From NCBI GenBank assembly GCA_009869945.1, contig WIXG01000322.1, positions 24,930 to 88,929 on the forward strand: a stretch of 64,000 bases of DNA. Direction: 5' to 3'. The position numbers and the translations under genes were made by a program. Source of the stretch: Mesaphorura yosii. Lineage: Eukaryota > Arthropoda > Collembola > Poduromorpha > Tullbergiidae. Positions within the stretch are counted from its first letter, which is position 1. Each line of letters starts with the position of its first letter. Shown here in pieces: positions 1 to 64,000 of this stretch. The notes below the pieces were generated by a model that was given only the letters and a program-made list of their open reading frames with translations, was not told the DNA's origin and searched no databases.

Positions 1-3000
1 AACTACAGGCAACAGCAAGGCTGCAATTGCGAGATCAGAGTCAAAATCTCCGGAGAAGGATTCAAATGGAAATACAATCGTGCCAGTTAAGCTTGTCAAA
101 AAGATAGGTGCTGCAGAGGAGAAAGCAGGAGCGGAAGTGCAGGGTAGTTTCAAATCAGCTAGTCCGCCTAGAAATGCGAATAGTGAAAGTAAAGACACTT
201 GCAGTGGTGGCGAACGCACGATTCATCTCAGCAATGGCAACAATAACAACCATGCTACGTCAGCGAAGGTCACGCGAAGATCACCGGAAGCAAAACCAAT
301 CAGCAACACGGGCTCGAAAGTCATTTATCACACAATTCAGATTGAAGACGACAAGAAAAGTAACTCTACCGAATCTCAATATCAGTCAACAGTGAATACT
401 CCGAAACCACAACCACGAAAACTAAGTGAAGCTCATGTCCGACATCATCATGGCAACGAAGGTCGGCCCAATGGGATTGATCAACAGCGAAGCAATTGCA
501 ATGACGAGGAGCCGCAGGCGCAGTTGCCTCACTTGTCATCCAGACAGGAGAGTCGAAGTCAGTCGCGGGAAACGACACCACTGCTCAGCGTGCCCCCAAA
601 ATTATCGTTTGCCAGTGAAAGCTCAACTCAGGATAAAGTCAAGCAGCTCGCTCGAAGCTCAAGGTCACCGTCACCCGCCGCCGCAACATCATCGTCGTCC
701 TCCGCGTCAGCGTCACCGCACCTTCCCTCAATCAGCAAGACCTCAAGTACATTGGCTAACGGAGAAAGTCAGCAACATGTAGATGAAATGGGAGGCCCAC
801 ACTGCAGCAAGCACCTTAAAGGTGGTGCTGTTTTCAATGGAGACGTTTCTCAGTATGGTTCGCCAACCCTGAAATCAAACTCACCATCTTTGAGCACAGG
901 CGGGAATGAAAGTCCTGGATCGTCATCGGGTTCATCTCGACCACGACGTTACAACAACTCAAGTGATTCTTCTGATAATGTAAGTTGAATTTGGAATTTC
1001 TTAGAAGCAACGTATTCTAGCCTGGAGAAACGGTGAAAGGCAAGCAGCCAGATTAGGATTAAGGACTCGAATAGAGGAAGCCTTATGCATAGGTTTATGT
1101 TGTGGGGTGCTGTTAAACATGGCTTGCTTTGCTTTATTGATTATTAACTAAAACTATTGACTAACTTAATTAACTCATTAACTGGTTTTAGTCAACTGTC
1201 GACACTTGACAATTGACTTGACATTCACTCAGCATTAACAGCAGACTGTGCCTGCCGTGCGATTTAGATTCCGTCTTAACTAAAGTCAGCATATGACGAA
1301 GTCGCCATTCAAAAGTTTCATGTAGTGTAGTTTTATGCCTGCAGAGATATTCCGAAGTTTGCCCAACGCTAAGGAAGTCGTTTTCCCAGGTAGATTTTGT
1401 GAACATAATTATGGTGAACTCGACGCCGACTCGAACCAACTCGGGTCACGCATTGACGCACCCAAAGTTAAGCGAGTGACTATAAATCTTTGGATAGACT
1501 CTTCGAAACGACACGGCATGATGATGAGTGATCCGCTCTGCATTGAGTGAGCAGTAGAGGAAACAACCATAATATTTTTCTTGGCATGCACCTGATAATG
1601 TCACGATGGTTTACTGTGAACGCCGCCTCATGCAGACGTTGGAATAAGGCTGAACTATTTCAATAGGTTTGTCATGTGATCGAATTAACTTCGCGTGGGT
1701 TAAAAACTGCAGGCTGGCACGAGGCATAATGTTTGAACGACATAATTAATGACAGCTATTATAAAACTTATTTGCATTATAATGTAAAATCATTAATACT
1801 TCATAATTTACTTTATAGACATCATATTGTTTTTATAACTCATGAACAGCGAATACGAAGTACAGCAACATGCTAAGACTTTGATTTTGCACCTTACGTA
1901 GAGATTTGCATAAAACAGGTGTGCATCGGTCGATGGTAAATGTGATTAAATGTAAAGCATTAGTGCACTTTGTACTTTTAATTCTGTGCTTAAAAGTTCA
2001 TTGGTGTCCGGACCATCATGCAGGGACTGCATGCGAATGTTATCGTTGAGAAGCAGGCATGGGGCCTTTATTATCCTCGTTAGGAATTTTACTGTGCACT
2101 CATTTCAGGTTCAAGGTTACTTGAATTGAGGCTTAATGAGAGATAGGCTCGTGCACGTAATTTGCAAACCCTGTAGATTTATGCGTCTGTTTGTACGAAT
2201 ATAGCGGAGTAAGGACACCATAAAAGTTCAAATGCAACTCAAGTGTTTGTGTTAATTATGCCAGTAAAAGCAGGTGCCATAATTCCATACGACGAACTAT
2301 CTAATTGGACCTACCAGTGGAAAAAGTGCAACTCCAATTTTGGAAATTTGTTTGATGACAATTAATCATGTCCCTAAACAAACAATAAGCATGAACCATA
2401 AATATAAAAATTGTTAACTATAGAGTTTTCCTTCACTATACTTTATCTTCAACCGAACCTCGCACTGGCACTGTACCACTAATTACGATTCCTAGCTCAT
2501 AAGCGGTTCGTCGAAGGTTCAAAAACGATGAACCAAAGTGAGGCAAATTGGCAAATGCTGTGCTGAAAATTGACTACACGTAATATCCTCTCTTCGACAA
2601 TACGTCAAAAACAATCCTGCCATTAAGGGCCAGGTAAACAAAGATGTTTGCTAATAACGGCCAGAATGGCCTAATGGTAGGTTATTTGGATGTCCAGATA
2701 TGTGTGCCGCAAAGGACGTGGATACTTTCTGCTAAAGGTGTTTCAGTGAGGAGCTACACCTGAGCAAAGTCGCAAATTTTCGTGATACTTCATATCTCAA
2801 CGAAGGGACAATTTTAGCAGAAAGTATCTGCATCCGTTGTGGCCCAGACATCTGGGTCCAAGAAACTCAACCCCTAGTGAGCCTGACCAATTTTGAAAGA
2901 AGAAATAGTTTCGGTGCAAGGTGGTGTTTATAATGAGATTTCCCATCCCTTTACCAGAGTCTAAAAATGCAATGTCTCATTCGAAATCCTTATCTCATCG

Positions 3001-6000
3001 CATCTCTTCCATCTCCATTTTAATCCATTCTTTCCAATCCAAGGGCGGGTATTTGCAGAAATTTCTAATATATATCGAAGGGAGAAAACTTTCACAATGT
3101 TCGGCACCTTCAGATTACATTTGCTTTTTGAAGCGAAGCCAAAAAAGGGAAAGCCCTCCTGGAGTTCACCTGCCACAATCATGTATCCTCTAAGAAACAA
3201 TATACTCGACTGAATCACAAATCCCGAATGCCACAAACCTGTGTATTTCTTTCCTTACTGCTGTGTAGACTAAGTACTGAGTATTCGACACCACTCGACT
3301 AGTAACGCTTCTAGTTTTAAGATTGTTAGATCTAAGGTTAAAGCTAATTAGCTGTGCCCCCTGGTAACCGGTGGGGGTCTGGGGTGCTTAACGATTCTCC
3401 AGCGACTGGATACGCACTTTTTCCACTGATAGGTTCAATTTATTATTCTTGTCTACAAACCAATAGAACAAAGATGCACTAAAATTAAATACTATATTGC
3501 AAATTCTCTTGTTTGTAGCGAGGAATAAATCTCCACTACCCAGTGCATGCAAATAAAGCTCTAATTTCGTAACGTGATGGAGGATAATGAATAGCTGCTA
3601 AATTGGGAAAGGTGAGATTGTCGGTGGGATAACCCATTTTAGAATCCTCTCCTCGCATAATTTTCGTATTTCGTTAATTAGGATAGGATGTCAGGATGTG
3701 CATTAAGTTAAGCTACGTGGCAAGTCAGAACGAATTGCTCCTCACTTTTCACATACTGAACTGGAAGTTTCCTTTCTGTTAATGCTGAAGGCAAGGCAAG
3801 GCTTCGGTTAAAGAAAGAGCGGAGCATGGCATGAATTATTAAATTACCGTGCTTAGCAATGCGAGTTCTCGCAATTATCTGACCGCTCAGCTCAGACCCT
3901 ATTGAGAATATGGAACGGAAAGTTATTCCATTGGGCAACTGCATCACTGGCGGGCAGTATTAATAAATCTCGCTCAATAAACTGTACACGTGCACATTTC
4001 ACGGTTGCTAGATAAAAAAGTGCCTGCCTAACTGCACAGTTAACCAATAACTGGGCTACATCTTGGCTCAAGCAGTCATTGATTATTTGGTCTTGAAAGA
4101 GCAGGTGCAAGCCTTCCTTATAGAATCATTCGGAGTGATTTCTGATTGACAATTTATGGTGGCAAGTCACTCAGTATGAATCTGAAACAGATTTCGTATA
4201 TGTAGGATTGAAAGTGAACGTTACGCCGGCATTAAACTGAGGCCAGTGTTGTGTACAGATTGTTGTAGAAGTTTCAGCTTTCAGGCTTCGGGGAATCCTT
4301 AATAGCCCGAATTCACTTTTAATTGAGAATAGATTTACTTTTGGGAAAGGCTAAATTAGTGGAAGAACCCTCCATAAGCTTGCATAGGCTTGTGTGACTT
4401 AATTTTGCTCCATGCGTTTTCATTTGTGGTTTAATCAATGTCACTCAAGCTGTGTAAATAACGTAGTGTCTAGCGTGCATAAATAAAGCACTCATAAAGT
4501 AGTTCACAACTCAATACTCGGAGTACCAGACTACTACTGTGTCTGACACTTTGTATTAAGGTGGCTTGTGACACGATTGCTTCTGGCTTGGCCTTAGAAT
4601 AAAATGCCAAACGTTATTACACAACATATCCGCGCATGCCATCATTAAGTGGTTCAGTATACCTTTAATCTCTTAACCATTCACAACGTCGTCGGCGACG
4701 GCTTAGCAAGACAAGGCAAACATTTTTCAGTCATCAAAAGTGCTTTGATCTACAAAGTCAAGCCAAGTCTGCTGAATTGCTAAACACTTCCACACGGTCG
4801 CAATCGAATGAAGTGACATTCAATCCATTGGACTCCTAACCTTCAATTAGATAATGCAACGTACAATGTGCAAAAACTTGTGATGTCTCTGCCTTGGCTA
4901 CATTCTTCCGCTTAAAGTTGACGTTAACAGCGACTGCAATTGCGATCATCGCATCAGATCTTTGAGAACAGATTAACATTCAAGCTGCAAATGCAACATT
5001 GCAAAGGTCTTCAAAAGTCTCATTTCATAATTAGTGTATAGCTGAGCTGTGGCAAGGAACGACTTCCTATTTTTCTTTGTCAGTGCATCTTGTTAAACTT
5101 GTGTACAAGATCTCGTAGTGCGGCAGAGGCAGTGTCTGTATTAATTACATTACCTCAACAATACGAATACCGGAAGGAAGGACACACATCTCGTATACAT
5201 TTTTGTTTTCTGAAGGAGAACCGCAAAGAATTTATGACCATTTATCTCAATTGGTGGTTGTGCACACCAGTTACCACTTTCCATCTGTTATACAGCTTAA
5301 TTCACTTGCGTGAGCGTGTGGTTAGTGGTCGTGGTGGTGTAGTGGTTGCACGTACTGCGGTCTGACCAGCTACAATTTTCAAGCACTTTGCTGAACTGAC
5401 CATCATCATTACAGTATCATTATACTACTGATTATACATTCATTGACGTAATTTTAAAGCATTGCAAACTGGTGTACCAGTGCATCGGCACAAGTCACAA
5501 GTTTCAGTCATACTTTGGCTGTGGACTCGCAACGTTGCGTTGAAGGTTTACCAGGAAAATCGCTGCCGTTTTAAACTGTCGTAATTAGTACAGGTGTTTT
5601 ACATAATTTCGTTTCAATTTACAAGTTTAACTCTTTACCGTGATTGTGAGCTAGTCCCGTGATTTACTGCTCGCTCCAATGTGCGAGTATTAACTTTTTA
5701 AGATTATTGACGAGTTTCGATTGGAAACTTATACCTCAATTTCCTCGCGTGTCTCACCAAGCCCTGCTCCACAATGCAGATCAAAGCATTGTTGATGAGT
5801 TTTACCATTGCGCAACCCATCAAGAGACGCAAAGCTAGCTTCAATATTAATTGTGCACCAGAACCATCAGGATTATCTAAGTCATCTTCGTTTTCATCAA
5901 CGTCCTCCACGTCTTCATCGTCAGGCGAGGTAACTCATTCAGAATTAATTACAAGTCGCAATTTGCTCATTGAAACTGAAATCGAGGGCGTCTAAGTCGC

Positions 6001-9000
6001 ATTGTGTATTGAGCGCCACAAATATTGACAATAATCTCAGATTATCTCATTAGGACGCTATATTTACTAAGCTAACTACGTTGATAAATGAATGTAACGT
6101 GACATTCGACTGACTGACATTCTTGAAAACACGTGTGGGTTGTCCAACAAATTGTAATTAGTGCTTTGTTTGCCATTTGCCTATTGAGTAACAATATAAC
6201 GGGCAACCATTACCAGTTCTTGTTAATGAATGTTGATACACCTTCAGATGATTGACATGTTAATGGCGATGTGTGCCCAACGTCAATTCAAACAGTTGAC
6301 AGGACAGTTTCGTTGACGTGAGGTGTCTTGTTGCTTTACAAATTTCAAAGGTCGAAGTCGGCTCGCAGCTTGATGTGCATCACATAAATTGGTGAATCAG
6401 TAACAGTAATGGAAGCAGAGTACGTGCATCATTGAAATCATTTCATTACAGCAGTACCAACAGATGTATTTATCCTCGTCCTGTGTACATGAACTCATTA
6501 TGATATCCCAATCACGTTATTCAAATACTTAGGCCACCGTTTTGGGTGAAGGTTTTCTGAGTTTAGGGATACTCGAAATATTCCATGCCTGGTTTTGAAA
6601 AGAAAATGCACACGGAGCTTTTTTCAAACTCCAATTTGAGTTTAATGCTGCCACTCTAATCGTGAAAAATTCCAGGGACTTCTTTTGATCTACCGCAAAG
6701 CGCAAGGCTAACTATGCATAACATCGTACCATACAATGCTTAATATTGGAATTGGAATATTATTAATGGAATTGGAATTGAAATTATTATCTCGAGTAGG
6801 TGAGGCTTAAGCCGGCAATTGTAGAGCGAGGTAGTTAAATCATGATTTGATCAGGTGATTGTAACAATTATGCTTCATTCACCATCATTCATGGATTTGG
6901 ATTCACGGTTGCAGTCCATACTGATAAGAGTTGCAACAGAATACATTAATTCATGTGCACACGGACATTCTTTGCATTACTTAATCCCTCGTGAGACCAT
7001 GAGACTCAAATTGAATGACGTATTTTTTTTAATCCGCTTATATCTGGAACCGGAGGTTGTTCACGTTGTTCTCCAGTCTAATCTCAATGACTTATGCCAC
7101 ACAATTCTCGTCCTGAATCTTGAACACGTAAGAAGGCAAGAAAACTGAACATTACCAATTTTCTATCAGGATTCACGGCAGATAGTAAATCATAACCCCA
7201 GCGGGTGTGTAAAACTCGTCATCTATTTATAGCCATTGTCTTTAAGCGGTAATTAATTTTGGTGGGCATGTTTTATCATCGAGCAATTTCGTATGAGTTC
7301 AAGGGCTTCATTTTAGCACCGAGTATCCTATAACTAACTTACTTGTATGTAGCAAAAGGACGAGTGCACAACAAGGCTGCATACAAGTTTGATACACAGT
7401 TAATTAATGGTCGTCAGCATGTAACTCTGCTTCTCTTAACTCATTACTTAACTGAATATTTATAATCAAGCTAATGAGCAATGACGTGGATAGTTTTGTG
7501 CGCTTTGATACATAAATCTCAAAACAACCGCCAAGCGTTCGGTTTTGCGTTTTACTTCTCCTCGAATCTGGTCATGCGTTCCAATTCCAAAGCAATGTGA
7601 CCAAATTGCGTCATTGGGCCGCTATACTGTGCAGTCCAGTTTTAACCAAATTTCATAGTTACGAAAATTAAATTGCGTTAGTTTTGGGTTGAGTTTGTCC
7701 TACAAGCACAACTCGCCTCTGAACAAGTAGTGATATCACTCTTAATTATTGCTGTTTAGAAAGTGCTTACTGATAAGTGCGGCGACTGAGCTCATAAAGA
7801 TAAATACATACAAAATACGCACACAAGACGCAAACATGAATTGAGAATTTCGTGTTCCTTTTCTTAAGATTTGCATATAAGAATCTGTTTGTTATAACGT
7901 ATGGCATGGCATAAATTGTTGCCCATTCACGATGACGATGCAGCATCCTTTAATTTGAACATGATTTCCTGTGATCCATCCGCAAAATCCCTGTCATTCT
8001 CAATGCCAAGCAATTGATTCTGACTCACACTGCCAAATAATTCTTGCTATGCTATGAACATTCTAAATACCTGACTACTTGTCCTACTATTGAACATACA
8101 TGCGAACGATCTTTATCGTACTTTTTTGTTTCACTTCGTCCACGAGGCCATCTTCTTTTTTCATTACCACAGTCAGTGTGTCAGATTGACCGCTAGTTGA
8201 CGAAGACCACCATCATGTCATATACTTTGTACTTTGATCGCATGCAACATGTGATGCTGATTTGCTGATGCTGAGATTTTCATCTGACTCCCTGACGCGT
8301 ATGATATTATATTACACTAAAATTTAGATTGTGCTTTTGTTAATAATAAGCCAGACCAACAACGGTGACTTTGGCACGAATAATGAAATTCATTGCATTG
8401 CATTGTTAGCATTCCAATGTGTTTAAGTGAGCACGATAAAATTCTATTTACAATTCGGCCGGCATTACAAAAAACGCATCGCTTGCCAGTGTGATAAGTA
8501 GCAGCCGGTGAAAATGAAACGAGCCCAGGCGCGTTATGAAATTCTTTCTATTCCTGTGCAAACGATCACACGCTACCGCCTGAATGATTCATGACCTTGA
8601 CTTGACTTTGTGCCTGGATGCAATTCAAACAAATGAATATTGATTGACTGACCTTTGAGCGTGCGATTTGCTTGCTACTGAAGAGTTGCTCTTACTACTG
8701 GGCTTAAACATTGTGTTTGCAAATTGACTCTAATTTTATGTAACAGAATTGGTATGCAGCTATCTCTCATGAATGACAACGTATGAATTCTAAATCAAGA
8801 CTGATGAACTTTATTATAATTTTATAGGATAGCGATGGTTCTTCGCCGAACATTGGGCGCTTCAGATCCACTCGTGATCGCGAGAAGGAAAAGGGATTAA
8901 GTGGACTCCGAAACATTGGAAACACCGTAAGTCACAAATTAGGATAATTAGGAGTTGATGGATTTGAGTTATAATGAATTTTTTGTATTGCAGTGTTTCA

Positions 9001-10207
9001 TGAATAGTGTCATTCAGTGCTTAAGTAACACAAAGCCTCTTCTGGAGTATCTGAACAACAACGGTTACTCTGCTGATATCAGTACGTCCTCCAATATGCG
9101 TGGTGCTTTAATGAGAGGTACGCACTTCGAACAAAGAGATTCTTATCAATGTCTTGACTGAGAATTATACGCTGTGTTTACTTTTACAGCATTTGCATCA
9201 GTAATTCAGGAACTTTGGAATGACACCAAATCTGTTGTTGACACGTCAGCCTTCAAAGACCAGATCCAACGATTCGCTCCACGATTCATGGGATACAGTC
9301 AGCAAGATGCTCAGGAGTTCCTACGATATCTGCTCGAAGGCCTCCACGAAGACGTGAATCGTGTCACTACAAAGCCACCACCCATTACTACTGAAATCGA
9401 TGATTCGCTAAGGTATGACAATCGAAATGAAGTCCTAAATACTTTGAATTAACCGAAGTTTAATTTGAATTCTTTCTGTGTTTTCTCATTTAGTGATAGT
9501 CAAAAGGCCACAGAAGCCTGGAAGAGATACTTGCGATTCGACGACAGCAAAATCGTTGATCTCTTTGTGGGACAATTCAAGTCTACGCTTAAGTGTACAA
9601 GCTGTGGCCACTGTTCAGTGACTTTCGACCCTTTTTGGGACTTGTCCCTTCCTATTCCATCCAAGGCTGGACAAACGCGATTGTCCCAGTGTCTGGAGTT
9701 ATTTACGAGAGAAGAAGTTCTCGATGGCGATGAGAAGCCCACCTGTTCAAAATGTCAGACGCGGCGTCGATGCACGAAGAGTTTATCTATCCAGAAGTTC
9801 CCCAAAGTTTTAGTCATTCACTTGAAAAGATTTTCTCCCATGGAGAGGTACAGAGGAAAGTTGAACACTACCGTCGATTTTCCCATGACCGGGTTGGACA
9901 TGACCCCGTACGCAGCGAACCGCGGTCAAGGCTGTACATACAATCTTTATGGCGTCTCAAATCACTCTGGTTCAACATATTCTGGTCATTATATCGCCTA
10001 TTGCAAACACCCATACAATGGAGAGTGGTACTGCTATAATGACTCCAGGTACTTTAACTCCAGAAACGTAGTAATTGTCAATTTTAGGACGTGCTAACTA
10101 ACATTTCCTCTACCGTCAGGGTTTCGTCGATGTCTCCAAACAGCGTGGTGTCGAGTGACGGTTACGTTCTCTTCTACGAGCTTGCCAGCCAAAGCTCGCA
10201 TCTTTAA
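1..10207 (+). CDS. USP2: USP2-like ubiquitin-specific protease (5'-partial, 6 exons in window)
   Basis: Cysteine protease that removes ubiquitin from proteins. Exons by frame and splice signals: <2-979, 8828-8926, 8994-9117, 9190-9412, 9494-10048 and 10120-10207; all phases match. The first exon is open to the window edge and encodes a Ser/Pro/Arg/Asn-rich, probably disordered N-terminus of more than 326 residues with no Met near its 5' end. The last five exons encode a 362-residue USP domain. Visible features are the Cys box ([13 protein letters not shown]), the [12 protein letters not shown] motif, two CxxC pairs (CTSC and CSKC) of the usual zinc finger, the His box ([14 protein letters not shown]) and the YNDSR segment. 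The protein ends with [11 protein letters not shown]. From remembered alignments the closest family is USP2 (the USP2/USP21 group): [21 protein letters not shown] and DGDEKPTC all match. The family is certain; USP2 rather than USP21 is likely. Confidence 0.93.
2303..3440. mobile_element. Possible non-autonomous DNA transposon bounded by inverted repeats
   Basis: A sequence at 2303-2335 containing CAGTGGAAAAAGTGC recurs as its reverse complement at 3407-3440 (GCACTTTTTCCACTG). About 20 of 22 core bases match, with weaker similarity on both sides. The 1.1 kb between them has no transposase-like frame. Two inverted termini at this spacing suggest a non-autonomous DNA element, but I could not define a target-site duplication. 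They could also be two separate short insertions in opposite orientation. Confidence 0.4.
2668..2882. repeat. Foldback (inverted) repeat, MITE-like
   Basis: The arm at about 2668-2736 is the imperfect reverse complement of 2813-2882. The inner parts (GATACTTTCTGCTAAA against TTTAGCAGAAAGTATC) match almost perfectly, and similarity weakens outward. The loop is about 76 bases. The left arm contains TGGCCTAATGG, which fits the RNA polymerase III A-box pattern, so a tRNA-derived element folded on itself is another reading. It sits inside the larger TIR pair at 2303-3440. Confidence 0.55.
5774..5929 (+). CDS. USP2: Probable alternative first coding exon of the USP2-like gene
   Basis: Inside the 7.8 kb intron an ATG at 5774 opens a 52-codon Ser-rich frame ([18 protein letters not shown] at its start, runs of Ser and Thr at its end). 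It closes at a GAG|GTAACT donor after 5929. The exon ends in phase 0, exactly what the 8828 acceptor needs, giving a 414-residue short isoform with the complete catalytic domain. This parallels mammalian USP2, which has long and short isoforms differing only in the N-terminus. The frame is seen directly; its use as an exon is inferred from phase, donor quality and Ser-rich composition like that of the main N-terminus. A chance ORF remains possible. Confidence 0.5.
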
Positions 10208-10386
10208 CATCATCTGCCCGAAGCTCAATTTAAGTTCTACAGTCATTACCGCCATTGCATTAGCGTTTGTTCTCGTGGCCATACTAAATTACAAATGGTC
10301 AGAAGTCAGATTCAAATTTGAAGATAGCCATTGGATTCATTTCGCCGAGAGCACGGATTTAAAGATTACTCAAATAGGATTCCGCA

Positions 10387-10392
10387 AATAAA
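10387..10392 (+). promoter_or_regulatory. Candidate polyadenylation signal of the USP2-like gene
   Basis: AATAAA lies 180 bases downstream of the USP2-like stop codon, a normal 3' UTR distance. It is the first canonical hexamer after the stop on this strand. Confidence 0.5.
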
Positions 10393-12720
10393 TGCAAAGT
10401 GAATCGTGCAAATGTTAATTATTTTACTAGTTTGTGAATGAGGACCTTGCTAAGCCTTGAGATTCTTACTCATTCGATTCTCAATCTAATTTAACGTAAC
10501 CTTGTGATTAAAATGGCAAGACCAAGAACAACTAGGCAATGACAAGCTAGTCAGAACCTCTGCTGTTACTTCACCTTTTTACTTTTTACGTGTAAAAGGT
10601 TGACGATGCTTGAGTCCCGAAATTCAATCTCTAACGTCTAGCGTGAAGTCGCGACTTTAACTAGATTACTTAATTAGCTCCGAATGTATTCAAACGCACG
10701 TATTGCAAAGGATTAGCAGATATTCGTCATCAGACGTAACACTTTTGAGAATGAGTCATAGTCTTGCAAACTTGGTGTACTAAATGAGAGAGCACGTAAG
10801 CCATAATACAAAGAATATTTTTGTATAGTGTAAAACTAATTATGGCAAGAATCTACGTAAAATTCAAATATGTGAGAAAGACATTCAAGTCTTCAATATG
10901 TACGAATTCGCCAAGAAAAGCAAACTTGAATTTAGCATTTAAGAATTGAAGGGTAGTCTCGCTATTTAAAAGAGCTGGAATCTTTATTATGTTGTGTACT
11001 GTTAATCTAAGCCCGCACCGAAAGTCTGCTAATTTTTCTGATCATTATCTCATTTAGACGTCACTTTGTACACAGAGTACTCAGTTAATTCCCCTTTCCG
11101 CGTGAGCGTCAATTGCATTTTCTTATTAAGCTGTCCGTTGAAAATAGAGCATGTCCCTGTTTTTCATTTTTGCCGTAATCTTGAGTTTTCATTGATTGAA
11201 AGGTTTCGATTTTGTAACTTCTGCATTAACTCAATTTATTGTGTTGTAATCGTATTTATTTAATTGTGATAAACACCTTTGTAACGATATACGTAATTGT
11301 AATGAAATAGACTTGCGAGTTGCATAGACAGCGTGTGGGCGTGAACGCAAAGCATGGAACGATTTTAATGTGTCAAAAGTAGTTAGTTCATTCATCGCAT
11401 TCTTAGAAGTATTATTTCTAGTTTTGGTTAAGAGATTGTTTAGGGCCGTACTTGTTACCTAAACAAGATACGTGAAATGCTACAGTCATCTAATAGAGAA
11501 TGAGATTAGAGATCTTGTGAATAATCTTTAATGGTGCGTTTTATAAAAAAAAACTGGAAGACTGAGCTTTAAATATTAATTTGATTTCTCTGGTCAGCAG
11601 TCTACGTGTGGTATGACTCATGTTTTTGTTCAAGTAACTGCAACATTTGGACGATTACGATTGTTTAGTTGTAAGATTCACTTCACTCTGTGCTACCCGC
11701 GTGCACTCAGTGCGTAAAACCTTATGCAATAGAATTCTCAACCAACTCATTGAGTTAGAAGAACACAGTGTAACTAGAAGATACGTGATTTTAGATTGTA
11801 AGTACATGAATGTTTTAGTTAAAGGACGGTAACTTACCGTTCATAAATGAGCAAGATAATCATTGTGACTTGATGAAAGAATTATGCGAAAATAAATGAG
11901 AAACAATTCTCGAACTAACGAACATTTAAGGGCAAAGGTCAGGGCACTTCTTCAGGCTGTTGGCTCGATTTCCGTGATGATGTATTCGATGATGATAAGC
12001 GATAAAAATTAAAAATCGTCTGCAATTTCGCACTGCATTCAGTGAGAAATGTGAGGACACAAACTGAAAGTCCTTTCCTTCATATTCATAACACAGCTTT
12101 CATCGTTTCGTCACCACACGTCGGCTTTCACCTGTGCAATCGATCCGATTTTCAGGAACAGAAGCCCAGGAAGTAATTTATAGCAGCAAAACAATACGTT
12201 CGTGCTCTTAAAGGTTAAGCGAACAAGTAGCCGTCGAACCAGCTATCAGTTCCATAGGATTTTAACGTTTTAGTTGATCAGGCTCTTTCAGTTCCAATCA
12301 AAACACTAACCTGGTAGCCTTGAAACGCTCACATTTGTACCAAAATCAGGGCATACGCGTGCCGCACAAAGCACAAGGCACTACGCACCTTGAGCGTCAC
12401 CGAGTTCGCAGAAAGCCGGCGAACGGTTGAGATTTGAACTTACAGCTTTGACCTCGGCCTATTTGGCAACTGGCACAAGTAAAGAAATTAGGGCAATTTC
12501 CGACTCCCAATCCGTCAGTGGCGTGACACAAGACACGTGGCCAAGCCAAGGGCCAGCTAGCCTTCGCGTATCTGTCCAGTTGTAACTAAACGTGCTACTT
12601 ATCCAGTGACTAGTCATTAAATTCTTGTAAAGTGACCACCATCGCTCGTTGTGTGAAAGGTTCATTGCCGGCACCTGAAGCTTCAAGATCTGACATCAAC
12701 TCCTACTTACAATTGTCACA
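10393..12720. other. Intergenic stretch between the USP2-like and THEM6-like genes
   Basis: This 2.3 kb is A+T rich and has no open frame with recognisable family features on either strand. It should contain the THEM6 promoter and 5' UTR, but I cannot place a core promoter with confidence. Confidence 0.6.
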
Positions 12721-13488
12721 ATGTTCGACCTGCTGTGCAGTATTATCTCCAACTGCTTCTCAGTATTTTGGTATTGTACGCCTTTCCTGTTCTTCGTCTA
12801 TTTCCTGGTGGACATTCATTATTACATTCGTGTGATCCTGGCAATCGCCTATGCAAAGCGTGTGCGATCTAAAATAGGCTTCACTGATCCATCCGAAGTT
12901 TACGGTGAGACGTGGGGAGAGACTGAAATTGTCCGAGGTATTGGTCTGGAATTGAATTAGACTTCTTGATTGTACAGGAATTGTGCTGCCCAGTGATGCT
13001 GACTTCCTGTTTACTCACATGAACAATGGAAGATATTTCCGGGAATATGATTTTGCAAGATTTGATCACGCTACCAGATCTGGACTCTTCAATCAAATGC
13101 AAATTCATGGAGGCGGATTCCCAGTAGCGGCTCATACAATTCGCTACAGACTATCAGTCATGATGTTTTCAGTGTACAAGGTTTGAACTTTCATTAGTCT
13201 TATCATTAGTCTTTTCTAATTTCTGTTCAATTTTGAATGTTGATACAGATCGTCACTCGCCCGGTATATTGGGACGCAAAATTCATATATGTCGACCAAA
13301 GAATAATCTCAGTTCGTGATGGCATCACCAGAAGCGTTGGGTACGCAAAGATCACGGTCAACTTCAACATTGAACACTGGCTTGCGAGGGAACATCCTGG
13401 TCTGGTCAAACCTGAAATTCCAGATGATTTGAAAAAATGGATGGATTACCTCAGCTCATCCAGTGACATGATGAAGAAATCTAATTAA
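12721..13488 (+). CDS. THEM6: THEM6-like protein (thioesterase superfamily, hotdog fold)
   Basis: Three exons, 12721-12937, 12978-13180 and 13249-13488, with phases 1, 0 and end, encode 219 residues, close to the roughly 208 of human THEM6. Residues 5-45 are strongly hydrophobic (the FWYCTPFLFFVYFLV segment), a signal anchor or membrane helix. The hotdog region begins at about residue 73 with GIVLPSDADFLFTHMNN, followed by GRYFREYDFARFDHATRSG; this HMNN-type motif is the family hallmark and lies where related thioesterases place active-site residues. The C-terminal part contains FIYVDQRIISVRDG and ends with a WMDYLSSSS segment that resembles the THEM6 tail. The substrate is not established for the family, and catalytic activity is not shown by sequence alone. 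The two introns are short (40 and 68 bases). Confidence 0.9.
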
Positions 13489-14902
13489 CGATTGGTTTAA
13501 GTTATCAGCAAATTTTCTTTATTCTCTGTTAACTATAGATATTGTTACCTTTTACTTAATTCTTGACACAATACAGTTTTGATCGGTAGTTGGTGGTATC
13601 GCGTTCGGGTGAAGTAGCATAGCAGGTCTATGAAGTGTTGGACAGCACAAATGACGTTATGACTTCTAAGTAATAATAGATGATTGAGCTTGTGATTTAG
13701 GATTTCTGTTTATTCAGTTCCTGTCTTTATTCAGACATTCAGAGCTACTTTTGCTTAGTGTGTAGGCTAATCAATTACCAAGCTTTAAACTTATCCTTGT
13801 GATCTTGACTTCGTGATACTGATGTTGATTCGAACTCGAATTACAACTAACCATAACTAAATAGCATCCTAGTTGAAATGTTGAAAATGATTAAATATTG
13901 AAATGCAATGATTGTTCCAGTGTCATTTCCAACTTCTGTGTTATATGGCCTTCCCCAGTCCAGCTGCTGGCTACAATTTTGAAGGTCCAGTTTGTAAAAT
14001 GTGGAAATTTCATCTCGCAAAATTAGCCATGCTGGCAGCCTTCGTTTCATGAAGCCTCTTTGTCAGTACTTCCCAGCGCAATCCAGTATGACAGAAGGCA
14101 CAACCTTCACTCACATTATTGATTTTTTGATTAGACACTTTCATAGAATCTAAGAACTCGAAAGAAGAGATAAACAAAAGCCGTTTGATTACGAATGACA
14201 CTTGTTTATTGGGCTTGCTCACAAATCAGAGCAGTTGTACAGTTTATACTTCGATACAATAAATTATAGAGAGCTGTGCCATACGCATTTTGAGTTCAGA
14301 TTTTTCTCAAATTCTGAAGATAGAAATTAAATAGTATTACGATGACGCACATCAATACTTACAATACGTACTATTATCATTCATCAACTTAAATTAAGAA
14401 GATTCACTTAATCCGAAATATTTTAATGAAAACGAATACAAATACGCAATTTATATTACTACAATGCTAACTCAATTATCACACAGCAGCTTATTTGCGA
14501 AAGAATTTCTTCCAAATGAGTGTTTTTGTAAGAAATGAATCATTTCAATTAGAATAGTAGTAGAGTGCGAAAAAAATGTGTCGAACTTGCTTTCATTCCG
14601 TGCAGTGACTTAAAGTACACAGTGAGAAAAAATGAGTCAAAATAAACTCTGAGCTTCTGGAAGTCCCAACACTCCCATATTGTTTTCTTAATTGAATACG
14701 TAGTTAACTTCGTCTTGCAAGACCTTGCAAGGGCCACTCGCCAGTGGTTAACATTTTAAATGAAATTATATTACCATAGTTTATATACACATAAGTAATG
14801 AGTAGGTTAAGTAAGTATCACACATGCTACACCTTTCAATGACAATAATTTCTTGTGTCAAATAAAACGAATAGAATTGTTCCGCTAATTATGATTGCCT
14901 GT
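13489..14902. other. Intergenic stretch between convergent THEM6-like and globin genes
   Basis: 1.4 kb containing the 3' UTRs of two genes that face each other. Candidate poly(A) signals are AATAAA at 14258-14263 on the + strand, 770 bases after the THEM6 stop, and its complement TTTATT at 14205-14210 for the globin on the - strand, about 690 bases after its stop. If both are used, the two transcripts overlap by roughly 50 bases or more at their 3' ends. No other coding feature was seen. Confidence 0.5.
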
Positions 14903-17900
14903 TTACTTCGAGCCCCTTTTCGCACGTTCAGCTTGTATTAACGCCTCCTTCATTTTACTTGCTATGTACTTAAACAAGTGCATCCAAGCTTCCTGCAGCT
15001 CTTCGCTCCAGACATCTTGCAGGGAGGGTTCGATTGCTTTCACAAATTGTGGACCAATGTACTGGAAGGAAGTAATCACAAAAGTTAAGACACCTGGCCT
15101 TTCAATAACGTTACAAATTATGGGGAAGTACTCACGTCAATATATTTCTTCGGAGCACCGTAGTAGAAATGATTCTTGCCTAAATCGAGAAGGAGTTTGT
15201 CTAGTTTCTCCTTTTCGTCGAGTCTTGCGGCTGCTTTCTGGACGAACGCCATTACTCTGCAAACATAAGACAGTGATAAGCAAAGCATGATCCCTTAAGA
15301 CCTGCGCCAGTGAAAAGCTAATGCGGCTAACCTCAGTGCATGCGCTCTCAATTGCTTGGAATGCTTCAATTCTTCGACCTTGATTCCACTGAATGGCATA
15401 AATACTTCCTTGACGTCTGGATGCGTCTCGAATAACCTGTGTAACACAGAAATATCATTGGTCAATTCATCGCACCTGCAAAGTGATCGACCGTGTCAAG
15501 CCATAACAATAACTAATGCGTGTTGCATGTCACTGCTGCGTTTGCTATTTGATTCGAGTCCACATTTGTCACTCGGTCATTAGGTCGTTATCGGAATGTC
15601 GGAATTTAGATTTCACGCGTCCCACCTTTCAAAGACTTTTCGTCTTGTGCTTTCGAATTAAAATTCCAATCGCCAGATCAATCATCTTGTGTGTGTGTCT
15701 GTCGCTTAATCGTTCACATTGCCTTGTCCGTGTTTTGTGAGCCTCAAATTCCCCAGTCCCAAAGTTGGAACTTTGATCACTTTGATGTGTCTTGTGCCTG
15801 TGCCTATTCTTTCTTGTCTATTTACCGCTATTAACTATAATTCTGCCTCATCTTGCATTCTGCGAATTCCGACGCACACCGAATTCGACGGAAATCGAAT
15901 CCTCAAAGTGATTAATACGAATGAATACGCCTATTCTCTTCGACTCTGTGAAAACTTAGAAGTGACAAAGTTCCAACAAATTAACGGAGAAAAGACAAGA
16001 GTAATAAAGTTCAAAGGAATTACAAGCGCGACTGGAATAAGGTTGAAACATTTGCAATTTCGTTTGTGTGACTTGATTCTACAGTCAACACTTTTGCTCT
16101 TTTGGAATGAGATGTAATTACAGTCGGACATCAAAGTCTCAGAATTACTATTCCTAGTTTTAGACAGGAATCGCTATCGCTCAGAGAATTCATGGAAAAT
16201 TTTGCAATGAAGGGCTTGAGTGAAATATTGCGCGGTTTAAGGAGAATTGTCGTTAATCCATTGATTCTGTTCAGGGAACCAGTTGAGCTGCGGTCTTGTC
16301 TTGATATTCTCAAAAGAGACTTTCTTTCATTCTGCCTTAATGCGTCTTCCGCTCTCTTAAGATTCATTCAAGAAAGATGGAAAAAGGTCGCATAACAATT
16401 GCGAACGGTGTCCTCTCAAATCTATTATAAATTAAGAGGTGTGCAACTCTAACACAACCCGTGAGCGTTGAATCCTCCTCGTCTTTAAGAGTAGAATTAT
16501 AGAATTCGGCAGCATCCGTTTACCGCTTATCATTGAAAATGAATGAACTCTGAGTCAAGGACAATTATTAATCTAGGTGCGTATAAAACTAAAATATCAG
16601 CGATTCCAAGCTGAACTCCTTCATCGTTATGCTTGGAATTAAAGTAGGACTCAACTTTGTCAAGATGGTATCCGGACTCAATCTCCTCTGTAGCTGTAAC
16701 AGCTGTTGAACGTGCAGCAAGCGCAAGGTCGAAGCCAACGAGGCGTACAAAATTACAAAATGACGGAAATGACTATTAAATTCTTGTGAGATCATGTCAA
16801 GAGTCAAGACATTCATACAATAGAAAGCTCATAATGAAATTCTGTCACTCTTGATGTTTGAACTCTATTCTCTGGTGAAGACGGAGACAGCGACCTTATT
16901 CATCCAGAATTCGAGAATTCGGGCGAGCATTGTTATGCACGAATTGCTCTTTTGTGTATGAATCACTGCTCACTAGCCATGTTGCTGTCGCTTCCTCTCT
17001 TGAATATTAGGCACTGAATTTTCTAATAGCTTGCAGATGCAAGACTCAGCAGCTTCTCCCGAAACAACTCATCGCATATTCTATATCTTGTTTCCTTTCT
17101 GATTTTGGCATTATCCAAGGCAAAAAAGCAAACCCTCTTCAAGTCAAAATTGACATAATCTTGGCCAAACACGTGTGGAATCCGGAGATGCGTGACACAG
17201 AAGCCCCAGAAGTTCAGCCAAGCAGAATTAAGCAAGCCACAGGATTTGAGAATCAAAGCAAGCTGTGGGGTGACAAAATTATTGTAGTCGAGTGCCAATC
17301 TAGAACTCGAGTTTCGGAGTTACTTCCTGCTGAAGGTGTTTTTGCTCTGTTGGATTCACGTCGACTTCTCTGCGGGCTGTTGCGATGAGATATGATTTCC
17401 ACTCCTTGCGAATTTTACACGTTCTGACATTCATTTCTAGCCCTTCCGCAATAATCTCAGCACGCTGATAATGCAAAATCAGTCATGAGACTGATTTACG
17501 TTCGTTCAACCGAAATTTAAAATGGCAGACAAAATTTTTATGGGCTTCTTTGCTCAAACCTTTTGGCTTCGACTAACTTGGAAATCTCAAAATCTGTGCT
17601 ATTTTGTAGTGTTTTTGGTTCAGTGATGTCACAAATTGAAGATTTGCCGAACGCATTCGCCAAGTAATACCTTATCACAGACAAGAGAGTGAAAGCCAGT
17701 CACAGGTACCAATCAGAGGAAAATATTCCTGAAGTTGGCCAGGTGGCAGGCTGATTATCTTGCACAACCATCGCTGTGGAGCCGACTCTATTTTGTGTAT
17801 CTTCCATGTTTGACAAAGAAGTCAGCGACTCCAGAAAGCTCAAAAAGAGACCGCGTATTTGAAGTTGGAAAGTTGTTGTTAGCTCTCAATTCTCACTCTA

Positions 17901-20900
17901 AACGTGTTGTGCAGATTAAATATCTTCTGGACTCATTTTGATAATTGAACTTTCCTTAATTAGTAGTGCGTGGGCTGATTTTGCAGCTCTCCAGTTCATA
18001 TCGATTGGCCCAATACTGATCAGGGGATCATGTCGGCTGAAGAAGAGTTAGATATCAGACCTTGCGGAGTTATCCGGCATGAACTCAGGGAATGTCTTCT
18101 GAACAGCAAATGTGTCACAATAGTAAGCGTGTACTTAATATTTAGTCTTATTTGAGAATAATTAAGTGTGAGTGATCACTCCTTCCCCTTTCATTGCCTA
18201 ATAGCACAAGAAAACGCCAAAAGAATGTTTAAGATCCAAGGACCACACTGCACCAACGGAATGTAAGCCACTGCAAGTCGCGTTCTTTGAATGTAAACGA
18301 TCTCTGGTAAGTAATGCATTGCTCAAGCCTTTCATAATTACCATCCGCTTGAATCGCCCATTTTTGACCGTGTTTAGTTAAGATTTTGGTACTTGTTTTG
18401 TTGCAGCTGGATAACCGAGTGAGATTTCGAGGTCGGAAAGGTGTTTAGAAATATTGTGAAGATTGTCAAGACGTGACTGCGCTGCGCAACATGGTTAAAC
18501 ACGACTGCGTTCTTCCTATCGTGTATCAGTCAATTTATACTTAGGTCCAATAGTGGAGAAGAGCTCATAACTATTAAACCAACTGCCCTAAGCACCACGA
18601 ATATTTTACAGTCAAGTGTAGTTAAGTAGTACCTTTAATAAAATATCTACTTGCTTATATTTCGTGTGAACCGCCGCGTCCTTTCGTCACTCCTAATGAT
18701 TTGAAGATAATTGTAAGCGTACAAATCTCACACTTCCACGAATCGTTCCATCATAGCATGCAATCGTCAGTTCTACCGATATTATTGTTTAGAGTGACAA
18801 GTTCACGGAACTTGTCATCCACCTGTCAAAATATTTCGACTGAGCAGAACGTGTTCTGGCTTTAATTTGCCAACACGCGGAAGTTCCATGAAATACCATG
18901 CCCGTCTCAGAACCAGGAAATAAAAAAATGGGTTGCTCTGAAGTCTTGTGAGCTGTGAGTGTTCACTCGACAGACAGCTGGGAGAAAGCAGTATAGCATC
19001 TTCACATGTTTTGTCATTACGGCTTTCCGGGTGGATAGGTACTAGGTAAACTCGGAGGCACCTACGCTTCATTGACTTCCCCACATTTACTTCTCCGATC
19101 TCCGGTGAAAGTGTATTTTCTTCCTCACGCGTTTGAAAGTAGAGCCTGAATAGAATGATTTTGAGAACAAACGCAATAAACCTTCAATCTTCTCACCAAC
19201 ACGAGAACCAAAGCCAGTCAGCTTGAAATGACAACGCACGAAGTCTATCGACAATCGATATTCCAAAAATTTGAGTAGGATTGCATTAAGTCGAACCGAG
19301 TTATTTGTGCAGGATTGTATCTACATCCAGCACCAGTACAGTACGCAGTTTCTGTTCTTTCGTTCGTCACCATCGAGAACGAGCAGGGACAGACGGCGAG
19401 GCAAAGAATGGATTGAAAGTTTTGAAGATTTGTTAGTTTTTCACTTGAGTATCTCGATCGGTTCGGTTCAACATTGGTGCAAGCGGCTCTTCTGTAGTCA
19501 GTAAAAGAATTCAAGACGAATGTGAACTCTTTCACGCAAATATTGATAAACTCGTGTTTTTCTTCTTCTCAAAGGAATAACGAAAAATAAATAGATTCTT
19601 TTGTATTAGACTTTCAAATTCCGCCATTCATCTTATCATCAACTTGGAATCCGTATTATTCCCCAATTTCCCATTTGTTTAATACTTTCATTCCAAAGCC
19701 TGCACTCTTTGCACGAAGAAAGCACTTCGAGATGCCACACGCAGACAAATAGCCGGCGCTGAGAGGCTGAGACTATAAGACGGTTACGACATGAGCACTC
19801 CGTGAAGGGATATCCGACATCCGCAAATTATGGAAGTCGTGCTCTGCTCGTATTTGTGCCTCAAAATCTTAGAACTCAACAGCTTTTCAACTCATTGAGA
19901 TATAATGGATTGCTCCATTAGACGTAATAGTGGCAATAGCCTCAGCTGGCACGAACCTCTTCAATTGCGGCAGAGATCTGTCGAAGATAGAATGCTCTTG
20001 AGAATGAAATTGTTGATGGCTCGGGTTTCTGGAGTGTTTAATCAGCATCCAGCGATAATACAAAACTAAATGGAATTAAGAGGGAAGGCACTCCGGAAGG
20101 GAAAACAGAGTCAGTCACAGGACACGGCCGAGCCGATGCATTCAACGGAGGAGCAAGTCCGGGAGGAAGCAGCTGACGTGACGAAGAATTATATATCAGA
20201 CCAGAGCGGTGTTTGCAACTCAAGCCTGCCTCTGGTTGCATGAAAAGCGGATATTGCATACAATTCACGACAAAGGCACACATCCAATGCCCAATGTCCA
20301 AAAGCACAGTGCAGTGCACACTAAGTATCTCGAGTAAACACATTTCAGCGGATCTCGGATCCTTTGCATTTTCAACACACAAAAAACATGTGTGGAGAAA
20401 GATGGGATCAAGAAGATACTCACCAGTTGATCGGCATGTGACGCTACACAAACGTATTTACATCTGACTCTTATATACCGGCAATTGAATTGATTTTGCA
20501 ACTAAGCGCAATTAGAAGGATGCAAAATTCATGTTCATGTTTTAAAATCTCTTAAGCTGGTATCAGTAAGAGACTGTCCGCCCTAGCTACCTGATGTCAG
20601 CCTTCAGCCGCGTCAATTCGACTAGAATCTCAACTCTTTCATTGGTTCTCTGGTTGCTTTCTCACCTTTCAGCTCACTCAGCTTCAAAGTGCAAATCACT
20701 TGTTCTGACTAAAATTAGTTAGATCAAACATCAGTCATGAATTATGGCTCTTGAATTGATCAATTCATGATTGTCAATTGCTTCCGAAAATTCCAGCCTT
20801 AGCTACATGAATGAGAATGATTGGATAGATTTGATGAATACTCTCTGGCATATGGTAACTCCTACATGCGTTCTCAAAACTATGTACTGACGTACTGGTA

Positions 20901-23900
20901 AAATGAGTCTCAGTTTCATATGAGTTCATACATTACATCCTGAAAATCCTTGTTCTGAGAATTACCTTCCATGGCGTTTGGCAGTGAAAGTTAGATGTTA
21001 AAATCGGCCATTACACCGCCTTATGTATAATGAGAATAATGGCTTATTCATTCGTTCATTCAAAATTCAATTCAATTTGCAAAGTTGCAACCATTCAGAG
21101 TCTCATCTAACTTCAGCCTTAGGCCTGACCTTGTGTCTGGATATTTTCATCATTCACATCATGATTATCTCGATGGTTATACGGCTGCCTGGCCACAGGC
21201 CCTTCAATTGTTTGCTTTCTATTTAAATATGACACCATATTTCCAAACAGTTCTTCATTGAACTTGAAACAATGCAATGCAACTACAAAACCTCAGTCCG
21301 CATGGACACTCATGGGCGTCATCATTTGTGTCATCATCATTTGTTCTGTTTTTTCAGCCGTTTGTATTTTGAGAGCGCATTGACGTGCATCAAGATTTAT
21401 GAAAGTCTTTGAAGTAAAACCCCAGAATATGAATATTAAACAAGCACTCATCTTCATTCTCCTCATCTATTTCAGGCGACTGTATTAAACTGCCTACGTA
21501 ATGCTGCGCTCTCAGACAAAAGTGAAACCGGGAGACTTCACGTATCGCTCAGGCTCAGCTTAAATATTCCAACTTCATTATTCATGATGCAGGAATTCAG
21601 TAATGGTGATGAAATAATAATAACTAACGATGAAAACAGGATTCTTTGTGACATTTCATACGCAAAGCAGCTTATGAAATACAAAATTCTGGAAAAGTTC
21701 TCGTACCTTTGTGCTTATGGGAAATGGGATAATGATAATATTTAGTCAAAACTTCAATTATTTGAGCTTCAAAAGCAGCGGCGACATTCAGCTGAAATTT
21801 AAGCTCCACGCTCAGAGCTCAAAGCTTAGTCTGGCGGTGCCGCGAGCTGGAAACTTGTTCATTTTCTGGGTGACACGAAAACAAATGAGCCACCATTATA
21901 AATAATTCGCTTGCATTACTTCTCATTTGTTGTGCATATCTTTTCCCGCTTCAATTTATGATTATGGAGTTGTCCTTCTGGAACAGGAGTAAATGAAGAT
22001 ATATTTTGCAGAATGTGTTGTGCCAAATGAGGCAAGACAAGGCGAGATTGTACACACGAATGGTTGCACAGTACAACAGAAAAACAATCCAATGATCATC
22101 AGCTTTATCATGAATATTGTACCCGTAACGCTCATGCATATCCATCATCTCAGCTCTTTTCGCTCCTGCATTCAGTTTCGGTTTTGACTATTTTTAAAAG
22201 CATTCAGGTTTCTGCCATTTTGTTATATTACAAAAATGTGTTGAGTGTTATGTTTTCCTGCCGGAGAAAGCACACATCAGTTTTGGAGTCCTAGAAATGC
22301 CTACGCTGTTATGTATTGCATGGAAACGCTTCATGTCATTTTCTCATACTCTCGCAGCGCGTCTGAAGAGCAAACCATGCACTTGAGTTTAAGCATTCAG
22401 TTTGGCCACTCGAGTTGACGACACGCTCCAATGACACCAGAACACATCAAATCTGTGAGCACGAAACGGCACGATCGACTGTCATAAGATAAATATCTTC
22501 CTCGTACATGCATCGTGCCTTTTGTAACCACATTTTTAGCGAATTGAATTGAATCCCCAATGAAATGATGCTTGCTACCTTTGCCATAAACTGTGTGTCC
22601 TATTTTTACTAAATAGTGAGAGGAATGCAGGAAAGTTTCTAAAGAGAAGAGATAAAACTCGTTTTTGTCTCTAATATCTTAATATTAAGCTTCACTCTTT
22701 CACGTACTATATTTCAGCCAGCCACATCCAGGCTGCAGACTGCCAACCTAAATTTTGCTTGCGTAGATTCGAGAGGACATGCCACAATTCGTACTGGAAA
22801 GAAACTTTCATTAAACGTGCAATTTGTTTCCGTGAAACTGAAATTGGGAAGTAGGCTAACGTATCATGGAATGGAGAGAGAAAGTTGTGGCTGCCTGGCT
22901 TGTACTTCCGAAATCATTTTTCTTGGGAAGGCGTACATTTCCTGTGCAGGAATGTTGAGATAAGGAATGTTTACAGGAACATCGTTAAAATGTTCTACAT
23001 ATGTCATCATGTTTGTGGAAAAAACTTCGACACAGCGCCTATACTCCAGTCAGGCCTCGTGTACCATTCGTCCTTCATGGGTCTTGTGGACGTATTTCGT
23101 AATTTGCCATTTGCTGCAAGTGGCATGCCATGCGACGAACTCCTGAAACTTTTCCACGCCACGCTTATTTAATGCGAATTGTGGAACACGAGTTGGGACG
23201 CGAGGGCCAGTATCAAGCTGTCATGTCGTCGGTCCATGGCGTTCAATTCTCGGAACAATAACAAGTGTAAATTCGTTTTTGAGATTTCTTCAGTATAGCG
23301 GGTTGTTCTTTTGTGTTAACTAGAAGCACAGAATTGTCAAAAACAGTAATGGCCTCGGCCATTGCGAATGCTACACAATGGGTCCGATGAGTTCGACTGA
23401 CCTACTTTGTGTGGGCCATTTTGACGAAAATTGGAAATCTTGTTCCTTCAAGAATGAGCACAATCTTCAAACCCGAAAAATAAATTAATCTTAATAGCAA
23501 GTAGATTTTGTTGCTCTAAATTCGCCCTGCGAGGCAAGTTATTCAAAAAGTGGTTACGAACTATAAACTTTTCTAACACCACGCCCCGCGAAATTTCCAA
23601 GCGCAAAAATATGGCAAAGCATACATGGGCATGAGAACTAAGCGGACAGTCGACCGTCGACAAGTAATAAATGACACCGAATTTGAGGAAAGAATTTGGC
23701 GACCGTGATTGATAACAATAAACATGGATCGTGTGACAGGCACAGCCAAATAGCAGCCCGAAAAATTTGATCCAGCAACAGCAATAAAAACGTTGACAGA
23801 GCTGACACAACAGCTGAGACCGATTGCGGAGCAGTACATGAGCGATTGTTCAACTTGACAGCTAGCTGTTGAGATTACTTTACGGCGGGCAGCGAAAGAC

Positions 23901-26900
23901 TTCGCGCGAGACGCGTGAAAGTAAATTCAAAAGATTTCGTATCGTGTGACAAACTTGTTAACATCTGCATATTACATCTGAACGAGGTTGGCTCTTGGCC
24001 CCGCGTTCAAAGTTGTATTAAAAGCCTGTTATTCAATTTTGCGACAACGCGCCGTTGTCGCTTTGTCTCCTTAACATGGCAGGGAAAGCTTGTCCCACAG
24101 GCGAATGAAAAAAAATTCAATTGACATTTTAACATTTTTCAAACATTCAAATTTCAACTTGAGTGAGTGAATTTGAGCTGCTCCTTCAGCATTATACAGT
24201 TAGTGTGCACACCTGCCTGCCCTGCGATGTCATGTCTTGTGTCTCCAGACAATAAGAAACAACCTCTGGTTCACTTTCAAGCCTTCTTTCTAGAAACTCT
24301 AAACAGAACTCTCAGAGGCGGAAGTTGTGAAAACGTGAAGAACGCAAGGGCTGAACGCGCGACTGAATAGGAACTGAAACTTCCATCTTGAGATTCCCGT
24401 GGGACATTTCTTGTTCGCTCTGGTCTGAACAACAATAAAATTTTAAAGCGTGGTGACACAGGCACCAAGTTTTAAGTTTGTCATGTAGTACTAATGCAAG
24501 AAGCGGTTCGCCTAAAGTACATTTCAATGTACGCTGATTTTCTGTCAAAACTAATACTTGAATTGACTGCTTTTCCACATTCTTTTGGCTCCTGTTGCTT
24601 ATTTCTTTTCAGAATGATACATAAAAATAGCGTTATCGCTATATTTTTTCCATGAAGAATTCGAATTTAATATCACTCACTTAATGATAATGGGATACCT
24701 TCAAGAGGCAATTCCATATTGTCTTCTTCTTCGTTCAGGGCTTTCCATAAACAAATGTGACACATAACAAAATTCTCTGAAGTTTACTTATCTTCCTTCA
24801 TTCGTTAACAGCGTCCTGAAGCATCACAATACATTGTGCATCACATATTTTCCATTTAATTGCCAGGCTTCATACTTACAATCAATCCAACATCCAAACT
24901 GCTGCATCAACCAGAGTGTAACATTCTATCGGAATTGTAGCCTATATACTTTTGGTAGGTACTCCTGGAATGCAGTCATTTCGATTCTGTAATTATGAGT
25001 CAAGTTGACATTTGACAAGCTTACATAATTCTCGTCCGTCGTTCTCATACCGTGCAGGAAAAAGTTGGCTTACGAATTATGTTTTTATATCCATGTAACG
25101 AACGGGAATTTGTCTCGTAATGAGTTTTTATGATTGGAAAACTCAAGCTGGGCCAAAGTCCATTCGCAGATTTGAATGACTAAATCTGATGTTATGTGAA
25201 GTGAACATCAACTGTTCAGCCACAAACGCGACAACGCTCACGAGAACTGACGGAAACTCGACGTCTACGATTGCGATTACTAGCTTGGGCAGACGGAGTC
25301 CAGTAAATATATCTCTAAGTATACAGGCACAAGGGTCCAGTGATCTTAGCACCATCGTCGCATTCACAAGTCACAACCATGTATTGCGTAGCATGAATTT
25401 CGCTTGCCTTATACCCCAGAGATCAAAAGCAAAAAGCTTATTTGGGCTATGAGCTCGTAAATTGTGAAAATATTAATCTCATTCTTCAACATAACTGCTA
25501 GGCAGCCAGGTTAGAACCCTAGAATCGCTCAATAAAGGAGAAATGGCGAAACAGTGATCGCATCACCGAACAAGATTTGTTTTGGCTGATATGATGGATT
25601 CATTTTTTCCTTCTTGCTCACGAATGTGGATGGTCGACGAGGACCAATGAAGAAATCCATCAAATCAGTAGCGCAGCAAAAGCAAATTTCGCACGTGTCA
25701 GCAGGTCCTGAATTATTTCGCAGTGGGGTTCCAATTCTGCGGTTGGAGCCCAAACGGAATCCAATATTCTAGATTTCGGCATCGACAACAAGCATTCAAG
25801 TATATTCTACTATCATTATTTGCCTGCACCATGGGCCATGACAATAATAAATTATGCTGACTCGGTAATTTACAAAATCGTAATGAGAGTAAGCGTTGAA
25901 CTAACTTATGAAGACAGAAATTATGCTGTCAACAGCAGACCGGCCTTCCATTTCCATTCCCCCAAATCGCTGAACCTTGTGTATACTACGTCATTTCCTC
26001 AGAATTTTAACGCCTTCTTGTTGGCGCGTCACTTCGGTTCATTAACATTTTATTATCGCATAGTTCAATGCTCGCCCTCGAATCCTTCACATCCGCATTT
26101 CCACATTTCGTAAGGACTAAAATGAGAAGACAATAGACAGTCATAAAATATTCTCACCTAATCTCTTTACAAGTTTGTAAACACTTCAAAGTGGATATTG
26201 GCAAAAATAGCAATTCACGCAGCGTTCTTGCCACTTTTCATGATAGCCAGCTTTTAACTTTTGTGTGGGTTTGCAATGAGAAGTGCTTAAAGTTAAAACC
26301 TAATAATTTATTCAAATCTTATTCGCTGCTTTGTAACTGGAAGCTAAAAACGATCGCACACTGCTTTCACAAGAAGATAACTACTAAGCGTAGGCTAATC
26401 CGTAATAATAAGTATGACATTCTGCAAGGACAAGGACACTAATACCCTTTTTGTTTCGCAAAATTAAAGCCATGCCGAACTTATAATCCTCGGCCATTAC
26501 CAACTTTGAGATATAAAAGTCGCCAACGGTGAATGGTGTACTTAAATACACGTGGCGAGCATGCATGCATGGCGCCTAAAAGACAGACACAAATTGGTCC
26601 GAACTTTGGAAGGTGTAATTTGGAAGAAGTGTTTCGCTAACGAGAGTGAAATTGTTAGCCTTGTTCTAAAGCCAAAATGAGACGTTGTTACTTCGCAGTA
26701 TGAAGTGTAATTTGATGATGGCGCGTGTGGCACTCGAAGAAATTGCAATCTCTTCGGATTCTTCAAAGTAATCTTCTCAAATGACCGTTATTAATCCATT
26801 TCGAAAATGAGATGTTACCGTATAAATCAAAAGCCAAATTTTGACTTACTGGATAAATGTAATCACGCCAACTCGTGCAACGTCCAGCTCAATCCTCTTC

Positions 26901-27136
26901 CAAGATGTCCTTATTAAATTCTTCTGCTCTTCAGTGAGGTACTCGATCTTTTCTCCGTACAGAAGAATGCGAGCAGAGCTAATCGTAGAATGCTTTCTCG
27001 TAACAGCGGAACTGGCACTGCTTTGGGTTTCTGCGGGCGCTGACACCTCTTCAATTTGCTCAATTCCACCACCTCCACTTCCACCAACAGCACCATGACT
27101 AGCACCTCCTTCTCCTTTCCCAGTTGTGTTTCCCAT
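14903..27136 (-). CDS. Globin X-like globin with potential N-myristoylation site
   Basis: Four exons on the minus strand, 27136-26850, 15436-15332, 15256-15136 and 15061-14903, give 223 residues. The globin fold starts at about residue 67 (LTEEQKNLIRTSW). Phe111 (in VFMPF) fits CD1, His128 (QLRAHALRVM) fits distal E7 and His160 (LLDLGKNHF) fits proximal F8, so a haem-binding globin is expected. The protein begins MGNTTGK, a good N-myristoylation context, followed by a roughly 60-residue Gly/Ser-rich extension. Acylated N-termini are known in globin X and related invertebrate globins, suggesting a membrane-bound redox or signalling role rather than oxygen transport. Splice positions map to B12.2 and G7.0, the two ancestral globin introns, plus one in helix E (E10.2). 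Met27136 was chosen over an upstream in-frame Met at 27211 because it creates the MG start. 5' UTR exons were not located. Confidence 0.92.
18030..18448 (+). CDS. COA5: Cytochrome c oxidase assembly factor 5 (COA5/PET191)
   Basis: Small mitochondrial intermembrane-space protein needed for assembly of respiratory complex IV. Three exons, 18030-18122, 18205-18306 and 18407-18448, all phase 0, encode 78 residues; human COA5 has 74. The Cys pattern is typical: CGVIRHELRECLLNSKC in exon 1, then PKECLRSK, TECKPLQVAFFECKRS and the invariant-looking tail LLDNRVRFRGRKG. The segment from TEC to FEC is a CX9C pair, and the cysteines of exon 1 supply the partners for a helical hairpin held by disulfides. 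Proteins of this type are normally imported through the Mia40 relay without a cleavable presequence, and none is seen here. The gene lies in the antisense direction inside the globin intron. A pyrimidine tract and AG just before the first exon suggest an upstream untranslated exon. Confidence 0.95.
18638..18643 (+). promoter_or_regulatory. Candidate polyadenylation signal of COA5
   Basis: AATAAA lies 190 bases after the COA5 stop codon and is the first canonical hexamer on this strand. A transcript ending here would lie entirely inside the globin intron. Confidence 0.55.
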
Positions 27137-29423
27137 CCCGGTAAGTTGGTGGCACCTTCGTCGATTTGAAGCAAGATTTCTGAAATTCCAGAAAGTACAA
27201 GAAAAATGCATTTTGATAAGAACTCAAAACTTTCGGCATGAGGAATGCGCTGCCAATCCAGGGCAATACAATGCTCAGGACCAAGACCAAAACGAACACA
27301 ATATTAAATCTCATTTGTCTCATTTTGACAGGCGTTGTGCATGGAATGAAAACAGAGCAAACGAAAGTAGACAGGAGCCGTTCAGGCGGCTCGCAGGTCT
27401 AGGCTAGCCTAGCCTAGGAGCTTCGGAGAGGTTCTCCAACCGAGTCGAGAAGAATGCCGCTTGGGAATGGAGTAGTATGTCCAACTCACTCCTCGTTAAC
27501 AGCGTCAATTTCAATTGACTCTCTACTCTCTGATCTATATGCTATACCCAACTCCAACATGGAGTCGGACATTTGCTTGATCAGTTTGCATCACTGGCCG
27601 CCTTGGACATGGTAGAGAGGACCCGGACCAGAACCGGCCTTGGAGCTACGAGTAATAAGTGCTGGTAACCTTTGGCCATTTAGAACCGATTAACGCCGAA
27701 ACTTCGGCGTAACACATCAGCAAACAAAACGACAATGCTATCGAAGGATACAAGTTTCTGTTCGCCCAGATTAATCCGATTGCACCCACATGTTCGCGAG
27801 TTGTTCATGGTAGCCTCAACATTAAGAAACTGTTTGCGGAAATGACCAACCACAAGATGTTTCCCTAATGGTATTTTCAGGATAAAAATGCATTAAAAAG
27901 AATCCGGCACTTGTCTTTATAGTAGCCATCAGCCCGCATCTGTGTCAGTAGCCTGACCTGGGATGGCATCTGTTCATTCTGTTGCAGAGATGCAGAAACT
28001 GCACAAAAGTAAGAAGCTTACAGGAATGAAAGTTATAACAGCTCCGTTCACACCAGTGAACATCATCATAGTGAACAGTCCCGGTCTTCGCGATGAAGCA
28101 GAGCAGAACACAAGAGGAAAAGTAAATACAAAGGAGCAACATTTATTACATAGTTGCATAGCGTATTTACTTTCTTCAAGATTTTCACTTTCTTGTGTCT
28201 CGAAGATCAAACTGAGCTCTAATGAAGAGCGAGCTGAGAATGACGAAAACAATTCTATTTTCCATCCAATCGTGTCAGCTGAATCTTCTGGTGTAATGAA
28301 AGAAGTTCATTTCCAATCTCTTTGTTTGTCGCTACTCTTATTATTGCCGTTGTCATTCTGCCCTTCGAGTGCATTAATGAACAAGAATGACGCAGATCGG
28401 GTTGCTGTGTGAACTTCGACTGAACCCCGATACAAAATACAAAGGCGAGGCGTCAGTTGTCAAATCTATAATGTAATTTTGGATCAACACAAACATAAAC
28501 ATAGCCACGTGCGCTGTGAAAACAGGGCCCAAATTCCTGATCGTGATGAATAGTGAATATCAGGAGTTTCGAGTTTGTGTTCCTGGAAATTTGAGTCATA
28601 GTTCACGGAGGTTGCCTCTATTACAATGCAGCTGACGTCTATGTCATACCATGGGTCACGAACTACAGACATTAAAAGACAATAGACTGTGACTTCACAG
28701 TCACGATTGCTTCATTTGATGAAGGTATGGTACGATACCCATCAACACAATAACAATGGTAAAATCATGAACGATAAAGCCCTCTGGAAATATTTAGAAC
28801 AGATCAGATCAGATCGATAATGCCAGAGCCTTTCTTAGATTCCATCTACAGTCTCGTAGCGAGTTGATTATGCTTTCCTGTATCCTGAGTCGAGATCTGA
28901 GCTTAATTTATCTAGGCTTGAGTAATGCTTGTTGGTATTAAGGAAAGACAACCAACCGTCACCTGCTATTGACGTCGACTTCATCTCTGGTCTTTCGGAA
29001 ATGCATCGTTTTATTTGTGTAGGCACGCAACTTATCATTGACAGAGTAATAAAGTGGTCCAAGTCCAAGAAGCAAAATCATCAGTTTTATCATCTTCGTT
29101 ATCAGCGGCAAGCAGCAGTGGCTGATGCAAATGTAAATTCATGACAGTCAGGACAAACTTATGGATCTTTCCACAGCAATTTCATTAACTTTTGGGTGTA
29201 TTCTTAGTAAAGTAGAAGCAGTCGCGAAAGCACAGCAGCTCAAACATTTTACGAGCATGATGAAAATGTAATAATGATGAAGATGAAGAGTGCACGTGGA
29301 GCGACAGCATGCTCTGCTCCTCTGCTGGTACTCTGCCTTCTGATGAGATTGTAATTAATAATGGTAAACCATGAGCAAAATGAGCACATCTTACACAAAT
29401 AGAATTGAACAAAATTGGTTTTG

Positions 29424-29658
29424 AAAAATTGGCCCGATGAAAACTTCTAAGATCATTCGTTGTCCTACCTGTCGTTTTCCCCATCTAAACACATAGATTA
29501 CGAAGCGACATCGTCAGTGTGAACCTCGCAATGGAATTATAAAAAATCGGCCAGATGAAAACTTGTACGATCATTAGTTGCTCTATCTGTCGTTGTCCCC
29601 ATCAAAGCACGTAGAATACGAAGTCGCACGGTCCATGTGAATTTTACGGAATTGACCG
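29424..29658. repeat. Tandem duplication, two copies with 118-base period
   Basis: Copy 1 (29424-29540) and copy 2 (29542-29658) share GATGAAAACTT, GATCATT, CTGTCGTT, CCCCATC and further blocks in the same order, with roughly three-quarters identity. No conserved open frame spans the unit, so this looks like an old non-coding tandem duplication or the remnant of a satellite. Confidence 0.75.
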
Positions 29659-32600
29659 TACCTAAATAATAATCCTGTATGCTGGCGTTGGACTCTAGAT
29701 CCAACAACTAGATGCTAGACTTATAATCGTTCCAACATACTTGTATTTTCATTTGCTTCCTCGTTTGATGCCCAAAACGTCCAGCAGTTAGGAGTTAATG
29801 GCAAATATCGTCCTGTGTCCGTCTCAACACTTTTAAATCTTGGCCTTCCGTCACAAGTTTAGATCTGCTTCACTATGTTTTGCTGACAGAAACAAGTTTG
29901 TAGTTAACGGTTACACGACAAAATCGTCCCTTGAAAAGGAGTACAACAAAGGGTCAATTCTCAAATGTCAGCACCATCTTGCTTCTTCCGCTGCCACCTC
30001 AAAATGTTCATCCTGCCGCTTTCAAGATTAGTTCCAATTGAAGTAGTAAGCGTAATAATTCACATTCTCCTCTACGGTGTCAAGAAAATGTAAGAGGCAT
30101 TTAGCTTCCTCTGCTGCTGCCTGCAAATTGTCGCTACGGAGATGAAAGCCAGGGTTTCGCCATTCCAACATGATTACATCCTAAATGCCGTGTTTAGTTG
30201 CTGCTGCACTACCGCGTCCATTGCCCCCATTGTTTTGCAAAACACTACGCTCGACAACGAACATATTCTAATCGGAATTTCTGAAGCTGTCTCCCCGCGT
30301 CTTTAAAAAATATTCCGTGACACACACAAAGAGACTTGCGAATGCATAAGCGTATAAGATGTGCTAATAAGACCATCAAGACACAAAGCAAAGGCGACAG
30401 GCACAATAACAACAACTTTTAATTGTATCGCTCCACCATAAAACATTGCAACTCACAACGGCACAATGAACAAGCACGGTGCTCTGTTGAGGAGAAATAC
30501 GCGACCACACTAATATATTGGCTATCAAATAAATCCTCTACAGCAACAGCAAGGAGAAACGACTCGCATCGCAAACGCTTCGGCATTGTAAAGTTCCGTC
30601 TACATTTACATTGACGATGAGCGTGGGTGATATCTCTCATCAAGCACTGCCTTCTTCTCTACTACTGTTTTCGCTTAGCTCAGGGTTCCTTTTAAAGCTT
30701 GAACAAACTCAAGGCGCCCGCATTTAGCATTTATTAAATTAAAGTTCTCAAACCCCCTCGGAGGAGAATCTGATGTACTAAAATGTTGTATTCAGCTAAA
30801 TTTCCGTACTGCTTCTGCTTAGCTACGCTCAACAAAAGAACTCAAAGAGCATGTTGACGGAAAGTTTGATTTTGGATTTATGCTCAAGAGCTTCATTGTG
30901 CTCTACCGTCCATTGAATAAGTGGTTGTGCTTTGTACTACCGGCTTGGCTAGCGAACCAACCACAAGGCAAAATGACCAGTATCAATAAAGCTAAGCTTG
31001 ATAGTAGAGTGCGTGTGCGTAATCAAAATTCAACTCAAGTCTCTCTTCGGGTAAGTGCTTTTTAGTGGAGCACTTGTTTTTCACGTTTCACCAGCATTAT
31101 TTCGCAGCCCAGACCTGAAAAGGCTTTTCATTACAGAAGAGCACGGCCCCATCATGTGGATATCATTGTCACCTTCTGTCGCGGCAAAAGCAAAAGCCAA
31201 AACTAATTCTGCCTGCATTGAATTCCATTTCGTTTCCAGGATTGGATCTAAATGTTCACGATTCTTGCAGTAACTGCATTCCTTTTTCTTGGTCACAACA
31301 TTTCTACATTGCTTCGACGCAGTCTATTTTAATAACAGGAATGAAAAGGCAAAATTGAAAGTTGGCAAATAGGTTTTACGTTTTTCTCCACTTAGTCGGC
31401 TGAAGATGCTGGAAGGAGCCCACTCAAGGCACAGCTCTTTGAGCCTGTAAAAAATGAACCTCGAGTGGGTCTTCACCTTTGACTTTCTACTCAAATTGAA
31501 CCGCTCGGAGCATAATGAATGATGAACTACTATTAATTTCCCGTAGTGAATTGGCATTGTTGTCATCATAATTCACATCTTGTCTTATTTTTAGGAGCCG
31601 AACCTCGCGACCCACATCCACGCCACTACATTACGAGTTGGAAGCTTCGTTTTAACAGTAGTAAAATGTCAAAAACTAAATGGAAGTGAAACTGACTCGA
31701 ATTCCTTGAGAGAAAAGAAAGGAACGACGATGAGTCTTTTGTGTGCGTCAAAAGAGGTTTTGTTCTTTGCGTCTCCTGTCTCAAAAAAGTATTCCTCTGT
31801 CTAATTAATTAACTTGACTTTCTCCTTTGTCCTGGTGCTCGTCCCGTAGACATAAAGACGTGCACTATGTGTCTCTCCCGGGCTGATTCGTCACGGTTGA
31901 ATAAGGAGCTCCTGCTGCTGATGGTTCGCTTTCTCGCACTTCACTGTGCGTTACACGCTTTGCTGAATCTTATAATCAAACTTAAATCTGCTTTAATTAA
32001 AGGAAACTTGGGCGACTTGGGGGAGGTAAAATTTTTGTGCTTGAAGTCAATTCTTGTTTTATGTCGACGGAAGCAAGAAGAAATATTTTCTACAGGCTGG
32101 CTTTCATTAAGCCGATGTCGCAGTCCAGGATGGTCACTCTTTAGAGTGTACTTGAAATCTGGTGCTGGTAGCGTAATTTAGAAAGCTCAAAAGCATTAGT
32201 GTTAGGTGCCAGGACGCAAGAGGTGCCTAATTGGAACCTGAACATTTGCTCCATGAGAAGGCTTGATACCTCTATTCAGCTGTCTGAGAGTCTCATCTCC
32301 ACTCCACAAAGCTGAGCTCGATTCGACTTCATATTTGATTAATTTGTTAGCAAATGAAGCACACATGTACCGAAATTATTTGATTTGATGAATGAATGGT
32401 GTGGCCAGCACAATCATTTAAAAAACCTACGGACTCGGACCTGTGCTCTTCCTTGCTTTCTATCAAAAATGCCATCGGGTCATCAGTACACGTTGTACAC
32501 CACGTTGTACTGGAGCCATGCAATTAGGCAATGTCAACGGAACGACGTTTTCTATTATTAATGTACAATGTGTTCCTAAAGTATGATGAAATTAGGAAAG

Positions 32601-34950
32601 TGAAATTCTGCGACTGGAGATCGGAAATACGATGTCCAATCTATGCAGCATGTCACGTCACACACAGAAGTAGGAGCAATTCTTACATCCTCTTATGTTT
32701 ATGTCTCTTACATGACGAGGAAGTAAATCATGGATAAATATAAACGCAACACGAATACGCAATGCACAAGCACGATTTCATTGTCAATGACAAGTCCAAT
32801 CTTGAATTTCGGATCATGTCTCTTATTCTTACCCTACGACACCGCGTACTATTAGTGTCGTTCGGAATACAGGCACGTGGAATAGTACTCATTTGAAAGG
32901 CGATTGGCGATTATAACACGCCCAGAAGATTGGGTCAAGAATTTCAAGAAGATCGCGTTTCTAATGTAGCAGTGCAAGTTCTAGCTCGAGCTCAAACCCG
33001 CAACAGTAGACGTGCTCTTATCTCACTCCTCAATTCGTTCACAATCAATAAAGTTGTTAAAGAATGTGCGACCATCACAAGTCTTTTGTACCAAAAGAAT
33101 ATAAACAGAGCTTCTGTCTCGTAGATTCAGGCAGCAGTCTCGAGTACGGGCGAGGCAACGCAAGCCGTACTTCAAGAGAGACTCGATGTGAGAATTTCAT
33201 TTGAGTGAATGAAAGGAGATGAAGTGGTCATCATGTCACCATAAAATACAATAAAGAAAATTGCCGATGACAAAGGGTTGGCGTTAGTAGGTATTTGCGT
33301 TGCCATCATCAATTTCTTTCTACTACTCCAAGACTCTAATGCTCTCCTCTACTAAAACTTGGCTTTAGTAAGTTGAATGCTTATTTCATGTGTTCTGGGA
33401 GAAGTAGAGGTTGGGGTTCAACCACTTTCGAAGTTTCTAAATCTTAATTAGTGGTCACCTACTATTAGGGCTTCAATATTAGTTGTTGAGTCTAATTATT
33501 GGTTTTAGGCTTTCATATTGCTTCATAAAGCTGAGAACAGTGTAGCATTGCATGAGTTTCAACTCGTGGTCAAACCTACCTGTGTACTTGTTTCTCTTTT
33601 GACTAGATAAATTTCCCGTTTCTCTAGACCAGATTTTCAACCGTCGACTATTTGCCAGCTCACTCTACTTCTAACATTTTCCTTGTAGCGCTTCTTTTTC
33701 ACTTATAACTTAATTAATGTATTTGTAACTTTCAATGGGTTGAGTTATACGAGAATGAACAATCTAGCATCACTTGCAACACAAGCTTCAAGCTGAAATG
33801 AGTTGTCACTACGTTTAGTTCACGCACGTAAAGGAATCGCTGAATCTAATTATACCGTAAAATATTTCTTAACTGCAACTTCAGAAGTTCTATTCGAAAT
33901 GCATTAGCACCGTCTAAGCACGTCCACTGAAGAATGTCTGACTCAACGCTGGCAAGCCGAAATTTCTCTTCCGCACAGCTTCACCGGAAGTAAAATAGTT
34001 AGAAAAGTTGCAAAAGAAGATGCAAGATGATATTTTCGTCGTAAAATTATTGTGCACGGCTTGGCGGGCTTGGCGAGATAGAAGGAAAACAAACACGAGG
34101 AAATTTGAGATTGAAACTGGTTAGATATGCACAGAGATTTGTCTCTTTCAGTGAAAGAAATGCACTCGAACTCGAGGGCTATGTGTTTTCACTGTTTAAG
34201 CTGAATTTAACTGTCAGAACGAGAGGTGGTTCGCTACGGAAAGACAGAATCGGATTGAAATGAAAAACACTGACGCGAAGTCATATCGACGACTGTGACG
34301 GTGGAAGCTAACTTTCTCGTGTGGTTCTCGTGCTGCCACTGGTGAAAGTACAGAGCCGCTAGACGCTGGGAGCCAGCCAGTTGGTAAAAGTACAAGACGC
34401 AGGAGGTAATGTGAGACAGCAATCTGGAAACCATTCCATTCTTTTGGTGAAGCGAAATATGCACGTCTTTCAATTCACACTTCTGCATACTTGCTACCGC
34501 TAGCCGATTCAAATTGTCAGTGTGATTATGATTTATTAACAGTTTCAGTTTCGTCAAAGCGCAAAGTGCCAAATGCCCTGAACTCCAAGCCCAGGCAGGA
34601 TCCCAATTCTGTGCACAAATTCCAGGATGCGACCAGAAAAATAACCAGAAATTTAATTTTCTGTGGGAAAAGGGAAGAAATGACTCCGTTACCAAAAAAA
34701 CGAACCTATTTCATCTTTCCAATTGAACATTACGTGGAATTGGAAGAGTGACATCAAAGATTACATCGATCGACTCCATTCTATATTCGTTTGAAATTGA
34801 AGAATTGACAATAAAATTATATATGTAGCAGAACGATGGGCAGCGCCTTTGTCATTGATGATTGATCATATTCACGAATTCTTGAAATGTCACATCTCCG
34901 CTTTAATATTTTAATATTGAGTTCACTGTTGCGTACGATATTGCGTACAT

Positions 34951-34973
34951 CGTGCCGTGCCGTGCCGTGCCGT
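34951..34973. repeat. Short CGTGC pentamer microsatellite
   Basis: Four perfect CGTGC units and a partial fifth, just downstream of two GCGTAC words. Simple-sequence repeat with no coding context. Confidence 0.85.
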
Positions 34974-37900
34974 AACTTCTGATTTGAGAAATGCAAGTTG
35001 AAATGAAATCCTGTAAGAATCATTGAGATGAAGCTGATCCACACAGGCTCATATCCCGCTAAAAATAAGTACAGTAGTAGACATAATATTAGACCTAATC
35101 TGATTCAACAAATTGATTCGTATTATTTATTTGCTACTTCGGGGCAAGCCGAAATAAATATCACAAATAGCCAACCGTAAATGTTCTTTTGCGAAAGAAT
35201 CGAAAACTGACATTACAAGTGATATATATCTGAGAGCATGATTATTTTCGTGGCCTGAGGTCTTTACTTGTCCTCCGCGAAGGCGAGGATAAGTAGCTTT
35301 GGCCTCCGCAGTTGACATCGTCTGCCTCTTCAGTTAAGCCGGGCAATTCTTTAGAATTCATCTGACTCGCAGTGCAGCGAGGTAGTTTTCTTCTACTTTC
35401 CATTGAATACGAGCAAAATCATCCTACATGTTCTTCTTTTGATATGCCGTCGCCGTCGGTGAAAGTGATTAAGCTTCCCACTGTCCAATATAACAATATT
35501 TGAATAGAAGTGAATAATGAAATTGGTTCTGCCTGATGGATTACACGCATGAAGTATGAAGGTACGGTAAGAAAGAAAACAGCATAAGGCGATTAGATAC
35601 TAATGCTATGTAAGTGAAATTTTCAGGTAATAAATCACTATTGGCTTTCAATTCAATATTGCGCCACAAATAATTCGTCTCACCTATTCCGTGATTCAAC
35701 CTGGTTCCCGAAATCGGGCGTAAAGCTCGCTTGCGCTGCATGACTTGGATTTTGCACCGATGGTTTCTATGTCGCGAGGTAATAAACAGAGATCATTTTA
35801 TCCTGAACCTCCTGAATGGAAGCTTAAAACGTGATATTTCCAATAACCGAAGTTCACCACTGCTTACGAATGCTGAAATTCGGGAGATTGGATAAGTGGT
35901 TAATCGGATGATCGCGTGGGTGAAAATTGGTATGGCTTTTTTTCGCAAGGACGCGTTTGTTAGCGACACGGCGAGCATCTGTCCGCCTACCTACAGAACC
36001 GCGCATGTCAGCAAGCCCTTTATTTGCCAAAGTCAGACAGAATCCATTTCAATTAAGCTATTTTCTAATCAAATTATCAGCAGCGAATAGTTCTATTATT
36101 TTCTTAACTACGGGCGATAAATCACAATTCCATCCTACAGCTATGAGCTACAGCTCAGCTAAGGTTCGTGTTCGTACATTCAGCCATGAAAAGCAAACAC
36201 TAGAAGCCGTGCTTTGGAAATGTAAATGTTGCAAAAACTGAATAAAGTCGGTATTCAATTACTTCAGTCAACTGAATATGTTAATTCAATCCGACATTCT
36301 TCAGAGGCACTGCACATTTATTTCAGGTTTGAGCGTGGCTGAATATTTAATGGGTTAAACAAACTTTCATTTCCTTTCTCGTTTCACGACTGAATTCGTT
36401 TATTCACAGCCCACTGATTTCTTTGCTATTTTCTTTGAAGTTGCGCAAGTTTTCTATTTTCATGCGGGAATCCCGACTCTTCTTTCTTCCACGCAAAGTT
36501 TATCTTGCTACAATTCACAACATTATTTATGTTCTCGTCAAACTTTTACAGCCATGCGATGGAGTGGGGTGAGTCCACTTCCACAAGTCAGCTAGTTGCG
36601 CGTAAATTAATTGAGAAAGTTACCTACATGCTAATGAACCTTATAAACGCTATCAGAAGGAACGCCGACAGTTGATTTAATTGTGCTAAATGAAGCGGCT
36701 CTCGTGAACTTTAATTTTGCCGGAGAGGTCTACGGTAAGTCTAGAGGTACAAAAGCTTGCTGGACGAATGGGCTTTTGGAAAAGTTGCAGCTTGTGGACC
36801 CCATGGGCAAGCTATTACTGCTTGCCACCTACTCGAAGCAGCAGGTTGTCGCTCTACTCATTGCCGACTATATTGGAGGTGACCGAATTCCAATTTGCAC
36901 TTGAACCGTCGTGATTTGTTCTTCAGTAAACCTTACTACAGTGAGTAATTGTTTTTTAAATGCCGCGTGAAGCGTGTTGCTTGCTGCGGTCTTCCACCCT
37001 TAATGAAAATTCATAATTAATCATTGCCAGCTACATGCATAGTACAGTATAAGCACGCAATCAGATTCAAATTTTCAAGTGTTCTGAGCATGCAGTTTTC
37101 AACAATCTACTCGAATCTCTGTTGAGCAAAATTGAAGTGAACGAAATGAAATTGAAAAATACTTTACGTTTGCAATCATCACTCGCACTCGTGAGATTAT
37201 TAAATATTTCATGCTTGGAACTTGAGTTTATTGGAAACAGCTTTCTAATTTCGCAACTATTTGCACGGAATACTTTGCCCATCATTTATTTCATTCATTA
37301 TGGACAATTGTGATGAAGTCAAATTAAAATGTTCGAAGAAGGAATACAGTGAAGCTGGAAGCATTAAGCATTCCATTTTCCATTCCACACCATTAGACAT
37401 GAGAGCCAAAACCTCTGCAATGTAGACAAAGCTACTGTAAACGGTAATGTAAAAATTAAGCGCTGGCGTTTCCTGTAACCTATTTTCGCGACCTTTAAGA
37501 GTATTTGGAGTTCGTCTAGGAACGTAAGCATGGACGTATAATCTACCTTGCTTTAGAAGATAGCTGATGTTGCTGGTACAAAAGCACTAATACGGCAGGA
37601 GACATTCGTACACGTACTCGTACATAAAGAATTGGAACTATTAAGAAACAGCAGCTTACGTCGAGAGATGATGCAATTTTTCATGTTTATTTACCCAGTT
37701 TACCTTTCCAAGAACAGTGCGTCTCTCTTAATGTACAATTTTATTGCAGAAACTGACATAAATTGATACTGTTTCTTAATTTAGTATTGCACTTGTATTT
37801 TAAGTAATACTACAGTAAAGGACGGAGAAAGCCTAACCGACTATTGCAGGCCTGCCTGGCACCAAAAGCACTCGTTTTGCTTACGGGGCTCAAATCTTTT

Positions 37901-38705
37901 GTAATTTATTTATACGAATAAGTAATCCTTAAAGTGGAAAATTATGTATTTTCCTCACACTTTTTCGGTGAACGAGTTCTAAAATTGGAACTTCTCAACT
38001 TGTATATTGCATCTTCCAATGCTAACTTCTACAGCTGAATTCGCCGTCTGGTACGGCGTCAGCATCCGCCTGCGGAAATTGAATTGGTATAATTTGTATT
38101 CGAATCACATCTTGCTCTGAACCGGAAGAAAGTAAATTACTAATGCCTAAGCTGATAATGAGTACGCCCAGGCCCAAGTTATGAGATTATACAAATAAGC
38201 GTAATAAAATAGAAGTAGTATAGCAGTGCTTATTATTCGGGCATGCAAAATAATCTCTGTGTCCCATTTTTATTTTTAAAACACCGACTAAAATTGATAC
38301 CCATTCACCATCTCATCGGGCATGGAAATGTACTGTTGAAAAAAATATTCGTTACGTTTATTCTTACAGGAGGGTTCGCTTGGTCTCGTCTCACCCAAAG
38401 CAAAGCGAGTTGTCAGTGAACGAACATTATTTTGCAAATGCAAACAAGGATTTTCCAACAATATCTCTCGTTCAGTTTTAATCCGTTACGCGCGGGACGC
38501 AACGTAAACATTCTCTATCAAATTGGCGATTTTGTCAGTGTCGGCCAAAATTATAGTGTAAATTCTTAATCAGCGTGTAGTTTTATTCAATTGACATCAA
38601 AGGAAAGTACTAAAATTCATCGTAAAGTGAAGGGAATTCTAACATAGTCTTCTTTGAATAGTTAAGTAATGTGTTAAGTGTCCTACAACTTAAGCTCATG
38701 TCAAA

Positions 38706-41235
38706 ATGTCTGAAGTGCAGAAGGTAGAAAATCAATTCGCCCCAGGAATTCAAGATTTTGTGCTGGGCAAGCCAATCAGTCGAGGAAGTTTTGGGTAAGT
38801 CGGGTGCACTGCCGACATAATGTCAGTTCACTTGTTAACTGACTTCCGCAATGGTCTTGTCTCATGTCTGGTGCACTTCTTCGTAATTTCACATAATTCA
38901 CATTCCAGGAAAGTTTACTTGGGCTACAAGAAAGATGTGCCATCAAAACTATACGCCATCAAAGTGATGAAGAAGAGTGAGTTGATCAATAAAAACATGG
39001 CCAATAACGTGTTGAAAGAACGGAAAGCACTTTGCATCTCCGCAATGGAGTAAGTCAATTAAGTTTAAAGATTACAGTGTGTCTGCAAAGCACTAATAAG
39101 TGCTGTTTTCTTTTCTTTTTGAAGCCCTTTCTGCGTCCGCCTTTACTACTCACTGCAAACACAAACTAAAGTATTTCTGGTCATGGACTGGATGGTTGGA
39201 GGAGATTTGATGTCTTTATTGGGAGAAATGGCCTTTTTCCCGATACCAATGGCGGCGTTTTACATAGCCGAAGTTGCCAATGCGTTGAACTTTTTGCACA
39301 GAAATGGAATTACTCATAGGGATATTAAGCCAGATAATTTGTTACTCGATGCCAGAGGTCACGTAAAGGTAAATAGCTCTTGCAAAGGAGGCTGCAATAA
39401 TTAAGGTTTACACACGGTGGTATTAAGCAATAACTTTTAATTCGGTGTTATCTTATAGCTGACAGATTTCGGACTCAGTCGGGTGAATGTGCTGAAAGGT
39501 ACGGTTGAATTCCTTGACACGCTTTCATATAATTTTTCATTATTATGTCCGTCTATTTCCATATTTCCAATTAATTTTTAACAGATCTGAGCCCATCACG
39601 GATGAACATATTTACACCTGGACAAAAAGCATCACTTAGGACTAAATTCTCATTTGTAAGTAAAAAATAAATTCTTCTTACTGCTTCTGTTCCTCCTTTA
39701 ATATTTTGATAATGTTCAAAATCTTAGGAACCTACCATCAAGGTTCGGCAGACCCTGAAGGCTTCTGGGTTGAGTTCTCACTACAACGCTTCAACTCCGC
39801 TCAGTTCCATACTTGGGGATGTGACTTTCAGGCGAAGGAAGAAGTTGAGGAGGCGAGAAAAGACTCCACGACCTAAGTCCGCGACTCCCAAGTGAGTAAA
39901 CTACTGAAAGTTAACTTAGTATTGTGGCCGAAACCAAAGCTCACTCCCGTATTGGGAACTTGTCTTCAGGGAACGGGCCGGCGAAAGTTTCCTTAGTGAA
40001 TGGAGCATCATCGCTACCCCTGATGCCAACGAAAAACCTCGAAAGAGAAGAGCACTAATGATGAAGGACGAAGAGTCATTTGTTAATGTTTCATTCAATA
40101 ATGAGCCACCGTTAACCATCGTCACAAGTTCTCCAACGGAGAACTGCGAGAGAAATCTTCATATTCCGGAGATATCTCCAGTTGCTGAAGCGGAAAGCGG
40201 GAGTCGTGTCATTCACACACCTGGGGACACAAATGCTTCATTCGCTAATTCTATGAGTCCTTCATGTCCAGACCACCGCACCCCAGAAATGCTAGAAAAT
40301 GCCGACTCGATGACTGAAGGGAGCTTCGACAGTAGCAATCTCTCTGGTCCTTGGGTTGAAAGTCCCGAAGTTGCTCGCAGAGAACCCGCTTTGCATCATG
40401 AAGAATCTTTTCATCATCACCAACAATTGCATAAAAGCAGGGGGCATATAAGACCTCGGCTACAAGAATGGAACTCGTTATCTTTCTCATCTCAGAGACT
40501 GAAACCCGAGAAAAGAAAACGTTGGACGTCAAGTGAAAAGCCGGGAGCTTCGTTTGGAATCACAGGTCTCACCCTAGAAACGGCTGGGAGTAGTCGTCCC
40601 GGAACTGCAACCGGCCTTAAGACGAATGCACCCATGATGACTCCTTCCTCTGACCAGCAAATAGTGGGTAGTCCAGGTACACTCCGTCTCCGCTTTGTTT
40701 TCTACATTTTATAGTTTATGTTGTGCAGTGCTTGGCAAGTTCACTAGAACGGTAATAATTGAATGCATATGTTACAGATTACATTGCACCGGAGTTAATT
40801 TTGCAAGCAGGACATGGTAATTACGACAAAAAGCTTCATGAAATATATGATCTAACAGCATCCTGCCTTTTTTCAATGTGTCAAGGACATTCTGTGGATT
40901 TTTGGTCACTTGGGGTTTGCTTGTACGAGTTTACAATTGGTGTTCGACCCTTTTCTGACGAATCACCGGAAAAAATATTTCATAATATTTTGAACCGCAA
41001 CCTTGCGTTTCCTGACGACTTCGATGTGGCAGCTCAAATGTGTATCGAAGCCCTGCTGACACTGAAGCCTTCGCAACGACCGGACTTACTACGGCTCAAA
41101 AGCGACGAATTCCGCGAACTCTTCGGAGATCTTCCCTGGGAGAACTTATGTGCTATGGAAGCTCCATTTGTTCCAGCACCAACGTCACCGACCGATACTG
41201 GATACTTTGCGCGTAAACAGAAATACTTTAAATAA
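38706..41235 (+). CDS. gwl: Greatwall/MASTL mitotic kinase
   Basis: AGC-family Ser/Thr kinase that phosphorylates ENSA/ARPP19, which then inhibits PP2A-B55 to allow mitotic entry. Nine exons: 38706-38794, 38909-39049, 39125-39368, 39459-39498, 39585-39655, 39728-39891, 39970-40676, 40778-40816 and 40886-41235; 614 residues. Visible features: glycine loop GKPISRGSFGKV (21-32), Lys48 (YAIK), Glu67 of helix C, catalytic HRDIKPDN with Asp143, and DFG at 161-163. An insertion of about 325 residues separates DFG from the APE motif (489-491); this split kinase domain is the hallmark of Greatwall. The insert is Ser/Pro-rich and keeps FTPGQ near its start, matching the TPGQ activation segment of the human protein. 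The C-terminal lobe (DFWSLGVCLYEF) and AGC tail (DTGYFARKQ) follow. At 614 residues it is shorter than human (about 880) because the insert is compact. Confidence 0.95.
40817..40885 (+). other. In-frame 69-base intron in the Greatwall kinase domain
   Basis: The frame stays open across this interval, but the 23 residues it would add between QAGHG and HSVDFW are absent from remembered Greatwall sequences. The interval has a GTAATT donor, a CTAAC branch-like motif, a CTGCCTTTTTTC tract and a CAAG acceptor. Removal restores exact length agreement with the human AHGPAVDWW region. I therefore call it an intron; retention would extend the protein without a stop. Confidence 0.85.
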
Positions 41236-41381
41236 GATACAAAGTTCAGTACAAGCGGAAGAGTTACTCTAATTTTATTCTTATCAATTTCAACAGGCAG
41301 GAATGAAGATCTCAATATCAATGTCTCCCTGCTCACCCCATAGATTCTGCTTTGATGTCAGGAAGGTCGTGTATTTTCGTC

Positions 41382-41387
41382 AATAAA
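41382..41387 (+). promoter_or_regulatory. Candidate polyadenylation signal of Greatwall
   Basis: AATAAA 147 bases after the Greatwall stop, the first canonical hexamer downstream on this strand. Confidence 0.6.
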
Positions 41388-41622
41388 TCCAAGTTCTATT
41401 GTGTATTCTATTCTTATCTGCTGTCTGACAAGCTGTTATTCCCGTTGACCCCGTCAATTAGAAGTGCTTAACTTAAAGCAAATTAAGGTTAGGTCTTCAT
41501 CCAACAGTGGGTGGGTGGTTCGCTCAGTTTCCGTAGCTCGAGGATTCAGTTTCTTACATTCCATTTCACTCTCCAATATTTCATCAGTGTTCGACAAATC
41601 ACCCTTTTTTCAAGAAAATCAC

Positions 41623-41922
41623 ACCACACTGAAATACTAGTAAATACCGCACGATACTTTGAAATACTGGTAAATACTATTTAGGCGGTAAATACCGGTT
41701 TATAACATTAGTCTGGGTGCGAGCATGCGACTATGCGAGGAAAATTTGGGTCCTTTGTCGTCCCTTCTAAATTTATCACGTGAACTTTTCCACCCTTTTC
41801 TCTGTGCACACAAGAGAAAACTAAGCTTTGTTTGGCCAGAAAGAGGAATTTCACAGTATTTCACAATATCACAGTCCGGAGGCAATTTCACATCACGGTA
41901 TTTACCAGTATTTCACAGTGGG
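41623..41922. mobile_element. MITE-like element with about 27-base terminal inverted repeats
   Basis: The left end 41623-41649 and the reverse complement of 41896-41922 match at 23 of 27 positions, around GAAATACTAGTAAATACCG. Further copies of the GGTAAATAC word lie just inside the left end (41661-41698), and TATTTCAC words lie inside the right end. About 300 bases with no transposase frame, so a miniature inverted-repeat element is the best reading. The superfamily and target-site duplication are not resolved. Confidence 0.65.
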
Positions 41923-42194
41923 ATATACCATGGTCGAACTCTGTATTTCACGCACATGCACATCCTATTCGTAGGTGCAGCATGGACTGGTTAAGGTAGA
42001 TTTAGTTAATTGGAGTCCATCAGCTTCTGCTAAGCGGATAGAGGTAATTATGAGTCCACATCGTAAAGTGTGTGTAGCGAGAAGTCCTTCCTCTCTAGGA
42101 ATCTTGTGACCCGATCCGTCCATCGTTGCAGCCAGCCCTTACTTATCTGTAACCGAATTGTCATCTGTCACCGTGTCCAGATTAATCACAGAAA

Positions 42195-42340
42195 GACAAT
42201 TCATAGACAGACAACTCATTGAGTTAATTTCATAGCCAAGCCACTTCATAGCCAAGGTTAGGTTAGGTTTGGTTATGAATTGTCTGACTATGAATTGTCA
42301 CTACTGGCTATGAATTGTCCTAGCTATGAATAATCATTCT
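42195..42340. repeat. Foldback repeat with TATGAATTGTC and TTAGG words
   Basis: 42195-42212 is the reverse complement of 42282-42299 at 17 of 18 positions. The word CTATGAATTGTC recurs directly on the right side with spacing near 20-25 bases, and TCATAGCCAAG occurs twice in the centre. A short GGTTAGGTTAGG run at 42257-42268 lies near the axis. This would form a strong hairpin; a degenerate miniature transposon or satellite fragment is likely. Confidence 0.6.
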
Positions 42341-43627
42341 ATGACTAATCATGGATTCATCTGTCACATCGAGTCCATATTCTCCTGGCAAGAAACCTCC
42401 TGATCACGCTCCCATCGAGGCCGACAAACTACGAAATCTGATTGTCATCTTCACAAAAGCATTCGCCGTCGTCACTGTCGATCTCGTTCATGTGGCCAGT
42501 CTCGTTCATCCTCGTCCTCGACTTCAGCATCGAGTTCTGACTCGGAGTCAACCGATAACAGACCCCGCCTTGGAAAATATGACTTCGACTAACTTATCGT
42601 ACGAAATACATGGCTCTCTCTTGGACAAATACATTTGCGCGTGTGGGCTGGGTGCAATATTTGTCACGCTGAAATTGGAGTCTTAACATGATATTATTAT
42701 GCCTTCACTTTTTTACCTATGGACGAGTTGCAATAAAAAATATGGGACTTAAAATCGAAAATTTTTGAAGTAAGAATTCATTTTCACAAATGAAGATAGT
42801 GCACTTGGCTTTGGAATTCATATCTGCAACTTCCTTCCGGTGCACTCGTATCTCTAATCCTTTACTTTGTTACTCAAATGTCTGGAACATATCCGTTGCG
42901 TTTGCAGAATTCATCGGCAAGCTTCATGTGGTCACATTTCAACTCTAAAACAAGCTTATTGAAAAATTACCATCCATTATAGTGCTGCGTACTGAAACGC
43001 ATTCACGTTTTGCTCATTGTTTACAACTTACAACTTATTACGTGATTCTTGACTTGAGATGTACTTGAGAGACTTTTGCTTGGTGAGATTTCAGCACGCA
43101 TGTGTACAGCATTGGTGTCGATTTCTATTTCACAATTCAAGCCAGCCAGTTGATGTCCTCTGACGAGAATTAGTTCACACAGTTAATAAAAGTTGAAATT
43201 GAAATCCTCAATTAAATTAAATCCTTGAATTTTGTAATCCGAGACCTTGAAGATCCTGGCTTGTCGCATTCAACGTACGCTTGTTGGAACATGGTCTTTA
43301 TTTATTATAGTTAGCTAATATTGACAGTTGAAAAATTGCGTGGGCGGATTTAATTCACCATGCCCTTGATCCAGGTACATCTAACATAGATTTGATGTAG
43401 TGTTAGTTCACCTATTTGACATTGGATCCCTAAGATGGACATTCCATTCGTTCCCAGTCCAGTAGCCTGGTAAGAACTAGACTAATTTGTATGTCCCTTA
43501 CGATTCTAATTGACTTATTGCTTTCTTGATTGCATCCGACATCCCCAGGTAAAGTCAGGATTCGAGAATGCTGCATTGTTGAATCGTGGCGGAACGTTGA
43601 ATTAGCATTATACTGAATCCATAAAGC

Positions 43628-46600
43628 ATGGTAAGTTTTATAAACACAGACGCAGACAAAACACAAGGACGGTGCTGATGTTAGACTTTTGTGTGCCAAG
43701 GACCCAGCACCATCTGACTCGCCATCAACTGCGAATCCCGGGTTTAACATCAGAATGACCAATGACGAAATGCTCGCTAATGTATTGGATTGGAGCCTGG
43801 GCTGTGATACGGCTGTGTTAAATCATCTGAAAGATTACTCCGAAGTAAGTGTATAATTTACCAAAGTAGGCCTAATGACTAAAATGACTATGTAAGTCTG
43901 CTGTCATTGTCATCGTTTTTAGAACATGCTAAGACGAGCTGGTACGATCAAAGAGGATTGCAATTCATTTGCTCAAGAAGTGGACATGTTGCAAACGCGC
44001 GTTCAAAGTGTGACGAATCAATTTCTAAACCTGGCTAATGATCAGTTCGTGGAAAATTGTGTCGAAGAATTTGAGGAACGAGATGCCATTAAGCAAGCAT
44101 CACCATCGCCCTTAGTCCATCAAGTGAGAACAAAAGCGGAGAAGGAAGCAGAACTTATCAAGAAGATGAAGGAGTCAATTCAAGTGGGAATTAAATCTAA
44201 TTCACTATGTGATCAGTTAAGGTATTGCATTCAATTATTCAATCCATGCCCCAATTATAACGGCCAGTTTGCCACAAATGTGGGATATGATCTGACTGTC
44301 TTCTAGCTCTGTACCAAAAGTCAAGACTGCTCATATTATTGGAACGTCTAAGTTTTTCGGCAGTAGATTCTGTGGCTTGCTAGAAGAAGATCGCCTTCGT
44401 CCTAATTTGCACATGAATACTGTGATGCCTGAAACGCCTTTGAGTCAGCACGACCCTCACCAGCCAGTAGGCCTGTCGGAGTCAATATCTATTCCGAAGG
44501 CACCCAGCTCAACGGATTCTGAGAACCTGTTTCATTCGAGGGACACAGCTCAATCTCAGGTTAATATTCTGAATGTTTAAACCATTGATCAAGCCTAAAG
44601 TTGTTTCTGCTGCTTGAACTTCAGCTTTCCAAGCCAGACAGCTCTCTGAGCTCAGAAGAGAATTTTCTTGGCGCAAATCGAACTCCTTTCACATCTTCTA
44701 GCAACAGTGTGGGTACGAATCAAAGCCTTGAAACGGATCTCAGGAAACATGGTGATTATCCCACGGTAATTGCTTAGAAATGTGGTTGTCAGTTTGTTCA
44801 CAAGTTCTTTCATCAAATATTTCATGCATTTATTTAGGCGAGGCCACCAATTTCTATAATAGACGACCTAAATAATGTTCTAAAAGCAAGAGTTCCTCCT
44901 CCGACAACGGCTGACAGCGACTCAGAGGAAGATTTTAAACCGAGAAGTGGCACTGGTAATGACAATCATTTTACGTCATTTGAGAACCATCGAGTGTATT
45001 ATTTCAAATCAAATGCGCTTTAGGAAGGGACTTGTTCGCTGATGACGACGACGAAGATATATTCACTGCGCATGCTAAAGCATCAGCTCATTCCATCCGA
45101 TCTCCAGATATTAACGATCGCAGCTCGTCAATCCCTTCAAAGATTGCAAATATTGCTCCGGTTTCAAAAAACTCATCTGTGAATCAAATTAACTCAATTG
45201 CTGACCTGATCAAAGCACAGCGACAAATGCCAGATCAAACCAAAACTCAACCAGCTAAACAATCTGTGTTTCGAGACTCAGACTCTGATGGCGAAGGCGA
45301 TTTATTTTCGTCCTCAAGCTCTGCTCGCAGTTCAAACAGACTCCCTACGAAAACAAAAAGTTACCAAAACTTATTTGCCGATGACCAGGATTCCTTGTCG
45401 CACCAAAAGCCGCAACCGCACGCATCCGTTCCGCAAACGACCGTCATTCCTGAGACACCGCAATTACAACCTACTCCTGTACTACCAAATATTCGACCCG
45501 ACGTTCCAAAATTGGAACAAAAGCAACAGCGATCCATTTTTGATGAATCGGACTCGGATGATGATTTGTTCTCGGCCTCTAGTTCGAAGCGAGGCGGTGG
45601 TACCTCCACAACAAGTACGGACACTGAGCAGCCCAGTGTTAGGGCGAAGGCGCTTACAAACAAATTTCCTGGCTCAACCAATCTCTTCGAGAATGTTGCC
45701 CCAGCGAAATCTAACATTGTAATTGAACAAGCAAAAGTTGTGCCCACGAGTACAGTGTCGAAGCCTATCTTTACGCCTTCCGTGGACGCCGACACCGAGT
45801 CTACCATGAGTGAGACTACAACGACAGCCACAGAACCTGCAACGGAAGAATTAATGGAGCCAGCTGAAGCGGAAAGGCATACAACGTCAACGTCTCGCAA
45901 ATCTATAAGTCAGAAACTGGAAAACATATTCAAAGTTACAGGGCCGCCATTACCAGGTATTGCCCCGAAACGTAATTTCTCAAAACCTGATGTTTCAAAC
46001 GAGGCGAATGATTCACAAAACACACCAGAGGAGGATCAGGAGAATACGAAGACCGTCTTTCCAGGCGATGATATTCGCAATAAAGTGGATTCTATTGCTG
46101 AGAATGCCGTCTCAACACCTAGTGTTCATCCGATCACCGACGTGAAGCAAACATCTCGGAGTCTTACTTTCGATAAGGACTTGTTCAACGAATTCAACCC
46201 GGGTGCTGGTGGAAAGAATCAAAGCGCAGTTGGTGACACTACCACCAGTCCACCACCACGTCGGCAAATTAGCCAGAGTTCCTTTGCTTCAAGCGACGAA
46301 GATGGTTTAACCCAAGCGTTTTCAAGCTTCTCAGTTGATAATCTAATCAATTGCGAACATCCAGTAACATTTGACGAGCCACCGAATCATAACTTGCTCA
46401 TCAGTGCTACGAAGGTATGAAGAAGTCTTAATCAGTACACCAAACCTAATGTCAACAGCTTAAATTTCTGAATTGCTTGATGTATAGAATCGAGTCAAGA
46501 TTACACATAAGAGGCGACGACCAATACAAAAGCCTGTGGCAAAGGCCGCAAAGGATGAAATCACGCACATGGCTCCAGAATTAACAAGCGGTAAGTTTAA

Positions 46601-47643
46601 CTAGCAGCCAGAGATGAAATAACTTACTAATTCCCACTTTGTTGTATCTTTAAGACAACGCACCAAAGCTTATTCATCAAGACAATGCGACTATCCCAAC
46701 AAATCCTGACACCGAAGAAAGTAAACCTGTATGTAGCCATATTGTACCAGAAGTCATTTCCAATATTGTAAGCGACTCCACCGTGTCCAAGCTGAAACCA
46801 AGTGTAGCGATTTCAAACCCATCAAGTAGCTCGCCAAATGTGCTTCCAAGCCTATCAAGCGAACCGAAATCCGAGAAGGATGAGAAGATACGTGTTGAAG
46901 TTCCGCATGTTGTGGAACCAAACTCAAGCCGAAGTTCGACCTATGGTCCCTCGGGCTCAGCTCCCGCTGCACGAAAGGAGATGAGTAAGGAAAGGTTGCA
47001 GGTATCTGCGACTATCAGTCGGTCTACCTACCTCATCAGTGATAGCAAACCTGATATGAAAGTATCTGACCAACATCAGAAACCGACGAAGCAATCGATT
47101 TTTGATGATTCAGATTCGGATAGTGACATCTTTTCCCCGGCTAAAACAAAAACTATTACTTCAGTACCGTCCAACAAAGCAGTAAACGGGGTGTTCAGTA
47201 CTGCCACCGCAGGCTATGTGCCTGTGCCTGCTTCACAAGCATTTGATTCAACTGAACCGACACCAACGAAGGTACTGCAGAAATCTTCTAAAGTGAAACA
47301 ACAGTCTGTTTTTGCTGAGCCCGACTCAGATTCCGGAGATGATATTTTCGTTTCAAAAAGGAAAAATACACGGATGAGTAGAGACTCAACAAATAAAACT
47401 GCCGACTTGTTCGCTGGTCACTCTGGCGTAGAGGAGAGCAATGACACTTTCGGTTCCTCTGATTCACGAGTAAATTCCAGAGCAAATCCGGTGAACGCAA
47501 TCACTGAAAAATCTACCACGAAGCTGCAACCACAAAAAAGTCAGTCATCAAAATCGAGAACCCACCAAAAGTCAATCTTCGATGATTCTGATTCTGACAG
47601 TGATATATTTTCTAGTAAATCTACTAAAGTTAAATTCACTTGA
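43628..47643 (+). CDS. WASHC2: WASHC2/FAM21, WASH complex subunit
   Basis: Scaffold subunit of the endosomal WASH complex, which drives Arp2/3 actin assembly; its tail binds retromer VPS35 and capping protein. Coding exons: 43628-43630 (ATG only, tentative), 43701-43844, 43923-44221, 44307-44559, 44625-44765, 44838-44955, 45024-46414, 46488-46590 and 46655-47643; 1146 residues. If the ATG-only exon is wrong, Met43755 gives 1127. The head domain (DWSLGCDTAVLNHLKDYS, then NQFLNLANDQFVEN) matches the conserved N-terminus that binds the rest of the WASH complex. The long acidic disordered tail carries repeated LFa motifs, for example LFADDDDEDIF, SVFRDSDSDGEGDLF, SIFDESDSDDDLF, SVFAEPDSDSGDDIF and two copies of SIFDDSDSDSDIF. 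A basic segment (VKITHKRRRPIQ) corresponds to the RVKxxxKRRP element of the family. Confidence 0.93.
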
Positions 47644-50600
47644 TATCTACGGTTTCATTTTCTAATCGGTTAACTTCTTTGTACAAAGAAACAGTATGAT
47701 CCATCGGAACTCATTTTTGTATGTCTAATTTCAATTTTAATGACAATTTTTAAATTCAGCAGCCTCTTGGCACTTGTGCCACTTGCTTTCTAAATAATTA
47801 TTTCAAGATGTGAATTTCATATGCTTTAATGAGAGTTCATTTATTATTTAACCTGCAATCAACACTTTTTAACTGCTCTTATCGGTGAACTGGAAGTCTA
47901 GTCGTCAATGTAAACCCTAAAAGACAATATACAACTCATACCAACTGTTAATTGTATCTGGTACCATAATTTGCTTGTCATCAATTTTAGTTGCCTCAAT
48001 TCTTTAGTGCCATTCATAAACTTTAGGTTAGTCGTATTTGCAATGTGCAGCTAAATGATAATCATGTATTCAAGTGCCTTCAGTGAACATTCCATTATGC
48101 TTGCCATATTGCCATTCTACTCTACTTAGAAATACTGTGATTGTAATTTTCAAGAATTTACTGAAGTAAAACTCGGATTGATCTTTGCGGACGGTGTCAT
48201 TGTACTTTCGAAGTAATTTCGCAATTCCTGCCGCCGATGTCGTTTCAGGCCATTAAGGCGGACGAAGGTATTAATAGAAATACTGAATGCTCTCGCGTCA
48301 AGTACTTGAGTCGAATAACTTTTGCTACCGATGAAGTCTCTATTGAAGAAGTACGGATTGTTTTCAATAGTTTTCACGGTTGCCAAGCACCATAATGGCC
48401 CAATGGAGGAAGTAAGGCCAAAGCTAGGCGTAATTATACAGGTGGTTTGTGAGTCGGCGTGAGTAACGGGCTTCACAGTAACACTCTCGAGCCAGAAGGG
48501 AGAAAGCAATGTCATATGAAACAAGGAGAGAAATTCAGACCCAAACCGTAAAATAATGGCATAAAGGAAATTGACCGACAGACCCCAATGTTACTCTGGA
48601 GCATATTGGAGCTTAGAGAAACCACCAGCGACCAACAGAGAATCAAATAAATTGATTCAAGTATAAAATGTAGACTTCTACACTGCCAAGAAATATTTTT
48701 CCTACTAAAAATAGTAGTATTGCTTTAAGCACGCGAGAATCTACTTCATTTCTTCCGTGAAGGCAAATACTGGCACGTAGTGACATTTCCTCCGATGCAA
48801 TGCATCACCCTGGAATTCTAATTATTCATTCGTCTTTCACTTGCCGGGCAACCTTAACCCGATTCAAGCAAAGCTGACCAATTTCACCACGCTTGATTCT
48901 TGAATGAGTGCATAGTTTCGTCGCACGCTCGATGCGTCTGGAGTGACTCCTGCCTGTTTCTGTTTGACAAGTGAATATCGAATTAAGCATCGGTGCTCTC
49001 GTGTTGTGTTGTGCCATTCGCCTGTCGCATCGTGTCCCCTTGATAACTTGATACCTATTGTCGTCTCGCCTGTTGTTGACTTGTCTGTCCATTCAGATTG
49101 TGAGTTACTTTAGAAACCAATGCAAAATGCAATGAAGCCACAGCGTAAGTATCATGCCCATTCAATTTTTCGATTGTCGAATCCCAGCAAATACGTTACA
49201 TGCTGTATTCCATACATTAAACAATCAGTCAAGCAGGCTTGAATGAACGAACATTGGCTCTAGCAGTAGCAATAAGTATGCATGTGCATTGAATTTCTCA
49301 TTGTCCAAGAAATTTACGCAGTATCTCGTTAATTGTATAATTGCACAGTGCAATCTTATTCTTAAATGACACTGGGCTCGGCTTTCAATTCTCTATATGG
49401 ATGGGTATATTTGTGCAGCATTAACATCTGGCGTGCAATAAAGATTTTAATTGAAGTAGAAAGTAAAACTTTTCGGTGTCCTTATATGGAGTCAGAGGAC
49501 TCACATGGAAGAGTATTATGTCATGGACGCCAACCCCAACGAGAGACCAGAGACAAAGTGATTAGGAGATGGTTACTTTCATGCTGCGCTGGCAGCATTT
49601 TATTTGTGAAGCGCGACAGTGCATTTTTATTGTCCATGTCCACATCAAATGAAAAGCTCGCTCGCTGAAATGCATTCTTTTGTGACTAGGAAGGTCGAAT
49701 TGCTGCGGGCAGGCGCCCTTCACTGTCAATGTTCCAGATTCTGTTGTTATTTCAATATTTTCGTCCATTCAGAAATCACGAATTGTGTGTGATGTGAGAC
49801 AAATTATGCATGACGATGAATGAGCCCTTGTGTACGCATAAAGTGAATTTAACTCAATTTATTAGCTTACCACCTGGGTCGTTTTTGTCGTTCGTATTCG
49901 AATACATCATGTACATTGCCAGACTCCTACGTAAAAAGTAGGGCAGTCACAGCAAATAATAATTTCTTACAGGACAGAGTAGCCATGGAGTCATGACTGG
50001 TTCGAATTGCTTGCTGGTTGCTCATTACAAGACGAGCGATGTCCGCCGCTGTATTTTTTAATCCCCTACGCCATGCCTACTCCTACGCTCCTACGCCATG
50101 TGCTTGCGCTACGTTGCCCGAGCCAGTCGCTAACTCCGCTCCACGTAAAACAATATGGCAAGAGCAGTTGTTGGAAAAAGACGTTGTGACCTTACCAAAT
50201 TTTTTACAAGCTCGGATGAATACTCGATATGAACTCTTTTGCACGATGGCCTTACCATTGAACTCCACGCTTTCTAGATTGACAATGACGTGACAGATTT
50301 GTGGATTTTCACACTAATTGCATTGTTTATTGTCGCGTCTCCCACGCAAAGTTATGGGTGATCGAACGTTTTTAAACACGCACCAGATTCAGCCTGTGTG
50401 GGAGAGCAAGAAACTCATTCTTATTTCTTATGCCACACCGACATGGGTCCTTTTTATAGTTCAATGAAATCTTCTAATCCCACTATCGTAATCCCTCTGC
50501 AGACTGAACTGCTCATCCTCTAACCAAAGTTGTAATGAACTCTAACCTAAAAATGCCAAATAAGTTGGTGACTTGGCGCGCTCCCGGCTACTTTCTAAGA

Positions 50601-53142
50601 ACTGCAGTTCCTGATTTGGTAGGAGCACTAACTCAGAAAATCCTTGCATTATATTGTGCATTGCAAATTGGCAAGGCATGACAATCCCACCATATATATT
50701 TGCACTTGCCACGTCGAGATGAAGTAATGAGTAATTTTAAACAACAATGTACCATGTGGTTCAGGTGTTCTATGTTAATTTGTGATTCCTAATTTGGACG
50801 AAAACCTACAATGAGCAAGCATTGAGCGTAAGTTCAGATTTAGAACGTCCAAGTAATAAATAATTTTGGACATGCATACTTGCTGATTGTAGTGACATTT
50901 GCACTTTATTAGCCAAAATGTGACTTGCATAGGCATCAGCCGTTCGTGAACAATAAATTTCAAAATCTCATTTATGATTGAAAGCATTGATGATGAAGGT
51001 GATGTCACGCAGAGAACACCGCACAATTGTTAAAGTTTCGTCATTGTGAATTACGTCAACTTGTACCTTAGTGAGCCTTGAAAGTATCCTTAGAATTTAA
51101 GATTTTATAGATAGCACGACAAAGCTCGTTCAATCAACCTGTGCCTGACCGATCTACCACCACCGCCTGCCGCCTTAGAATAATTTGTTGGGGAAAGTGA
51201 AACAGTTTGGATTTAGAATTTATACGCAGGACCAGTTCAACTTTCCGTTGGAATGCCAGTAATTAAAATGGTCATTATCTGAACTCTAGGTGGAGATCGA
51301 TTTTCTGACCATGCATGCCACTTCTCATCGATTTACTTCTCTTAAATTTCGAGGAGTTGCATGTGAGTAGGAGCTGGACGGCTGGAAAGTGAACGGGTAC
51401 ATAAAAATGAAGACAGCCCAAGATGTTCTTCAAGCCGAACAGACCTTATTATATGAGTACCAGCCAGTCCTCTTCATAATTAATTATCACACAGAGACAG
51501 GAGGCAGAGACAAATAAGGGCTTGCAAGTACATTATGCTGGCCTGGATGGACAAATTGGTGCCGTGCGATACTCTGGTTTTGTCTTTGCTTTGCGCAAAC
51601 AATACTTCAGGCTCAGGATCATAGTAGCCGATACACAATGCAGGGATTCATACACGTAACGCTACAGAAATCTTCCAATGATTTCCGAGCATTTGTCCAA
51701 GTGCCAGATATCAATATTACTTTACTTCGATTGCGAGTTTCGCCGATGTTGTTGAATAATTAAAAAGTGCGTGTGGCAGTGACAAATGACATGATGTTAT
51801 CCCATTCGCGAGCAGAACCCTTGGTAGTCAGTTGTCGAATACTGCAATCGTAGATGAGGAGATGTTATGAAAACCTGCAAGCATGAGAAATTGACACTAG
51901 AGTGGCATTTTTATTGATTATCATAACATTCTTCGAGTCAAGACGCAGAAATCTTTTGCAAGCCGCGGAATCAAGTGTGAAATCAAGTGAACAATCTCAA
52001 GTGTTCTCGCATACGAAATGTTAACTCAAGACTCCAACGCGTCAATATCAAGAAAATTAAACGCTAGTTGACCAGACGAGAAGCATCTGTCTCTGATAAT
52101 GAATATGAGTGGGTGTGAACCAGTCGGAGATCCCAGAGGCAATAACATGAAACCGAAACAACAATCTCAGACCAACCTACTTCAATTGTTGAATTGCAGT
52201 GCAGCATTCGCAGACCTGCCATTGTTGAAACAACTTGAATTTGGTGATGTGATGGTGCTAGTTGGTTATTCGTAAATGATGGGTGCATGTTTCGAGTCAG
52301 ATTTTATCGGCCTTTAACTCTATAATATGTACATTTATGGACTTGTTTATGGCCACGACAGCAGCGGCACGTCATTTTGTGTCTACCTGTGCAGTGCAGT
52401 GCGGTGATTTGAGATGTGATGAATCTTAAAATCTCTTTTAATTCGCATTCGCTGCCTTTCTGCAAGTCTTAACTAAGTTACGTGTACACGAACACACCTT
52501 CACTTTCTAGAATACAAATCCCACTTGCGTACAAAGCTCGCCGCGTGCGCGTGCGTGTGTGAAGTAGAAACTTGAGTTGTGTTGTTTGTGTTTCGAGTTC
52601 CTAAGTTCAGTCTCAATTTGCCCATCAAAGCAAAAGCACCATAGCGTCTGCAGTGGAGCGACCCTGTTTACTATTTTGTATTTTGCTTTTGTTATTCCAG
52701 GTATAAATTTAGATTTCGTTTACTTACGTTGGAAATGTAATTACCTAAAGTGAATCAAAGTCAAGTTCTGTCAGTTAACTGTTGCGCATTCCACCAACGC
52801 ACGGGTATGTGTATCAAGTGCAATTGTTACATCATTTCATATATCTCTACCTGGCTGCCTGCCCTATGAATTCGTAATTCACGCTTCGCTGCCCTGCATG
52901 GTTGCGTTGCTTCACATTGCTCGTATCTCAAACACCATAAACCTGCATCAGACGCTTAGGGGAGACCACGAATTAAGTCAGGAAATCCTGAACTAAAGTG
53001 TCAAATAGCAACAAAAGAGCAAAACACTCATCAGTTCACCTAAGACAGTAGTGCGGCTTTGAACATCGGACGGTCAAACTCATTATAAAGTGCTGTGCCA
53101 GTCTTGAAGTCTAATAACGAACGTCTGAAACACTTCATCAAA
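47644..53142. other. 5.5 kb interval without a supported gene
   Basis: This region follows the FAM21 stop and precedes the first coding exon of the SAXO-like gene, so it holds the FAM21 3' UTR and that gene's promoter and any 5' UTR exons. A CAG|C-GTAAGT donor at 49142 preceded by a short ATG frame, and a TTCCAG-GTATAAATT acceptor-like site near 52697-52702, could belong to untranslated leader exons. I see no family-level coding signal. Confidence 0.5.
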
Positions 53143-56100
53143 ATGGTAGTAAAGGACGAGGACAAGATCAAAGCGGGCCATACTGCGGTGGAGTCAACGG
53201 AAACGAAACATGGAGAAAAATCACAGTGCATCTGTGAAATCTGCACGTGTGGGTGAGTGAGCTTTTGACGAGAAACAATTCACGTCTCACGTAGAATAGA
53301 AATCCAGTACGTAGTATGTCAAATTCATTCGTGATCCCGATCACGGGCGAGGGGCAGCACGAAATTGAACGGTAGGTTGCGAATTCGTTACACGAATATG
53401 CTAATTTAAATGAACTGAGAAATGGCGTATGGAATCACATTAACATGGATTTGGTAATCAAGTTGCACCTTCATTAATGCGGCACCGCGTCGCCACAGCT
53501 GGGTTGGAGCTTTATAGCCTGGATGTAACGTAACCCAATATTGCAAATCCATTCGATCAGGTGACATCATAATCCGTAAAATCGTAAAGTCTTCAGTGGC
53601 GATTAATTACCTCGTTAATTACACTCTTATAAATTCATGCTTAACTGACTTCGTCGAAAGATGGACTTGACTAAAACCAGTTTGCAGATTGCGATTAAAT
53701 GTGATGTTCTGATTTCAAGTCGTGATTGCGTGGTGTTATCTTTGACATCTTTTCGAGTGGAATTTTATGTTTCAAGTTTCCGCACTATATGACAACAGAA
53801 AAGTTGACATGAGACACGAACTTCAGTATCAGGAGTCTGCTTTTGTTGGCAATTGGACTCCAATCTTTCGAATACATTTAATCTTTAGAGTGACGAGTCT
53901 CAAAGCAAGGCCAAGACCTTGCAATTTGCGTGATGAGTCTTCGTAGACTGAGACAGGTGTCACATGCGATAATCTGTGCACAGATTTTATCAACGCAGTT
54001 TATTTTTGCCATGCGCTGCAAGACACATGAGACAAACAGAATCATTCACGGTAATGCTTTTTCTCTTGGAACTAGCAGACAGTGGCAAAATGAAATTTCA
54101 TTAAGTACGAGCACAAGTTCGTGCATTTCATATGGCTCTGGCTGAATACGTGTTCGACAAATTACAACCCTGTACCTGCAAAATGAATGATGATCTCATC
54201 TGCTGTTCTGAGGGTGAAGTGCAACAATATCTCATTTCTCATCACATTGTTGCCCCAAAGCCTATATTTATGTTATGAGTAATTTTTCATCTCAAGCGCC
54301 ACAACAATCCTGAGAGGATGCCGAACAGCTGAAGCACAAAAAATAGCGCACGAATTTTATTACGTAGCCTTGTAAATTTTTATTTACTTTTTGCATATGC
54401 ATAAGATGTTACTACAAGTGGGGCCAATTTTAAAGGGTAAAAGTATACATGTTCACTCGCTCATGGTCGGACCTTGCAGCCAGACTTAGACCCAGACACA
54501 TCGCACGATCGCACATCCTTGAAATTACATCATAAGTCATAATTGCATTGAAAACACAGACGTAAGCACTGCACATGCTTGACTTTCAGTTTCAAAATTA
54601 GCATCGGTTTCAAGAATGCGGTGGCCGTATTGAGTACACAGCGCAACAGACGAATTCTGTATTGACTTACTTCCACATTATGTCATCTCTTAAAAGAAGT
54701 CCTTGTATAAGAACAAATACGAATACTAAACATAATTTGCACCACCGCGTACGTGTTAAATGCACGAACAATGAAAACGATTTATCACAGAGTCAAATCG
54801 GTTAAACTTTGGCAACGCCATGCAACCAATATGATGCAATATAGAATGGTTGATTCAATTTGTGCAAATGATATAACAAGTGAGACTAGTCTCATTGTTC
54901 ACACGTTACGTTAGTTTAGCCAGGTTTGAAACCAGGTTTAGCTGCAACTGCTGCAGCGACAGTGACGAATGACGAAACAATAATGCTCATCTGAAGAAGC
55001 GTTTGTTGACATTTCATTCAAGTGGAACTAATCAATTTGAAATGTTCGCACGTTTATGCAAAATGCAATTCATGATAAAACCACAAAGAAACGATAAACG
55101 TTCTTCACCTTGCCACCTTGTATGCTCAATCAGTAATAAGGCAATTAAGCAATTTATTTTGCCTGCCTTTACACATGATTTTTGTTGTTAGTATATTTGT
55201 TGACTAGCCGTCTCATTGTCTGCTCTTAGCAACTCATGGTCAGGCCAGGTGACCGAGACAGTATTTTAGATCCGCAATGAAGAAATTACCCAAGTGATGA
55301 ACTTTGCCTGTGGAACGAGTCGAGTTACGAATTGACCTTTGCGATATCTTAATTATCATTGTCACTACTTTACTTCCAAATAAGGGCATAACTATGACTT
55401 GTGGGCTTCATTTAACCGGTTAGAGTTTTCCAGGAGTCAGTTTAACTAATCTGCAGAGGACGCAGCGTGCGGTATTACTGCTTTCAGATTTTACGATTCA
55501 ACTTGAGTGCACGCTGACCATGTTTGGTCATTTTCTGGTGTACCGTACCAGCCTACGCATCCGAGTACAGCGGATAACACTAAACCTAGCAGGTGGCTGG
55601 TGGCTGCTTCAGCATGTGCAAGGGTGACGGTAGCATACTAATATTTGAAGCTTTAATCTAACTTGCAGCAACGTGCCTCAGTTGCTATTAGGAATTACGA
55701 GTCCGGCAGTGCACAGGATGACAAAAATGACAATTGTAATAACCAGATCTGAGAGATCGGCGCACGTACACATACGCATCTGTGTTGTTCCATTGTTTAG
55801 TTTGGTTCAGATTCATTTGAACTTACAAAGGTACAGTTCAGTTCTTGCTTCAGTCAAGTCCGTTCAAATATTCATTCAAGCAACAACATACACAGGATGT
55901 ACGAAAAAGGTTTGAAGCTTTTGCAAATACTTGCGAGCATTCTGCTGTAGTTAACTTTAAATGCCTCACATTTAATGCTTCCATTACAAACTCATCAAGT
56001 CCAGCGGATAGCGGAAATAATTAACCAGAGTTGACAGGTGTTCGTGATACTTGTGAATTTCAAATTCAAAGTATTGAAAGAATGAACTAGGGCAAACTCA

Positions 56101-59100
56101 ATATCTAAAAGTCTCCAGCCACAAACGATGAAAGATCCTCCAATACCTCCTGTAATCACCATAATTAATCCAACCGTCAGCCAGGACGAGAATTGAACTG
56201 AAATGATTTCTGATTGAACACATTAGGAGCTAACAAAGCGCACCGTTTCGAGTGCCATCTCACAAATCAGATATGTGCAAATAATGCTGAAAGAAGTCAA
56301 CGGTCATTGCAACAAGCTGCAGCATCCGCACCCATTTCATTTTTAACCCATGTTAACTGCACCAAATCATTGTAATTATTTCCTTTAACTATTAATATGG
56401 TCATTCGTGACGTGATTCTCTGCCCTCTTATTGCCCATAAAAGACACCCAACAATGTAGGGCCAAAACAAGAGCGATTGTCCATTTATGAATTATGGTTT
56501 GCTGAATTTACATCTGTTTTGCATTCGCCTTCTTCGCGTAGAGAGTAGACAGTTGTTAGTGCATTGACACGCTGTTGTTTCTTCTGACGTCCATTTTTTG
56601 TGTGTATTGCAGGCGTCACAAGTGCCCACACACTCAATCTAGAATGGTGGATCACGTTTCTTCGGAGCTGCGGCAGTTCAGTGCATCTGAACAACACAGT
56701 TCCACAACGGAGAGTCAAGATCAATTCGTATCATATCAACTGGAACACGTAAGACACTGATTCTAAAACTGCGAGTGCTCTGATGTGGGTACTGGTTAGT
56801 GACTGACAAATGACTTCCATTATTTATGGTTTACAGACCGACCGAGCAAAAATGAAGCGAGGTCGAGACATAACACCGGAAGGTGAGATCGCGCTGGGTT
56901 CTTCGATCAGGGAGGAGCTCCACGGAAAGGAGTTTGAACAGCAAAAGAAGTACGTGCCAAAAGACCTTAGACTTGATAACTAAACGCATGAAGGTAGCCA
57001 AGTAGCCATCCAACAAATATTTATGCTCGAATTGATTGTTCCAGATTTAAGCTTGAAGACGCCAGTGGTAGTGAAACTTTTCACTCCACAAGCATGACCC
57101 GCGAAAGAACAAGTTCCGGACACCCTGGGCGTGATGATTGGAGCGTTCATTTGCATGAAAGCCAGATTGCATTGGATTCTGGCAGTCAGAAACAATCGGC
57201 ATCAACAGAGGAATACTCCTCGTCAAAATCTTACTCGACCCAGCAAGAGCAATCTTCATCATTTCAGACACAAATAGAGGCCAATAGTTCTAGCACCTCT
57301 CAATTTGAGACGCAACAAGAATCTCTTATGGCCGCGTCCGATCTGATCATGAAGGGTAGCAGTACTAGTAAGGAAAGCAGATCACTGTTGTCGGATGAGA
57401 CAACCAAAACCATTTTGCATGAAGCGTCAAACCTGCCTGCGCTCAGTACTCAATCTTCAACGTCCACAAAGAATAGGAAGCAACTTCGCGGAGGCAAATT
57501 GGTCGACATTCCGTTCGAAACCGAAGAAATGACGACCAGCAGTCATATGTCAACCAGTAAATCCATGTCTTCCAGAAGTGGACATGCCTTGGCTCAAGAG
57601 TACGACTCGGCAACGGGCCAATGGAGGGACGTGTCGCGTTCTGAGTATTCAACTTTCGCAGAAAAGTCTGACGGGCAACCCTTGAAGATTAGTTCTTCCA
57701 CGTTGAGCGGAACTACCACAACAAGGAAGGTTTTGAGAGGTGGCAAGTTGGTTGATGATTATGAGCTTCGTAGTGATTTCGGTGCCACTGCTGCCCAATC
57801 AGAATTCTCATCGCTGCTAAAGGAGTCTTCCAAGTACGGCCAAGATATTGAGAAGAGCGAGAAAATCATCCGGGAATCAAGTAACCTCCTGAAAGAAATT
57901 GGCGAGCAGAAAGAAACTTTGTCTCACCTGAGCACAGAATACTCCTCAAAATCTGATGTCAAACAGTCCGATTTGTTAACCAAAGAGAGCAAGTCGAGCG
58001 GTTTCGAGACCAAATCGAGTTCCAAAACGGAAGAGAAAAATTTCACATCTTCTGCAACTTCTTCGTCGAATGTGGAAACAAAATCAAGCGAGTTAATTTC
58101 TTATCGCCCAGGAACTCCCGTAGACACAAGAGACCAGAGTCAAATTCGTGGTTCCAAAATTGAAACCAGATCCGGCGGCATGTATCATGATTTTGGAAAT
58201 GTGCAAGGGCTGACGGTAACAACCCAGACCAAGTCAAGCATGGAAAAAACTCAGGACCAAAAGAAAGCACAAGCAGATTTGGAGGAAATCATTCAAACCC
58301 AGAAAGTTTATGGCGTTGACATCGAATCGTCCTTGTCAGGTTCCAAAGTTAAAAGTGTTCACGAACGAGAGATTTCGAGTGGAATTGTGAGCTTCGGCGC
58401 TGGTGGAATTGAAACAACTGAAAAGGTTCTGCGAACGATCACAGAAATTAAGTCTGCGCAAGTCGCTGGAAGCACTTCTAATGACAATATCGAGATTGAT
58501 GAAAAGATTCACACATCGACGACGTCAAGCGACCATCAAACTTTTCGGTACGACGAATTGCTCACGTCCCAAGCAGAAAGAAATCTCAGGGAATTGCGCG
58601 ATAAGCATGACATTACAAAGACATCGGATACGAAGGCCATCAAGGATTACAGTTCTAAGTCAGCCCGAGAGTCCAAGGAGTCTGGCGTCATGAAGACAGG
58701 GCAGGTGCTGGTTGAAGAGGTGATGGATGTCAAGACCAGTTTCGCAAGCAGAGACTCCAAGAAACAAATATCAACCGCAGTAGAAGACGAGAACTACAAG
58801 ACGACCACTGTGCTGGAGAAATTGGAAAACCAAAATTACTTCGTTGGGCCACGTGAGCCTATTGCGAAAAGACAAGACCAGCTGAAACTGGAAGGAGCCG
58901 TGGATTATGAGAGCACCAATAGGAAAGACTTCTACGAAAAGCAACATGACAAGGTCAAGGCTGTACGAAAAAACACATACACTAAGCAAGAAGGAGAAAT
59001 GTACCTTCAGACCACTTCCAGAGACCAGTTTACTGGTGTCAAGGGAGAACGCGTTGACATCACACGACGCGGTGACAATTTGCATATGACGGGTCCCTTT

Positions 59101-62100
59101 TATGGAAAGGAACCAGAACTTGCTCCGAAAATTGACAGAGTTACACCATACAAAACAAGGGACAATCTTCACCCTGAAGGGCCCTTTTATGGTAGAGAGA
59201 GGCAGCCAGCTCCAAAAATTGAGAGGACGAAACCAATTACTCGAGAAGATAATTTGAAGCCATTGGAAGGAGCTTTTCCAACCAGGAGAATTGAGGACGC
59301 ACCGAAACTAGAGCGAGCTGTTGTAAAGATTCCGAAGGAGAACTTGAAGCCAGAGGGACAGCATTACTATCCGGCCAAACCAACGGCACCCGCACATGGC
59401 GAAAGACATCCTGTGGTTCGGCACCCCGATAACATCGCATTCAAAGGCGATTTTCCTCAACGCCATGTAGAACCAATTCCAAAACTTGAAAGGACTAAGC
59501 CAATCATGCATGATGACAATTTGAAGCAAACCGGACAACATTACTATCCTGATAAAGCAGCTGCGCCCAAAATGGGTGACAAATACCCAACAAAGAGACC
59601 CGTGGACAATTTGATTCCAGAAGGAGAGTTTTCAAGAAGACCAAAAGAAGAACTTCCAAAAATGGGCGAAAGGTTTCCCCTTTCTGAATTCATCTCTGAA
59701 TTTCAGTCAAAATATGTTTGAAGTCTTTAATTGTTGATTTAGGTATCCAACTAAAAAACCGACCGACAACTTGGTTCCGGAAGGAGAATTCGCGAAACGT
59801 CCGATTGCACTGCCGTACAAACCTGGCGAAAAATACCCTATTGCCATTCCAAAAGATAATCTAGCTCCAGAAGGACAATTTTACGCTCCTCCTGAGAGGA
59901 AGGCGCCAGGAGCTGGTGAAAGATATCCGACAAAAAAGCCGGTGGATAACTTGGTTCCAGAAGGTGAATTTGCACGTAGGCAAAAAGAGCCTGTACCCAA
60001 AGGCGAAAGGTAAGGCGTGAAAGAATTAGGCCATATTAAAATATCACAAGCATCTTCAATAAATAATGTGCCTTTTCAGATATCCAGCGAAGCGGCCGAC
60101 TGATAATCTTGCGCCAGAAGGAGAATTTACGGGTAGACCAAAACAAGCAGCACCTAAAATGGGTGACCGGTATCCGATGAAAAGACCAATAGACAATTTG
60201 ATGATGGAAGGAGAGTTCACGAAGAGGCAAGTGGTTGAAGTGCAAAAGGTTGGAGAGAAATATCCGACCGTGATACCACGAGATAATTTAGTACCCGAGG
60301 GTCAATTTTACGCGCCACCACAAAAGCAAGCACCTGGTGCTCCAGACAGGTACCTAATCAAGAAGCCTGTAGACAATCTTGTCCCTAAAGGAGAGTTTGC
60401 GCGTCGACCAAGACAGGAAGTGCCCAAGATGGGGGAAAGGTAACAGGAAACACTCTAAACTCTTAGTACTTTTAATCTTTGGTTTTGGAGTTACGTTTAG
60501 CCCACTCTCTCCCAGGTACCCAGCTAAGAAGCCACCTGATAACTTGGTGTCCGAAGGCGAATTCGCGAAGAGGCCAACAGAAGAACCTTACAGAAAAGGA
60601 GAAAAGTATCCTACAGTCCGACCTGTTGACAATTTGGTACCGGAGGGACAATTTTATGTTCCACCGGAAAAGGTAGCTCCAGGAGCACCGGAGAGGTATC
60701 CGACGAAAAAGCCCGTGGACAATTTGGCACCAGAAGGTGAATTTTCTCGTAGGCCGCAAGAGGAGGCTCCGAAGGTTGGAGAAAGGTACGTTAGCGATAA
60801 TTTGCCAATAGTGAATTAACGTCCACGGAATGAAATTGATACAATTTTATCATTTCAGATACCCCGTGAAAAAACCAGCAGACAACCTTGTTCCAGAAGG
60901 AGAGTTTGCCAAAAGACCAACCGAAGAACCATATAAACCTGGAGAGAAGTATCCAGCAATGAAGCCAAAAGATAATCTGATTTCAGAAGGAGAGTTCTAC
61001 ACTCGTCAGGAGAAAGTTTGGCCTGGGGCCGGAGAGAGATACCCAGCCAAGAAGCCTGTGGACAATTTAATCCCAGAAGGTGAATTTGCGAAAAGGCCAC
61101 CTGAGCAACCATACAGAATGGGAGAAAAGTACCCAACTATGCGACCAGTTGACAATCTGGCTCCGGAGGGGAAATTTTACGTCCCACCAGCCCAACAGGC
61201 TCCTGGAGCACCAGAACGATACCCAGCAAAGAAACCAGCCGATAATTTAGTTCCAGAGGGCGAATTTACCGGAAGACCAATAGAAGCAGCACCAAAAATG
61301 GGAGAAAGGTTTGAAGACCCCAGCAATTCTATTTGTGCTTGCATTCATGGCCTAGTTTTTAATGATTCAGATACCCAGTAAAGAAGCCGAAGGATAATTT
61401 GGTTCCTGAGGGCGAGTTCACAAAGCGTCCTGTGGACGAACCATATAAAGTTGGAGAGAAATATCCAACTATGCGACCAGTTGACAATCTAGTCCCTGAA
61501 GGTGAATTTGCGCGTAGGCCCGTGGAGGAAGCGCCAAAAATGGGCGAGAGGTACTTCACCAACTTATCCTGATTGGGAATTGTAAGATTAAGCAGATTCA
61601 TTTTGCATTCAGGTATCCTGTGAAGAAGCCAACAGATAACCTCGTTCCGGAAGGAGAATTCACTAAACGGGCAAGAGAGCCGGCTCCAACTGTGGGAGAA
61701 AGGTGGGAAGAGCATAAAGCTCCAGTGAAAGAACACATGACGCCCGTAACCTACAACTAACACCCGTTTCGATTTGAATCACTGCAGATATGCCCTAAAG
61801 AAGCCAGTTGACAATCTGGTATCGGAAGGAGAGTTTACAAAAAGAGTCGTTGAAGAAGTTCACATGGTTGGCGAGAAGTATCCAATCGTGCGGCCTGTTG
61901 ATAATCTTGTACCTGAAGGACAATTTCATGTACCTCCACAAAAGGAAGCACCAGGAGCACCAGAAAGGTACCCGACTAAGAAACCAGTTGACAACTTGGT
62001 ACTAGAGGGTGAATTTGTGAAAAGGCCAAAGGAGGAAGCTCCAAAAATGGGAGAAAGGTTTGTCTATTTTTCGACTTTCTTTGTCCAATTAATTCATGAG

Positions 62101-64000
62101 CATGCGCCATCCAGGTATCCTGCGAAGAAGCCAGTAGATAATCTTGCCCCCGAAGGCGAATTCACGAAACGGAAAGTTGAAGAGGTGCACAAAGTTGGCG
62201 AGAAATATCCAACCGTCAAACCCGCCGATAACTTGGCACCTGAAGGACAGTTCTACGTGCCACCGCCTAAAGAGGCGCCAGGAGCAGCGGAGAGGTATCC
62301 GACGAAGAAGCCAGTGGACAACTTGGTGCCAGAAGGGGAATTTGTGAGGAGACCGAAGGAAGAGGCACCAGTCATGGGAGAAAGGTAGGCATGAGTTACG
62401 TTTAAAGACGCATTTTTTATACCGGCCAAGCCAGTATTCTTAACAAAACGATCTGACTAGGTACCCCGCAAAGAAGCCAAGTGACAACCTCATGCCGGAA
62501 GGCGAGTTTGCTCAAAGGCCCAAGCAGGAAATACCCAAAGGTGAGAGATATCCGGCAAAGAAGCCAACTGATAATCTGTTCCCCGAAGGTGAATTCACTC
62601 GGAGACCCAAAGAGCAGGCGCCAAAACCAGAGGAACGGTACGTTCACAGATCACAATTTAAGATTAGTTAAGACAAAGAATAGTGTAACAGTCAACTTTC
62701 TAAAATTAGGTATCCCACAAAGAAGCCAATTGATAACTTGGTTTCTGAGGGAGAATTCACGAAACGACAAGTAGATGAAACATACAAGGTTGGAGAGAGA
62801 TATCCAATGGCGAAGCCGAAAGATAACTTGTCTCCAGAAGGAAAATTTTACACTCCGCCACAAAAGGAAAGCCCTGGCGCACCTGAGAGATATCCAACGA
62901 AGAAACCGGTTGACAACTTGGTCCCAGAAGGTGAATTTGTGAAGAGGTCACGAGAAGACGCGCCCACATTAGGAGATAGGTAATTTCAGGGCTCGTAATC
63001 ATTGAGTATTGGATGCGTCTATAAAACTTGCCAAAAATTTGTAGATATCCCATGAAAAGACCAGTGGATAATTTAGTCCCAGAAGGAGATTTTGCTCAGC
63101 GACCGAGAGACGTGGTGCCAGTTGGCGAAAGGTAACGCTAATAATTTGAGCCACAATGACGGATTAACAATACCAATTTTATTGTCCGCTTTTTCGTAGA
63201 TATCCGACAAAACGGCCTATTGATCATCTTGTGATGGAAGGCGAATTCACAAAACGTGTTGTGGACGAAGGATACAAATTCGGTGAGAAATATCCAACCG
63301 TCAAACCAAAAGACAATTTAGCACCAGAGGGTCAGTTCTACGTACCGCCGCAACAAACAGCGCCCAAAATTGAGAGGACAAGGCCTATTACACACGAAGA
63401 CAATTTAAAGCCGATGGAAGGAGCTTTTACGACCAGAAAAATTGAGGACGCGCCAAAACTAGAGCGAGCAGTTGTAAAGATTCCGAAGGAGAACTTGAAG
63501 CCAGAGGGACAGCATTATTACCCTGAGAAACCATCAGCTCCTGTGCAAGGCGAACGGCAGCTTGTAGTCCGTCATCCTGATAATCTTGTTCCAGAAGGAG
63601 AATTTGCCAAACGACATGTTGACGACGGCCCGAAAATAGGAGAAAGGTAAATGAATTGTCCGTTCAGTTTAGTGTCAATGATTGGGAAATCCTCTGGTGT
63701 CTCAACCTTACTTGTACTCAGGTATCCAGTTAAAAAACCTAAGGATCATCTTCTTATGGAAGGCGAATTCACAAAACGCGTTGTGGAGGAAGTGCACAAA
63801 GTCGGTGAAAAATATCCAACAGTAAAGCCTAAAGATAACTTAGCTCCGGAAGGCCAGTTTCACGTACCTCCAAAACCCATTGCACCCAAAATTGAGAGGA
63901 CGAAACCAATTACTCGAGAAGATAATTTGAAGCCATTGGAAGGAGCTTTTCCAACCAGGAGAATTGAGGACGCACCGAAACTAGAGCGAGCTGTTGTGAA
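53143..64000 (+). CDS. Giant SAXO-like repeat protein (3'-partial, at least 17 exons)
   Basis: Exons: 53143-53252, 56613-56748, 56837-56949, 57045-59672, 59743-60009, 60080-60439, 60516-60785, 60859-61308, 61371-61550, 61613-61702, 61788-62057, 62115-62384, 62461-62637, 62710-62979, 63045-63131, 63200-63646 and 63722 to beyond 64000; about 2134 residues in the window, all phases consistent. Residues 29-43 (CICEICTCGRHKCPH) match the N-terminal signature of SAXO1/SAXO2 (FAM154), MAP6-related microtubule stabilisers. A Ser/Thr/Lys-rich region of about 700 residues follows, with LRGGKLVD twice. Then at least 45 modules of about 30 residues occur, each with a DNLxPEGxF core followed by a basic/Pro segment and GERYP or GEKYP. 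SAXO proteins also use tandem Mn-type microtubule-binding modules, so a microtubule or other cytoskeletal role is inferred. The repeat itself is not one I can name. Start chosen at ATG 53143 (CAAAATGG context). Confidence 0.85.
53253..56612 (+). other. 3.4 kb first intron of the SAXO-like gene
   Basis: Donor GTGAGT at 53253, acceptor TGTATTGCAG ending at 56612, phase 2. The intron interrupts the glycine codon of the CGRH signature. No coding exon with matching phase was found inside; open frames at 53930-54145 and 55673-55915 show no family features. Confidence 0.75.
59059..64000 (+). repeat. Tandem array of about 30-residue (90-base) DNLxPEGxF modules
   Basis: At least 45 modules: 7 at the end of the 57045-59672 exon, then 3, 4, 3, 5, 2, 1, 3, 3, 2, 3, 1 and 5 in successive exons, and 3 or more in the cut last exon. 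Three sub-types can be told apart by the segment after the core: a basic type (EGEFTKRxVEEVHKVGEKYP), a Pro type (EGQFYVPPxxxAPGAPERYP) and a mixed type (EGEFxRRPxEEAPKMGERYP). They often follow one another in this order, making a 90-residue super-unit. Earlier modules (59059-59560) and those at 63354-63600 are of a more divergent type (PKIERTKPITREDNLKP, KENLKPEGQHYYP). The array continues past the window. Confidence 0.9.
59215..59324 (+). repeat. 110-base block identical to 63888-63997
   Basis: Every base from 59215 to 59324 is the same as 63888 to 63997, including third codon positions, although neighbouring modules differ widely. A third, diverged copy lies at about 63360-63470. It is followed by a 47-base stretch (63471-63517) identical to 59320-59366. 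This indicates recent segmental duplication or gene conversion within the array. Confidence 0.9.

Follow-up and report, generated by a model that had tools for sequence, protein, structure and literature searches.

A predicted SAXO-derived giant protein of Mesaphorura yosii, with a long array of 30-residue modules flanked by two Mn motifs

The window, a stretch of 64,000 nucleotides of contig WIXG01000322.1 (C322) of Mesaphorura yosii, ends together with its contig inside a gene that begins at position 53143. The exon model for 53143-64000 comprises 17 exons and 16 introns, all GT-AG, with a stop-free frame of 2134 codons. Across an overlap with contig C1080 the frame continues to a stop codon, and the joined model, called A below, has 2880 aa and 55 modules. 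Paralog B, on contig C796, has about 1790 aa and 23 modules and shares with A the first exons, the signature and the termini. The features of A in the window are as follows.

53143..53252, + strand: exon 1, with the start codon and the first signature half, CICEICTCG (Cys 29, 31, 34, 36); donor GT at 53253
56613..56748, + strand: exon 2, with the second signature half, RHKCPH, then SSELRQF (aa 53-59, identical in paralog B)
56837..56949, + strand: exon 3, GT-AG, in frame, 61% identity to paralog B
57045..59672, + strand: exon 4, with the Ser/Thr-rich arm, the N-side Mn region and array modules 1-7; matched in paralog B
58912..58932, + strand: weak Mn-like core STNRKDF (aa 743-749), a syntax match, identical in paralog B
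58996..59040, + strand: Mn motif EMYLQTTSRDQFTGV (aa 771-785), directly before the array, scoring 12.5 bits on the SAXO Mn matrix
59050..64000, + strand: array of 30-residue modules, 45 of them in the window (exons 4-17), continuing into C1080
60517..60783, + strand: example of a three-module unit in a single 270-nt exon, from the alignment of units
63902..64000, + strand: contig joint, 99 bases identical to one end of C1080 (minus strand)

The sequence-only reading had proposed a cysteine signature split over exons 53143-53252 and 56613-56748 and joined to at least 45 modules in a protein of more than 2100 residues. The exon model bears out the split, and the size agrees with the 2134 codons and the 45 modules counted in the window with a loose anchor. 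The join of exons 1 and 2 is a predicted splice supported by paralog B, because the signature is restored across an intron of the same place and phase in both paralogs. B has the same exon 1, with the same phase and motif, and the presence of signature and exons there shows that the exons bearing the signature are part of the repeat gene.

The assignment of the N-terminal signature to SAXO/FAM154 is supported. It scores 28.0 bits against Pfam PF05217 (SAXO1-2; cut-off 26.5) and matches the SAXO1 chain 8ou0_D in the PDB with E=2.9e-6. The published SAXO motif 1 is present at 11 of its 15 positions in A and at 10 in B, the best of 200 shuffles of A reaching 7, while the signature of B stays under the Pfam cut-off, with 20.2 bits. 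The 2880 residues of A include only six cysteines; five lie in the signature and the sixth belongs to a Cys-Pro towards the C-terminus (2850-2851), a distribution that resembles the SAXO layout in passages of PMC3280300. The CP is retained in B, and the Mn syntax beside it in A is not; the C-terminal 60 residues around it gave no significant match.

Between signature and C-terminus lies the array, 1,640 residues long, with Ser/Thr-rich arms on either side (18% Ser and 11% Thr in aa 131-735). The module consensus is R-YPxKKPx-DNLxPEGxF-x(13), with a period in A of 30 residues in 43 of 54 intervals, 29 in ten and 33 in one. The strict pattern DN[LI]xxxGxF has 37 matches in the part of A within the window and none in any of 1000 shuffles of the protein. 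Among 78 modules the core residues are conserved in 71 (D), 73 (N), 70 (L), 67 (G) and 51 (F) cases. Exon 4 is followed by 13 repeat exons, every one of them entered in phase 2 and carrying one to five modules; twelve have lengths near multiples of 90 nt (270 nt in exons 7, 11, 12 and 14), while the end of the window truncates the last.

The array is old and selected, because the module core has been kept through saturated synonymous change. The conserved residues of the 78 modules are encoded by varied synonymous codons, and among the 15 pairs formed by six three-module units, dS is undefined through saturation in 13 and 1.9 and 2.5 in the others, with pairwise dN of 0.12-0.26. Between A and B, exons 1-2 have dN 0.175 and dS 0.978 (NG86), values by which the pair is under purifying selection. 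A reading as junk repeats, drifting or recently amplified, was rejected on three grounds: the saturated dS with low dN, introns that share nothing more than one 12-base match, and this selection between the paralogs.

Proteins with Mn motifs are lumenal stabilisers of microtubules, from protists to mammals, and the Mn helix is the tubulin-binding element of the SAXO family. Clear Mn helices, as judged by the SAXO-derived matrix, are only two in A, one directly before the array and one in the fifth module from its end. The score of the former is attained in 25 of 1000 shuffles of A, and in B the corresponding motif has 17.3 bits, attained in none of 1000. The second has 18.1 bits in A, reached by 2 of 1000 whole-protein shuffles, and 17.8 in B, reached by none of 1000; the highest shuffle scores in A were 19.5 among 500 and 20.2 among 1000. 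Other candidates fare worse: STNRKDF scores 2.1 (A) and 3.9 bits (B), SSYRQEF (aa 2838-2844 of A, beside the Cys-Pro) has -0.1, and SSELRQF satisfies the minimal Mn syntax, yet scores -11.1. In the interior modules a single one of 51 anchors scores high for the Mn core, the median being -12.7 bits.

The sequence-only reading had staked itself on a statistical relation between the modules and the Mn modules of SAXO/MAP6. For the interior none was found: the profile of 68 interior modules (of the 78) is not significantly similar to that of 18 SAXO modules, 16 of 300 column permutations scoring as well. What remains is a weaker relation: close to the ends of the array, modules have a DNLxxEGx[FM]-type half followed immediately by a Mn core, connecting the two types of repeat. 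Their profile scores 19.4 against the SAXO modules (0 of 300 permutations), a match that is partly circular because the end modules were chosen by eye for their Mn core, and interior and end modules score 25.2 against each other (0 of 300). An interior without Mn core or significant SAXO profile relation rules out a description of the array as 45 Mn modules. As for the traits of SAXO proteins, the N-terminal cysteine motif 1 is present in A, and a linear repetition of Mn-like motifs is not, there being two clear ones only. On sequence grounds the protein is filed as SAXO-derived and not as a canonical SAXO, because it has only these two motifs and an interior without significant profile relation to SAXO modules.

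SAXO1 and SAXO2 (FAM154; PF05217) resemble A in the N-terminal Cys signature, in Mn motifs, of which A has two clear ones, and, in A without statistical support, in a Cys-Pro near the C-terminus; they differ in that the interior of A's array lacks the Mn helix, and the PDB chain of SAXO1 is 477 residues long, against the 2880 of A with its long Ser/Thr-rich arms. Mouse Saxo1 is given 12 Mn-like motifs in passages of PMC3280300, where three SAXO proteins have 11.6-20% proline; A, which has a basic pI, falls lower overall, with 8.7%. SPM1 of Toxoplasma and its apicomplexan relatives have tandem modules and a Cys signature to which that of A is a weak match (E=0.13). The passages of PMC8144581 give them 5 to 13 Mn-motif repeats, whereas A has 55 repeats, nearly all without a Mn core; there the Mn helix lies at the intradimer interface with 8-nm periodicity, one repeat per dimer.

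The reading that we tentatively prefer is that of a SAXO-derived microtubule protein, predicted to bind tubulin, whose Mn helices would anchor it and flank a lattice-matched array. It builds on what is seen in the sequence, namely the SAXO signature, the two Mn motifs kept in the paralog, the regular period and the age and selection of the array. The protein would run along the microtubule as a filament, most probably on the lumenal side of stable microtubules of the axoneme, a site and a cell type that we infer, with the flanking Mn helices anchored at the intradimer site to which SPM1 and SAXO bind. Interior modules have the linker half (DNLxPEGxF) without the helix half, which would have been lost if loss is the direction of change, and would make a weaker periodic contact; at 0.27 nm per residue, the 30 residues of a module would cover roughly the 8 nm of one dimer, and the array about 440 nm in total. 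The ruler or filament-lining role put forward in the sequence-only reading is likewise an inference.

Several results count against this reading. The SAXO spacing given in passages of PMC13087473 is about 8 nm per 40 residues, against 30 here. The paralog has a looser module length (29-36), a signature under the Pfam cut-off and a pI of 7.10 (9.04 in A). SSELRQF, STNRKDF and SSYRQEF are without matrix support, and shuffles sometimes reach the Mn scores of A. In addition to the lack of an interior Mn core, both array flanks and the array profile had no PDB match at E up to 10, NCBIfam gave none for the array stretches and exon 4, and Pfam gave none for exon 4 or for a five-module exon, each queried verbatim; a composite array query found only RsgI_N in Pfam, sub-threshold at 18.7 bits (cut-off 25). 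Two AlphaFold models showed no confident structure (pLDDT 58 and 48; pTM 0.12 and 0.11).

The main rival, possible but less probable, is a tether or spring, in which the flanking Mn motifs hold microtubules, or distant points of one, and the array is an extensible PEVK-like linker without tubulin contact. The array is indeed rich in P (14%), E (12%), K (11%), R (8%) and V (8%), with 35% charged residues, its interior lacks the Mn helix and is not predicted to be ordered, and the same-phase exons, with one to five modules in each, resemble the PEVK exons of titin, which hold P/E/K/V-rich modules of about 30 residues. Unlike titin, A has no Ig, FN3 or kinase domain in the stretches scanned with Pfam (aa 1-120, 121-995 and roughly 2090-2880, one five-module exon, and some 300 aa where the array starts), and has the DNLxPEGxF core and a SAXO-type N-terminus. 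A further parallel is SAXO6 (MDM1), described in passages of PMC13087473 as predicted to be unstructured, with Mn motifs far apart; the wide gap between them, about 32 nm, is there proposed to reach across several dimers. In A about 1,500 residues separate the two clear Mn motifs, and the periodic array of A has no counterpart mentioned in those passages. For a plain spacer, however, there would be no need to conserve DNL..G.F across most of the 78 modules despite saturated synonymous change, nor to confine the module length to 29-30 residues in 53 of the 54 intervals of A.

It is unlikely that DNLxPEGxF is a short linear motif recruiting many copies of a non-tubulin protein to a scaffold that the SAXO parts merely target to microtubules: although conservation is confined to a short, motif-like core without predicted order around it, and the long Ser/Thr-rich arms could be phosphorylated, no candidate partner is known and a recruiting motif needs no strict spacing. 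About as unlikely is a new class of microtubule ruler, with 55 lattice-matched modules in one chain between flanking Mn helices, a DNLxPEGxF contact unlike the Mn helix, a protofilament lining of about 440 nm and a length set by the module number of each paralog. Chance capture of the Cys signature by an unrelated repeat gene, so that neither part would tell of microtubules, is very improbable: although interior modules alone lack a SAXO match, and there is no statistical support for the Cys-Pro at the C-terminus or for the stretches of Mn syntax next to either terminus, both paralogs have kept two Mn motifs with matrix support, one on each side of the main array, and B shares the layout as a whole.

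In the literature on SAXO proteins, Mn motifs and microtubule inner proteins that concerns insects, Drosophila, arthropods or giant repeats, the protein is undescribed in the titles and abstract openings among the matches listed, and six DNLxxEG heptapeptides were printed in no paper found. A pattern search with the five-module exon gave 2 matches in viral contigs and 36 in prokaryote genomes, none confirmed by tblastn. Drosophila CG45076, considered as an ortholog, was dropped for want of sequence support.

Paralogs with 55 and 23 modules, in which a long array under selection has a clear Mn helix only on its flanks, would offer a test of two questions: whether repeat number can set length along a microtubule, and whether the stretch that links Mn helices binds the lattice in its own right. 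The same genome holds ordinary SAXO-type exons on contig C695 and 66 matches to an arthropod cuticle family, as well as exon-level matches to the axonemal proteins tektin (19) and radial spoke (8), and motile axonemes are therefore likely in the species.

The giant gene A, a SAXO-derived repeat gene, starts at window position 53143 and is cut off by the window end, which is also the end of contig C322 (24930-88929 of which form the window) in a genome of 93.0 Mb in 1127 contigs. Its repeat, the module, has 30 residues and the core DNLxPEGxF. The loci concerned are as follows.

C322, window 53143 to 64000: 17 exons of gene A, all joined by GT-AG introns
C796, 13218-19200: complete paralog B with 23 modules and about 1790 residues (1785 or 1788, depending on which acceptor is taken at one intron)
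C695, 8987-12951: ordinary SAXO-type exons with TTYxxxY modules, in two sets side by side, and no Cys signature found in the 20 kb scanned

Over its final 99 bases the window matches one end of contig C1080 without a difference, and this contig continues the frame of A across two short introns to a stop codon. The full model (C322 plus C1080) comprises 2880 residues and, by a loose anchor pattern, 55 modules, extending the at least 45 modules and more than 2100 residues of the sequence-only reading. The overlap stops exactly at both contig ends, a pattern that an assembler may leave, and since a second stretch in the gene is 97% similar to it, the true module number may differ from 55. Repeat exons hold one to five modules, and the 13 introns of the repeat region measure 57-85 bases, each leading into phase 2.

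The SAXO signature proposed for the N-terminus was borne out, as residues 1-120 of A exceed the curated cut-off of Pfam SAXO1-2 and also match SAXO1 in PDB. They match SPM1 (E 0.13) and two axonemal proteins of the STOP family (E 0.0042 and 0.014) in PDB more weakly. The B signature stays under the Pfam cut-off at 20.2 bits. In the passages of PMC3280300 describing it, the SAXO layout is a Cys motif followed by a row of Mn-like motifs, with a Cys-Pro accompanying the last one. Among the 2880 residues of A are six cysteines; the signature accounts for five, and the sixth belongs to a C-terminal Cys-Pro shortly after SSYRQEF. B, with 13 cysteines, retains both the signature and the Cys-Pro. Mn motifs were scored with a matrix built from 17 of 21 collected Mn modules (the C695 exons and PDB 8ou0_D), leaving out two incomplete and two off-register modules. 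SSYRQEF scores -0.1 bits, the C-terminal region gave no significant match, and its resemblance to SAXO is one of layout only; SSELRQF, after the signature, fits the minimal Mn syntax, yet scores -11.1 bits. The protein is filed as SAXO-derived rather than canonical SAXO because a row of Mn motifs was sought and not found. Searches of open-licence papers turned up no account of a protein of this kind, and orthologs in other arthropods may well exist as unnamed predictions.

B agrees with A in exons 1 to 4 and their phases, and it likewise has the signature, the two arms and the Cys-Pro end. Many B modules are of the ERxKPITxxDNLKP and PKENLKPEGQHYYP types, not the RYPxKKPxDNL type. An intron splits the signature in B too, with position and phase as in A, and exons 1-2 differ by dN 0.175 against dS 0.978 (NG86), which argues that these exons belong with the repeat gene, as first supposed. 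The dN/dS ratio is 0.30 in exon 3, 0.18 (NG86) or 0.32 (YN00) in the Ser/Thr arm, 0.10 or 0.09 in the distal array, and 0.20 or 0.36 in the C-terminal arm, YN00 covering the last three regions. These comparisons indicate that signature exons and array are one gene under selection. LRGGKLVD occurs twice in the Ser/Thr-rich arm of A (57484-57507 and 57733-57756), and an altered form is kept in B.

Six three-module units differ pairwise by dN 0.12-0.26; saturation leaves dS undefined for 13 of the 15 pairs, and the remaining two give 1.9 and 2.5. The 13 repeat-region introns have at most one 12-base match in common. Given A/B dS values of 0.84-1.83 (NG86), the saturation and the unlike introns suggest that the units date back to the A/B split or further. 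Across 78 modules the core keeps D in 71, N in 73, L in 70 and G in 67 with varying synonymous codons, a pattern indicating selection on the core.

The matrix scores highest in A at KFSDATTAKENYRTY (2295, 18.1 bits), in the fifth module from the array end, and next at EMYLQTTSRDQFTGV (771, 12.5 bits), shortly before the array, whose first module is at 797; both motifs are present in B (17.8 and 17.3 bits). Among 1000 shuffles each, 2 and 25 of whole A, and 1 and 16 of its array, attain 18.0 and 12.5 bits; for 17.8 and 17.3 bits the counts are 0 and 0 in whole B and 1 and 1 in its array. Of the 51 array anchors of the form D[NH][LI], only the one at 2288 has a high Mn score (next best 1.7, median -12.7), and the last module has a broken Mn core (TTSRSEQ). 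By these scores, the array of A is not an Mn array.

Three profiles were compared. The first comes from 8 end modules, four per paralog, picked by eye for an Mn-like core; the second from 68 of 78 modules, taken as interior once the ten most distal were set aside; the third from 18 SAXO modules. End and SAXO profiles score 19.4 (0/300 column permutations as good), a comparison made partly circular by how its rows were selected; interior and end profiles score 25.2 (0/300), less circular because the rows were not picked for DNL; interior and SAXO profiles score 8.9 (16/300). A relation to SAXO Mn modules, considered in the sequence-only reading, survives in this weaker form for the end modules and is not significant for the interior ones. 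Being related to both profiles, the end modules bridge the repeat types: a DNLxxEGx[FM]-like half comes first in them and a TTxxxx[FY]-like half second. Interior modules are here read as having retained the linker half while the helix half disappeared, though change may have run in the opposite direction.

According to PMC8144581, the Mn helix of SPM1 lies on the lumenal side at the intradimer interface, with a single repeat for each 8-nm dimer. At 0.27 nm per residue a 30-residue module can span 8 nm, and 55 modules at 8 nm each would give 440 nm. It is tentatively proposed that the array lines the microtubule as a filament between flanking Mn anchors, where each module would span one dimer and interior modules would make putative periodic contacts with tubulin. 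A PEVK-like tether, with the array as linker between two Mn anchors, is the main and somewhat less likely alternative: it fits the array composition and the lack of predicted order, though the AlphaFold models are poor and prove nothing, and does not fit the conserved module core. Capture of the Cys signature by an unrelated repeat gene through chance is very improbable. The Mn-syntax stretches at both termini, having no matrix support, slightly lower confidence in the lining filament and slightly raise it for both alternatives. Matches to tektin (19 exon-level rows, two under cut-off) and radial-spoke proteins (8 rows) suggest that this species probably builds motile axonemes.

Elsewhere in the window, a minus-strand ORF at 26849-27223, without Pfam match, has a stretch reminiscent of a globin start. 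The acidic DSDSD..F repeats at 43923-47640, with no Pfam match in three ORFs, resemble those of WASH complex subunit 2/FAM21. A partial protein kinase domain at 40759-41232 (Pfam Pkinase, 35 bits), with an ORF at 39920, may correspond to a Greatwall/MASTL-like kinase, and a ubiquitin carboxyl-terminal hydrolase domain lies at 9453-10094 (Pfam UCH, 128 bits). The genome is that of an arthropod, as shown by 66 matches to the cuticle family PF00379, an arthropod marker.
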